Shown here: positions 1-64,000 of the stretch, in pieces
Layout: every line of letters begins with the position of its first letter
Position numbering within the stretch: the first letter of the stretch is position 1
Origin: Peronospora farinosa
Taxonomy: Eukaryota; Oomycota; Peronosporomycetes; Peronosporales; Peronosporaceae
NCBI GenBank assembly: GCA_947646735.1
Contig: CANTFK010000189.1
Coordinates: 1-64,000 of the forward strand
Reading direction: 5' to 3'
DNA length: 64,000 bases
The notes under the pieces: model-generated
Database searches by the model: none
Told to the model about the DNA's origin: nothing
What the model saw: only the letters and a program-made list of their open reading frames with translations
Position numbers and translations under genes: made by a program

Positions 1-1059
1 TACAGAATACCTCTTCCACATCTTTCTTCTCCTTTGCCAATACGTTAAGATGATTGTTCAGCGCACGATCAAGCCTGGTCGGATCATTTCCTTTTAGATG
101 ACCTGCCAAGAAGGGGGACATTGCAAAAACGCTTTCGACTTATCGCTGTATTTTGCCGTGCTGAACGCGTACCAAGTCTTAAAGAGTTTGCTATCGATAA
201 CATTGCCATCTGCCAGATGAAGCCTTAAAAGCCTGAATATATTTGCCGCTTGTTCCAAATCCTTTGCCCCTCCTTCAAGCTTGCTGTCTAGCATATGTTC
301 AAGCCTGGTCAAATCTTCGCCCTTTATATACTTTGCCAAGACTGGGAACATCGCAACAAACGCTTCCGTCTCATCGTGGTATTTTGACTGGACGAACGCG
401 TCCCACTTGTAATAAAGTGGACTTTGCAAAACTTTACCATTTGTCTTGTGGAGCCCTAAAAGATAGAATACCGCTTCCACATCTTTCTTGTCCTTTGCCC
501 ACATATTAAGCTGAGCGTCTAGCAGTTTATCTGCGACGTCTTTTGTTGTGTCGATCTTTATTGCCGCAATAAGAGCACTGACCAGATTATCATCGCTTCC
601 AAAATGAATAGCCAGCATTCCGAGCATCGCCTTATCTGCCGTTTCCGGAGAATCCGCGTAGGACTGCCGGACAGATTCTGTCCACTGGAGAAAGTATGGG
701 TTTTCAAAAATGTTGCCATGGTTTGTGGCACCGGTGAGACGAGAGAACATTTGCCTCATGTCGTGGATTCGATGTTTCAATTCATTCATTTTGGCCGGCT
801 GCATATAAGCGGGAAGGTCCCCGATCAATTCTGCGTGCAATCTCGCCAGCATGTTCGTGATTTCCGGCGGAACGTCAATGACCCTCTCTTCGGTAATGTC
901 AACGGTTGTCATATTCGCGCTTAAGCCCGAGATTGGGGTGCGACTTGCAGTCGATGTAGTCGCATTGAATGCGCTGAGAGCGGCATCTATAGGCACTGGT
1001 GTTGCCGTGGCCATACTTATAGCTGTCCATGTGACCAGCACTACAAGAGTCACCTTCAT
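1..1059 (-). CDS. Secreted WY-repeat effector (RXLR/EER-like), frameshifted, runs off left edge
   Basis: Starts at 1059 with a clear signal peptide (MKVTLVVLVTWTAISMATA). An EER-type acidic motif (TEER) follows near residue 57, but I see no canonical RXLR. From about residue 115 there are repeated helical units with the conserved pattern of Trp and Tyr positions (NPYFLQW, SPLYYKWDAFVQSKY, SKLFKTWYAF), about 90 residues apart, as in L-WY effectors of Phytophthora and downy mildews. These are secreted into plant cells to dampen immunity. The open frame ends at 94, but the same repeat pattern continues in another frame to position 1. Comparison with the preceding unit shows one base missing near 127-132. 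It is either a young pseudogene or a base-calling indel. Start choice is supported by the promoter motif 54 bp upstream. Family call is firm, function inferred. Confidence 0.75.
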
Positions 1060-1112
1060 CTCGTTGGTAGAGTGGGAAGTACTGGATGGAACAGCTCCGT
1101 GGTCAGGCAGGC

Positions 1113-1126
1113 AAATTGCAAAATGA
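1113..1126 (-). promoter_or_regulatory. Oomycete Inr plus FPR core promoter of the effector gene
   Basis: On the minus strand the bases read TCATTTTGCAATTT, a perfect match to the oomycete initiator/flanking promoter consensus TCATTYYNCAWTTT. It lies 54-67 bp upstream of the ATG at 1059, the usual distance for oomycete transcription starts. Confidence 0.7.
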
Positions 1127-1483
1127 AGAGGCTGAATGAACTCTTGAATTGGTTGGACGATACAAGCATTCTTGTGTGTCTAATCATCACTGGAATGTTG
1201 TCTTTCAATCGGATCATCTGTGTAATTTGGATAGTACAGGCGATCAATAAATTGTCACAGCCAAGACAAAGATACGACTGGCAGTAGATTCTGGCATTCA
1301 GATAGGCAGAATCGTGGGTATTGGTACTTGCTTGGTTAACATTCCTATGCGTTTCGCACGCATGCTTGGTCAATGGGAGTAATGGTGCTACTTCAACTAC
1401 CTTCAGTGTAGAATTAAGCGATATGTCCCACACTGACATTAGAAGGCTCGACTTGATAGTCTTTACAGATTTGTTGCTTAGAC

Positions 1484-2050
1484 AAAGGCTATATATGTAT
1501 GTTAACGCGTTACGCGAGCCGTCTTGCCACCAAAGTGGCTCAACTTCCGCATGCGTCGGGTTATCTCTCTTCTCTACATTTCTCTCTACTCTCGCTAGGG
1601 CCCATTAAGCGGCGCGCGCTATATGCGCCGCGCTGAAGGCCGTCCAGGCTGCACGATCCTTTGCACACCGGCAAAGGAGGTGAAGGTCTGGGGCCAGTCG
1701 ACGGCGGTGTCCAGCGGTAGGTTCTTGCTTGGATCCCTTGAATGTCTATCTTGTCAACAGGTCCTACCCAGGGAGGGTCTCTTGTTGCTTGCACCGTGGA
1801 ACAAAGGATTATGCGAGCGTACCTAAGCGGAGATGCCGGGACTTCGGGACTTCGGGCGTGGCGGCGTACATCGTGGCGGCTTGACTGGCGGCTGGGGGTG
1901 AGAGCGGCAAGAGAGAGGTGTGTAGAGGGAGAGAGGCCCATCCTAAACTGACGGATACCGCGAAGCATCCGTCCAAGGCCCAGCTAGCATTAAGCTAGCT
2001 CAGGCCTTCCGGGAGGGCGTTACCCCACCCCGACCAGGATAAAGGCTATA
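1484..2050 (-). mobile_element. Internally deleted LINE derivative with 10-bp target site duplications
   Basis: The element (1494-2040, minus) begins with ATCCTGGTCG, identical to the start of the full LINE at 13253, and ends in the same CATACATA tail. It keeps about 310 bp of the LINE 5' end (leader and first codons of the endonuclease ORF) and about 210 bp of the 3' end, with roughly 2.7 kb missing. Perfect 10-bp duplications AAAGGCTATA flank it (1484-1493, 2041-2050). Retention of the true 5' end rules out ordinary 5' truncation and suggests a SINE-like element mobilised by the parental LINE. Confidence 0.8.
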
Positions 2051-2084
2051 GGTAGTTAGAATAGCTTTGTTGTCGTCTATCTCG

Positions 2085-2715
2085 TACCTACAGCCAGCGT
2101 TCCGGCCAACACCTACAACGCCCACAACGCTCGGGACAAGAGCATCACCGTCCGTAGCGTTTTACACACCGAACTGTGGCGCTTCCGAGCTGTCAACAGC
2201 GTCTCTGCAGAATCCACAGAGTGCGCTCGAAGCTCTTGAAGTGAGACAAGTGACTTGCAAGAGCTCAGAGCTGGCACAAGCTCTGGAACGTCTCGTCCTT
2301 GGCTCAGTCCAACGACATGCTAGAAACGTGGCGGCAAACAGTTCACAGACCAGATGCAAATGTTTGTGTAGCTCGATGCAATTGCAGCTGCAAAAGATGG
2401 CGGGACAGGTGCATCAGAATCAGGTGCTGGAGCTGACCAAGAACACAACTTCGACGGGGTGCTGGCGGAGGAGGCACGGCAGCGAGCAATACTCGAGGCT
2501 CGCGTTCGATCCCAGCTAGCGCAGCAAGAAGAGTGGCTACAGCAGCTCGAGGGGGCTTTTGGATCGTCTCACGACCCGAAACATGACCAGGACTTCGGAC
2601 GCAAAGACTTGAAAGCTGTTGACAGCAAACTTGCAGCACTGGAACGAAGGTGCGAAGAAAGCCGTGAGTGTTATAAGCGTCTAGCTCGATTACTTCCGGA
2701 TGCAACAAATGCCTC
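2085..2715 (+). pseudogene. Broken inverted copy of the coiled-coil gene at 5252-6610
   Basis: Both halves match the minus-strand gene at 5252-6610 almost base for base, but in opposite orientation. The first half covers the region from SYLQPAFRP to LELTKNTTST; the second resumes at LAEEARQRA and runs to RLLPDAT. About 400-500 nt in between are deleted, fusing the two parts out of frame near 2456. No upstream start region or C-terminal end is present. A recent inverted duplicate fragment; not expected to make a functional protein. Confidence 0.8.
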
Positions 2716-2942
2716 AATTGGGCGCTTCGAACCAAAATTGTCACCAACACGACCAAAGGAATTTGTCAAAGCGGTGATAGAGCTGAACAACAAGCACGAG
2801 CATCATCGGCCAAATCGTCGGTTCAATCTGTATCGGGGTCGATACTTCTATTGACTACTATGACTACTATGACGACCGAATAGAAAGCTGTACACAGATC
2901 AAAGAGCTGATACTTGAAAATCGGAACGGAAGGAATTGGCAC

Positions 2943-3560
2943 TTGATGAACGGATTAAAGATTTTGCTCACACGTATTTCGTCGTCTTCGAGAAAAAGCA
3001 AAGGTCTTAAGTGTAGTGAAGACACTTACGAACGAGGAGCTCAATTTTCGGCTGAGTATCCTACCAACCTATCACCCTTTCAAGAAGAAGATACAACAAC
3101 CCATTTACAACACGCTTATTTTGGCTGCTACGGCCTCACCATGTATGACAAGACGGTCTTCTTCGTAGTCATTCAGAGTGTTTTCGCCACGTCACTCTCA
3201 ATTCATGAGCGGTTTGATCTGAAAGGGTCGTAAGTTGGTCGACTTTGAGGGTCGCAAACCTACGGGTACCATCGCAACTTGCAAATGCTGCAATGTCGAG
3301 TACATGGTAGGTGGCAGTCACGACCAGCGCTGCAATGTCCGAGGAGAAGGTAATTTGAACCACCAACTAGTACGACCAAAATCGGCAAGGATCTCAACTG
3401 GAATTGCCACATGGCACTGCCATATCCAACGGCACGAGCAGTTGCAATTCAGCTGACCACTGATTCATCATTCCTCTGTAGCATTCATAGCATCGACTAT
3501 AGTTTGCTCGTTAGTATTCATCACCACAGCTTCAACATCTCACGCTATTCCTCTGCTATC
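2943..3560 (+). pseudogene. Phosphatidylinositol phosphate kinase (PIPK) relic
   Basis: Three adjacent fragments in different frames carry PIPK hallmarks. The first is LTMYDKTVFFVVIQSVFATS followed by IHERFDLKGS, the conserved strand-loop and DLKGS motif. The second is GRKPTGTIATCKCC. The third is SSFLCSIHSIDYSLLVSIHH, the conserved MDYSLL-type region. Frame changes occur at the DLKGS junction (about 3233) and near 3440. N-terminal ATP-binding parts and the C-terminal activation loop were not found. A decayed kinase fragment; whether it once carried the GPCR-like N terminus of oomycete GPCR-PIPKs cannot be seen. Confidence 0.6.
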
Positions 3561-4915
3561 AATGATGACCCAACAGCATTTGGTCAACACTACGGTTGCT
3601 GCAGCTTGAGTGGTCAATGTCTGGGATCCAAACGAAGTGGCAAAGCAACAGCAGCGAGTCCCACAACTCAAGCTTTTTCCGCGATCGCCGCAGCAGTAGA
3701 TGCAATCAAAAAAGCAGCTGAATCAATCGTTTCTAGTATCGAAATCCAGACTAGCAACGACATTGATTGTGTCGTACTTTAATCAATGGACGGGGACGGG
3801 GACGGGGACGTTGCCGACATTTTCACTAGGAATCTCCCAAGTGTTTGGTCGTCCGACGAGGATCTATTGTCTATGAGACCCTGGCGGTCCAGCGTGACTA
3901 ATAACATGCCTACAGTTGAAATTTACAGAGCTTTGCTCTTTCAAAGGGTGAGAGGTGTATCTTATTTTCTCGGATGTACTGGGTGACAACCTGTACAAGG
4001 ACGATAGTACTGCCGTTCTAGCAATGGCAGAGCTATTACGACATTACAAAGTGTACGTGATCAACCTTGTATATGGTCAATGTGCACGAAAAGATTTCGC
4101 TGGATGGGGATACTGGAGATCGTCAAGATTTCCTGTATCCATTCGCAACTGCTGCAGTTTTAGGATACCATAAGCGCACGTTAGTAGAGACCAACTTTGT
4201 CGATCTCTTTGTGCGGATCATCTACAGGCGTTTTTCCATGGCTTTTAGCGTGTCCAAGCCGTTGATAACCGGTCAAACAAACGCCAGCTGGTGGAGTGGT
4301 GGAATGACTAGTATGCATCAGTGACCTTGTTGATACTTATTGACTACAGATGCTTTCCAGCACGACTTACGTAGCATGGACAAGTCCAAACTAAACAAGA
4401 ACGCTTCAAGCATGAAACCTGCCTTTTCACATTCTCGGCTGCATCATTACTGCAATGGAAATCATTATCGGTCCCTCCAAGACACGCGTTATGTGTCGTG
4501 AGGTAATCGAGTCGGTCGAAGCAAACAGTAATCAGTGAATGCTATCAATCTTTTGCCATTGACACGACGGTCAAGTAGCGTCGGAGCATGCAAGTTTGCA
4601 ACACTACCGGGAATCGCATACGTTCAAACTTTGCTCACGACAACGATACGATGAGTTAGCTAGAGTTAGATAGAGAATACAGCAATGCCACCTTGTCTCG
4701 AATAGCAATGTAGATGCGGCGACAGCTGATTAGCTTTTTTGAGAGACGCACGCGAATAATCCCTGCTGGAAACCTGCATGCTCGATAATGCTGAATGATG
4801 CAGCTGCGTGCTAAAGTACCGAGTGATCCGATAATTTAGATGTCACAGTGTCGATACCGAGCGCTGAAGCATACCGCCTCATGTCTACCCGGGGCCCATT
4901 TGCTCCAGGTAACTC
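3561..4915. other. Intergenic, short open stretches only
   Basis: Contains short fragmentary open stretches on the plus strand (3786-4324) that I do not recognise and that may be further decay of the upstream kinase relic. No start context, long ORF or repeat supports a gene. Confidence 0.4.
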
Positions 4916-5002
4916 TGGGGCTGACGAAGACCGAATCTGGGTCTGACGAAGACCGAATCTGGGTCTGACGAAGACCGAATCTGGGTCTGACGAAGACCGA
5001 AT
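4916..5002 (+). repeat. 22-bp tandem repeat, four copies
   Basis: Four head-to-tail copies of a 22-bp unit (GGGTCTGACGAAGACCGAAT plus CT), nearly identical. No spacers, so this is a minisatellite. No gene overlaps it convincingly. Confidence 0.85.
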
Positions 5003-5251
5003 CACAGTGGACACACTCTGATGCATTGACAACAAAGCACAACACGAAAGCACGGTCCCCAGTACACATTAACGCAAAATCTCACATGCACAGTGTCCAA
5101 ATGTTCCATCGAATACTATATACTTGATGCAGTAAACCGCAGATGTAGCATAGCCAAGTGCTCCTAGAACAAAAGTGGAAGGTGCGCACAACGGTCTCCG
5201 AGAAAACAGCATGTCATTGTCGAGCGTACCTATAGCTTTTCTACCATGTGT

Positions 5252-6610
5252 CTAGCTAGGCCAGCGCAGCCCATCCTCTTCTTCGTCGTCTGCTTCTTCT
5301 CCAGGTTTCAATAGAAGTCTGGCACTTGTTGCATCCGGAAGTAATCGAGCTAGACGCTTATAACACTCACGGCTTTCTTCGCACCTTCGTTCCAGTGCTG
5401 CAAGTTTGCTGTCAACAGCTTTCAAGTCTTTGCGTCCGAAGTCCTGGTCATGTTTCGGGTCGTGAGACGATCCAAAAGCCCCCTCGAGCTGCTGTAGCCA
5501 CTCTTCTTGCTGCGCTAGCTGGGATCGAACGCGAGCCTCCAGTGCCGCTCGCTGCCGTGCCTCCTCCGCCAGCAGTTTTTCAAACGATCCGCTTAGCCGT
5601 GCCAAGGACGCCTCATGCTCACCTGCCAACGCTTCGAGAACCGTATTCATAGATACAGCCTGTTGCTTGTCCTTCCTCATGTCGCCCGCTCCAAAATCTC
5701 TTAATGCAATCCTAATTTCCTCCATCAGATCTGTTCGAGCCTCCTGCACCTTTATATCTACTTCATCACGCAGCGTCTGCACCAAATGCTTTACTGGACT
5801 GTGTTTCCCCTGTTTCCCAACAGAAATCCCCAAAACCTTTGCTATCTGTGCCAACTGCGACTGAAATGCACTCTGTCGTCCTTCCAACGTTGAGATTCTA
5901 TCACTCAATACCGTCACGGTCGACTGGTCCACAGCAGAAGGGGGTGGTGGCGGGGGTGGCTGTTTGTAATGCTGTTGTTTTGGCAAAAAAGGTGGTGCGT
6001 TAGCACTCCATCTGCTGGCCCTACCGACATCAATGGCCGTCGAAGTTGTGTTCTTGGTCAGCTCCAGCACCTGATTCTGCAATGTCTGCACCTGTCTCGC
6101 CATCTCTTGCAGCTGCAATTGCATTGAGCTACACAAACATTTGCATCTGGTCTGTGAACTGTTTGCCGCCACGTTTCTAGCATGTCGTTGGACCGAGCCA
6201 AGGACGAGACGTTCCAGAGCTTGTGCCAGCTCTGAGCTCTTGCAAGTCACTTGTCTCACTTCAAGAGCTTCGAGCGCACTCTGTGGATTCTGCAGAGACG
6301 CTGTTGACAGCTCGGAAGCGCCACAGTTCGGTGTGTAAAACTCTACGGACGGTGATGCTCTTGTCCCGAGCGTTGTGGGCGTTGTAAGTGTTGGACGGAA
6401 CGCCGGCTGTAGGTACGAAAGATACGGTGGCAGAGCTTCTTCCTCTCGCTCTTCTTCAGCTGGTTCCATGCGGTTCCATAGCGTACGAGAGACAGAGGCA
6501 CCGATAGACCCGTGCGATGCACTTTGACTGGAGCCGGTAAAGCCCCACACGTCATCGCGTGTAGTGTTGCTGTCGTCGTCTCCTGAGAGATTGCGACTAT
6601 TTAACCACAT
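5252..6610 (-). CDS. Coiled-coil protein of unknown function, 452 aa, intact
   Basis: Single-exon gene with no family I can name. The N terminus is acidic and Ser/Thr-rich. A proline run (eight P, about residue 222) follows a Gln/Leu-rich helical part. Long heptad-like helices occupy residues 130-195, 235-300 and 330-430, ending in an acidic tail (EEADDEEEDG). No signal peptide, membrane segment or catalytic motif is visible, so a cytoplasmic or nuclear scaffold role is only a guess. The start is supported by an Inr/FPR-like promoter 25-45 bp upstream. A partly deleted inverted copy lies at 2085-2715, showing that this locus has been locally duplicated. Confidence 0.8.
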   Translation of the reverse strand: MWLNSRNLSGDDDSNTTRDDVWGFTGSSQSASHGSIGASVSRTLWNRMEPAEEEREEEALPPYLSYLQPAFRPTLTTPTTLGTRASPSVEFYTPNCGASELSTASLQNPQSALEALEVRQVTCKSSELAQALERLVLGSVQRHARNVAANSSQTRCKCLCSSMQLQLQEMARQVQTLQNQVLELTKNTTSTAIDVGRASRWSANAPPFLPKQQHYKQPPPPPPPSAVDQSTVTVLSDRISTLEGRQSAFQSQLAQIAKVLGISVGKQGKHSPVKHLVQTLRDEVDIKVQEARTDLMEEIRIALRDFGAGDMRKDKQQAVSMNTVLEALAGEHEASLARLSGSFEKLLAEEARQRAALEARVRSQLAQQEEWLQQLEGAFGSSHDPKHDQDFGRKDLKAVDSKLAALERRCEESRECYKRLARLLPDATSARLLLKPGEEADDEEEDGLRWPS

Positions 6611-6634
6611 TAAAAAGATGTAGACGCAGGTATT

Positions 6635-6654
6635 AAATGTATTGCGAGAATGAA
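6635..6654 (-). promoter_or_regulatory. Inr/FPR-like core promoter of the coiled-coil gene
   Basis: The minus strand reads TTCATTCTCGCAATACATTT, close to the oomycete initiator/FPR consensus, ending 25 bp before the ATG at 6610. Confidence 0.5.
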
Positions 6655-6659
6655 TGAAG

Positions 6660-7419
6660 CTATAGGGATCACAGGAAGCTACCGCGTAAGAGGAGATCGA
6701 TTGACGATGATTCTACGGAGGAAGGCCAAATGAGTCATAATGAAGTCAAGTCGATCGTACGATGGCTACATGCCTTGTCACATGCTTACACGATCGGATG
6801 CCTTCATCACAAATACATAAAGCATCTCTCCGATGTAGAGCTAGAGTTATCAATTGATTGGACACAGAAGCTTGTAATAGTACTGACAGACGCTTCATAG
6901 TGGCGTATTTCTATACAAATGCATATCGACATGAGGTTCACAGCTGTACCGGCAAAGTGGGAGTAGCTTTCGGCCAAAAAATGCTCTGCTTTGTACACGA
7001 TCGCCACAAAATGTGACAGCAAGCTAGTGTAGCACCTCGAGATCGTGTGTCAGGCTCTAAAAAGTGCCGGCAAGACTGTGCCTAAGCTTTTGCAGCTGCA
7101 ATGCGATCCTACATGTTTCCAAGGAGAATCGTCAAACGACATTCCTAAATGCTTGATTCGCAAAAGAGGGAGAACTTGTGCTACACAGCACGAATGCCGC
7201 AGCATCCGACTATCTATCTGTATTAACCGACAGCAACGCAGCGTGAAGACGTCATTATTAGTTTATACGCAATGCCGAGCACGCACAGCAATGTATGACC
7301 AATTCAGTCGTCTCCTGTCCTCTCGAGTCGCATGACTTCACGCGACTAGTTGCTACCTGTCGTAAGATAATGAGAGCAGTGTGCATACTCGTATCCAAAG
7401 CTGGTGGAAACCAGTCTGC
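6660..7419. other. Intergenic, nothing recognised
   Basis: Between the divergent ends of the coiled-coil and thaumatin-like genes. Only short random open stretches; no repeats or RNA genes seen. Confidence 0.5.
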
Positions 7420-8985
7420 TTACAGTACGCTGACGTTGTTGCGAGGGGTGCGAAAGTTTGCTAGAGTGCCGTGGGCCGTCGTGGATTGCGGAGTTTTGCT
7501 CTCGAGCTCTTCCAACTGCGCCTTCTTCTTACGCACCCCCACGATCGTGGCAGCAGCAACCATCACCACGCACAACGCTACGACGCCCACAAAAATAAAC
7601 GTGGCGCCACCGCTTTTATCCGCAGACCTAGTGTTGATCTGCTGCACGTGGTCATCTTTAATCAAAGAGACAGCTGGATTCGTTCCTCCGGTCGCGTCGT
7701 CAACCTTGTGAGGTTTCTGATTCGTCTCGGTCGTCTGCTGCGTGTTGACACTCGGCTCAGTTTTACCATTTTCCTTGCGCAAGTTCTCGTAGTTGGCCTG
7801 GTTTTTCAAGTCCGAAACAGGTGATTGTTCAAACTGATCGATGCTTTGCTGCTGTGCGTATGTCGGATATTTATCCGAAACCGTGGTCGATGACGGCGAT
7901 TTTTGAGACGAAGACGACAATTTCTTCAAAGAAGGAGACGCTGGCTCCGGAGAAGAAGACGCTGGGTCCGGAGAAGGAGACGCTGGCTCCAAAGAAGGAG
8001 ACGCTGCATCCGGAGAAGGAGACGCTGGGTCCAAAGAAGGAGACGCTGGCTCCAAAGAAGGAGACGCTGCATCCGGAGAAGGAGACGCTGGGTCCAAAGA
8101 AGGAGACGCTGGCTCCAAAGAAGGAGACGCTGGCGCCGGAGAAGGAGACGCTGGCTCCGGAGAAGGAGACGCTGGCACCGGAGAAGGAGACGCTGGCACC
8201 GGAGAAGAAGTAGATGGTGGGTTGAGCATCGTGGACGGCGTAGATGGCGGTGTTGGGGCAGGCGATGCCATTGGCGCTTGGCCACCTGACCCACCAGCAC
8301 AAAACGTCAGATCAAAATCCGTCGACAATGGGCACGTGTGGGTCTTGGTGTCATCCTTAGGGAACTGGTAAGCGTCAATGCAATTTTCAGTCAAACAAGT
8401 CAATTCGACGCAGCGACCGCCATCTGGAGTATGAGGAATGATCTGAATAGGAACATTAAAGCCCACACCACCCGTGACGGTCTTGCAATCCTGAAGACTC
8501 GTACAATATCCAGGCTTATCGAGTAAAAGAATACAATTACAATGAGTGACAAGACGTTAGACGAGATGACAACAAACAAACAATAAGATTACAACTCGAC
8601 GTACACCACTCTTTTTACCCGTAGGAATAGCACTAATGTCATACCAGCTCTTACCACCCACGGTAGAAAACTCGGCCACTACATAAGTATACAATAAAAA
8701 GGATAAGTGTTTCAATGAGTAGCATTAAGTATAATGTAATCAATGCTCACACGTCGCCTCAGCTCCCGTGCCCGACTTGAACACGTGTGAGCCAGAACTA
8801 GGCTCGATTGATTTCGTAATGGTGCCACCACAGGCCAAGTCGTCCGTCGTGACACCGTTTGGCGTCACGTGAGCCAAGACCATGCTCTCGTCGCACTTGT
8901 TGGTCACGTAAATGTTGATACCCTGTGCAACATCCGTAAACATTGCAAAGCCCATGAGGGCACACGATATTGTCGGTCGGACCAT
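7420..8985 (-). CDS. Thaumatin-like secreted/membrane-anchored protein, three exons
   Basis: Exons read 8985-8751, 8678-8605 and 8514-7420, with GT-AG introns of 72 and 90 nt that keep frame, giving about 467 residues. Signal peptide MVRPTISCALMGFAMFTDVA, then a Cys-containing thaumatin-type domain (INIYVTNKCDESMVLAHVTP, SWYDISAIPTG, GFNVPIQIIPHTPDG, DFDLTFC). Next comes a Pro/Ser stalk of 7-residue units (PASPSPE/L/D variants), a Lys/Ser/Thr-rich linker, and a C-terminal membrane helix (FIFVGVVALCVVMVAAATIV) with a basic stop-transfer RKKK. It is likely displayed at the cell surface. The stalk would lift the domain off the wall, and its repeat number probably varies. Domain identity is fairly sure; ligand unknown. 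Long ORFs in other frames here are artefacts of the repeat. Confidence 0.8.
7920..8215 (-). repeat. 21-bp coding minisatellite (Pro/Ser stalk)
   Basis: About 13 in-frame 21-bp units encoding PASPS-x-x heptapeptides inside the thaumatin-like gene. Units fall into interleaved subtypes (E, D, A and V variants), showing duplication of multi-unit blocks. Confidence 0.85.
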
Positions 8986-10936
8986 CTTGTGTATCGTGGT
9001 TAATACGCTTCTACAAAGTCCCGTTTGACGAGACTTGTGAGCGTGGGGTAGAATTCCTGAATGAAGAGGTCCTAGAATTACGCACAACCAATAAACGTTC
9101 TCTATATCACGCGAACAAACGACATGAGAGTCACATTTTCAGCTGGGTCAAAAGAGCCGGCGAGGGGCGAACAAAATGTCCATCCAAAAAACCGTTTTGC
9201 AGCCAACATATGTGTTCTGTGCACGCTTTTTCAGTGCATGCATGGAAGCCTCATTAATCGAAAGCCCGTAACTGCAAGCGTATTTAACCAAGGTGCATAA
9301 ATGTAGACACACATAGCGTTCATTGGTCATTTCGCAAACTACATTGTGTTTTATATACGAAAATGTATAAAGAATAGAAAGCGATGATACAAACATGCGA
9401 TGTTTTAGAGGGACTATGAAAATGGTTCGTCTTTGAGACAAAGACGCCCTACGTTAAAGAATAGATAGCCAAAAGTTAATGTGAGCTTTGTGAAGGCTTG
9501 AGTTGTAACGCCTTCCGAGCTATTAATGCGCGGTAGTTAAAGAAGCTTGTTTAGCCCGTTGAATTGTTGTATATGATTATAAGGACGTAAGCTACTGCGA
9601 GCAATAGAGAGACATCATTACTGCAGCTGTAGCTGCTGTCCTGCCTTTCCATTGCGAGCATCCAAACCGGCATATCTATGTTGATATCGACCAGACGATT
9701 ATACGTTCTGTTATTATACCTGCACTGACCTGCACTGACAAAGTCGGTGGGTTAAGCGTAAGTAATGCTTTGATGGTAAGAAATGTGACATCAACCTTTT
9801 CCAAGTGATTAAGGCATACAAAATAATGTACTTGACTACTTCCGCCTTCTTCGCTGTCTTCGCTAAACTTGATTATCGATTTTTAAACTCTAGGAACTCA
9901 CGTGTAGCATCACGCTCTCGTTTGAGCTGCTACATCCGCTTAAGATAGTTTATTGCTGGAACAAATACTTAGTAAAGCCATCGCAAAAGACTTGCTACTA
10001 CAGATCGCTAATGAAGTTGGAACCTGATGGAGATGCGAGTTATTTCAGACCTTTCACAATTCGCTTATTGTTATAAAATACAAATGGCGCAATAGTCGAT
10101 TACAACGAAAAATGAAGGTCAGCGAGTATTATGATTAACTAAGCCTACGCGCTTGAAAGATCGTTGTAGATAAAGAATGCTCCCATGATCCTTGGGTACA
10201 ACTAAAGACAATGTTATTGAATAAAGCATGGATACAAAGACGCTATGAGATGTCTACTCCGCGACAATGTCGAGAAAGAACAAGCTTGTTGTTAATGTCC
10301 ACGCTGTCTTAGAATAGAAAAGCGTGATATCATTCCTCGATGAGTAACGTTACATTCCACATGGCGAATTCTTGATGGTAGCACGAATAGAAGATGCCAT
10401 GACCCGTTAAGCAAACAAAAGCATCCATTTGATAACAGATAAAAAGTATGCTTACTTCACCCATTCGGCCTGCATGCTCCTTTGTATTTTGAGTGTGTAA
10501 GGTAACGTCAATTGCAAATGTACAACAGGATAGTACGCAAGCGCATGCCGAAAAGTATCACCTTGCTGCTAGTAAGAATTGAGCAACTCTTAGAAGCGCT
10601 TGATCATTCTTTTGTTCTTATATCCTTAACATTTACATGGTAGACACAAATAGTCCAGTACATGTAGTCGATGTGTGACAATCCGTTGACTACAAAGCTC
10701 CCTCCGTTAGGTTATCATTACGGTGGGCGACGATATCCATAACTTAACGGAGGATAGAACTTATCGGATCATGTCTATTGTACATAAGAGAACTAGGATA
10801 AAAAACCTGGCAGGTCCAGCCTCAAGGGCTAAAAGAATTATGGGTTTGACTCCCCTGTTAGTTGTACTCGGCCCATATTTGTGAGACATGTGTATTTTCT
10901 GTGCTATTAGTGAAAGCTATATGTAAATTTACAGTA
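8986..10936. other. Intergenic, nothing coding recognised
   Basis: AT-rich sequence with only short open stretches. About 65 bp at 10880-10946 (GTGAGACATGT, then TTTTCTGTGCTATT and AAATTTACAGT) recurs at 35623-35690, so at least its right end is repeat-derived. Confidence 0.5.
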
Positions 10937-11522
10937 TTTAATAGTAACACGGTTCCTTAAGTATCGAATACTTAACGGGAAGGTCTAAATGGGTACGAGG
11001 TACCTTAGGCCTGCACTTGGGTGTGGCACATCAATGTGACCCACCCTCGTAAATGAGATATCGATTGATGGATTCACATACAACGAGGATCACGCCAGTT
11101 GGGACTGGGCATCATGGTGTCGCTTCAAACAGACATCACTAACGAGCTTAAATATATTTTAGGCTTGCACGTAAGGATACGTTTCTAAAGAGACGCGTAT
11201 CCAATCTTTGCATATTTAGCCAATCAGTAGCTAAGATTATATGTAGATATTGAAAATAAGTCAGTCTTGAATTTACTAACTATCGCACACTACGCACAAG
11301 AAGCTGAATAAGCTTCTGAGTGGCGCAAGGGAAGCACGTTTTGATAGTTCATTGCGCGGTTAGCTTCAAAGCGACCGGCAACGGTTGGTACAGCGCTTCG
11401 TAGCGCCGACCAACACCACCACCACCGCACGCGGAGGTAAGACGGTATAAGCGCTTCCTCGCGCTGCTTGAAGGTGTGTCCGCGTAGTACGTGGCAGCTT
11501 CATTACGAAGTGCCCGTCTACA
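10937..11522 (+). repeat. LTR of a B-type gypsy element (5' few bases lost)
   Basis: Matches the minus-strand LTR at 55543-56110 and more distantly the family B LTRs. Shared blocks include AATACTTAACGGG, CATCAATGTGACCCACCCTC, the GGATACG-TTCTAAAGAGACGCGTAT box and the terminal GTGCCCGTCTACA. The first ~14 bases of the LTR are missing. Confidence 0.75.
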
Positions 11523-12695
11523 CTATAGGAGCACTAGTAGTTCTTCCCACGACCCATCTCTTTGAGCGTGTGTGTGGATACGGATGCCCCTCAACATGGA
11601 TTGGGGTGATTTTCCTCACCTCTCCCAACATCATAGGGAGTTGGTAGAGCATATGGCGCAGGGAGTTAGTGAAAAAGCCCTGGTCAATCTTTTGCATTTT
11701 CCTCCTGAGCAACATGTTGCTCAGTTGGAGCAATTTGAGGCGTTTGTGCTCGGATAGCGTAGAAACGCGTCCGAGGTAAACAGCCAGGCCACGGCTGAGT
11801 CCATCGCTAAGACTCAGGATGATCTTAGGCTTGAGCAGGCACGTAATGAGGCGCCAACAGGACTGTTGAGACGCTCTCTGCCCGGCCTGCTCAACCGAGG
11901 CCCATTCGGATGGACCCTCCGAAGTTCGATGGAACTAGCCCTCACACGATTGTTCACTGGTTATTAGCAGTTGAGCAATGTGGAGTGGCGCACCTCATCG
12001 AAGACGACACCAGAATGGTGTCGTATGCCATGTCCAACTTGCGTGGAAAAGCGTCAGAGTGGGCATACTCTGCGCTGATGGCTAATGCTGATTCATTTCC
12101 ATCATGGGTGATCTTTAAAACAAAGATTCGCGCCATTTATTAGCCGCTTAACAACGAAGTGTTGCTTATGGCGCGCTTCTTTGGAACACGATAGGCGAAG
12201 CGATCTCTGCAATAGTATGTGCAGGAGATGCGGTCGCTGTCTGCGTCCATTAATGTGGGTCCGATACCGGAACGTATCAAGGTGTCCACGTTCATGAATC
12301 GGCTTATCGCGTCAGGACCTTTATAAAGGTGCCAAAGACGATGGAAGAGGCAATTGACATTGCCTTAGTTGAGGAGCAATCCTACAACATTGCCTCAGCG
12401 ACAGCCCATTACAGGCCGTCGGCCGAGAGGTCTGATGCCACTCCAATGGAGTTATGAAATGCAGACGTGGTCTGCTACAAGTGCGACGAGCGAGGCCATT
12501 TGATGAATCGCGGCTATGCCAAACTTGCTGCTAGGGCAAAGGCGCCCAGAAAAAGGTATCCCAGCCCGAACGGTGGTTCTAAGAACCGTGCACGTCGAAC
12601 GGGTTCAAATTCGACTCCTGACAAGTCGGGAAATGTGGGAGCGCAGTAGGGGCGGGATGCCCTACTGCCGCGGACTCTGAAGCTACCCTTATGTT
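11523..12695 (+). pseudogene. Broken gag of a B-type gypsy element
   Basis: Degraded Gag in at least four frames. It starts with an N-terminal part (DFPHLSQHHRELVEHM, HVAQLEQFEAFVLG), then the capsid-like MDPPKFDGTSPHTIVHWLLA and MVSYAMSNLRGKASEWAYSA, and ends with a zinc knuckle (CYKCDERGHLMNRG; the last Cys is Gly here). It terminates at TAG 12647-12649 inside the recoding hairpin. No protease follows: about 30 bp later the sequence changes to a minus-strand family A LTR. Confidence 0.8.
12628..12668 (+). promoter_or_regulatory. Candidate -1 ribosomal frameshift signal at gag end (B-type copy)
   Basis: In-phase slippery heptamer G GGA AAT (12628-12634), an 8-nt spacer, then a perfect 9-bp stem GCAGTAGGG / CCCTACTGC (12643-12651, 12660-12668) with an 8-nt loop. 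The gag stop TAG is within the 5' arm. Same design as in families A and C. Confidence 0.7.
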
Positions 12696-13240
12696 AAGAG
12701 AGGAAGACCTTTAGGCTGAAAGCCTCTTAGTTCTAGAGAATTAATTAGAGTTAAAACTAAAAACCACTTAGTTTTAAGGAACTAATAACACGAGTTAAAA
12801 GTCACCCTGTTCTAAGGAACTAGGAAAGAGTCTACAAGCAATAAGCTGAAGGTTCAGAGTACCAACGCACCGAGTGCAAGAACAAGCTAGAAGCTTAAGG
12901 TTCAAAGAACCAACACACGAAGTGCACAAGAGAACAAGTCAGAACGACTTGCGATCTTAAACTCAAAATAAGAACTGATTTTATTTATGCATTAAGATTT
13001 TATGAATAGTCTTACTCTAAGTACTCTACACTAGATTAATTACTATAATAGTAATTATAATATGCAGACTTTGCTATTGGACGACGTATCGTCTAAACAT
13101 CTGTGTATGATGTACTTAGTACAGCGTTATTGATTTATCGAATCCTAGTCGATAGGATACGGTTTTACCGAATACCGTATCTTAACGCTCATACTAATAC
13201 CTCTCAAAAGAGGAAGTATCAAGAATGCATTATATGCAAT

Positions 13241-16200
13241 AAAAGGAAAACTATCCTGGTCGGGTTGGGGTGACGCCTTCCCGGGAAGTTTGGGCCAGCA
13301 TGATGCTAGCTCAGGTCTTCCGACGGGTGCTCCGCGGCATCCGTCAGTCTTTGACGGGTCTCTCCCTCTCCTCACCTTTCTCTAACCTCTCTCACCCCCA
13401 GCCGCCAGCCAAGCCGCCGCGACGCACGCAGCGGCGCCCGAAGCCTCGACATCTCCGATTAGGTACGTTCAATGTTCAATCCATTGGTTCCCAGCGCAAG
13501 CAATATGAGACCCTTCCCAGAGATCTGTCGACGTACAAGATTGACATCCTGGGGATCCAAGAGACTCGTATTGCCTTTCAAAGCGAACAGAAGGACGGTA
13601 CGTATCATCTTCTTACGCTCCCATGCTCCAACCGTTGGCACGGAATTGGTTTTGCAGTTGCCCCCCATCTACGCAGGTTTCTTTACAAATACTGGGCCCA
13701 GTCCGACCGAGTTGGGATTCTTCAACTACGTCTTCCCAAAGCCCAGCGAGTGAACATCGTGAACGCATACGCGCCCCATAGTGGGTATCCTGTTACATCA
13801 ATCGACGGCTTCTACGCGGACCTGAACACAGCGCTATCGAAGCTCCCTCAACGCGACACGACGATCACCCTCGGAGACTTTAACGCCAAAATCGGTCAAC
13901 GCCGCGACAATGAATCGTTTCTTGGACATTGGGGCCGTGGCCGACGAAACCGCAATGGACACATCCTCGCTTCTTTCTGTGACGCTAACGACCTGTTTAT
14001 TACTAACACAGCATTTAGGAAACGTGCGCGCAACATCACGACATGGACACTTCGACTCAAGGACCACTGCATCTTCAACCAAATCGACTACATCATCTGC
14101 AGCCAACGGACGAAGACATTATGCAGTAACGCGCAATCCTGGGGGGGGTCACTCTCACACCGTCCGACCACAAGCTCGTCACGCTCGACTTCGACCTCCG
14201 CGCCTTACGCGGACTACGCCGACGTCAGGAACGAGCACGTGATAGCGAAGCTGAAACGCGCCTGGCAACACATCTTCTTGTCCGTGACAGCACGTACCGC
14301 ACCATGTACCGCGAATATCTCGAGATGTACCTCGCCGACCTACCGCAAAGAGGGACAACTACGAATCAACGATGTACGAGCACTCTTCACTCTGCGCTTG
14401 AGGCCGCGGCGGACTCTGTTGGCTACATGCCGCTTGTCAAGCATGGTAAAGAGGTGGATCCCGAGCTTTCTCGCCTCACGTACGAACAACGTCAACTTCG
14501 GCAGCTCATCTACAATGACCACACGCAAGACGTCAATGCTCTACGAACCAAACGCAACCGACTTCTGCATCGGATTCGAGAGCGCAGCAAAGCTCTTGCT
14601 GGGGCTTTCATCGACGAGAAACTCGCTATCATTGAACAGTCGAACCGCTCGACTCACATGTTTGAAGCCACGCGAGCCCTTTTCCGACGGCGCTCGCCAT
14701 CACTCTCGTTACATGACTCTACAGGTAAATATATACTCAGCCGCCAAGAAGCAGGTATCCAGATCAAGCAACACTTCCAGGACCAGTTCTTCGATCGCAC
14801 GCGCACGCCCGTCGCCGACGAAGGCGTCAAACGACCCCTGAACAATCCGATCACCGCCTTTGAACTCGAATGCGCGTTCCGTCGCTTACGCAATGGACGC
14901 GCAACGGGCCCGGACTCCATTCCTGCCGAGCTACTCAAGTATGGATCAGAGCTACTAGCTCAACCACTCGCTGACATCATCAACCACGGACTCGCCACCG
15001 GAGACAATATCCACCTGGGCGACGAGATTCTTCTCGGACTTCCCAAGCCAAACAAGCCGGCTGGCCAATGTGCCAGCCTTCGACCCATCGTCTTACTCAA
15101 CAGCATTCGTAAGGCGATCTCTTTGGTGGTGCTACGCCGCATCTCCCACAAGGTCGAACAACATTTGTCCCCGCACCAAAGCGGGTTCAGACCCTGTCGC
15201 AGCACTCCCGATACAGTGTGGGCTCACAGGTGGATAGCAGCACGCGCTCAGAGATACAAAGAACGCTTCCATATTCTTGGAATCGACCTCTCACGTGCTT
15301 TTGACACTGTCAACCGCGACAAACTTCTCTCCGTGCTCAAGCCACTTCTCGATGACGACGAAATTCGACTGATCCGGCTATTACTACGAGAAACAATGCT
15401 CTCACTTCGACTCGGCAGTCGCCTGTTCTCCCCGTTCGAGAGCAATACAGGTACTCCCCAAGGTGACTCACTTTCCCCCGTTCTTTTTGTTGTTTACCTC
15501 GAAGCAGCTTTACGAGACCTAGCCGGCCATCTCGACGTTCCCCACGATCTTCTCGCTGACATGATCGTGTACGCCGACGACGCCGACTTCATTTGCCAGA
15601 GCGCTGACATAGCTACCCTGATCGAGACTGAAGCCCCTGCCGTTCTAGCCAAATGGTCACTCCAGATGAACACGTCCAAGACCGAACACACCATCGTACA
15701 CCGCAGCACAACCGCTCTGTCCAACCGGATTACTCGTGCTAAGGATGAGGATTGGCGAATTACGCGTAAATTAGGTTCTCTCCTCGGAGACGCCGAAGAC
15801 GTTTCCCGTCGCAAAAATATAGCGACTGCTGCACTACACCGCATGTGGAAAGTTTGGCTCCGGCCATCGAAGACCTCGGAAGCTACGCGCCTGCGCCTCT
15901 ACAACTGCTACGTCTTGCCGATCCTGCTTTACAACTGCGGGACTTGGGCCCTCACCGATTCCGTACTACGTAGCCTCGAGAGTTTCCATCGTCAACAGCT
16001 CCGCAAAGTGATCGGAGTCCGTTATCCAGCCACGATTTCGAATGAGAAGCTCTACGACCGTACAAAGACGCAGCCACTCCGATTCCACTTGCTTCGCAGT
16101 CGCTGGAGCCTTTTGGGCCACATCCTCCGCAGACCTGCAGGCATTCCAGCATACCGGTTCATGGAAGCCTTCTTCAACCCCAGCGAGACCGGCAAATGGA

Positions 16201-16499
16201 GAGGCAGACGCCGACTAACGCTACCGATGGTCCTCGATGCCGACCTTCAAACACTTTCCGCAGGATATCACCTTCAACGTGCCCCAGACCTGTACCTCCT
16301 TCGCCTTTGTGCACAGGATCGTGCAGCCTATAAGGACTTGACCGAGGCGCTTGTAGCGCACACGCCGCTTGATGGACCCTGGCCGAGAGAGAAAGAATTG
16401 TAGAAAGAGAGAGATAACCCGACGCATGCGGAAGTTGAGCCACTTTGGTGGCAAGACGGCTCGCGTAAAGCGTTCACATACATACATAAAAGAAAAACT
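13241..16499 (+). mobile_element. Full-length LINE (non-LTR retrotransposon) nested in an LTR
   Basis: The element runs 13253-16487, from ATCCTGGTCG to a CATACATA tail. It is flanked by 12-bp target duplications AAAAGGAAAACT / AAAAGAAAAACT (13241-13252, 16488-16499; one mismatch). Removing the element and one duplication restores the LTR sequence. Only one main ORF is seen. Confidence 0.85.
13300..16403 (+). pseudogene. LINE polyprotein: AP-type endonuclease plus reverse transcriptase, one frameshift
   Basis: The first part (13300 to about 14145) is an AP-like endonuclease: LRLGTFNVQSIG, DILGIQETR, VNIVNAYAPHSG, TLGDFNAKIG, and the terminal TPSDHK motif after the frame change. The second part (to 16403) is a reverse transcriptase: GPDSIPAELLKYG, QSGFRPCRSTPD, GIDLSRAFDTVNRDKL, GTPQGDSLSP, catalytic IVYADDADF. 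It ends in a C-terminal domain with GHILRRPAG. The frame shifts by one at the run of eight G (14141-14148), where nine or six would keep it open; the rest is open throughout. It could be a homopolymer error, in which case the element is intact. It is probably the source of enzymes that mobilised the short copy at 1494-2040. Confidence 0.85.
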
Positions 16500-16551
16500 T
16501 CAACCGTTAACTTTCGGAATGATGTTACCACCGTCATGTAACCTCGTTACA

Positions 16552-18718
16552 ATTATACTTATATAACTCCAGATGCTAAGCCTTAGGACAAAAGCACAAA
16601 TGTGATAAAAACATACTGTCTAGCTGCCGTGATAGGTGACAAGAGAAGGGGACTTTTAATATGTCCATAGCCGCTTGAGTTACCCAGAAGATATTTCATG
16701 TTGGCTATGGGAGCCTTGCGGTTGGGCACGTCGATGATCCAGTGAGCTTCGTTGTTGGCTTGATGGAGGACGCTAAGCAGGTGTGAGCTTGAAGGCACCC
16801 GTGCGTAAACATTTTGGCTAGTGAATGTCTAGGGTAACTCTCCAGTACCGAGCCCGTACGATTCGCATTACTTCTGCTACGCGCAGATAGGGAAGGACTT
16901 GCCATGTTGCCCATAACCCCAAGCTTGTGATCGTGTGATACGTGTTCAGCCTTAAACTTGGGGAACTGAAGCTGCAATGATTCAGTTGAAGCGCACTGAG
17001 TATGTAACTCAGCCAGTGCAGGCTTGCAGCAGTGGGTTGATAGCACAGGTCCACTATCAAGAATTCTGATCCCTCTCGTGTGCACCCCAAAAATCTTGTA
17101 TTTCCTTTGATATTAACTTGGCTATACCTGTTTTAGAGCATAAACCCACATTTTTGCAAAGAACTGCTGCGACGTCTTTTTTTCTCGTGTCACATCATCA
17201 GAAATTTGCGAGGATTTGGTTGCCATACGATTGTGTACACCTTGAACCGGCTTTTCTTTGGGTGGTTCTTTCTCGCATAGCCTGACGCACGAGCAATTGA
17301 GAACATTAAATGGGGGTCAGTGTAGAAATACGTCCACAAACTTACTGTTAAACATAACCTATCTTAATTTTTTTGCACGTGTATAGGACAAGAAGCAATT
17401 AAAGTACGCACCTAGGCTCAAAGTATATATTAGTCTGCTGACCCGATGCATGGTAGAAGTTCGAAACCAGGTGCTAAAATTCGTCATTGAAGATCGAGCT
17501 CATTCACTTCCCGTTCTACTTGATGTCGTCTGCAGTCAGCAAAGATGAAGACACTTGTTTTCACTTATCACCGAGGCCGATTAACCTCCGCGCAGGTGGC
17601 CCATTATGTAAATAATTAGCACTTCTCTTCGACATTTGCTAATAATCTAATGAAAATAATCGGACCGAGTTGCCATTGGAATGGAATGCAATTTCGTGAG
17701 GGCAGATGTTCTTTGGTCGAAAGAGCAAGCTCAATCTATTTTATGATGGGTTTATGGCGTAATGCTAGTGGATGGAAGTCGTTGAGCATCGTCAAGGTAT
17801 TGGGTAACGAGACTATTGATGTCAAAGCAGTACAGTAAACTTATAACAAGAGTAATTTGTATTAATTTTTATAACTTGAACCCCTTAAAATATCCTATGA
17901 CACCATAAATGTAAAAGACGTCATCTTCAAATGCATCAGCCCCAACAGACATGTGCTGCTGCTTAAGTACATATCATGTATATGCCGTCAATAACATAAT
18001 ATTGATTGCTATGGAGATTAATAAACACTAAGGCAACTTGTAACGTAGTTAATGCTGCTAACAAAAAGTGTTTATACTTACAAATTGAGAAAAGACACTC
18101 AATATATCTGTAAGCACTAGTATGGTGAGGTCTGCAAATCAGAATGGCAGCCTTATTCAATATCTCTTTTGTTACAAGCGAAATTAAAGCTCTGTGTTTT
18201 ATACGTATCAGGACTTCATGATTACTTCCAGTATAGCCCTCAAAAGAAACATATTGGAAGCAGTCATGTACTGCAGCCTTTTCGTCAAACCGTGGCCGAG
18301 TATCGCGCATTTAACGGCGTGCATGTTAGTAAACAGACTTGCCCAGTTTATTGTGTCGTCTTTTATCTCTTGGTGAGCGATATGTGCTGCTTCAGTTGTA
18401 GTGTTCTTTTTATGCCACGTACCTGTATTTCTCTGTATTCTTTTGCTTTTAATTTATATAATATTCTTAATTAGAGGCTCTAATTAAACCGAAAAGGATT
18501 CTCTCTATACTCTGAAATCGCATTCTGCTTTTAATCAGGTACGGGTAAAGCGACAGGGCGCAAAAAAGCTGGTTGCGAAATGAAAGGAGCGCGTCCCATT
18601 TCGGTTCTCTATCATTCTCCGACTAGCCATCTTCCGCTCACTCTAATTACTTGTCAAAAGTATAGTGCACTTTTAATTCTTTGTCAAAACTAATAGTTCA
18701 AGTGTCGGTATACAATAC
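16552..18718. other. Intergenic, no gene recognised
   Basis: Contains an unrecognised overlapping open region on the minus strand (16705-17090) without a family match. The remainder is AT-rich. A TCATTCTC initiator-like motif sits at 18612-18619, about 100 bp before the zinc-finger gene. Confidence 0.4.
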
Positions 18719-20140
18719 ATGCGCATGCAAATGACGCCGTTATCCGTACTAAGCAGTGTTGAGACCGTTGTATACGCACCTAAATCCGCCTTCCCTCAAA
18801 CATTTCGTCGATTGAATGAAGAGGATGCGTCGGCAGCACATCATCCCCATCCTCCTGTCTCGTCGGCTCCACGCTTTCAATCCTGGACAAATACGGTCAC
18901 AGACGTCAAGCCTAGGACAGTATGTCCACCTCGGACGCAGCAGGTGGAGCCTCCGTCCATCGTTTCATCCAGGAGCTCCAAGCAGCCCAAGCGTGAGCTC
19001 TATGTGTGTCCAGAAGTCCATTGTGGGAAGCAATTCCCACGCTCTTTTGCACTGCGACGCCATATGCGCATTCATACGGGCACGAAGCCATATGTTTGTG
19101 ACTATCAAGGCTGTTCACAACGATTTAATACATCGGGCAACTTAAGCCGTCACAAGCGCATTCACAGTGGCGAACGGCCGTATCCATGCTGCTATGAAAT
19201 GTGTGGCAAGCGTTTTAATACTAGTACCAAGCTAAAACGTCACATGCGTATCCACTTTCCAGACGGGCAGAATCTCTTTCGATGTACAGAAGAAGCCTGT
19301 GCATGGGCTTGTGATAACTACAAAGATTATGTGCAACACCAGAAATTGCATTCTAGTGTGGCTGACGATTTTACGAATATCTCGGACGAGAATATGAATG
19401 GCAATACTTTGGACAGAAAGAGCTCGAAGAACAGTGTCATTCCGCCTAACGCAGAGCTACGACGTGGTGAATTTTCACAGCAACTGCAGCATTCAATTGT
19501 GACAGAAGATTTTTACCAAGATGAGCGTAATCGGATGTTTGGAGGGGGCCCTGGTCCATTAATAATGATGCAAAAGGAGATTCCGCACGAGCGGCAAGAA
19601 AATGACTTTCGTCGGGAGCTGATACCGGCAACCAAAACGTTCTCGGATAACCGAACATCGTCTCAAGCTACGCCACGACTTCCGTTTCCAACACGTGCCT
19701 TTCCATCGGAGCCTACGGGTATGCCGAGCAGCGGTCTGTTAGGCTCATCACTTCACCCACTGACCCACTTGCCTTCACACCGCTACTATGACGCTGCAAC
19801 GGCGCCTAGTTCGGTTGAAATGTCTACATCGAGCAGCCCTATGTATGCTTCAGCGGGTTCATTTGTGTCTGCCTCCGTCTCATTATCGTCATGTATTCGT
19901 GGTATCGATAATCACGTGTTCGTGAGCTCATACCAGCCCACATCAACCACGACGACTTTCTTGGCCAAATCGGAGCAGCAACACACCCAGCCATTTCGAC
20001 AAGAAGACATTGGTCGTCAGTATGCGAGCTCATCGCCGCACGATCTACGGCAACAAGCAGGTTTTGGAGGCAATCCTGTGCCACCAGAGCTGACTGGTGA
20101 GGAGCTTAGTGCTGTATTGGAGTTGATGAAGGACTCCTGA
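18719..20140 (+). CDS. C2H2 zinc-finger transcription factor, 473 aa
   Basis: Intact single-exon gene. Residues about 95-185 hold three tandem C2H2 fingers: YVCPEVHCGKQF..HMRIH, YVCDYQGCSQRF..HKRIH and YPCCYEMCGKRF..HMRIH. These use TFIIIA/Zic-like C-x4-C spacing and TGTKPY / SGERPY linkers, followed by a fourth, degenerate finger (FRCTEEACAWACDNYKDY..HQKLH). The N terminus and the long C-terminal half are Ser/Pro/Gln-rich and low in structure, as in activation or interaction domains. Nuclear DNA-binding role is expected; target unknown. Three candidate ATGs lie within the first five codons. A tandem-array element begins 20 bp past the stop, so the 3' UTR may run into it. Confidence 0.9.
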   Translation: MRMQMTPLSVLSSVETVVYAPKSAFPQTFRRLNEEDASAAHHPHPPVSSAPRFQSWTNTVTDVKPRTVCPPRTQQVEPPSIVSSRSSKQPKRELYVCPEVHCGKQFPRSFALRRHMRIHTGTKPYVCDYQGCSQRFNTSGNLSRHKRIHSGERPYPCCYEMCGKRFNTSTKLKRHMRIHFPDGQNLFRCTEEACAWACDNYKDYVQHQKLHSSVADDFTNISDENMNGNTLDRKSSKNSVIPPNAELRRGEFSQQLQHSIVTEDFYQDERNRMFGGGPGPLIMMQKEIPHERQENDFRRELIPATKTFSDNRTSSQATPRLPFPTRAFPSEPTGMPSSGLLGSSLHPLTHLPSHRYYDAATAPSSVEMSTSSSPMYASAGSFVSASVSLSSCIRGIDNHVFVSSYQPTSTTTTFLAKSEQQHTQPFRQEDIGRQYASSSPHDLRQQAGFGGNPVPPELTGEELSAVLELMKDS

Positions 20141-20160
20141 GTTAATAGGCGAAGGGCAAA

Positions 20161-21231
20161 TGTGGTGGATATGTAAGCACTGGTGGTGGATATATATGCA
20201 CTGGTGGTGGATATATAAGCTCTGGTGGTGGATATATAAGAGTTAGTGGTGGATTTTTAAATTTGTCGCGTCATAGAGGCCACAGCACGGCCATTAAGTG
20301 ACGTCTCAGTAGCGGCAGAGCTCGTTCAGTAATATGTGAACTACCTTCCATCAAGTACCCGTATTGCCAGGAGACCACTTCACGTAATCCTTGGCTAAGA
20401 GCAACAACTTTTTTATCCGTACGTATCTCTTTCAATGCTACCCGTGTGGTTTCCTCATCCGGCAGGATTGAGGCAAAACTGTCGTCATTCAAACTTGCAA
20501 AACGATAAAAGTGACGCTGTTTCTACGCGCCTAAACTTCTAAATAGATTTGCATTGATTGTTGACACGGGGAGTACAATGATAGGTATGTTCAGGCAAAA
20601 AGCTAAGCCTTATGTTGCATTTTGTGAGCCTGTTGAATCGTTCGCTTGAATATTTATTAGCCAATGAACTATCTCTTTGGTGGCGATTCGCTATTAAAGC
20701 GCGTCACCCAGCGACGTGGCGTATCTCGGGCCTTTCCTTGCTTGTCTGCGAAAATTAGCGTGGTACCACTCTCCTCAACATGCAACCAAGCGACTTCAAG
20801 AGCAAAGTTCATTCGCCACGCTCCTAGTACATGATGGGCAACTATGATATGCATACGAACGAACCCATATACCTCGTCCTCACGTTAGGGTAGTATGCTT
20901 CTATAATTATAGGCACGGCAACCAATTTTTAAGCTGTTTGACGTCTCATCCTTATGTTTCAATAGATGTCCCTTGGCCGGACCGTCTGTTCAACTCTGTG
21001 TTGAAGTTGCGCATGCCTCTTCTGTTTTTGACGGAAGTCCGGCACATGACTAGATTACAACAATAAACTGCAATATATTTTTTTCTTCCCTACTTCAGCA
21101 AATAAAAAAAATACTTTCACTATAAACAATTCCAATCCTACTTATATATCCACCACAAAAGCTTATAAATCCACCACCAGAGCTTATATATCCACCACCA
21201 CAGCTTACATATCCACTACCAGAGCTTACAT
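20161..21231. mobile_element. Foldback-like element with tandem 21-bp arrays as inverted ends
   Basis: Left end 20161-20258: about 4.5 copies of CTGGTGGTGGATATATAAGC plus T. Right end 21141-21231: about 4 copies of the reverse complement. The 880-bp interior has two short minus-strand open stretches (20271-20492, 20669-20854), unrecognised. Tandem repeats as terminal inverted repeats are typical of foldback or Mutator-type elements. No clear target duplication was found. Confidence 0.6.
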
Positions 21232-21315
21232 AAAAAAGATGTATAAGATGGCTAGGCAATGCATACATAACAATCAGGAAAAGTCATACCTTTGCATTCA
21301 ATGAAATAGGTAGTT

Positions 21316-21542
21316 TGTAACGGGGTTACACGACAATTGTAACACCATTCCAAAATTTACGGTTGAAGTCCCCTTGTATTGCATATAATGCATTCTTGAT
21401 ACTTCCTCTTTAGAGAGGTATTAGTACATGTATGAGCGTTAAGATACGGTATTCGGTAATACCGTATCCTATCGATTAGGATTCAATAATCGATAACGCT
21501 GTACTAAGTACATCATACACAGATGTTTAGATGATACGTCGT
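21316..21542 (+). repeat. Family A LTR, first 227 bp (diverged)
   Basis: Starts TGTAACGGGGTTACACGAC and matches positions 1-228 of the 3' LTR at 29311, but with roughly 10% differences. It stops at TACGTCGT, where the phospholipase-bearing insert begins. Confidence 0.8.
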
Positions 21543-21691
21543 TTAAAGGAACATGGAGTGAATATCAGCAGACCTGAGTATGTAAGTGACGTGGTAGAAA
21601 AACCACGAACTAAATTGAAGGGATAACTCTTTGTTGGTAGTAAGAAAACACTTCAATTGGGCTTCCAATTACTAGAGTGGGGAAAAGATAA

Positions 21692-22670
21692 TCAGAGCTC
21701 TTCGTGTTCGTCCACAGGCATCTCCTTTTCAATCTGAATTCCCTTTTTCTTTTTCTTCTTGAGGTCCGTGTCCGCACTATTGACAATATCGTCCATAAAA
21801 TTAGTCTTGGCCAAGTCCGTCTTAAGAGCCTTCGGATACTTTTTCAACAGTCGTAGAAACATTGTCGGTTCATCTTCCTTGTACTTTTCCAGTAATGCAT
21901 CAATAGCTTCTTCTTCAACATCAACTTCCGGAGCACCATTCTTTTGGAGAAAATACTTCACACGCTCACGAGTAGCAAAAGCTGCATGATCAGTTGGCAC
22001 ACATTCACATGCTTCTTTCTGTGCATCTTCGTATGCCGGACACCCAACCATCTAATTGAGCAAAAAAACGACCATAAAATAAAGCCACTAAGTGGACCAA
22101 ACACCAAGAAAATGACACTTTATGTGGTCCACGTACATTCGCACCAATGTAAAAGATTTTAGCGGTAGAGACGCACTCTTCACGTTTCTTGTAACTCCGG
22201 ATCTCTCTGCATTTAGCCTTCATACATTTTTGAAATCGTTTTTCACAGGTGGCTTTTGGCATCCCGCAAACACTATAACACTGTAACAAACAATGTTTTG
22301 TCTCAGTTTTCAATTTGAAACAGCTGTTATAATCATCATAACTATACGACTGGGACGTACCGCATCGTGCCAATCACAGCACTCTTGAAAGTCTTTACTC
22401 GCACTAATGGACATACCAGATGTACCACAGCCATTGGACGTAAACTCAAAGTCTCTGCAAAAGACAGCAAAGCAAATGAGACATAAAAGGTAGCCATCTA
22501 GAAACCTTTTTACTTTAGGCTCACTTGACTGGAGCGGGAGCTCGTTTAGGGCGACACGAGAATGGTTCACATGGTAGACTGTAGCTGCTTAGGTCAGGAA
22601 AGTCCAGTGATGAAGCGGCAATGCCGACCCACAGGGCGCAGCAGACCAGGAACAAACGACAGAATACCAT
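21692..22670 (-). CDS. Secreted phospholipase A2, group XII-like, four exons, intact
   Basis: Exons: 22670-22525, 22454-22361, 22280-22137 and 22051-21692. The GT-AG introns are 70, 80 and 85 nt, and the joined frame is open for about 247 residues. Signal peptide MVFCRLFLVCCALWVGIAAS. The catalytic core shows the Ca-binding-type NGCGTSG loop and CCDWHDA (the CCxxHD active site), continuing with CYSVCGMPKATCEKRFQKCM; further Cys residues follow (KAKC, EEC, GCPAY, CECV). An acidic/lysine-rich C-terminal extension (KKKKKKG) is present. It would hydrolyse sn-2 acyl chains of phospholipids outside the cell. The gene lies wholly inside a split LTR, with only ~70 bp before LTR sequence, so its promoter may be LTR-derived. 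The presence of introns shows it moved as DNA. Confidence 0.85.
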
Positions 22671-22740
22671 CCTATTACGTGGTGAGTGATGACGATTGAC
22701 CCGTGTCTTAGGATTATGTGGCTCACATATACCAACCGAA

Positions 22741-23161
22741 TCGTCCAATAGCAAATTCTGCATATTATAATTACTATTATAGTAATTAATCTAGTGTAGA
22801 GTACTTAGAGTAAGACTATTCATAAAATCTTAATGCATAAATAAAATCAGTTCTTATTTTGAGTTTAAGATCGCAAGTCGTTCTGACTTGTTCTCTTGTG
22901 CACTTCGTGTGTTGGTTCTTTGAACCTTAAGCTTCTAGCTTGTTCTTGCACTCGGTGCGTTGGTTCTCTGAACCTTCAGCTTATTGCTTGACTGACTAAA
23001 AGTCTCTTTCCTAGTTCCTTAGAACAGGGTGACTTTAAGTCGTTTAATTAGTTCCTTAAAACTAAGTGGCTTTTAGCCTTAACTCTATTTAGTTCTCTAG
23101 AACTAAGAGGCTTTCAGCCTAAAGTCTTTTTCTGGCTAAAGATCTGTGTAGCTTCGCTACA
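22741..23161 (+). repeat. Family A 5' LTR, last 421 bp (identical to the 3' LTR)
   Basis: Corresponds to 29535-29955 with no difference that I can see over 421 bp, ending GCTTCGCTACA. It begins TCGTCC, repeating the TCGT that ends the left fragment at 21542. Confidence 0.85.
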
Positions 23162-23163
23162 CT

Positions 23164-23172
23164 TGGTAGCAC
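23164..23172 (+). promoter_or_regulatory. Primer binding site, element A
   Basis: TGGTAGCAC two bases after the LTR end, complementary to a tRNA 3' end GTGCTACCA. The same site follows the LTRs of element B (38166-38174) and C (47536-47544). Confidence 0.65.
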
Positions 23173-23221
23173 TTGTAGTCAATCCTACACCTGAGCCTTT
23201 AAAGACTGACCCTCTGTGAGG

Positions 23222-24223
23222 ATGGAGAATCAAAATCACCTCTCTGAGGCGCAACGACTCGCGCTAGATAAATTATCTGCGTTCGTTGGGCCCGACCAAA
23301 TCGAGGCCCTTTTGGCCCAAGGCCCGGAGGTTCTTAATGCTCGCCTTGAGGCCTTTATGCGTTATGAGGCAACGCTACTCGGGCAGGTCCATGACCAGGC
23401 AGCGTCAGCTGCGCCTACACAGTACATCCCGGTACCTGTGCCCGATGCAGAGCCAAAGGCTCGCCCACTCGTTTTAAACGTAAAGACCTTTGAGGGGAAG
23501 GAGGGAGAAAATCTTCTCCTCTGGATCCGAGAAGTTGAAATGGCAATGGATGCCGCCATGCTTGTATCAGATAAGCAACGAGTTGGCTTGGCCATTTCGA
23601 AGCTCGGTGGAAGAGCTAGAGAGTGGGCTCTAACGAGCGATGTCTCTGTAAATGCTGCATTCCCCACATGGGAAATGCTTAAAAAGCAATTAACTTGTGT
23701 GTTTGCACCGCCTAATCAGGCTTATCGTGTGCGCTCACGCTTCTTAGCTACCCGACAGGGTAAGAAAGAATTGTCGGACTATGTCCAAGAGTTGAGAACT
23801 CTCATTGCTGCTATGCAGCAGGACCCTCTGGCAGAGGAAGTCCGAGTAACCATTTTTATGGAAGGACTTCGTACTGGGGTCGCCAGGACGGAAGTTTTCC
23901 GTGTCCAGCCTTCGACTTTCGAAGAGGCAGTAAGCATAGCGTTTAACGCTGAATTTAATTTCAAATCTGCTCGCTATGGTCTGCCCTGGTATCAATCAAA
24001 TGCCTCTAACAGGGCGGAACCCATGGACCTCAGCCATGCTGAAGAAGCTGAGCTTCAAGCTGCTGAGCAGCAAGGTAACATCCGTAGATGTTACATGTGC
24101 GGAAGCACTAGGCATCTCCGCCCTAGCTGTCCGTTGCGAAAGCAACGTTCAAATCGGCAGAGCCGAAACCCTGCTCCTAGCCAAAAGGCGAGCACGGCAG
24201 GGGAAAACGTCAACTCCCAGTAG
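23222..24223 (+). CDS. Gag of gypsy element A, 333 aa
   Basis: First ATG at 23222 ([12 protein letters not shown]), 60 bp after the LTR. Contains a retrotransposon Gag domain ([59 protein letters not shown]) and a CCHC zinc knuckle [14 protein letters not shown] (C-x2-C-x4-H-x4-C), followed by a basic tail. It would form the virus-like particle and package RNA. Intact, ending at TAG inside the recoding hairpin; protease is in the -1 frame. Confidence 0.9.
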
Positions 24224-24244
24224 GCGCGGGGCGCCCTACTGGGA
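24202..24244 (+). promoter_or_regulatory. Candidate -1 frameshift signal at gag end (element A)
   Basis: Imperfect slippery heptamer G GAA AAC in phase (24202-24208), 6-nt spacer, then a perfect 10-bp stem TCCCAGTAGG / CCTACTGGGA (24215-24224, 24235-24244). The gag TAG is in the 5' arm. The -1 frame is open from just upstream of the site into protease. Confidence 0.6.
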
Positions 24245-25500
24245 AAGAACTAAGTTCTGTTGGATCTTTAGGAGGTAAAGGTAAACAGGGCTTAGCCCCA
24301 GGTGGTTCTGTGGATGCTCCCATAGAACAAGATTACAAGCCAGGCTTGTTGGTTGTGTCGGCAACCGTTAAGGGTTTTGAGAAACCATGGTCAATTTTAA
24401 TTGACTCAGGGGCGTCAGGTAATTATGTCCGACGTCGTTCCCTTGAAGGGAGTCAGCTGTATGCTGAGGCGCTAGAAGCGCAAGAGGGTGACAGTATAAC
24501 CGTGCGTCTCGCGACCGGTGTACGTGTCACCGTTCCTAAAGTTCCGTTGAACTTAGGTGTGAAGTTCTTAGACTTCAATAGCGTTGAACGCTGTCTTGTC
24601 CTAGATTTGGACTCGAGATATGATCTCATTCTCGGTATGGCCTGGCTGGAACGCCATGAGCCATGGATCGATTGGAGATCCAAAACTTTAGGCGCAACGC
24701 GCAATGTTCCTAGCGAAGCTTTGGAGAGTCATGAACCCACCTTCGCTAGGAAACAGAAGTGCTATTGGCGCGAGCCATTAACTGAGTCAGTTAGTGTGCT
24801 GGACATTGGAGTGTCTGAGTTGATAAACTCCAATGTCAACAATAATAGTGTCGAGCAGAGCTCAGTGACACCTAGTGGAACGGCACGTACTCCGTTGAGT
24901 GATACTCATAGTAATATTGAGACACTGGATGTCGGTAATGACATCGGCTCTCGTATAGAGCAAGTTAAGGTCGATGACCTTATTAGTGATATTAGCTGTA
25001 AATGCGATTCACTGGATGTCGGTAATGACATCGGCTCTCGTATAGAGCAAGTTAAGGTCGATGACCTTGTTAGTGAAGTCACTGGTACTAGTGACCCACT
25101 GGATGTCAATACTGACATCGGCTCTCGCATAGGGCAGGTTAAGGTCAAGGAATCTGTTGACCTTGGGGATGATGGTATCCCAAGGACTTTAAATATTACG
25201 GTCTCGTTAATGAGACAGCAGCGTCGCCAGATGACGGCTGCGAGACGTAAAGCGTGTGCTTTATCGCGTAGTAATATCAGTGACCAGTTGTACACCCTAG
25301 TCAATGGAGTGACAGGGGATGTAGATGGTGAGGTTGACCTTGAGGCCCTCCCATCATTAAATGCTCTCTTAGAAGTAGACGAAATGTCTGTGGATGAGTT
25401 TCATGAAGCCTTGAAGGCTGGCGCTCAATTCTATATGGTGGTCATTCGACCTAACCTCGAGCTGAACTCATCCTCGGATATCGATGAAAGCACCCCTTGA
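24224..25500 (+). CDS. Element A protease region with linker repeats (-1 frame to gag)
   Basis: Aspartic protease with [12 protein letters not shown] (catalytic DSG) and the flap/end motif [19 protein letters not shown]. It has no ATG near its start and is open in the -1 frame from within the gag end, consistent with synthesis by frameshifting. The C-terminal half carries three 87-bp (29-aa) repeats beginning at 24925, 25012 and 25099 ([18 protein letters not shown]). TGA at 25498 breaks the link to reverse transcriptase in this copy. Confidence 0.8.
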
Positions 25501-28349
25501 AGAGACAAAAGCGGCACTTAGTGCTTGTAGTGGGACATCTATTCTGAAGAACCCTTCAGATCCCTATTGTCCTTTAGTTAAGGAATTTTAGGGCGTGGTG
25601 TGTCACGATCCACCGTCAGTTATACCTCCTGATAGGGGTGTACGTCATGAGATTAACTTGGTTTCTGGAACCAAATACAACGTAACACGGCAGTGGCCTT
25701 TACCCAAAGAACATTGTGACGTCATTGACGAATTCTTTCGTGCAAAGCACGCGGCGGGCATGGTGCGCGAGAGTAAATCTCCGCACTCGACACCCACTTT
25801 CTGTGTTAAGAAACCGAATGGTAAATGGCGTATCGTTCATGCTTATAATAAGCTCAATGCAGCCACTATACCTGCACTGACGCCAATACCCAGGAAGTTG
25901 CTACATTGGGAAGCGAGGCCTCAATGCGGATCCCGCTAAGGTCAAAGCCATTGTCGATTTGCCTGTTACACAGTCTCAGAAAGACTTGCTTAAATGGCTT
26001 GGCCTTGCCAATTACTTACACAAGTACAGCGAAAATTACGCTGATTTGGCTCGGCCGTTATCCAATCTCCTTAATAGGATGTGGAATGGTGTTGGCATGC
26101 TGAACACGAGGATGATTCTCAAGCGGTAAAGGCCAGCCTTCTTCATGCTCCCATTTTGGCTTTGTCTGATCCTGACCGACCGTTTAGCGTCGTCTGTGAC
26201 GCGTCAAATTTTGCCATTGCCAGTGCTCTGTTACAAACAGATTATGAAGGTCGTGAGCGTGTCATCGCTTTTGAATCTCGCCTGCTAAAGTTGCAGAAAA
26301 GAACTTACCAGTTCATGACAAAGATAAGCCTTGCCATGAAGTATGCTATAGTCAAATTCAGATTTCATCTGGTGGGCTCAAAGCCTTTTGTGATCTATAC
26401 CGATCATGCGTCGTTACGCACTGCGACTCAGTCGCCGCATCTCTCGCAGAGAATAGCCAGTTGGCTGTCATTCTTTGCCGAATATAATTTCGAGGTGAAG
26501 TATAAGCCGGGCAAGCAAAATGCTTTGGCTGATGCGTTGTCACGCAGACCTGACTATGAGCTTTCTCATGTTACGACGTTGTCTTCTTCTATCAGATCTC
26601 GTTCGATCGGCGTGTGCTAAAGACGATCATTGTATAGCGTTGTTACATGCTCTTGGCAGTGATGAGTTTAAAGACTCGGACAATAAATGGTCGGTACGAT
26701 TACGTACGAGCCTCCATCGAAAATGTATCGATAAGGGGATGTTGTATAATTGTACAGATGTGGCGGATAATCCGCGTATTGTGTTTTCTCGTGATGAGAA
26801 CCTGAAGTATCGTATCCCCTCTACGAGGTAGATGAGACCGCCATCGGGGGTCTTTTTGGGTCGTGAAAAGTCTTATGGGGCAGTATGCCAAAGTTATTGG
26901 TGGCCCAAATTATACAAATGGGTGAGCACATATGTGCGTACGTGTGAAATGTGTCAGCGGGTGAAACCCTCGCCCCATCGGCAGCGCCGCTGGCCATTTT
27001 GCCTATTCCCACTGGGTGCTGGGAGTCCATTAGTATGGACTTTGTATTTGGCCTACCGAAATATTCGCACGGCTATACAGGTATTGTGGTCTTTGTGGAC
27101 CGCTTGAGTAACATGGCTCACTTAGCAGCTGTGCCAGACTCGATCGATGGTGTAGGTACAGCGGAGCTGTTTATCGATCGAGTGTTTCGCCAACATGGCT
27201 TGCCAGTGACAATTGTTTCTGATCGTGATCCTCGTTTTACGAGTAAATTTTGGAAGTCCGTCTTCCAGGTGCTAGGCACCCGACTGGACATGTCCACAGC
27301 GGATCATCCGCAGACCGATGGTCAAAGTGAACGCGTAAATCGCTTTGTTGAAGATATCCTCCGCAGTGTTTGTGCTGAAACGCATAAGCGTTAAAGCTCT
27401 ATGCTCCCTGTTGTTAAGTTTGCACTCAATAATTCCGTGCACGCCTCTACCGGCTGCACTCCGTTCTATGTGAATGGTCTCACACACCCACGCGTTCCGT
27501 TAACGCTACCACCAAGTGGTTCAGGGCTTGGTGGGGGAGAGTTTGCCGATCGGCTTGCTGATGTCAGGCCTAATACTATTAAGAAACAGGTGAACGCGTT
27601 TCTCGCAACGCGACTGAATGTCTTATGACATGTACGTGACGCAATGGCTGATAGCCATGAAAAACAAAAAGAATATGCGGATGCGAAAGGCAGAGGTTGT
27701 ATTAATGATTATGAGGTCGAAGACCAAGTATTACTTAATGCTAAAAATGTACCTACCAATGTAGTATCTGCTGTCTTTAAGACGAAGTTGCGTCCGCACT
27801 TTATCGGACCCTTTACGGTCATTGCCAAGAAAGGCACAGCGTATACGCTTAATTTGCCGCGCAATTGCGTGTTCTATGTCGGCATGCTCAAAAAAGTATC
27901 GGGATCCGTCCCAAGTAAACATTAAGGCGCTCGCACCGAGCCCATTGGCATTGTCGCGGGGCGAATCATCTGCACTAACAGGTCAAGCTGACCCTGTACT
28001 CGGGTTCGGCTCTCTTTCAGTGACTCAAGACGGGAGCTCATCGACTGCACATCCGCACGGAAAGAACGCACCTCTTGAACAAGCTCGGCATGAGCTTGTG
28101 CCGATACACCGGCCTCCCCCGGCTTTGCTCGATGCGAAGGGGAACCTACAGTTCCATGTTGAGCGTCTACTGCAGAAGCGTCGCCGCCATGGTCAAAACC
28201 AGTATCTGGTGAAATGGCGGGGTTATCCCGAATCATGGAATTCATGGGAATTTGAGACTCCCCTTCGGCAGGATTGCCCGTACGCCGTGGACGTTTTTGA
28301 GCGTCGTGCGCAGGGTCTGTCTGTTGGCGCTGACGCTTCTCACCAGTAA
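25501..28349 (+). pseudogene. Element A pol remnant: RT (palm deleted), RNase H, integrase, chromodomain
   Basis: In order: RT start (RGVRHEINLVSGTKYNVTRQ to LTPIPRK), then a deletion of about 420 bp near 25900 compared with element B, removing the YxDD catalytic region. Next is RNase H (VVCDASNFAIASALLQ, YTDHASLRTA, LADALSRRPDYE). Integrase follows: TCEMCQRVK zinc site, SMDFVFGLP, IVSDRDPRFTSKFW and GQSERVN (DDE intact in 26951-27394). Last are an SH3-like tail (LRPHFIGPFTVIAKKGTAYT) and a chromodomain (FHVERLL..YLVKWRGYPESWNSWE, about 28150-28260). At least six frame changes or stops. It cannot supply RT by itself. Confidence 0.85.
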
Positions 28350-28896
28350 GGGTGAGGGTAGGCGGGTTAGCGGCCTCGGGCTGTCGTGAACTCGCGGCTA
28401 CAGGGGTAGCCGAAACATTGGGCTGCTGGGCAGCAGGCGCATAATGCGTTCGTTGGGATTTCAATTTCCCCCGGGCCTTCAATTTAGCGTAATCGTAACG
28501 CATCTTCCGCTCAAGTCGAATATCTGCCACATCGGCACTTGCCCGTAGGGCCCACATGCTGCTTAAACGTCGCGCATAATGCGCCCAGCGGCTGAAAGCC
28601 GTGTCTTCTTCGTCCTCGGTTTCCCCCGCGAACAGAAGGATGGGAACACCCTTCATCGGAGGAACTGGCGCACCGCGCACTTGCCTATTAAGGCGTGCCA
28701 AGTATTGGCTTTGAGTAGTGATATGGGGCTCCAGATATCGTTGTCGAAGTGCCGTGCGTGTGGCAACATCCTCAGGTGAAATGGCCTCAGGCCCAATGGT
28801 CCAACCAGAAAGGGAATGCCCAGATGCTTCCTTTAGACGTTCTTCCACCGTAGGTGGCTTGAACCTGTACAGTCGGTGGTCCTGCAGCCGCGTCAT
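27922..28896 (-). CDS. Antisense ORF of element A, 324 aa, function unknown
   Basis: Open on the minus strand from 28896, overlapping the pol 3' end and chromodomain and extending about 550 bp beyond the pol stop. The reading frame stays open upstream to a TAA near 29090. Another frame then continues from an ATG at 29200 (MTHPGNESQTLRDLSEGDLD), so one indel may hide a longer N terminus only 110 bp from the 3' LTR. Features: a charged N-terminal helical part, a bipartite-like basic cluster (KRQRQQTDPAHDAQKRPRR), and a C-terminal heptad coiled coil (ELVQEVRSFRADVQSMSSRL). Possibly a nuclear oligomeric protein. No known family recognised. Confidence 0.6.
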   Translation of the reverse strand: MTRLQDHRLYRFKPPTVEERLKEASGHSLSGWTIGPEAISPEDVATRTALRQRYLEPHITTQSQYLARLNRQVRGAPVPPMKGVPILLFAGETEDEEDTAFSRWAHYARRLSSMWALRASADVADIRLERKMRYDYAKLKARGKLKSQRTHYAPAAQQPNVSATPVAASSRQPEAANPPTLTLTGEKRQRQQTDPAHDAQKRPRRTGNPAEGESQIPMNSMIRDNPAISPDTGFDHGGDASAVDAQHGTVGSPSHRAKPGEAGVSAQAHAELVQEVRSFRADVQSMSSRLESLKESRTRVQGQLDLLVQMIRPATMPMGSVRAP

Positions 28897-29297
28897 GTTC
28901 TTCGTTCGGCGCTTGGCGCCTTCCTCTTGGTCGATGGATCGCTGTTGCTGCTCGTCGAGTGGATTGGTAACCGTTACCGTTGACGATACGTCAGGCGGGT
29001 CACATACCGCTGTTAGCGCATCTGCAGCACCACGTTCAGGGAACGGATTCGGTGCATGACTAGTGTCTTCGTTACCCGTAGGTTAAAGGGTACCCATCGG
29101 GTTCCACAATGACGGTGTTACTTTCGTAATCAATCGCTTCGTCAAGGTCGCCTTCGCTAAGGTCCCGTAGAGTCTGTGACTCATTGCCAGGATGCGTCAT
29201 GTTGTGTGCCGTGAAATACCGTAAGGTTTGAAACGTTCGCTAAAGCACTACCTCTAACAGTAAAGATGTCGAGTGACATTCTATGGGAACGTCAGTC

Positions 29298-29310
29298 TGG
29301 TGGGGGAGGG
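29298..29310 (+). promoter_or_regulatory. Polypurine tract, element A
   Basis: TGGTGGGGGAGGG directly before the 3' LTR; plus-strand primer site. Confidence 0.65.
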
Positions 29311-29955
29311 TGTAACGGGGTTACACGACGGTTGTAGCGTCTTTCCGAGAGTTTACGGTTGAACTCCTCTTTGTATTGCATATAATGAATAATGATACTT
29401 CTCTTTAGAGAGGTATTGGTACATGTATGAGCGTTAAGATACGGTATTCGGTAATACCGTATCCTATCGACTAGGATTCGATAAATCGATAACACTGTAC
29501 TAAGTACATCATACACAGATGTTTAGACAATACGTCGTCCAATAGCAAATTCTGCATATTATAATTACTATTATAGTAATTAATCTAGTGTAGAGTACTT
29601 AGAGTAAGACTATTCATAAAATCTTAATGCATAAATAAAATCAGTTCTTATTTTGAGTTTAAGATCGCAAGTCGTTCTGACTTGTTCTCTTGTGCACTTC
29701 GTGTGTTGGTTCTTTGAACCTTAAGCTTCTAGCTTGTTCTTGCACTCGGTGCGTTGGTTCTCTGAACCTTCAGCTTATTGCTTGACTGACTAAAAGTCTC
29801 TTTCCTAGTTCCTTAGAACAGGGTGACTTTAAGTCGTTTAATTAGTTCCTTAAAACTAAGTGGCTTTTAGCCTTAACTCTATTTAGTTCTCTAGAACTAA
29901 GAGGCTTTCAGCCTAAAGTCTTTTTCTGGCTAAAGATCTGTGTAGCTTCGCTACA
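29311..29955 (+). repeat. 3' LTR of element A, 645 bp
   Basis: Bounded by TGTAAC and GCTACA. Contains an AT-rich palindromic stretch (TAATTACTATTATAGTAATT). Five bases outside the two LTRs (TAGTT, ATAAT) do not match, so no target duplication is visible. Confidence 0.9.
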
Positions 29956-30254
29956 ATAATGCAAGGGTAAAAGCCGAAACCATGTCGAAATCCGAGTAGA
30001 ACAATGAATTGCTTAGGCTTAGGCTGGTACAAGCGGAGGTAAGAATAGCCTCAGTTGTTGTCTTATACACCAAAGACACGAATGACATCAGCTGCCACAG
30101 ATTATCGGATGCCGCTAAAAAGTTAAGGAATTTGCACTGCTCTTAAGTCTGGCGAGAAGATACATGTTACGCGCTAAAACCATATGCTACACGTCCCCGT
30201 TGAACACTGTTTTCTCAGAACGGGAGTCATAAGAAGACACTTGAGTACTTAAGA

Positions 30255-30763
30255 CCTGTGGTACATCAATATGGCCCACCCTCTTAAATGTAATATCCAT
30301 GGATGGATTCACATTAAACGAGGATGACGCCCAGTTGGTAATGGGCATCATGGTGACGCTTTAAACAGACGTCATCAGCGAGCTTAGTATATATTTTAAG
30401 CTCGCACGTAGGGATACGCTTCTAAAGAGACGCGTAGTCAATCTTTGCATCATTCTAGTCAGTAGTTAATCTTTTAGTTAGTTTAAAATCTATTATATAT
30501 AAGTTAGTCTTAAATTTATTACATCACACTCACTGCGCACAAAATGCTGAATAAGCTTCTGCGTGTCGTTAGTGTAGCTTTTGTGTTAGCATTCGTTGCG
30601 CGGATCGCTCAGGCAACCGGCAACCGTTGGTATAGCGCTTCGGCGTCGACCAACAACCTTAACACCGCACGCGGAGGTAAGACAATTAAACCGCTTCCTC
30701 ACGCTGCTCGAAGGTGTGTGCCAGCGTAGCTCGTGGTGGTTTTCTTAATAAAACCCTTCTACA
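30255..30763 (+). repeat. Truncated LTR of a B-related family
   Basis: Shares the boxes ACATCAATATGGCCCACCCT, ATACGCTTCTAAAGAGACGC and GCACGCGGAGGTAAGAC with the LTR at 10937-11522. Its first third is missing. No gag follows, so it is a solo LTR fragment. Confidence 0.65.
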
Positions 30764-30769
30764 ATTAAT

Positions 30770-30840
30770 GTCTGTGGTCGTAGTAAACGTCTGTGGTCGT
30801 AGTAAACGTCTGTGGCCGTAGTAAATGTCTGTGGCCGAAG
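30770..30840 (+). repeat. 19-bp tandem array
   Basis: Three full copies and one partial copy of GTCTGTGGTCGTAGTAAAC. A related array in reverse orientation lies at 36584-36662. Confidence 0.8.
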
Positions 30841-33719
30841 TGTTAGAAATTTTGAACGCATGACAAAAAGACTTTACTTACGGACGCGTGCCAGACGCGT
30901 TTCGGCCCGCCGCTGCGGGCCTCCTCAGTGGCTTAACGATCGCAAAGTGATCCTTCTCAGTGCAGCGGCCTCTGCCGCTGTCACACAGTTTACCTATGCA
31001 TCGATCATTCTAGAAGTACCTTAAAATAGACTATTCTAGAACTTTTTAATAGACTTCACCGGCGTACATCTAGTACCCAGCTAGATACGAAGTTCCACTT
31101 TCCAACACGTAGTATTATTGTCTCCATAGCGAATTCCTTCTGTTATATATATAGCATATTTATCTGACATCTGATTTTATTTGATCTAGAATTTATGAAT
31201 CTGAAACTCGGATCAGACCTGATTCATTGTTTTGAATCAATCCAGATCGCCTCATTACCTTTCTTGGCCTCGATCCGTCGAAAGCACATCGGATGCAGCA
31301 AGATCTAAATGACAAGTGTACTCACAAGTCGCACATGTACATACATTCGTATGTACGAGCTGAAGCTAAATGGACTTTGCTGCCGCCATCTATCGAATGC
31401 AACCTTTAAGGTCGACGGAGTATCAAAATTACTGACTTATGCTTGCAGCTGCAGCTGCAGCTGCAGCTTTCGCCTTTTATCTTCTTGATCGCAGCCTTTC
31501 AACATTATCTGCATCCTTTTCACTGTCAAACGAGCCAAGCAATTCGTTTGACAAGTAAGTTTGGTCGTCAGCATCCTTTGCAATGCGCAATACGCCTTAG
31601 TGCAAGTGATGGAGTAAGACGTAAACTACTTGTTTTGGTATAATTGAGCCAGATTGAGAATGGTAGGCGAGGCGAGTCGTCTTTGCCGTCACCAAAGACA
31701 ATCACTATTTCTAACGAGGAATAGATGAAGTCTAAACAATCTGTACAGGTTTAAGTGCGCGAAAGCGTGGCTCGCTTTTGTGGTGCGTTACGTCAATTCT
31801 GCAACATATGTCTTCTACAAAACGTGTTGCAACGACAGAACGTTCGTACAATACAACTGCGATGCTTTAACTTTTTTTCGTAATCCAACGAAGGGGACGC
31901 GTGATCCCAATGATCTACCAATACATGGATACCGCTCATAACCTGGGCGAGAGGTCCCTTATCATGGGACCAAGGTTGAAGGCTGTGGCACCACGGAAGG
32001 CTGTGCAGCGTGTGAAACTGACTGGGAGCTATAGGCACAAAGTCCCGAGGTGTGGGCACGTCGACAAAGCAGCAAATTCAGCATTAACAATTTTTTGATC
32101 CTCTCCGTTCTGCCTTCGAGTGGTGGGCCCGTTCGCCGAGTGCGAACTCCAGTCCCACGAAGCGAACTCCCCCAAAACGTTATTCTGTCCGTTCCGATTC
32201 CGGCCGGAGTCAGGCTGACCCGTCTGGAAAGCCGATTTGGTACCTTCTCACTTTCCAAGCCCCAGCATGTTCTCAGGTTGGTCAAACTGTCCTACATCCC
32301 CTTTTGGGGTGTCTTCGGTAAAGCCCATCGGGTCGAGCAGCAGATGAGCTAGTGCAGAGGAGAACGACGTAGTCATGGCAGAACAGACATATCTAAATAA
32401 ATCATGAGGATCTAACAGACAGTCTGAACTATTTTAATTTGTAGCACGGCATCATATACATCTCTGAACAATATCTTTCCCATGTTTACGCATCGCCGGG
32501 TGGCCCAGAAATGAGCGTCAACTATGGTAAGGCTTCCAGATGACAGCATTACACAGCGACGATTCGTTTCCGTTACCGGTGCGGCCTTTCGTGCGCATTG
32601 CGCAGACGAACAACGCACCGAAAGGGCTCGATCTGATACAACCCTTATCGTTAGCTTCACGAAGTCAGCAGGTTGTATTCGGTCAAAATATTAGCGCGGC
32701 ATGATGCCGCAACCATTCCGCTTGTGACCGAGCCTACGTGTCGAGCAGACATCCGTCACGTTTACTCGATCTCATGTAAGCGACAATAACACTCCCCTTG
32801 CTCGAACATGATTTAATAACTTTCGTCTGAGCTCAGCCGTGCAGCATCGCAAACAATTTTCTCCGTAGTGATATATTCGATGACTAGTATTAAGAGGTCG
32901 TTAAGTATGTACAATCTAATCGAGCGACATTTGAAATATTACGGCCTATTTCGCGGCTTCATTTCTCTCGAGGCGTACATTTCATTATATTGACATCCGC
33001 TCACCGCAAAGTGCACTTTGTTGCGGTCGCTAGCGGATAAACGATCGTGATCATCCATTCTAATGCTTCGGGGGTTTTGAGCTCAACGCTATAGCAAGTA
33101 ATGACTGATTGCTCTCAACATCACTACTGTTGTCATCCTTCATGAGCACTTTTGACCAATGCCTCATCCTGGATAACCTTGTCGGTGAGGAACTGCACCC
33201 GTCACGTTTTGTCTAGCATATTTAGTTCTAAAGCTGCTGAACATATCCTGCGAGCAACGATTCAAATATTTAGGATATGCCTGAGCATCAAATAGGCAGC
33301 TGGTGCTCTCCAGCATTACGAGTCATGATGAGCTGCGCAACCAGCATTGGGGTCAACACATACAGAAACTTTTATGCATTATAGCATTTGCCAGACTATA
33401 ATAGATGGTAATAAAAACCTCCACTACTACGGAGAGGGTTGTCCTTCGTGCAGTCATTCGGCTCGTGCATTACTTACTGTCAAGTTGAAAGTTTTAACTC
33501 GTTTGGCCCAGCTGGCCGATCTTTTTTACCTACACTTGTGGCTGTAAACATGAACCTGTAGCTGCTTTCCAGATGCTTTTTGGCTACAGTTGTAATCAGA
33601 CAAGGCAGTCTCCGTCAGCTCCCTCTTGTCTGGCCGACCGGCGCGGTATCACTTTCACTTTTGCCGCACAACGCACATTTACTCCCATTCACTACACAGT
33701 CAGTCCGTCACAGCAAACC
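30841..33719. other. Repeat-derived intergenic region
   Basis: Includes a GC-rich hairpin (GGCCCGC / GCGGGCC near 30905), a short CAG-CTG microsatellite (31446-31470) and half of a dispersed repeat pair (31890-32400). No gene recognised. Confidence 0.4.
31890..32400 (+). repeat. Dispersed repeat, copy 1
   Basis: Shares several blocks in order with 34880-35370: CCACGAAGCGAAC (here) versus TCACGAAGCGAAC, the GGGGTGT-CGGTAAAGCCCA region, and GAGGAGAACGACGTAGTC versus GAGGAGAACGATGTAGTC. Diverged; element type unknown. Confidence 0.5.
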
Positions 33720-34361
33720 ATGTCATGCGTAGCAACTACAATGCAAGCACATCCTCAGACTCAAGAATCCGCCGACGTAACTCCCGTAAAAGAGGTGGCG
33801 CCATTCCTGCGCAGTCTTCGCCGCATGCTAGACACTGAGAGCCCGTATATCGTGCGGTGGACACCCGACGGCAAAGCCTTCGAAATCTACGATATAATCG
33901 CCATTAGTGACTACGTGCTTCCAAAGTACTTCAAGCACTGCAAAAACGCCAGCTTTCAGCGCCAGCTCAACTACTTTAACTTCCGCAAATGGACCAAGTC
34001 ACGCGCGGTAGTGTGCACTTTCTCCAACCAGTTTTTTCAGCGAGACCAGCCGGCTTTAATGTGGCGCATTAGACGCAAGCACTCACTATCGCTAACAAAG
34101 GATTTAACTTTTCGAAGCAACGTCCGAAAGCATGAAGAACAAGCTCCGTTGGCTTTACCCACACCTGGTCTGCAACTCTTCAAGCAATTCGACCCTGTGG
34201 TAACAGTGCAAACCACGGTGGGGCTGGAAAGAATTGATGGTGATACATCATTGGCCTGGATTGATGCTCTGTATTCGGAGCTGGACTTGGGCGGCCAGCT
34301 CGATGACAATGATCGAGTCGGTCCTGACTACTCTCTCTCGACAGCGCTACTCTCACTTTAG
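33720..34361 (+). CDS. Heat shock factor (HSF)-type transcription factor, 213 aa
   Basis: Intact small HSF. The DNA-binding domain covers residues about 27-122: APFLRSLRRMLDTE, IVRWTPDGKAFEIYD, VLPKYFKHCKNASFQRQLNY and FNFRKW, the HSF recognition-helix signature. It ends in IRRKHS. The short acidic C terminus (LDLGGQLDDNDRVG) could be an activation segment. There is no long heptad trimerisation region, which is common in the expanded small HSF-like set of oomycetes. The ATG at 33720 is preferred because the domain begins shortly after it and the context is ACCATG. An in-frame ATG at 33573 would add 49 residues of poor composition. Nuclear, probably stress or developmental regulation. Confidence 0.85.
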   Translation: MSCVATTMQAHPQTQESADVTPVKEVAPFLRSLRRMLDTESPYIVRWTPDGKAFEIYDIIAISDYVLPKYFKHCKNASFQRQLNYFNFRKWTKSRAVVCTFSNQFFQRDQPALMWRIRRKHSLSLTKDLTFRSNVRKHEEQAPLALPTPGLQLFKQFDPVVTVQTTVGLERIDGDTSLAWIDALYSELDLGGQLDDNDRVGPDYSLSTALLSL

Positions 34362-34879
34362 GAAACTTGTCGTCGCTGCCGCTTAATTTAACAGTTACGA
34401 CGATCACTACTACGGGCAAGGGTCACTACTAGCTTGTTTTTGACTACAATTTCCATTAATGCGGGGTAGCGCGAATAGAGGAATAATACAAGTATCTTTT
34501 GACTTGATTTGCCATGATTAGGTAGATTGTCTCCTGCTCAATGACGTTTTGTGTATGTTTGTGTGCGGTCACCAGTAGGTACGTGTAGGAGGTCCTTCAC
34601 GCCGTGGCTGCACAATTTAATGCTATGAATCATGGATAGGCCCTTGTAATTCGAGTGCGCTTGTTTGCCTTTCAATACCTCGTGTGTCACGTCCTTTTTC
34701 GTTATAGCCACATCATACGATATACAAAAGGCTATCATTGATTCGCTACAATTGCAATCTCAATGGAGTACGTCTTTTTGAGCACGCATGCGTCAGAGCA
34801 TGAGGACGGAAGTAATCATTGTGCATATATTTAACAACACTTCCAATTTGGGCTTTCGAGCAACAACGGCCAAGAGACG

Positions 34880-35370
34880 AAGACCTTTACAGAGCCGAGT
34901 CACCGGTCCCCTTTCCCTGGATGGAAAGTCTTCTGATAGTTGGGCCCAGGTAATAGGGGGAAGCCTAACGGGAGGCAGTGCAGCGTGCAAACCGCAAGGG
35001 GAGCAACCAGAACCATGGGATGAGGGGCACGACGTCCGAGAACGTCAACCCCTCATCTAATTCCTGCTATTCTACGTCCACTTCTCGTCACCGACCCGTT
35101 TGGCGAGCGCAAATCCCCGTCTCACGAAGCGAACATGCCAAGATCGTGAGGCAGTCCGATCACTCAGATGCGTCAGCGGTCAATCGGAGATGATCGGAGT
35201 GGTAACCGGCGCTTGCCGCGACATTCGCGCCCTGCATCCACCCTGGAATGAATTACCGATTACACGTGCCCTTTGTGGGGTGTTCCCTGTGAAGCCCACG
35301 TCTCGAGCCAACAGAATGAGCCAGCGAGGAGGAGAACGATGTAGTCTTCATAGATGCATACTGATATCGA
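34880..35370 (+). repeat. Dispersed repeat, copy 2
   Basis: Partner of 31890-32400 in the same orientation; see shared blocks there. Confidence 0.5.
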
Positions 35371-36583
35371 AGATAGTCATAAGCACTTAAATGGACGTTC
35401 AGTTTATCATCACATATATTTGACAACTCTAACGTTAATTGAACGCTTTTCGAGGACCTCACGTACGCATCCTCTCACTCCTTTTGTACACGGCATTTTG
35501 GTTTGCAATGGGAAACTGCAGCATGTAAAATTATAGGGAACCCTGCTCTGCTGGAATCGCAATACTAACAGCCATGTCTGGACTCCTTTGCAAGTTGGAC
35601 CTGGCCAAAAGGTGTGAGACATGTCGTAAACTTGTATTTTCTGTGCTATTTGAAAAGCTATTTGTAAATTTACAGTGTTTTATAGTGTCTTGTCTACCCA
35701 GATAGTAGAAGATGCCGAAAAGCTGGAGTTCGAGCTGAGAGACCCTCTAAAGCGGCTGCGTGTTCGGGATTAAATAACGATTTCGAAGCTTCGCAATCCT
35801 ATAGTAGAGGATAAGATTGCTTAGCCGGAGCTGAGCGAGAACGAGATTTGTGGAAGAGGTAAAAGCTAGTTTTTTTAGTAATCATGATTAGGTGTTATGC
35901 TTGATTATCTCTGCTATCCTTTCTCTTCAATGCATCTTTATCTACGCTAATTACCCCACCGTTCCTGCTCTCACCAGGCACAAAAAATGTGAGAAATTAG
36001 GGGAGATGTGGCGCCCGTCGCAAACAAGTTCACCAGAATTAAAGAGACCAACCTCTTTCGTGATAACTGCTACCTGCTCGATGTATTTCAGTCCACAAGC
36101 CGCTTATAGATTTTTTCGGCGACCTATAATTGGACTTTTCGCAACGCACCCATACCGAAACTACCCTTGACATGTGGTTAAAGTAGGTTTTCTCGTCTAA
36201 AGTACAAGAAATATACTCATTCTATAAAGTTATATTGCTCTGCCTGATTATAATTTATAACTTATAACTTAGCGACCATAGAACAAGCTCGGTAGACACG
36301 AAGTTTGATAACCTACCGGAGATTATAGCTTATTGGAGGATAACTTTCTGGAGGGAGGTCTGTAATAATATTCGATAATATTTTTTTGCTTATAATATTG
36401 TTCTTGCATCTCCTTGAAGTTGGAGATGTCTTCTAGTTGGTCGATATAGGCTATTATATAAACCAATACGCTGAACAATGACCGCTAAACGCCCGTAATG
36501 AGTGGAGGGCAAGTTAACATACATATTGGTAGTTTAATATAGCTAATACAAGTTAAAACCAATTAGTTTTGTGGAGCCGCTAA
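35371..36583. other. Intergenic, degenerate repeats
   Basis: Contains the second copy of the short repeat also seen at 10880-10946 (here 35623-35690). No supported gene. Confidence 0.4.
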
Positions 36584-36662
36584 GGCCACAGACGTTAATA
36601 CTACGGCCACATACATTATTACTACGGCCATTGACAAAACTACTAGGGCCACAGACGATAAT
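36584..36662 (-). repeat. 21-bp tandem array related to 30770-30840
   Basis: Reverse-complement units of the type CCACAGACGTTAATACTACGG, about 3.5 copies. The core CGTCTGTGGCCGTAGTA matches the array at 30770. Confidence 0.7.
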
Positions 36663-36756
36663 CCCAGCCAATCACATATTAATTAATAATGATTACCATG
36701 GGTCGATGTTAGCATCTCGCTGGTGTGATACATGTTTCGCTGGGCTCATCGCAGCA

Positions 36757-37000
36757 ATTACAGCAAAGATAAAAATGAAGCAGCAATACAAGCAATTTAT
36801 CACGCGGAAGATAGTGCAAGAACATATGAATATGAAGCCGCCGCAAATGGGTATGGAATCGTCATCAATTCCTCATACAAGCAGCGAGTTAGACGAATAG
36901 TTTTTATACAAATGCGATTGTGGAGGCGTAGATTAAAACCGTCATGGATATGCCGAAGAACTGGGGTTCAGAAGACGAAAGACAGTGCAGTTATTGACTG
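36757..37000 (+). pseudogene. Possible FAR1/MULE-type zinc-binding fragment
   Basis: One frame reads AIYHAEDSARTYEYEAAANG then YGIVINSSYK, and downstream KTKDSAVIDCPYNSVG. This resembles the FAR1-like DNA-binding region at the N terminus of Mutator-like transposases. A frame change near 36905 hides a likely CDCGG motif. Short and broken; no transposase core adjoins. Alternative: an unrelated decayed gene. Confidence 0.35.
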
Positions 37001-37311
37001 CCCTTATAATAGTGTTGGACGAGAAGCGAAAGGTAAAGCTATGCATCAAATTTTAATAAAGATACCTTAAATAAGTTAAGTTTTCACATTGACAATCTCC
37101 TTCTCCGATACAAACCCCCAACATCTGGTCCTTTACAATTAATCGTAACAGCTCGCAGCAGTGGAAAGTCACCCTGTCGAGGATTATCATCAACAACAAC
37201 CGCCATTCCATCATTCAGATCTTTAAAGTGTTTCCTATATCATGTATATATAGCAGCTAGACGATTATAAGAAAAACAATTATTACGCTAGAACAATATT
37301 AACATATTACC

Positions 37312-38163
37312 TGTAACAGGGCATCTAGTTACACGTAAACATTAATTAATATACTTAATGTTTGATCTAAAAGTATCCATGATTACTTTTGACTTGTCAC
37401 TTGGGTGCGAAACACAAACGTGATCCACCCTCGTGTATGTGATATCCATTTATGGATTCACATGGGAAGGGATAGCGCTAGTTGAAGCTAGGCATCGCGA
37501 CGTATCAAAAGAACGTCATTAGCAAGCTTCAATTTAGATTTAAGTTCATGCGACAGGATACGCTTCTAAAGAGTCGCGTATCCGATCGATATACATATAT
37601 AGCCAATCAGTAGCTAAGTTTATATTTAATTATAATTAATTAAATATAGCTCAGTCTTGAATTTGCTAAACACCGAAGCACCACGCACGAGAAGCTGAAG
37701 AATTTTCTACGTGACGTCGGTGACTTCTTGTTTAAAATTTCGTTGCACTCTTGCTTAAGCGAGAGGCAACTGGTGTTGGAAGTTGATGTTGAAGATTATG
37801 AGTTCGATTAGCGCCAGCCGTCAATCCGGTCAGAGATAGTCAGTGCAAGATGGTAGCAGACAAGTTGGCCAGCAGCCATCTGTCGTTGAGGCGGTTGGAG
37901 CACAGACATTTAGGAGAACGAGTGGCTAGGAGGCAGACAGAAGAGATAACTAGTAAGTATCAATACAGAATCTTATTGTTAACCTACCGCTTCCTTCTCG
38001 CAACACGCATCTTGCCTATAACTGGTGGTACGACTGCTGAAGCAGTCGGCCAACCGCATAATCACCCTCGCACGCGAAGGTAAGACGGTCTATCCGCTTC
38101 CTCTCTTGTGCATAAGGTGTGTGCTAGTAGCACGAGGCAACTTCGTAGAAGTGCCCGTCTACA
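37312..38163 (+). repeat. 5' LTR of gypsy element B, with a nested insertion
   Basis: Starts TGTAACAGGGCATCTAG, ends GCCCGTCTACA. It is 852 bp against 597 bp for the 3' LTR; the difference is mainly the insert at 37774-38020. The remainder is close to the 3' LTR. Confidence 0.85.
37774..38020 (+). mobile_element. Copia-like solo LTR or MITE inserted in the B 5' LTR
   Basis: A 247-bp segment beginning TGTTGGAAG (typical Copia LTR start), absent from the 3' LTR. AACTGGTG occurs at both edges (37768-37775, 38020-38027), and ACTGG is the minimal 5-bp duplication. It lacks a clean CA end and inverted repeats, so its class is uncertain. Confidence 0.5.
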
Positions 38164-39251
38164 CTTGGTAGCACTAGTAGTCCTTCCCACGACCCGTCTC
38201 TCTGAGCGTGCGTGTGGTTGACATGGTCCTTACTATGACTTCCCTCACCTCCCCCAACATCATAGGGAGTTGGCAGAGCATATGGATCAGGGACTTGGTG
38301 AACAAGCCCTGGTCAGCTTGAGCAACATGTTGCTCAGTTGGAGCAATTTGAGAAGTTTTTGCTCGGACAGCGTAGAAATGCGTCCGAGGTAAACAGCCAA
38401 GCCACCGCTGAGTCCATCAATAAGACTCAGAATGAGCTTAGGCTTGAGCAGGCACGTAATGAGGTGCTCAACAGAACTGTTAAGACGCTCTCGGCCCGGC
38501 CTACTCAGCCGAGGCCCATTCGGATGGAACCTCCGAAGTTCGATGGAACTACCCCTCACACGATTGTTCACTGGCTATTAGCAGTTGAGCGCAGCTCATC
38601 GAAGACGACACCAGAATAGTGTCGTATGCCATGTCCAACTTGCGTGGCAAAGCGTCAGAGTGGGCATACTCTTCGCTGATGACAAAAGCTGATGAATTTC
38701 CATCATGGGCGATTTTTCAAAAAAAAGATTCGCGCCATGTATCAGCCGCCTGTTGCTTATGGCGCGCTTCTTTGGAGCACGACAGGCGAAACGCTCTCTG
38801 CAAGAATTTGTGCAGGAGATGCGTTCGCTGTCGGCGTCTATTGATGGGAAACCGATACCAGAACGTATCAAGGTGGCCACGTTCATGAATGGACTTAGGC
38901 ACGGCCCATCGCGTCAGGCCCTTTTTAGAAAGGTGCCAGCGACGATGGAAGAGGCAATTGACATTGCCTTAGTTGAGGAGCAATCCTACAACAGCGCCTC
39001 GGCGACAGTCTATTACAGGCCGTCGTCCGAGAAGTCTGATGCCGCTCCTATGGAGTTAGGCAATGCAGATGTGATCTGCTACAAGTGCGGCAAGACAGGC
39101 CATATGATGGATCGCTGCTATACCAAACTTTCTGCTGGTGCTAAGACAGCCAGAGAAAAGTCTCCAACCCAAAGGGTGGTGCGAAAAACCAGCGTGCACG
39201 ACGCACGGGTTCAGCACCTGCCCAAGATGGGTCGGGAAATGCGGAGCGCAG
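38164..39251 (+). pseudogene. Gag of element B, several frameshifts
   Basis: Fragments in order: HVAQLEQF-like N terminus; MEPPKFDGTTPHTIVHWLLA; MSYAMSNLRGKASEWAYSSL; RSLQEFVQEMRSLSASIDGK; FMNGLRHGPSRQALFRKVP; zinc knuckle CYKCGKTGHMMDRC (complete CCHC). Breaks occur near 38600, 38740 and 39165. One base is missing between the slippery site and the hairpin, so in this copy part of gag reads straight into protease. Confidence 0.8.
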
Positions 39252-39272
39252 TAGGGGCGGGATGCCCTACTG
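39234..39272 (+). promoter_or_regulatory. Candidate -1 frameshift signal at gag end (element B)
   Basis: GGGAAAT (39234-39240) followed after about 8 nt by the stem CAGTAGGG / CCCTACTG (39249-39256, 39265-39272), with TAG 39252-39254 in the 5' arm. The phase in this copy is disturbed by gag indels. Confidence 0.55.
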
Positions 39273-42200
39273 TCGCGGACTCTGAAGCTACCCCTAAGTT
39301 CAGAGTGATCGAACAAATGGGTAGCATAGTCCCTGAGGTTCCGAAAGGTCGGACCTCAATACTTTTGGTCTATAGCGCTCAAGTACGAGGTTATGACCAA
39401 GTGATGACTCTTCTCGTGGATTCGGGTGCATCACAAAACTTTGTGAAAGTCGCGGCTCTGAAAAAGAAGTCCGGCAAGTTTTGAGTCGCTTTGCCAGGAT
39501 GGCAAGCGAGAAGAGGCGATCGTTCGTTTATCAAACGGCGCACTCGTTAAATCGGAGGTAGTTCAAGTTGAACTCGCTTTCAGTTTCAGTGACTTCTCTT
39601 GTAAAGAGAAGTTCACAGTGCTAGGTATGGAGAGTCCGTATGACCTCATCCTAGGCATGCCTTGGTTGGCTAAACACCAACCATGGATTGACTGGCGTAC
39701 ACGAACAGTCGCTAGCTCTACGCAAGACACCGGAAAGGATGTGCTCTTGCGAGAGGTTTATGTGGCTGATGCTGTGTCCAACACAGTCGAGGGTGCGATG
39801 ACGGTATGTCAATCGACACCAGGAACTACCCAAATCGAAAGGAGTGGTGTAGTTGGAAGTGTCTTGACAGCAAGTCAGATGAAACATATTCCTATTCAGC
39901 TGGAAGAGACTAATGTAGTGAATGGGGCGATGACAGGTAGTCATGCGTCCAATAGTCCTGCACAGAGCCGAGAGCCTGTGGCAGTTGATAGTGGGCTGAC
40001 AGGAAGTCAAGCGCCACAAGAACCGGCACAGAGCCAAGAGCCTGGTGCAGTTGGAAGGAGTGCGTTAGCTGAGATAGCAACGACACCTTCTTCCAGGTCA
40101 AAGGTCGTGGTGACTCGAAGAACGAGCACCAGACGTATTAATACAATCAAGGGCACGTCGAAACGAGTGACCCTTGGATCAGTCTCGGTCCAAGAGGACA
40201 GACCTACGAACGAGTTGTTCGAGGTCGTCGAAGACAAAATGCCGGAGGCATCCTCAGTTGAGGTGCTCCAACTTGTCTTGGCATCTGCCGAGGAGATAGT
40301 AAATCTCTCGGAGATGACGTGGGATCTGTTCCTGTCCGAATTAAAGGAAGGAAAGATCCACGAGATAGTCGCAACAGTTCCGGAAGAGAACGTGGTGGAC
40401 TGTTGCTCTTCATCCACAATGAATGAGAGCGTCTTAAACACCGACAAGGAGAAACGTTTCGCTGCTCAAGGCTAGGAAGACTGAAGGACAGCCCGTTCTA
40501 TGATGTTCTGTAGAAACACCGTGACGTGTTTCCAGCAGAAGTGCCGAGCCGCCTACCGAGGCATCAGGCACGAGATTGACCTGGAGCCTGGCACCAAGTA
40601 TTGTGTGGCCAGGCAATGGCCGTTGCCAAAGGAACAAGTCAATTATATCGATGAGTTCTTCGACAAGCGAGTCAAGGCGGGACATGTACGTGAGAGTAAG
40701 TCGCCTCACTACAGCCCGACCTTCTGTGTGCGTAAAGCAACGGGTGGATGGCGCGTGGTTCATGCTTATAACAAGCTGAACACGGCCACCATTCCAGCTC
40801 AAAGGCCGATCCCGCGGAAAGATGTTTTGTTGAATTCCATGGGAAAGTCAACTTTCTTTTCCGCGTTGGATCTGAAGGATGGCTACTATCAAGTTCTCAT
40901 GAGAGATATTGATGTAGCCAAAACGGCACTAAGCACCCCAAGCGGTATGCTGTGGGAGTGGCTTGTGATGCCACAAGGGTTGAAAAATGCTCCAGCAACA
41001 TTCAACCGAGTAGTGGCTCACGTGATGCGTCAGCACCGTGCCTACGCGCCCCATTACTTTGATGATGTATTCGTGCATAGTAGGGCGGAGGACGGTCTGA
41101 GCGCGATAGAGTCGCACAAGCGTCATTTAGACGCTGTTTTGCAGACTCTGGGTGACGCCCAATTATACGTGAACTTGCAAAAGTGCGTAATAAGGGTCCC
41201 CGAGATACCTGTACTGGGCTGCATTGTTGGTGCACACGGCAAACGAGCAGACGCAGAAAAGGTAAAGGCTGTAAAGGAATGGCCAGTCCCACGTAATGTG
41301 AAGGATCTGCGCCAATTCCTTGGACTCGCTAAAGATTTGCATAAGTACAGCAAGAATTATGCGGAGCAGACCAAGCCATTGTCTGACCTTTAGAAAAAAG
41401 GATACAGAATGTACTTGGTCAAAGGAACAAGAAGATGCGTTCACTTCAGTAAAGCAATCTCTTGTCGAAGCACCGGTCTTGGCATTTCCAGACGCGGATA
41501 AGCCCTTTAGCGTCGTCTGCGATGCAAGCAATTTCGCAATCGGCAGCGCGCTCATGCAAAAGGATGACAACGGCGTTTAACGTGTCATTTCGTATCAGTC
41601 TAGGCTTTTATAAGCGGCAGAGCTGAATGACCCTGTGCATGATAAGGAGCTACTTCAATTGAGTATGCTCTTGTAAAGTTTTGCGTTCACCTCTTGGGCA
41701 CCGAACCTTTTGTGGTTTATAAAGATCACGCATCACAGCGGACCTCTATAAATTCACCGCACCTCTCGCCGAGAATGGCAAGATGGCTGACATTCTTCTC
41801 TGAATTTAATTTCAAAGTTGAATATAAGCCGGGTAAGTCGAATGTCTTGGCTGACGCATTATCGCGCAGACCAGACTTCGAGGCAAGACACCAGGATAGT
41901 GTGTCTCGTGCGAAAGCACAAGTTGAGTCGTCAACATTGGCAGCCATGAAGGCCTATCATCTGACGAGCTCAATGGCCTCCGATATCAAGGAGTGTTACA
42001 GTCAGGACGACATTGTCGTCTGCTGTTGGATCATTTTGGTGGACGAAAGGTTACCCTTCCGTCGCACCTCAAAGCGAAACTAAATCGCTTTAGTTACAGT
42101 GATGGCCTGTTATGGCATCAACTGTCACCCTGTGATCCCTTGAGAATCTATGTCCCTCATGACACAGATCTCGAGCTGATGATACTTCACGAGTGCCATG

Positions 42201-44044
42201 ATGCGCCATCTAGTGGACATCTGAGCCGTTAAAAGACATTCTTACGAGTCAGAGGATTTTTGGTGGCCCCACCTATATCGGTGGGTGGCCAACTATATTC
42301 GCTCTTGCGAAGAGTGTCAGCTCATAAAGCCTGCACCTTCGAACAGTGCTCCACTGAAGCCACTGCCGATTCCAAATGAATGTTGGAAGTCGGTCACTTT
42401 GGACTTCATGTTTGACTTACCGCCTGACCATAAGGCAGGACGGGGCTCTTTGTCTTTGTGGACAGACTGAGCAAGATGGTGCATTTGGCACCATGTAGCA
42501 CCAAGATCTCAGGAAAAGATGGTTCCCTCTAATTTCTGGATCACGTGTATCGACTACACGGGATGCCCGAGTCCATAGCATCGGACCGGATCCGCGTTTT
42601 ACGTCGGGTTTTTGGCGACATGTGTTTGAGCTGCTGGGAAGCAAGCTCCACATGTCAACCGCTGATCATCCCCAGACCGATGGCCAAACAGAATGGGCCA
42701 ATCTAGTTGTGGCGGATGTGTTGCGTACAGTAGCGACTCCCAAAGAATGGAGCAAGCAATTGCCATTCGTGGAGTTCGGATGTTCACGCCAGTACGGGTA
42801 AAACACCGTTTTACATTAGCGGACTGCGTCATCCTCGGACGCCAGTCTCGTATGTACGCAGCCCGAGTCTTAGTGGGGGAGGGCCCCTCACTTCGCTCGG
42901 TGCGAATGCCAAAGAGGGCCAAGGTTGCCCTAGTGACACTGCTAATTTAGCAGTGGTCACGACACCTATAGGTGTCACAGATGAGGCACGGCAAGAAATG
43001 CCAGTGCTCCTTGATGATGACACTATAGTGTTGTCAACAGCGTCGACCCATGAACGACCTCTTGGAGGCGTCATCGGCGAGCTGGATGCTAAAAGCGTGA
43101 GCGAAGCTCAACGCTTTGTGGATGAGCGTTTAGCCATCACGCGGAAAGTCCGTGACGCGATGGCAAGCGCACAGGACAAGCAAAACCAATAGCAGACCAG
43201 CATGGTCGCAAAATAATGAACACTTAAGTGTTGGGACGAAGTGCTATTTTGTACTGCTACCCTACCTAAACATGCAATTTCTGTACTACCTGGTGGTACT
43301 ACTAAGCTATTGCCCCGTTTCATTGGGCCATTTGTGGTGGTCGAGGAGGTTGGAAACCTAAACTATCGGCTCAATCTCCCACTGTAAATGAAGACACACC
43401 CCGTATTTTACGTGGGTGGTCTGGAACTGTATGTGGTCCCACAAAAATATCACATATCCACATCGGTTTAACGAGACCGATGGTATATCGACTGTGAGTC
43501 GAGCATCGTTGCCGATCAGGCGACGGGGAAAGTTAATGAATTCCCGTATACGAGGGAGACGACAGAGAACTCGGTGATCGAAAATGAATCCGAGTTTGAC
43601 GCGGGTCTCTTATCACCAGTCGCTTCAAGCGTCTAAATTGAAGATATAGGCGGTCATGCCCCTGATGGTCTTTCGTCCTCACATCGCGCCAATCCAAAGT
43701 CAGTCGCAAGACTTGACTCTCGACATCTGCCGCCTGAAAATTTAGCGCAGCGGACTCAGCCTGTGACTGAACAGACGCAGGGTAGGCAGCCGCGAGTAGG
43801 TGGGCGTAATCTCCACTCATATCGGGCGCCACCTGTGTTCTTGGATGTAGGTGGGAGCACACACTTCCTTGTTGGAAGGTTGTTGGCCCACCGATCTGTG
43901 AAGCGAAAACTCCAAATCTTTGTCCAGTGGAAAGGATACCCGAAGATCTTCGACTCTTGGGAATTGGTTGACGAGATACACGTCGGCGTGCCTGGGCTGT
44001 TTAATTCTTATGAGCAGAAGCACCAGTTGCACTCGCTCAGCTAG
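39257..44044 (+). pseudogene. Element B pol: protease, RT, RNase H, integrase, chromodomain, decayed
   Basis: Protease VMTLLVDSGASQNFV, frame change near 39480, then [19 protein letters not shown]. Linker with 66-bp (22-aa) repeats at about 39840-40060. RT from about 40550 to 41393 is the best-preserved part: FFSALDLKDGYYQVLM, PQGLKNAPATFNRVVA and catalytic YFDDVFVHSRAE. RNase H: VVCDASNFAIGSALMQ, LADALSRRPDFE. Integrase is fragmentary: ECHDAPSSGHLSR, SCEECQLIKP, HMSTADHPQTDGQTEW, with the E of the DDE triad mutated or lost. Chromodomain at 43840-43990: HFLVGRLL..IFVQWKGYPKIFDSWE. Dead as an autonomous element. Confidence 0.85.
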
Positions 44045-44099
44045 ATTTTAATGGGATAGCATGGGCGGTACGACGAGAAGAAGTTGGGGAATGTTATCA

Positions 44100-44681
44100 C
44101 CCAATATCTCCCTCGCACGTGTCATAACGAATCTGATTTGCTGCGACCGCTGTGTCACTGCATCTGCATGCGATTGGCACTGCGTAGGAACTCTGACTCG
44201 TATTCGTCGGTTGTTTCATTCGAACGAAATACGACGGGGATAGTAAACGCACGACCTAGTGCTTTGCCCTGTCTTTTTCATGATGGAAAGACGCTGAAAC
44301 GTTTATTGGCGTCAATGTGGCACGATTTTAAAGCGTCGCACTATTACCACTCGAGCATGAACACTCGAATGGTGGTAGCATAGCTGGAAATTTAACACTC
44401 ACGTAGCCGCCCTCGCGACGGCGGGCTAGTGAGGCCGAAGGTGTACTTGGTGGAGCTTTAATCTCACACTCACCTGATTCTGACTTTCCGTTATGGATTG
44501 TCAAGACATCAGCATGAGGAGTCACATCTGATTAAGTCGCGACTACTCCTTTCAAAGTAGCGCGCTCAGTCTTAGTCGCTGCGCTCGTAGGCGCAGGCGA
44601 CGAGGCCTTACCTTCGCTTTCAGGAAGCATAAACGCTCCCTCAAGGACGGGTGCCTCAAACGATGGGAACATATGTCCCAT
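44100..44681 (-). pseudogene. Decayed antisense ORF of element B
   Basis: From an ATG at 44681 (54 bp from the 3' LTR) the minus strand reads MGHMFPSFEAPVLEGAFMLP and on to a TAA at 44532. Further open pieces follow in other frames (KSESGECEIKAPPSTPSASL; TIPVVFRSNETTDEYESEFL). The last resembles PILLFAGETEDEEDTAFSRW in the element A antisense ORF. Position and partial similarity suggest the same gene type, now broken. Confidence 0.4.
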
Positions 44682-44734
44682 CTCTCTAGGCGATGTATTA
44701 CAAAATGTAAAGATCGTTCTAAAAGGGGGGATGG

Positions 44735-45331
44735 TGTAACAGGGTATCTGCTTACACGTAAACATTTAGTAATATACCTAATGTAAGGTTTGAAAGTTTC
44801 CATGATTACTTTTGACCTGTCACTTGGCGATACACAAATGTGATCCACCCTCGTGAATGTGATATCCGTTGATGGATTCACATGGGAAGGGATGACGCTA
44901 GTTGAAGCTAGGCATCGCGACGTATCAAAAGAACGTCATTAGCAAGCTTCAATTTAGATTTAAGTTCATGCGACAGGATACGCTTCTAAAGAGTCGCGTA
45001 TCCGATCGATATACATATATAGCCAATCAGTAGCTAAGTTTATATTTAATTATAATTAATTAAATATAGCTCAGTCTTGAATTTGCTAAACACCGAAGCA
45101 CCACGCACGAGAAGCTGAAGAATTTTCTACGTGACGTCGGTGACTTCTTGTTTAGAAGTTCGTTGCACTCTTGCTTAAGCGAGAGGCAATTGGTGGTACG
45201 ACTGCTTAAGCAGTCGACCAACCACATAACCACCCTCACACGCGAAGGTAAGACGGTCTAACATCTTCCTCGCTTGTACTGAAGGTGTGTGCTAGTAGCA
45301 CGAGGCAAATTCGTAGAAGTGCCCGTCTACA
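44735..45331 (+). repeat. 3' LTR of element B, 597 bp
   Basis: TGTAACAGGGTATCTG to GCCCGTCTACA; preceded by the purine run AAAAGGGGGGATGG. Bases outside the LTR pair do not form an obvious duplication. Confidence 0.9.
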
Positions 45332-45850
45332 CATCGGATATCTCAAGTTTCAATATTCAAGTGCTATACCGGAGGACAGTGTCACCTGTATGACCGGCTG
45401 TCTGACAGCATGATATGTGGGACCACGAGGACAGGATCGTGCAGATGGGGCAGGTAGAGACAGGGCAACAGCATGATAAATGGGACGACCAAGCTGCAAC
45501 TTGACAGTGGGGACAGGGCGATAAGGCTGTAATTTGGTATGAGATGGGCAGGTAAGATCAGTACCATCTGCCAAGTGCATGATCAAGTTGCAGGAGTGAA
45601 TGTTGTAGTATTAACAAACGAAAGTAGTTTATGCTAAATATATTTACTTTTACTTGTACCTACTTCTGCGGAGGTGCATCGTTCCATTTGCTACATCATT
45701 TGCATTAACGTATGCACATTTCCATCGTTGTTATTTTTAATTAGTAATATTTATGAGGCATAGCAATAAATTTCGTCGGACATCCATCTATAGAAATGGG
45801 TATCATGACTGAATTTGTATAGTAAAATCTTTATAATAACTCCGTCCATC
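45332..45850. other. Unassigned, imperfect internal repeats
   Basis: Short similar blocks (CAGCATGATATGTGGGACCA versus CAGCATGATAAATGGGACGA) and a minus-strand open stretch (45350-45586, LADGTDLTCPSHTKLQPYRP) that I cannot place; possibly a retroelement scrap. Confidence 0.35.
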
Positions 45851-45996
45851 ATGCTATATAATTTAATAAAAAATGCCCGTAACGACGGGTACACGTTAAA
45901 TTTCATACTTATCACTATAACCTTAGCCGAAGATATTCTAAAGTAATAATGATGCCAATATACTACAGCAAACCGTCGGAACGCCGGGTGACCACC

Positions 45997-46760
45997 CTAG
46001 TCTATATAATAATACTTTACTGTCCGTCTGTCCGTCCATTTGATCCTTTTCGGCATTCGGATTGGCTGATAATGTTTTTCGTATTCATTTTGCATTGCCT
46101 AATTTGCACTTTTGGCTAATTTTTTTCAATGGCTGACTATGCATTTTGTATTGATAATTACATGTGCAGATCTCCATAACAGAGTGTCCATATGTTGTGC
46201 TTCTATCTATAAAAATATACGAAACGATGGCACACATAAATGTGCCTATGCATCATTACATATTGCAATATTAAACACAGCTTTCTTAGAATAGTAGATA
46301 AGACACATGCTGTAGTTTCGTTTTTCAAAACAGGAGTCTGTGCTCAAATAATACACTACAAAATGGCAAAAGCAAGCGTAGTGATCAGGTTCAAGTGGCA
46401 TCAGTTACAATAAGCGAATCGACTCAAATGCAATGCATCATACTTATTCATTTACCTGAGTCAACCGGACATTCTACATTACGGAACGACGGGTTTACAT
46501 TCACCTTTATACCTTTCAATTATTACCGGAGTCGACAGGTACACCTTGACTTCATACACCTTGACTTCATAGTTAGCAATAACCTAACGCAACCGGATAT
46601 TTAGAAGTAAAGTGATGTGTCAACATACCGACCTTCATTGACTTTCATACTTATCAATTTATCTAAGTCAACCTATACTCAAAGGAATGTGAGGGGCCTG
46701 TAAAATTCAGCAAATTTGTTTTTGGTCCATGTCCGTCGAAACGACGGGTAGACACCCTAG
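45997..46760 (+). mobile_element. Helitron-like non-autonomous element abutting another Helitron end
   Basis: 46001-46760 begins TCTATATAATAATACTTTAC and ends with a hairpin CCGTCG-AAA-CGACGG, GTAGACACC and CTAG, followed by T. This is the Helitron layout (5' TC, 3' hairpin, CTRR, insertion before T). Directly upstream, a second 3' end (hairpin CCGTCGGAACGCCGGG, ...CTAG at 45997-46000) is fused to it head to tail. No Rep/helicase ORF. Confidence 0.5.
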
Positions 46761-46764
46761 TAAA

Positions 46765-47113
46765 CCAATAATAAATTACCCCGCTATTCGGGCACAGCGT
46801 GGCAATTTATTATTGGTATATATTTGGGGCTAAAAACCCAATATGCTATTCGGGCACAGCGTGGCAATATATTATTGGTATATATTTGGGGCTAAAAACC
46901 TAATATGGGCCGATGATAAATAACCTGGAAAAAAATGTGTGGTTTCCGAAAGGCGGGAACATTACCGTATTTATTACGACTTAAAATCTTCGTAAATAGT
47001 ACGAATTCATAAAAATAAAAATAGAAATACATTTACTTAGTACATAATGCTTGAGCCAGAGTCTTCCTCAAGCGCGCGTGAAAGCCAAAAACAATCGTTT
47101 CAGCTCCGTTACA
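46765..47113 (+). repeat. Family C LTR fragment with a duplicated and folded-back 5' part
   Basis: 47113 is the LTR 3' end (CTCCGTTACA). The last ~270 bp match the LTR at 54700-55038 nearly perfectly. At the left, a ~60-bp block (CTATTCGGGCACAGCGTGGC onward) is repeated twice. An inverted copy (CCAATAATAAATT at 46767) opposes AATTTATTATTGG at 46804. Confidence 0.7.
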
Positions 47114-47194
47114 GTATTTGTTTTAAGGATCGGCCATGATAGAAACGGTTCGCGTTTTGCCATATGCGCAGAGTAAGCCCACTCTGATGCTTTG

Positions 47195-47533
47195 TGTAAT
47201 GGGCTACATTACACACATAGTTAACACAAATAAACAATTACATATGCAGACAGGTGCTGGGCCCGAATAGCGGGCACAGCGTGGCAATTTATTATTGGTT
47301 TATTATTGGAGCCTAAAGTCCCAATATGGACCATGATAAATCAACCTGAAATTGTATGGTTCCCGAAAGGCGGGAACACTGTCGTATTTATTACGACTAA
47401 AATCTTCGTAATTAGTACGAATTAAAACCAAAATAAAAATCAGAGTTAAATTTACTTAATACATAATACTTGGGCTTGAGTCTTCCTCGAACGCGCGTGT
47501 AAGTTAGTGACGGTACGTTCTAGCCCCGTTACA
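47195..47533 (+). repeat. 5' LTR of gypsy element C, 339 bp
   Basis: TGTAATGGGCTACATTAC to CCCCGTTACA. Same length as the 3' LTR (54700-55038) but clearly diverged from it (many substitutions). The PBS TGGTAGCAC follows at 47536. Confidence 0.85.
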
Positions 47534-47559
47534 CCTGGTAGCACTTTGTAGTCCTTCCT

Positions 47560-48610
47560 ATGCCCGAGTTTGGGATGAGCGAATCGTCGTACTTTGACGC
47601 TCCAGATTTATTTCTGGAGCACGCGACCTTTCCCCATTTTACTGGTGTTGAGTGGGATGCCCTTAATCGCCTCGCGGCGATATTGGGTGAGGCATTCGTC
47701 GCGTCGCTGATGATATCAGCGACCCCTGACGCGCAACGTCTCGCCATACACGAGTTTATGGCACGCGAGCTCGCCGAATCCAACCGGCGAGGCTTAACTC
47801 CCTCGCGAACTTCACGTAATGAGGCCGTGAAGATGGAAACCTCCTCCTACTCTGGAGAAGGTAAGGACTGGTTGTCGCTGAATCGGTGGTTTCGAGAAGT
47901 TGATATCGCTATCGCCTCGAGACTTCTTGAAACTCCCCAGGCGAAGGTCAACTTTCTTCTTTCCCGCCTCACCGGGAAGGCCAAGGAGTGGGCCCTTGGT
48001 AAGCTCGTTGTGGACGAGCACGCATTTCCCACCTTGGATACCATCCAGGACGACCTTCGTCTTGCTTTCGAGCCACCGCTAGAAGAGAAACTGGTGCGAT
48101 CGAGATTCCTGTCGATGCGACAGGGTAAAATGGCGATGCGCGACTATGTACAGATGGATAGGCATTCTGGCGTCGTGTATTATCACGCACCCCATGGACA
48201 TGTGCACGCAGGTGAATGTCTTTGTGGATGGTATGCGTGAGGGGAAGACCCGCTTATTGCTGGAGCGTGCCGAGCCTGCCACATTGGAGGAGGCATTTTC
48301 CATCGCACTCCGTGAAGACTTTAGGGTCACAAAGGCATATGCCAAACCCTCGGTCGTCACCGTCCCCCGGCCATCTGGTCCAAAACCTATGGAGATCGAC
48401 GTTATCGAGTCGTCGGGTGACCGACGACGTGTCATTTCCTATAAGGGTGACGCTCGCACCGGGCGTCAAATGGTTTTCTTTCGTTGTCGCAAGCCAGGAC
48501 ATCGCGCGGCAGAGTGCCGTGCGCCAGCGCCAATATCGGTGCAAGTAGTGGATGCCCATCATGAGGGTGCTGTACCGGCCGCACGTCCAAAAAACGGTCG
48601 AGACCAGTAG
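47560..48610 (+). pseudogene. Gag of element C, one frameshift
   Basis: First frame from ATG 47560 ([13 protein letters not shown]) through [20 protein letters not shown] and [17 protein letters not shown] one-base shift near 48155 moves the rest ([35 protein letters not shown]) to the next frame, ending at TAG 48608. The zinc knuckle reads FFRCRKPGHRAAEC, with the first Cys replaced by Phe. Confidence 0.85.
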
Positions 48611-48630
48611 GTGCAGGGCGCTCTACTGGT
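48589..48630 (+). promoter_or_regulatory. Candidate -1 frameshift signal at gag end (element C)
   Basis: Canonical slippery heptamer A AAA AAC in gag phase (48589-48595), 7-nt spacer, perfect 8-bp stem ACCAGTAG / CTACTGGT (48603-48610, 48623-48630). The TAG stop forms the end of the 5' arm. The -1 frame is open from the slip site into protease. Confidence 0.75.
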
Positions 48631-49753
48631 TGGAACGGAGGTCCGGGCCCCCCGGTGGCAGCCCAACCTTCCAGTCCTCCTGCGCTACGCGCACGGTTAA
48701 ATGCCACCACTACGAGTGGTGATTCACGTCTGATTATTGTCACTTTACATGTCGCCGGCGTCCGGCGACCTCTGCGAGCACTCCTAAACTCAGGAGCAAC
48801 AAATAATTTCTTTCGTGAATCTTGTTTATCGATGCTGCCTCCCAGCATTCAGGTCCGTAAAAGACCTGGCCAAGTCGTCGTCAAGTTGGCTGACGAGAAA
48901 CCACACCGCGTATCGCGGCGCGAAGTGTCGTTGCCGTACACGTTTGACGGCTTTCGCAGTATTGATGATTTTTTGGTGATCGCGATTAATTATGCATTCG
49001 ATTGCATACTGGGCATGCCATGGTTGGCACGTTATAAGCTCCAGATCGACTGGTTAGCCAGATCAGTGAGACGTCGACGCAAGTTCGATGTCAGTGAAGT
49101 GTTTACCCATCTCTTGGTATCTCCAAGTGACTGGCCGAACGTCACAGTCGTGAATCGTGATTCCACGACGCTGGCGGTGCACAGAGCGAGCGATGGCCCT
49201 CTCTGCACTGCTTGTGCTGTTCTTCGAGACATAAGCGACAGTGACTCCTCGCTACAGAGCGAAGAGGACGACGAGGACGACGCGGTCGAACAGGGGTTCC
49301 CGCGCGTCTTTAACGCCGTTGAACAGGGTTTCTCGCACGAGAATGCAGTGGTTGAATCGGGGTTTCCATCTGCCCCTATTGTGGTCGAGCAGGGGCTCCC
49401 ACAAGGGCATTGTGACGACGAGCAAGAGCTCGCCAGCGAGTGTGACGTGGACGGACAGGAGTCCCTACGCGAGAGCATGATGGTTGAACCGGGGTTTCCC
49501 ATCATCACCCACTGTGGTCGAACCGAGGTTCCCACATGGGCATATTGTGGTTGAGCAGGGGCTCCCACACGAGTACAACGTGGACGGACAGGAGTCCCCA
49601 CGCGCGAGCATGATGGTCGAACCGGGATTCCCATCATCACCCACTGTAGTCGAGCCGGGGTTCCCATCATCACCCACTGTAGTCGAACCGGGGTTCCCAC
49701 ATGGGCATACTGTGGTTGAGCAGGGGCTCCCACACGGGTTTACGGCGGCCTAG
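48611..49753 (+). pseudogene. Element C protease (catalytic Asp lost) and 33-bp linker repeats
   Basis: Protease [20 protein letters not shown]: the catalytic DSG is NSG, so it should be inactive. [19 protein letters not shown] marks the domain end. From 49285 a run of about fifteen 11-residue units ([22 protein letters not shown] types) follows. A frameshift within the array near 49500 moves to a second frame that ends at 49753. Confidence 0.8.
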
Positions 49754-50100
49754 CAGGAGCTCCCGCATCAAGTGTCGACGGTCGAGTTTGGGGTTCTCCC
49801 GTCTAGTGTTTCCGGCATCGTGGATGAAGACATCCAGTGCCTAGAGTGGGGTGGTGTATTATCACCTGACTGCGGTTGGCCAGCTTCGAGTAGTAGTGAC
49901 TCGAAGCACGATGGGGACAGCAGCACCGAGAATTTAGCGTTGGAATGTGTACGCGCTATCGTGTACGTGGAAGGGAGTCCACAAAGGCGCCAATATATTG
50001 AGGTAGAGAGTCCTCCTCGTGATGCGTCTTCCATTACCAGCCTTCCGGGGCTTTCCTGGAAGCATTTCCTACGTGACCTTAAGGGAGGCACTGTGGACAA

Positions 50101-50976
50101 GTGTGTCTACTCACCAACGAGGTGGTTACCGTGACAAACGAGGAGCATATGGCGCGTCCTCGAAGCGCTGAGCCGAAGTCAGCGCGTGAAGAAAGGTTTG
50201 CATCACAGTCATGGGAGGCTCTGCGAGAGTCTGGTAACCCTGTCTACGACATTGCTCGTGAGTATGCAGACGTGTTCCTGGACAAGATCCCGGCTGAACT
50301 TCCTTCGGACCGTGGTGTTCGGCACGAGATTGATCTCGTGCCAGGGTCGAAGTATTGTGTGACACGGCAGTGGCCGTTGCCTCGAGATCAAGTCGAAGCT
50401 ATTGACGCATTCTTCGAAGGCCGCCGCAAAGCGGGTCATGTGCGTGAAAGTATCTCACCACATTCGAGTCCAACCTTCTGCGTGAAGAAGGCTACGGGAG
50501 GCTGGCGGATAGTGCATGCGTTCAATAAGTTGAATGATGCCATTATTCCTGCGCAAACGCCTATTCCCAGGAAGGAAATGGTGCTGAATTCCATGTCAGG
50601 AAGTGACATCTTCAGTGCCATCGACTTGACCGATGGCTTTTACCAGATTCTAATGCGACCGAGTGATATCCCACTCACCGCGGTGAGCACCCCGAGTGGC
50701 ATGTTATGGGAGTGGATAGTTATGCCACAAGGGTTGAAGAACGCTCCGGCCACTTTCAATCGCATGGTGTCTCAAGTGTTGAGACCCCTTCGGAACTTTG
50801 CTCCAAGTTATTTTGACGACATTCTCGTCCACAGTCGCGCCGAGGGCAACCTCAACAATGTCCACGTTCACCTTCAACACCTGAAGCAAGTGTTTCAAGT
50901 TATGCAGGACAACAAGGTGTACGCGAATCTCAAGAAGTGTGTCTTTTGTGCACCGGAGATTCCGGTGTTAGATTGA
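50101..50976 (+). pseudogene. Element C reverse transcriptase
   Basis: RGVRHEIDLVPGSKYCVTRQ region (vRHEI), AIDLTDGFYQILM, PQGLKNAPATFNRMV, catalytic YFDDILVHSRAE, ending in an in-frame TGA after PEIPVLD. A second nonsense codon (TAG near 51018) follows in the same frame before RNase H. Otherwise complete. Confidence 0.85.
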
Positions 50977-51078
50977 TATGTGAGTAAATCGGGGGTTCGA
51001 GCTGATCCAGAGAAGGTGTAGTCCATCTGTTTTTGGCCTACACCCAAGAACCCTACGGAGCTGCGCCAGTGGCTCGGC

Positions 51079-52740
51079 TTGGCTAACGATTTGCACAAGT
51101 ATACGAAGGATGATGCTGGTTCTATCCAGCCTTTGTCGTCACTATTGAAGAAAGACGCCACGTGGTTGTGGAGTCCCGAGCACCAAGCAGCCTTCGAAGC
51201 AGTGAAGAAGTGCCTGGCGTCATCGCCAATGCTGGTCCTACCAGACGACTCCAAGCCGTTCCACGTGGTATGCGACGACAGTGATTTTGCATTCGGTTGT
51301 GCCCTCATGCAATTTAATGATGAGGGCCGCGAACGAGTCGTGAGCTATCAGTCGCGACAGATGAAGTCAGCTGAGAAGAACTATCCGGTTCACGACAAGG
51401 AGTTATTAGCGATGCGCTATGCACTCATCAAGTTTCGCGTGCATCTCCTTGGTGAACGTACATTTGCTTTGTACACCGATCATGCATCGCTGCGCACAGC
51501 GTTGAAGAGGCCACACCTGTCCCAACGGATGTCACGATGGCTCTCATTCTTCTCTGAGTACAACTTCGTCGTGCATTACAAGCCAGGCAAGACTAATATT
51601 CTCGCTGACGCCTTGTCGCGACGTCCCGGCTACGATCCTCGGACTGCTCTGAGTCGTCAGGCTACTGATGACGAGGACGATGATGACCGATGTGCAATGT
51701 GTGTATCACTGAACTTAATTCGGGTTACACCCGAGCCGTGTTTATTTGATGAGATCGTCGCAGCGTACAAGGGCGATTCAGATTACGCAGACATTATCGA
51801 GTATCTGCGTGCTCCCAGAGATGCTGCACTGGGAGCATTATCCCGTACCAAGCGCGACCACATTCATCGATACAGTTTAGATGGCGATTTGCTTCTGTAT
51901 AGCATCGACCAATTCGATTCTCCTCGCACGGTGATTGCCAATGACATGGATTTGCGTGCAAGAATCATTCACGAGTATCACGATGCTCCTGCTAGCGGTC
52001 ATTTAGGCCGCGAAAAGACTTTCTCGGCTGTGTCTCGAGACTTCATCTGGCCCCACATGTATAAGTGGGTACGCAATTGGATCCGAACGTGCGAAATATG
52101 CCAGCGTGTGAAGCCATCTCCATCGTCACAGGCTACCTTGCGATCGTTGCCAATTGCAGCAGAGGCCTGGAGATCAGTTTCGATGGACTTTATCTTCGGG
52201 CTTGCGCCCGATAGCCAAGCTCGAACGGGCATCTTGGTCTTTGTTGACAGATTCAGCAAGATGACACATCTCGTGCCTGTTCATGCTAAGGTAACCGCAG
52301 AGACCGCGGTGCATTTCATCGACGCGGTGTTCCGTCATCATGGCCTTCCAGAAAACATTGTTTCGGACCGTGACCCGCGATTTACGTCCGCATTTTGGAC
52401 GTCACTTTTCGAGCTCCTCGGGACAAAACTGCTGATGTCGATTGCGGCCCATCCGAAAACGGATGGGCAAACCGAGCGCGTGAACCGGGTCCTCGAAGAT
52501 GTTCTTCGAAGTTACGCTACGTCATTCACAAGTTGGAGTGCGTTTTTACCCCTCGCTGAGTTCGCACTCAATAACGCCGTACACGCGTCAACAGGGTTAA
52601 CGCCATTTTTTGTGAATTCGGCTCGTCCCCCTCGTGTTCCTACTCTCCTGGCCTTGGGGCGACCCACAACACCTAGTGGCTCCACTTTGGGGGGGATAAA
52701 GGTGATAAACAAGGATCGAGTGCAGCTCACGGTATTTTGA
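51079..52740 (+). CDS. Element C RNase H and integrase, 553 aa open
   Basis: Same frame as the RT. Connection domain LRQWLGLANDLHKYTKDDAG precedes and overlaps the start. RNase H shows VVCDDSDFAFGCALMQ, YTDHASLRTAL and LADALSRRPGYD. Integrase shows the zinc-binding HEYHDAPASGHLGREKT..CEICQRVK, then the DDE core SMDFIFGLAP, IVSDRDPRFTSAFW and GQTERVNRVLED, all intact. It joins cDNA ends to host DNA. The frame is lost near 52735. Confidence 0.85.
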   Translation: MANDLHKYTKDDAGSIQPLSSLLKKDATWLWSPEHQAAFEAVKKCLASSPMLVLPDDSKPFHVVCDDSDFAFGCALMQFNDEGRERVVSYQSRQMKSAEKNYPVHDKELLAMRYALIKFRVHLLGERTFALYTDHASLRTALKRPHLSQRMSRWLSFFSEYNFVVHYKPGKTNILADALSRRPGYDPRTALSRQATDDEDDDDRCAMCVSLNLIRVTPEPCLFDEIVAAYKGDSDYADIIEYLRAPRDAALGALSRTKRDHIHRYSLDGDLLLYSIDQFDSPRTVIANDMDLRARIIHEYHDAPASGHLGREKTFSAVSRDFIWPHMYKWVRNWIRTCEICQRVKPSPSSQATLRSLPIAAEAWRSVSMDFIFGLAPDSQARTGILVFVDRFSKMTHLVPVHAKVTAETAVHFIDAVFRHHGLPENIVSDRDPRFTSAFWTSLFELLGTKLLMSIAAHPKTDGQTERVNRVLEDVLRSYATSFTSWSAFLPLAEFALNNAVHASTGLTPFFVNSARPPRVPTLLALGRPTTPSGSTLGGIKVINKDRVQLTVF

Positions 52741-54082
52741 GCGCCAATGTAGTAACCCGATTCAAGGCAAAGACTGCTGCTTTGACTCCACAAGACCTGG
52801 CGTCCCCATTAGCTCGATGGACTGCGCAGACATTGATTGACACGTCTTCGAGTAAGCTTTCACCTACTGCCAACTACGCACCGATTGAGTCGGCGCGGCC
52901 AATTGATGACATGGCTGTGTCGGAATTTGAATTCCAACGTCAAGTCATCACCCGCTTTGTACGCGACGCACTACAATCTGCGGTAGATCAACAGAAGGAG
53001 AACGCTGAAAAACATGGCAAACATGGGTTGGCAGAAAGAAAATGAGCAAGTTTGAGAAAGGTGACCGTGTATTATTATCTACGGAAGGTTTAAGGGATTC
53101 AGCGGTCACTAACCGGAGCGCGAGTAAACGCGCGCCACGCTTTATCGGTCCATTCAAGGTTCTGAAGGCAATTGGCGACGCTTATACACTCGACGTTCCC
53201 TCTTCACTGCGACTCCACCCGACATTCTATGTCGGGCGGCTGAAGGAATATCGTCCGGATACGCTTCACGGTTTGGCTCCGATGCCGGCTTCAGGGGCTC
53301 GTAAGTCGAACGGCTTTCCCGTCGTGCTCGACGCGCCGAAGACATGGGGCGGGGCCTCGATCCTGTCTGAACATGACCAAGCACCTGGCGCCTTAGAACC
53401 CTTATCCGTTCGAGCAGTTCACGGTTTGACTGTCGGTTCTCACTCGCAGTCTTCTCCGCCCGGGCATCACGTTCACTGGCAGCCTCCGCCTCCAGCTGAG
53501 CATCGGCAGCTATGTTCACGGCCTGATCAACATCGTCCTGAGCAACCAGGACGCCAGCTCTACCACCGCGAGGGCCCTCCTCCGCTTGTTGATGCGGAGG
53601 TACAGGTGCGCTGGATTGTAGACCGCATTGTGGGTCACGAGGACCCTCCACAACCAGCACTGCAGTCGGCTCATGAGAAGCGCGCGGTTACATCCGTGTG
53701 CAGGTACCGAGTACGTTGGCTTGGATTCCCTCCCGAGCAGGATACATGGGAACCACGTTCCTCACTCCTTCGTGACGTTCCAGATGTGGTTCTGTCGTAT
53801 GAAGCCACGAAGTCGGGCTATTCCAATGCGGGCGAGCACGTGAACGCTCTCGTGACAAACGAGAGCGGTAAGGAGATCCACGTCGTCGAGAACGATAACG
53901 ATGTCGTGAGCGAGAACGATGCCGTGAACGAGAACGTCGTGGTGAATACATATCACGATTGCGAGGCGAGAATCGCGCAGCAGGACGGGCAGGCGAACGT
54001 GTCGCTGCCCTGCGCTGATCATTCCGCGGAGATTGACTCTGCTGTCGCGAGTGGTGCTGCCAGCGAGGCGCACCACGAATAA
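52737..54082 (+). pseudogene. Element C integrase tail and chromodomain
   Basis: Two frames joined near 53042: FVRDALQSAVDQQKENAEKH, then GDRVLLSTEGLRDSAVTNRS, RFIGPFKVLKAIGDAYTLDV and LHPTFYVGRLKEYRPD. The chromodomain lies at about 53600-53790 (WIVDRIVGHED..YRVRWLGFPPEQDTWEP), expected to steer integration to chromatin marks. The C-terminal tail is Asn/Val/Glu-rich and is overlapped by the antisense ORF. Confidence 0.8.
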
Positions 54083-54686
54083 CGGCGCTTCTCCGTTCGC
54101 TCAGACTTCGCTCATACTTTGCAATCCAACTTCGTTCCCGATCACTGAGTGGACACTCAGCGATGTGTCGTCGCCATTCGTCATGAGTTGAGCGTGGAGT
54201 CGAGTCACAAGACCGGCATTCTTCATTGACATGAACGAAGCAGAGGCGGTCCTCATTCCAAGCATCCTCACACACTCTTTCGCGTAGCGCGCCGATGGAG
54301 TGATCGGCGCGAAGCTCCTCTCGATTGGCGAGCCATAGTTGGAAGCTGCTACCTTCCTCGAGCATCCGATTCCAACGTTGGATGAAGGCACACCAAGAAC
54401 GTTGCAGGGCTTCATACCCGATTCCATCAAGACCCTTCCCGCGCAGTTTTCGAAATCGGCGGAAGTAGTCCCGCATCGTGTCCAGCGAGTCCGGAGCGTG
54501 GACTCCGGACAAGTCGTACAGTGACCAAGGTATGAGTTGCCGCGCCATGATGCTAGTTGTTGTACTCCCACTGATGGTGCTTGGGAGTGATGCTGGATTG
54601 GGTGCTGGGTCTCCGGACATTGCTTGTTCGTTTGTGAGCGACGGGTTTTCGACAGTTGAGCACTCACGGTTGGTGAGTGCTGTCAT
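53688..54686 (-). CDS. Antisense ORF of element C, 332 aa, function unknown
   Basis: Starts at 54686, directly beside the polypurine tract and 13 bp from the 3' LTR, and is open for 332 codons, over 600 bp of them outside any sense ORF. N-terminal half: helical, Trp-rich (RSWCAFIQRWNRMLEEG), with a possible zinc-binding Cys/His set (HVNEECRSCDSTPRSTHDEW, HIAEC). C-terminal half: Arg/Ser repeats (RRSRSRHRSRSRHRYRSRRR), partly forced by the opposite coding strand. Basic and RS-like, so nuclear or RNA-related activity is conceivable. No family recognised. Same placement as the element A antisense ORF but little sequence similarity. Confidence 0.6.
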   Translation of the reverse strand: MTALTNRECSTVENPSLTNEQAMSGDPAPNPASLPSTISGSTTTSIMARQLIPWSLYDLSGVHAPDSLDTMRDYFRRFRKLRGKGLDGIGYEALQRSWCAFIQRWNRMLEEGSSFQLWLANREELRADHSIGALRERVCEDAWNEDRLCFVHVNEECRSCDSTPRSTHDEWRRHIAECPLSDRERSWIAKYERSLSERRSAVIRGAPRWQHHSRQQSQSPRNDQRRAATRSPARPAARFSPRNRDMYSPRRSRSRHRSRSRHRYRSRRRGSPYRSRLSRERSRARPHWNSPTSWLHTTEPHLERHEGVRNVVPMYPAREGIQANVLGTCTRM

Positions 54687-54699
54687 GAGAAGGGGGTGA

Positions 54700-55038
54700 T
54701 GTAATGGGCTACATTACGCATATAGTTAACAAAAATAAACAATAATATATGTAGACAGGTGCTGGGTCCGAATAGCGGGCACAGCGTGGCAATTTATTAT
54801 TGGTATATATTTGGGGCTAAAAACCTAATATGGGCCGATGATAAATAACCTGGAAAAAAATGTGTGGTTTCCGAAAGGCGGGAACATTACCGTATTTATT
54901 ACGACTTAAAATCTTCGTAAATAGTACGAATTCATAAAAATAAAAATAGAAATACATTTACTTAGTACATAATGCTTGAGCCAGAGTCTTCCTCAAGCGC
55001 GCGTGAAAGCCAAAAACAATCGTTTCAGCTCCGTTACA
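54700..55038 (+). repeat. 3' LTR of element C, 339 bp
   Basis: Nearly identical to the fragment at 46850-47113 but clearly different from its own 5' LTR. The flank after it (GTATTTGTTTTAAGG...) is also the flank after 47113. Confidence 0.85.
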
Positions 55039-55542
55039 GTATTTGTTTTAAGGATCGGCCATGATAGAAACGGTTCGCGTTTTACCATATGCGCAGAGCT
55101 GACGCTTTGCCACGCAAACTTTATACGACAGCATTCTAGTGTCGTCTTCGATGAGCTGCGCCATACCGCATTGCTCCACTGATAGTAGCCAGTTGCAAAC
55201 GTATGTAGGGCAGTTCCATCGAACTTCGGAGGGTCCATCCGCATGGGCCCCAGCTGGTTAGACCGGGCAGAGATCATTTGAACAGATCTGTTGAGCGCCT
55301 CATTCCGAGCCTGCTCAACAGAGCTCATCCTGAGTCTTATTAATGAACTCAGCCGTATCTTGGATGTTTGCCTCGGACGCATGTCTGCACTGTCCGAGCA
55401 CGTACGCCTCAAATTGCTAAAACTGAGCAACATGTTGCCCAGGAGGACAATTCAAGAGGTTGGCCAGGGATTGTTTACCAAGTCCCTGCACTCACACGCA
55501 CGCTCAGAGAGATGGTTCGTGAGAAGGAATGCTAGTACCAAG
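55039..55542 (-). pseudogene. Gag remnant of a minus-strand B-type gypsy element
   Basis: Minus-strand pieces: an N-terminal part (LLSFSNLRRTCSDSADM-type, frame-shifted), MRMDPPKFDGTALHTFATGY, and a degraded MSNLRGKASEWAYS block reaching 55039, where element C is inserted. Continuous with the LTR to its right. Confidence 0.7.
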
Positions 55543-56110
55543 TGTATAGTGGCACTTCTAGGAATCCGCCACGTACTAATTTGGCATACACCTTTAAAAA
55601 CGCGAGTAAGCGGCTAAACGGTGGTGGGGTGTTTGGTCGACAGCTTAGGCGGTTGTACTAACCGTTGCGAGTCGCCGAAGCGAACCGCGCATCGAACTTC
55701 TAAAAAGTGCTTCACTTGCGCCACTCAAAAGCTTATTCAGCTTCTCATGGGCAGTGAGCGTTAGTTAGAAAATTCAAGACGGATTTATATTTAATAGAAA
55801 TATTTAAATATAAATCTAACTACTGATTGGTTAAACGTAAAGATCGGATACGCGTCTCTTTAGAAGCGTATCACTACGTGCGAGCTTGAAAATATATCTA
55901 AGCTCGCTGGTGACGTCTGTTTGACGTCACCATGACGCCTATTCGCAACTGGGCGTCATCCCTGTTGAATGTTAATCTATCCATGGATATCACATTCACG
56001 AGGGTGGGTCACATTGATGTGCTGCACCCAAGTGGCAGGTCTGAGGTCTATTAGACCTCCCCGTTAAGTATTCGTTACTTAACGAACCGTGTAACTATTA
56101 GCCTGTTACA
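55543..56110 (-). repeat. 5' LTR of the minus-strand B-type element
   Basis: Complement of TGTAACAGGCTAATAG (56110) to ACTATACA (55543), 568 bp; same family as 10937-11522. Confidence 0.8.
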
Positions 56111-58871
56111 TTTATCATTCTTAACGTGCTTACATAATTTGTAATTCTAAGCTGAGTTGAGAGCATTGCCGGTCAGCCCGATCAACTCTAAAATATTTCA
56201 AACGACGTCAAGACTCTTTTCGGCCTTGAGCCAGTTCTCTGTTCGACGCCCCGACATAATAGGCGAGATGAAGGTAATATCTAATGAACCATTTGAATAG
56301 GCCTCTCGTTAAGATTTTTCGTGATCGGGCGTCGATCATTGTCAGGAACGTCAAGAAGAGTTGCTTAAGAAATAATGGTACTGCATGTTACACCACTGGA
56401 TTTGTGTTGTAGGTAGCACTTAGCAATAGTCATATATGTCGATTCCGGCGTAGTAGATATGAATCATTGACAAGTCAGGGCTTCGAACAGAGGAGGAGGT
56501 TCTGGAAGATAGTGCAGTGTAGACCAGCGAGCAGTAATAAATACCTGACAGTGTCCTGACCTAGTTAGCTACAACAATTTGTCATAGTCGCATCGAGCAA
56601 CCGAGTAGGATCCACGCAAAAGCGTGTGGACAGAGCCGCCTACTTACTTTTTGGAGTAGAATATATCGCAACGTATTGCCTCGTTTTGTTCTCTGTAAAA
56701 GCCTCTCTGCTCATGTAAGGCACGCACTCTTACAGAAACAGCCACAAGGTCCTCAGTAATGCTCCGTAATTGAGCCCACTAGAGACGTATGGACAAAAAG
56801 GACTTACTTCTTGGAGGTCGTGCATGACGCAAATGTCTGTCGCCAAGAGATAAACTCGTACGTTTTTGGGCTGATACAAGAACGAAGGGTGAAGCGGGTT
56901 TCTCGTCCGTATAACTTTCTTCGTGCAAATGGTCAGATTCATCTGCGTCCGTCACCACAACCTACTTACTAACGTCTCACGACGAAGACGAAGCCGTCGA
57001 CACCTTCCGTCTATCAGAACCAGAAAATCTTTCTTGACATATGAATCCATCTACATAGGCAGGTACAACGCACAAAAGCTGCTTCGTTTCGAAAAGACGT
57101 TGCAGATATTGATAGGAGAACGAGAAATTGCATGAGGAGCAAAACAATTTTCTTGGATCGAAATTCCGGACATGCCACAAAACTTGCATCTCAAGTCAAA
57201 GTGCCACTAAGAGCTCTCTTGGCAATAGCGGATTTTCTAAGACACAAAAGACTGCGCTAGAGCAGCACGGAGTCTCGTGGATCTTCGAAGCGCTTATTCT
57301 GTACTTCTGCCTTCCTGAAGTAAACAACAAGCTGTCACCACTCCGATGCCCCGCAAGACTATAGACAAAACCTGTAGGAAACTTCCCGTGTCGCCTGTCA
57401 GTTTAAGAAGACATCGTGCTCGGGTCGTTTCATGGTTCAGTTTTCTGAGCTGAGGTCGGACCACAAAAGTTCAGCTTGGCAAAGCGCAATTAACGTTGCA
57501 TATTACATACGATAACAAACAACAAACAAGTCATCTTGTCATTGTTCATAGCGTCACTTCATCCTAGGAATAGCTACAGAAAACTTAATGAATTAATGAT
57601 GGCACGGCAACCACATCAGCACTGATTGCGTCCAGTGCGAAGGCATTTCAAATTCGAGAATTGGTTGAAGCTGTTGTGTATATGCGCCCATGAGAAATGA
57701 GATATCGGGTCAGGAAGAGGCATTTGTCGAAACTTGAAGGAAAGGACTTTAACGGCTTGCGCGGTCACGTACGACGACTTTTTCAAGGAGGTCAGCTTGC
57801 ACATTCCAAGCACAAACTTAGTAACGGCTACCTACAGGATCTACGAATGGCTTCACAATAAGTGGTCACGACTGACCAAAACAATGGCGAGCGAGTCAGC
57901 TACGATCCTCTACGAACTAGCATTCAATTGCTAGACGCAGGGAAGATCATCCTGTTCCAGCCTGCTGTTCATACGAACATGATGGTTCTCCACTTTTTTA
58001 CCCGTATGTGCTATAACGAAGCCATTCCTGGCACAAAGCAACTTCTTTACTTGCGACTTTTGTGACCGGCCTATCATTAGGTTGGCACCTTCTTCGTTTT
58101 TGGCTGGAAACATGACACACTTTGCAACTTGCCCCTAGGCAACACACCAGTATCATGGTGTTTGCTTATTCGCCCCTAGTATCGTTTTCGCGTCTCTTGT
58201 CTCAACGACCCAGGTTACGGTTGACTTGATATACATGTACGTGAACGTAAAGTACGTGAAGCTGTACGATTCAACGGTGGGAGTGGTACTATAACTTCAA
58301 GTTCAGTTTCGTGCCTCTTCGCGCACAATACTAAAGACAAATAGCGCACCAGTCGCGACCAAGTAGTCTCTTCCACCCTGTTAACAGCGACCTGGACTGA
58401 CCTCTACTTACAAGAGAAAAACGGTCTACGAAAGCGCGTAAGAAACTGCTTCCGCTGATAGGGAGGAAGAGACCAAGCGATACATGTCGATATACAATAC
58501 ACCAAGCATGCTCCTGACTAGAAGGCTTAACACTGATTGTAACATTTTATCGGTCGAGGCATCCGTTTGCCTTGTCTGTTGTGGTAGGGGCTGCATATTA
58601 GTTTTTGGAGCGGCACGGTTGCTACAGTGCTGACCTTATGACACCACGAGGCCAGGCGATAACAAAAAGGACGCCAGCAACGGATAACGCATGTCAAGTG
58701 GAATATTCCATGTCAAGCAACGCCTTTCGGGTCCCTTCGCGACTGAACAGTTAGTCAACCCAGCACACAAAATGCTCTCGGTGATCTCACGTCCACTGCT
58801 CAGAAATCCCACATCTCAGTTTTTCCACTCTACCACAGGAGTACAACGATTCCCTCCCTAACATCACCATA
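56111..58871. other. Gene-poor region
   Basis: Only an unrecognised broken open region at 57734-58065 (two overlapping frames; RTSIQLLDAGKIILFQPAVH) hints at a decayed gene. No repeats identified. Confidence 0.35.
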
Positions 58872-59593
58872 ATGATGTCCTTCCGCACATTCCTTCCGCT
58901 TTCCCAGCAAAGCTTCATCGAGATGCCACAGCTGCTTGGCCTCAAACCAAAATTGCAATCAAAGCCGGTCAACAAGTGCTCTCTTGATTTCATCCTGTCA
59001 AACGACAAGGTCATCGCGAAGCCAGTGTTGTTGCCTTCGTTCCCATGGACTTCGCCGCAGCGAGGATCATCAAACAAGACATTTGCTCCAGTAGTGGCAC
59101 CTCCCTCTGGTCAATGCAAAATCGCAAAACGCCGCCGGCTCCAGAATATCAGTGTGTCCAATGGTAGCTCGAAAGTATCAGGCAAGGCTGGAATAGCGCT
59201 CGCAAATGGCACGGTCGTCAAAAAAGGCAGCAAGTACTGCATGAGTTGACGGCTGCACAAGTCGAGCCAAACATGCACGTCGCTGCTGGCGCCACGGTGG
59301 CTCGGTCAAGTGCAAGGTCCCGGACTGCGCCAACCGCGCCAAGACTAAAGGTGTCTGCTGGTCCCATGGCGGTGGTACACTCTGCGCCGACCCTTGGCTG
59401 CACAACTATCTCCGTATCCAACGGTGTTTGCTGGGCCCACGGTGGTGGCAAGCGCTGCGCCATGGAGGGCTGTGCATGTCCGGCCTACGAACGTACCGAC
59501 CACCTGTGCACGTTGCATTTCGAAGAGAAGCAGTACATTGCACAGGTGCACAACAACATCAACATCACTCAGTACCACCAGCACAAATGCTAA
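58872..59593 (+). pseudogene. Cys/His tandem-repeat protein (WRKY19-like annotation class), two frameshifts
   Basis: The N terminus (from ATG 58872) is Ser/Lys-rich and open to 59249. The diagnostic part is a series of C-x-GC-x(n)-C-W-x-HGG units in three successive frames: DGCTSRAKHARRCWRHGG, DCANRAKTKGVCWSHGGG, then GVCWAHGGGKRCAMEGC and a tail ending HQHKC. The frame is lost twice by a single extra T (near 59246 and near 59395). Deleting either would rejoin perfectly conserved repeat spacing. Such proteins are common in oomycetes and often auto-named WRKY transcription factor 19; their role is unknown, presumably zinc binding. Recently broken, or two base-calling errors. Confidence 0.7.
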
Positions 59594-60024
59594 TACTCAA
59601 GAGACCTTCATGTATTGAAGGAATTTTTTTGAGGCAGATTAAGTTGCTGCCGCCAATTCAGAACTTGCTACGACGCTAGCACCTGCAATACTTTGCAACA
59701 CACATACACATTAGAAACCCCGACACGTAATTGTCAACGTTAGAGAATATATATCAATGCAATTCACATATGGTTTAATGAAGTACTTGAACAAACGTAA
59801 GAAAGAGAGAGTAACGCTTCATTCACTCTACAGCCCTGCATTCAAGTACTCCCAGTATCACCTTACCGAGGGCTTCTTCTTGATTGAGGTCACATTCGTA
59901 CTATTTCGCTTTACTGCTTCGTCAAAATAAGCCAATGCTCGCGTTGTTCATCCTCCATGGCGGTCTAGAATATAAGTGTTAAAGAAAGCTGGAGTATATG
60001 GTCTGCGCAAATAACCGCCATTTT

Positions 60025-60440
60025 TTACGATGCTTCTCTGCGTAACAATGCTTGTTGCTCGTTAAAAGCGCCGTAGACTTTTTGGAATAACGGGTGGAAG
60101 AAAGCCATCCACTCGTCGTACGGGATGACCTTATTCACATCGTTTAGGTCGTCTTTGTTAAAATAACGTCCTGACCACCGCGAAATTGGTGCCAGTCGCA
60201 ACCCACGAACTGACACATATTTCGATAACCCCAACATTTCTTCTACTTCGGGAAAATCTCCACCACTGTAGTCATCGGACGTGTCCAAATTACATTCGCG
60301 AGACCAGCACCGTGCATGCTAATGATCATGTCGCTCTCGATGGTATTTTTTATCTGTTCGTGTAGCGTTAAGTTTACGTCGTCGATCGAGCAAAACTTCA
60401 CGTTTAGATCCTTGTACATAACCTACATGCTCGCAATTAC
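60025..60440 (-). pseudogene. Glycosyltransferase family 61 relic (C-terminal part)
   Basis: The minus strand from about 60412 reads LTLHEQIKNTIESDMIISMH then GAGLANVIWTRPMTTVVEIF, the GT61 MHGAGL and V-E-FP signature. It continues after a TAG as WGYRNMCQFVGCDWHQFRGG. A frame change leads into NDVNKVIPYDEWMAFFHPLF and a stop at 60025. One nonsense codon, one frameshift, no N-terminal two thirds. Confidence 0.65.
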
Positions 60441-62058
60441 CTTAGTTTTTTCATCAGAATCTTATCACTCTTAATCTGTTGTGTTCAACGATCTTGAGGC
60501 CCTAGACGACTACTGAAATATATACCAAATTCATCACACACACAACTAATCAATCAAATGTTGAAGACAAATCTCGGATCATGAGATTGTCCGTTATCGG
60601 CCATAGTCTTAATAGGACCCATGAATGGCTACCCTAAAAAATTTAACATGAGGTTTTGCAATGTCGCCGATTAAATCCCTCCTTCGACTTGATAAATTGA
60701 CACTTTTAATGCCTTCGTTCAACTCACTTCATGGCTAAAAGAATTCCTATATCCTGCATTGCTTAGAACATTTTGCTAAATCTTTTTATCCTTACAGACA
60801 TCAAGTGTTCTAGTCTATTACACCCCAAAGTTTTACTTCACTTGAACCACTATCGCTGAAGGTTCCAGAGTGCAGTCGCTCAAAAAGAGAACCATCACTC
60901 TTGGACGCGACATCAGGCACGCGAGAGACATCTTGGTTCTTCTTCGTTCCGCAAGCTGTCAGTGTTGGTATTCGATACGTCCATGAATTCTGTGATTGTC
61001 GTGAGTGCGCCAGGGAGCAACAACACAAACGCCAGCGTCTTTTAACAAAGACTTCAACGGGTTATGAGGGGCATGTTAACAAGATTAAAATGCAGACGGA
61101 CGACGACGACGAAGAAGTTGATAGGAAAATTGTATTTAACAACCTTACGATAGGACGGGAAAATGAATGGACGAGAAGTTGTCGCATGTGTCTCCTCAGG
61201 ACGTTAAAAACGAGCAAACTTTAGTGTGCAGTTTTTATGACGACAAAGAAGCCTGGGATGCCGCTGGTAGACGGTACACGTCATTTCAGCGAGGGTGTGA
61301 CCTGCTTCGTGCACAAAGACAGTGTCAGGAAATATTGGACGTAAACAAACCTTAGAGCATTATACACCATGTATATCCGGATATCGTACAGTATCTAATC
61401 TCTATTGTTGGGATATCTAAGCTCTATGTTCAGACGAGCAATTAGTACCCAGGCAAAATGTTAAGTTAGTGACGAATTTAATGTAAACGTTAAAGTAGAC
61501 CTTATCCGATGAATAAGTGCAGGATAGAGTGAATGGCGATATGTAGAAGCGAGAATAATAGCAGGCAGGATTCTTTTCACCGATTATTTTCTGAGATTAA
61601 GCTGACAGTAGAGTTTATATGTGTAGAAGGTATCCACTCGGGCCAGGTACATGTTATTTATAGCCTAAGACCGGAGCTACACCGACCACGAGCATGCAAC
61701 CCACCGAAAATAGCATAATGAGTGGCACAAATAAAGCCTGGCACAGCCTGCAGAATGACAGTAACAGTTGAACTAGTTGGAGTCATTGAGAAAGAGTGGC
61801 AGGTAATGCGTCAGTTTGATGGCATTACGTTAGTTGGATTGGCTACGGTGGTCAGTGTTGGGCTTGAGAGCGCCTGTCCCTGCTTTTGTGGAGATATTCT
61901 GCAAAAGACCTTGTCTAGGATAAGATTACATCATTGAGCTGGACAGCACATCTGCAGGATAGAGATTACGGTCTACGACGTCTGTCGCTGTCACAAGTGA
62001 AAACGCACTTTAGCTTCGTATACATTCTTGGGTTTAGTTTCAATAGCATTGATTCACC
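60441..62058. other. Intergenic with unrecognised open fragments
   Basis: A plus-strand stretch at 60901-61355 in two frames (CDCRECAREQQHKRQRL; WDAAGRRYTSFQRGCDLLRA) looks coding in composition but has no start, recognisable domain or clean junction. The remainder holds nothing I can support. Confidence 0.35.
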
Positions 62059-64000
62059 ATGAGCACTCAGGATGGATGGACAACGTCGTCGACTGTTACG
62101 TCAGACTTGCTGAAGTGGCCTTATGGGGAGATAAAGAGCGATGCCAAGCTCCTGACACGGCCGTCGAGGCACGTTACAAACCAAAGGACCAGCAATTATG
62201 ACCAAACCCTTTCGCCTGTCGAGCAGACTATTAAACGGACCATGAGTCCACTCGTTCGGACGACGAGACCAACGCGGCACTCTCAGCAATCTCAACAACC
62301 TTTGCAACCACCCGAACACACCCAGAAACGGCCACAACCGCGACAGTCTTTAGCACAAAACTTACGGCCACCTCAGCAGCTTCAACCGCATTCACGACCG
62401 CAGCCTCGACGGCAGTCTTCTACACTTGCACGGTCACCCCAAGGAAACTTGACGACCATTCGTCATCCCTCAGGGCGTTTTCGTCCACAGGGACTTTCTA
62501 AAACAGAAATGGCTAACCACTATGACAACAACTTTGAGCATTGGTTAGGACCGCCATTACCGCCATTACCGACCTTTGAACGTTGCCCCGATGGTGTTCA
62601 GGAAAGTCGACACTTACGTCGACAGTCGCAGCAAATTTCGGGACAGCGTGTTCGACAGTCGCGGCAGATTTCGAAACATATTGTTGGTCGCGCTCTACAC
62701 CCATCTGACACCGTTCCCAGTAAGCAAGCATATAGTCCACCAGCGCAGCAAATTCCACGATCATCGCAACAGATTCCAGCAGGCTTTCCTCCTCTCCAGC
62801 GACACCAAAGCAACAAATCTGCGAGTAGCGACAGCAACAGTAGCAGCGAGTCGTACATTGAGCTATCGCCGACTCGTCGTCGCGAGATTATCATACGTGT
62901 AAATGAATTTGTGCAGTGCGTAATGGCGTCGATGCTATCGGAAAATGCCAGCAACGTACAGTGGAAGCCTAAGTTCCAAAAGAAAGATATCTCGTACTAT
63001 GTGGATGAGACCAGTGTCAAGCCTGGACAAACACGATTTTGCTGTGTGAGCCGCACCCACGCCACGGTGGATGAAATTATGAAGCTGTTTGTCGTGTCTG
63101 ACGCTGACTCAATGGCTCGGACCAAACGAATACTATCAGACAGCCTACTGGAGACTCAAGTTTTGTCTGTGCTGCGTCGGCCAACTAAAGAGCGACAAAT
63201 GAACTCCATGTACGTGCAATACACGTCCTTTCGAAGCCCAGGGTTAACGGCAGCCCGAGAGGTATGCATTGCCGTCGCCACGGATATGATCCACCAATCT
63301 GATGGATCAACCATCGGCTATTGTCTGTGGGAAACTGTTGACGGTCCAGAGTTTGAGAAGGCTACCAACAAGTTTGAGCCTAGCATCATGTTTCGTTCGG
63401 GCTATTTCTTTCGACGATCACGACAGTCGACAACTGGTTATCCAAATGAAAGCTACACGAAGATTGTGTACATGGTTGGTTTAGAGCATGGTGGTTTTTC
63501 ACCAGGGCTTACCACCAAAATGTTAATGGAGAAGTCCGGCACGACCGTCACCCGCCTTTGTTCGCATTTTCGTCGCAAGCAGCTGGACTCGCGCACGTTC
63601 GTGATGAAGACGGAGTGGGCATCTAAGATGTCTGCGAAGAGCTGCAAACAGTGTGAGAGGCAGCTCCAAGTGCTCTCGAGCCGCGTTAATTGCCACTCGT
63701 GCGGTCACGTGATGTGCAGATCCTGTGTTTCCAAGGAGCTGGTAGAGCTGCATGCTATCGGTCTTGTCCCCATGTACATCTGCTTCTCTTGCCTCGAGAA
63801 AGCCAAACTTCCTACTCGCACAATGTTGCAAAAGACACAAACAAGCTTAGGGAGAAGACGTCTGCAGTCCGACACCACAAGCATTGTTGGAGTCACAACG
63901 CGGCAGGCATTGTCGAAACCACAGTCGTATCGCCAGACTAGGTCCGTTGTGGACAGCAAGTTGGTCGAAGAAGAAGATGATGAAGACTCGGACACTGGGG
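62059..64000 (+). CDS. START and FYVE-like zinc-finger protein, 3' end beyond window
   Basis: Open from ATG 62059 to the window end, at least 647 codons with no stop. Residues 1-260 are Gln/Pro/Arg-rich low complexity (QQSQQPLQPPEHTQKRPQ; QSQQISGQR repeats) and a Ser run. A START-like lipid-binding region spans roughly residues 290-510 (DISYYVDETSVKPGQTRFCC, RSGYFFRRSRQ, YTKIVYMVGLEHGG). A FYVE-type finger occupies about 529-585: CKQCERQLQ..RVNCHSCGHVMCRSC..YICFSCL. An acidic stretch begins at the edge (EEEDDEDSD). START-FYVE proteins are a large oomycete family; a role in lipid sensing or membrane recruitment is inferred. Confidence 0.8.
   Translation, partial: MSTQDGWTTSSTVTSDLLKWPYGEIKSDAKLLTRPSRHVTNQRTSNYDQTLSPVEQTIKRTMSPLVRTTRPTRHSQQSQQPLQPPEHTQKRPQPRQSLAQNLRPPQQLQPHSRPQPRRQSSTLARSPQGNLTTIRHPSGRFRPQGLSKTEMANHYDNNFEHWLGPPLPPLPTFERCPDGVQESRHLRRQSQQISGQRVRQSRQISKHIVGRALHPSDTVPSKQAYSPPAQQIPRSSQQIPAGFPPLQRHQSNKSASSDSNSSSESYIELSPTRRREIIIRVNEFVQCVMASMLSENASNVQWKPKFQKKDISYYVDETSVKPGQTRFCCVSRTHATVDEIMKLFVVSDADSMARTKRILSDSLLETQVLSVLRRPTKERQMNSMYVQYTSFRSPGLTAAREVCIAVATDMIHQSDGSTIGYCLWETVDGPEFEKATNKFEPSIMFRSGYFFRRSRQSTTGYPNESYTKIVYMVGLEHGGFSPGLTTKMLMEKSGTTVTRLCSHFRRKQLDSRTFVMKTEWASKMSAKSCKQCERQLQVLSSRVNCHSCGHVMCRSCVSKELVELHAIGLVPMYICFSCLEKAKLPTRTMLQKTQTSLGRRRLQSDTTSIVGVTTRQALSKPQSYRQTRSVVDSKLVEEEDDEDSDTG

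Follow-up and report, generated by a model that had tools for sequence, protein, structure and literature searches.

Programmed −1 frameshifting and conserved structures at the end of gag are both familiar from LTR retroelements. A 2003 survey of animal LTR elements placed pol in the −1 frame in 28 of 51, many of them with classical slippery heptamers, according to a review that also describes a conserved 27-nt motif at the sirevirus gag end, able to fold into a stem of 11 bp whose nucleotides covary (cited passages of PMC5009743). A conserved inverted repeat is also reported at the sirevirus gag/pol boundary (PMC2829016, cited passages). In the cited passages of PMC7618472, the spacer between heptamer and structure is usually 5–9 nt, stem-loops are standard stimulators, and one short viral stem-loop has 7 bp and a 10-nt loop. 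For oomycete retrotransposons, no description of frameshifting appeared among the open-licence papers that our searches listed. The original prediction, which knew of no oomycete description, holds to that extent; prior knowledge of −1 frameshifting in LTR elements is larger than it allowed (PMC5009743, cited passages).

Gag ends of five retrotransposon families in Peronospora farinosa share a compact cassette that very probably acts as a hairpin-stimulated, programmed −1 ribosomal frameshift signal, linking Gag to protease and polymerase in a Ty3/gypsy group of the Peronosporaceae. Families A, B and C have copies in the window, by which we mean the whole 64,000-nt stretch of DNA analysed here. 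In all five families, A to E, a heptamer (AAAAAAC, GGGAAAT or GGAAAAY) is followed by 12 nt and then by a TAG that lies within the 5′ arm of a 24-nt hairpin. Heptamer, spacer and TAG keep one common phase in the five families, and the stem begins 5–8 nt past the heptamer, within the 5–9 nt usual for a downstream RNA structure (folding z −0.9 to −4.0). A canonical X XXY YYZ heptamer in phase is present in C (30 of 30 copies), B (26 of 30), D and E; A departs from the canon at one position.

Direct reading of the forward strand of the window located each part of the cassette. In element C, the slippery heptamer A AAA AAC (48589–48595) stands in gag phase, and in another copy of this family (L006) it is the sole canonical X XXY YYZ site in phase across 355 gag codons. 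The gag stop TAG (48608–48610) follows 12 nt past the heptamer, inside the 5′ arm of a hairpin that spans 48602–48631 with its outer pairs (24-mer core 48605–48628). Element A carries a heptamer-like site, G GAA AAC, in gag phase (24202–24208), a TAG at 24221–24223 and a hairpin that, with three outer pairs, occupies 24215–24244 (24-mer 24218–24241; folding z −4.0). The B-type copy has G GGA AAT in gag phase (12628–12634), a TAG at 12647–12649 and a hairpin at 12643–12668 (24-mer 12644–12667). The gap from heptamer to TAG is 12 nt in these three copies, and that from heptamer to stem is 6–8 nt. In the B copy, GGGAAAT lies at 39234–39240, the hairpin at 39248–39273 and the TAG at 39252–39254; because only 11 nt separate heptamer and TAG, this heptamer is out of gag phase.

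These readings confirm the predicted canonical, in-phase heptamers of C and the B-type copy. The claim that the TAG sits in the arm of a perfect hairpin at four gag ends stands for the position of the TAG and fails on perfection in C, where one core pair (48611/48622) is G-U; for the B copy at 39234, the GGGAAAT is there as predicted and its phase is not. Perfect stems are frequent in the window as a whole. On the forward strand (at least 8 bp, loop 3–12) they begin at 99 positions against a mean of 8.55 in 20 dinucleotide shuffles, and those with a TAG in the 5′ arm number 8 against a mean of 0.6, in counts that score a long stem repeatedly and come from a repeat-rich stretch. Rfam gave no match to the window at gathering thresholds.

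The cassettes are carried by LTR retrotransposons with Ty3/gypsy domains. Element C has Pfam matches in gypsy order: gag (below cut-off), RVP_2, RVT_1, RNase H, H2C2, rve, SH3_Tf2-1 and Chromo. Its gag (47542–48610) is split over two frames (47542–48240 and 48083–48610) and in this broken state scores 22.8 bits for Retrotrans_gag and 20.8 bits for Ty3_capsid, each just under cut-off. The protease ORF lies in the −1 frame (48565–49554; RVP_2, 28.1 bits), and ORFs with Pfam matches to RT, RNase H, integrase and chromodomain occupy 50083–54082 (50083–50976, 51022–52740 and 53009–54082). A 300-nt direct repeat, part of the LTR, stands on either side at 46851–47150 and 54776–55075, its members 100% identical. 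Element A has a 337-codon gag ORF (23210–24223; Retrotrans_gag, Ty3_capsid), a protease ORF in the −1 frame (24181–25500; RVP_2) and its own 300-nt LTR repeat at 22741–23040 and 29535–29834, again 100% identical; all of these features are on the forward strand. The order of protease, RT, RNase H and integrase typical of Ty3/gypsy elements (Metaviridae) was found for C only, in a domain test that covered gag and protease in A and gag and RT in B, and the identical flanking repeats give C and A the expected long terminal repeats. We rejected a Sirevirus-type Ty1/copia order, with integrase before RT, as integrase follows RT in C.

The C copy in the window is itself broken: besides the split gag and the G-U core pair, its protease motif reads NSGA. 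Its pol contains a 133-nt unit repeated in tandem about four times at 49359–49789, with the copies 60–77% alike. Elsewhere in the window, a pair of overlapping ORFs (13243–16403) soon after the B-type gag end has domains for endonuclease and reverse transcriptase and is probably a LINE-type element. A reverse-strand ORF at 97–1179 gives a weak Pfam match to PexRD54_WY, an oomycete WY-domain effector model (23.1 bits, cut-off 27), and host-gene-like ORFs at 18677–20140 and 33498–34361 show C2H2 zinc fingers and an HSF-type DNA-binding domain.

The cassette recurs throughout the genome. We searched the 46.85-Mb, 274-contig P. farinosa assembly that contains the window. AAAAAAC followed by 9 nt and CAGTAGGNGNNG occurs at 373 places (seven-A copies included) and GRAAAY with the same continuation at 444, against none for either reversed pattern; CAGTAGGNGYRGRRYGCCCTACTG occurs at 740 places versus none reversed. 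The looser CAGTAGN{4,20}CTACTG, a palindromic pattern of which every place is seen on both strands, gave 1041 places versus 416 reversed. Variants of these patterns led to families D and E, so that a cassette predicted for three gypsy families proved to be more widely shared. Families were grouped by spacer, hairpin and flanks, without a tree, and copies inside one family are not independent. In D (L097–L099) the heptamer is AAAAAAC and no stop interrupts the −1 frame in the 83 codons examined; in E it is AAAAAAC in L095 and altered in L093, L094 and L096. A 26-nt relative of the hairpin (L100, and C7 near 259587, 268268 and 274821) keeps CAGTAG/CTACTG around a different self-complementary inner part. 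L100, which lies on the other strand, resembles a B-like hairpin in decay; its two extra bases would alter the frame, and it was excluded from the family table. The 24-mer had no match in the viral contig collection. Its one match in the genome contig collection, in a Bacteroidetes MAG, has no slippery heptamer at the right distance and was taken as chance because about seven matches are expected there under random bases.

Well-kept copies of A and C have the −1 arrangement. We scored the top 40 matches for each of A, B and C and examined 30, which are those that best match the window copies and no random sample. C copies have AAAAAAC and TAG in 30 of 30 and intact core pairs in 29; gag is open for at least 330 codons in 19, the −1 frame for at least 500 codons in 15, and both in 13. 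In A the heptamer is GGAAAAC in 21 copies and GGAAAAT in 9, which makes the imperfection predicted for this element the state of its family; the core is intact in all 30, and by the same thresholds gag is open in 12, the −1 frame in 10 and both in 5. B copies have GGGAAAT in 26 of 30 and an intact core in 24, and none has a long gag, a long −1 frame or both: gag is open for at most 287 codons and the −1 frame for at most 334, and in the B-type copy at 12.6 kb of the window (L031) the −1 frame closes after 22 codons. Judged by its frames, family B is decayed. By these counts, A and C copies that are well kept have the −1 arrangement, which for B we only infer.

The other two frames close quickly past the TAG. 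Across the 90 copies the longest 0-frame opening is 29 codons in C, 24 in B and 9 in A, and the longest in the +1 frame is 37, 63 and 18 codons, respectively. A protease always in the −1 frame and open, as the original prediction had it, is therefore what A and C have and B does not. The intact copies likewise bear out the −1 layout (13 of 30 in C, 5 of 30 in A), alongside 14 copies with seven A in which gag and pol are joined in one frame. Among the findings that count against the frameshift reading, no B copy among the 30 has both frames long and open, and the A heptamer is non-canonical; the joined seven-A copies, joined gag relatives, unexceptional folding of B, C and D, and pair measures that fail to beat shuffles, all described here, weigh on the same side.

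The pattern of conservation marks the cassette as a signal kept at the RNA level. When a single A copy (L072) is aligned with a single C copy (L006), pol residues are identical at 118 of 448 positions (26%), and fourfold third bases at conserved residues are equal in 16 of 64. The corresponding figures for gag are 89 of 320 residues and 17 of 51 third bases, and C and D agree at 8 of 26 fourfold third bases; from this agreement, synonymous sites between families are saturated. Over the ten pairs of families A–E, mean pairwise identity of the 24-mer is 0.88 (0.83–0.96), as against 0.24–0.30 in ungapped flanking blocks. In the pol frame the 24-mer reads GTA GGN G(C/T)(G/A) G(G/A)(G/A) (C/T)GC CCT ACT. 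The third bases of (C/T)GC, CCT and ACT, located in the stem, are identical in all five families, and the bulged third base of GGN takes all four letters among ten rows. Genome-wide, the third position of the Pro codon is T at 763 places and another base at 5. As T makes up roughly 0.3 of the third bases of Pro and Thr codons in A and C, chance would be unlikely to make the stem third bases agree across several saturated families, on rough reasoning rather than a formal test.

Compensating changes in the outer stem argue for selection on RNA structure. We scored a 13-pair stem against 500 shuffles in ten distinct rows, chosen by hand from families and sub-types, a comparison biased in the stem's favour since the structure was derived from the same sequences. 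The stem formed in 93.8% of cells versus 87.5 shuffled, and its covariation score was 0.229 versus 0.123, with no shuffle as high in either case (0 of 500); nine cells were changed on both sides, a number reached by 8 of 500 shuffles. Neither the number of pairs with two-sided change nor that of further pair types beat the shuffles in these ten rows (347 and 181 of 500 as high), and a control slide of the stem by +1 gave 10 two-sided cells versus 9 in the true register. Compensation is confined to the three outer pairs. Eight of the 13 pairs are invariant, as is expected for the core: in each of its invariant pairs, the stop codon or a non-synonymous codon position dictates one base or both. 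The predicted selection on structure through compensation at the stem ends is upheld in the covariation score, for three outer pairs only and on three of five measures.

Folding energy is a secondary argument. Folding z-scores were −4.0 for A and for E (L107), −1.6 for C (L006), −1.4 for B and −0.9 for D. Out of 20,000 synonymous recodings, 123 folded at least as well for A, 901 for B, 273 for the window copy of C, 1615 for C copy L006, 4454 for D and 2868 for E (L095), and with GC-weighted codons still more did so. Folding energy is convincing by itself for A and E only; because it is strong for A but weak for C, D and E against synonymous recoding, we do not make it the main argument. We rejected a pseudoknot in which the hairpin loop would pair with the 60 nt that follow: no such pairing is common to the families, and 61 to 500 of 500 shuffles have pairings as long.

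Gag proteins of other oomycetes often end as the cassette would have them end. We took 120 listed of 270 relatives of an A gag and 120 listed of 231 relatives of a C gag. A terminal N-x-x-x-Q, expected by chance in about 0.001 per protein, is found in 49 of the 120 listed A-gag relatives and 39 of the 120 listed C-gag relatives (44 of 54 and 34 of 70 among the zinc-knuckle relatives listed). The residue preceding N is K in 39 of 39 C-like ends listed, and in the 49 A-like ends listed it is G in 30, E in 17, D in 1 and R in 1. K, G or E thus precede N in 86 of the 88 ends listed, matching the P-site codons AAA, GGA and GAA. Names among these relatives include Phytophthora fragariae, P. rubi, P. 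infestans, P. cactorum and P. idaei, as well as Peronospora matthiolae and Hyaloperonospora. The −1 peptide VG.[GE].P[TY] occurs in 12 of the 240 relatives searched, from Phytophthora and Peronospora, two of them from P. farinosa. Such proteins suggest that hairpins stand at gag ends in other species too.

Some relatives have gag and pol joined. Seven of the 120 listed C-gag relatives run from gag into the −1 peptide, KKR..GP[VI]G; five of these (P0012, P0262, P0268, P0273, P0304) enter the −1 frame exactly at the A run, and in two (P0271, P0326) the junction lies upstream of it. P0295, P0315 and P0332 resemble joined gag-pol relatives, other gene models bridge gag and pol elsewhere, and at least four relatives (P0152, P0196, P0250, P0325) continue in the 0 frame via an altered stop. 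At the DNA level, the P. farinosa genome holds 14 copies with seven A versus 218 with six under an equal spacer pattern. All 14 lie outside the window and carry C or D cassettes in which gag and pol share a frame, and Phytophthora gene models show similar joins. Either a polymerase that slipped on the slippery run or errors in a homopolymer could account for them.

Phase, spacing, frames, hairpin, conservation and outer-pair compensation, all legible in the sequence, together with the closing 0 and +1 frames and the gag ends of relatives, support the −1 frameshift cassette of the original prediction, and the alternatives must be weighed against them. Slippage in transcription or reverse transcription would add an A to the A6 run, so that the seven-A transcript encodes Gag-Pol in one frame and seven-A genomic copies are its traces. 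The 14 such copies fit this, as do the five listed relatives that change frame at the A run. However, neither A nor B contains a long homopolymer (GGGGAAAAC, GGGAAAT), the conserved hairpin and the fixed 12 nt are left unexplained, and the seven-A copies may stem from replication slippage or homopolymer assembly error. We consider this account quite unlikely; transcriptional slippage could be an added expression route in the A6 families, one that does not explain A and B. It is also unlikely that the hairpin is kept for another RNA task, such as packaging, dimerisation or protein binding, while the heptamer shifts with little help from it. A core invariant in both sequence and pairing (8 of 13 pairs never vary) would suit such a task, but the hairpin is fixed in position to the heptamer (stem at 5–8 nt, TAG at 12 nt), and its invariance needs no second function, given a stop-codon or non-synonymous base in each pair.

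Constraint on the protein alone fares worse. It would have the −1 peptide VGxGxPT kept for a protein role, for example as a protease cleavage site, with the stem as a by-product, and the 12 of 240 relatives that share the peptide across Phytophthora and Peronospora speak for it. Yet third bases that are randomised elsewhere between families are constant where the stem pairs them within this peptide, the unpaired one is free, the Pro third position is T almost without exception, and the outer pairs compensate across non-synonymous positions, all of which makes this explanation very improbable. We give almost no credence to a pol reached by readthrough of the TAG or by separate initiation past it. 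A TAG right before a structure does recall readthrough signals such as that of Moloney murine leukaemia virus (PMC3835772, cited passages), but the 0 frame beyond the TAG is shut within 29 codons in the 90 copies, which disfavours readthrough, and the first Met of the pol frame lies past the protease active-site motif in A and C, which makes separate initiation unlikely.

Programmed −1 frameshifting would work at this cassette as follows. A ribosome with the XXY and YYZ codons in its P and A sites would encounter the hairpin 5–8 nt ahead and pause, and in some cases both tRNAs would slip back one base into the protease frame. Ribosomes that do not shift would read four further codons, opening the stem, and terminate at the UAG within its 5′ arm. 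In family A, a slip on G GAA AAY would have the P-site tRNA re-pair with a G-U at the middle position. The pausing, the slip at the heptamer, the ratio of Gag to Gag-Pol and the role of the stop in the stem are elements that we infer. Economy of coding, with a four-codon tail past the shift site, may be sufficient reason for a stop in the stem. A more doubtful idea is that the stop is placed there as a device, in which the non-shifting ribosome unwinds the hairpin and remains there during termination. Termination would then be coupled to the pause that drives the next ribosome's shift, the Gag to Gag-Pol ratio would be set by ribosome density or release-factor activity, and the lineage would have kept a coupled cassette from before its families diverged.

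The cassette offers a compact, exactly delimited recoding signal with hundreds of copies and several sequence versions in an oomycete host. Because its heptamer, bulge and outer stem vary naturally, one can test directly which rules govern hairpin-driven shifting and what a stop within the stimulator does. It may also explain split or oddly joined gag/pol gene models in Phytophthora and Peronospora.

Both −1 frameshifting in LTR elements and conserved gag-pol hairpins are already known, and it is this form of cassette that may be new. With the stem-loop-stimulated −1 signals of RNA viruses and retroviruses it shares a heptamer, a 5–9-nt spacer and a simple stem-loop rather than a pseudoknot; a 0-frame stop within the stimulatory stem is absent from the cited passages (PMC7618472). 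Animal LTR retrotransposons are likewise LTR retroelements with a −1 pol and heptamers, but their hosts differ and the cited passages do not mention a shared hairpin that holds the stop (PMC5009743). Sireviruses resemble these families in having a conserved stem-forming motif at the gag end of an LTR retrotransposon, whereas they are plant Ty1/copia elements whose pol is +1 or overlapping, with no −1 heptamer in the cited passages (PMC5009743, PMC2829016). PEG10, a mammalian gene, shares the Ty3/gypsy origin and a frameshift from a gag-like to a pol-like frame, but it is a single domesticated gene with a pseudoknot as its stimulator (PMC5009743, cited passages).
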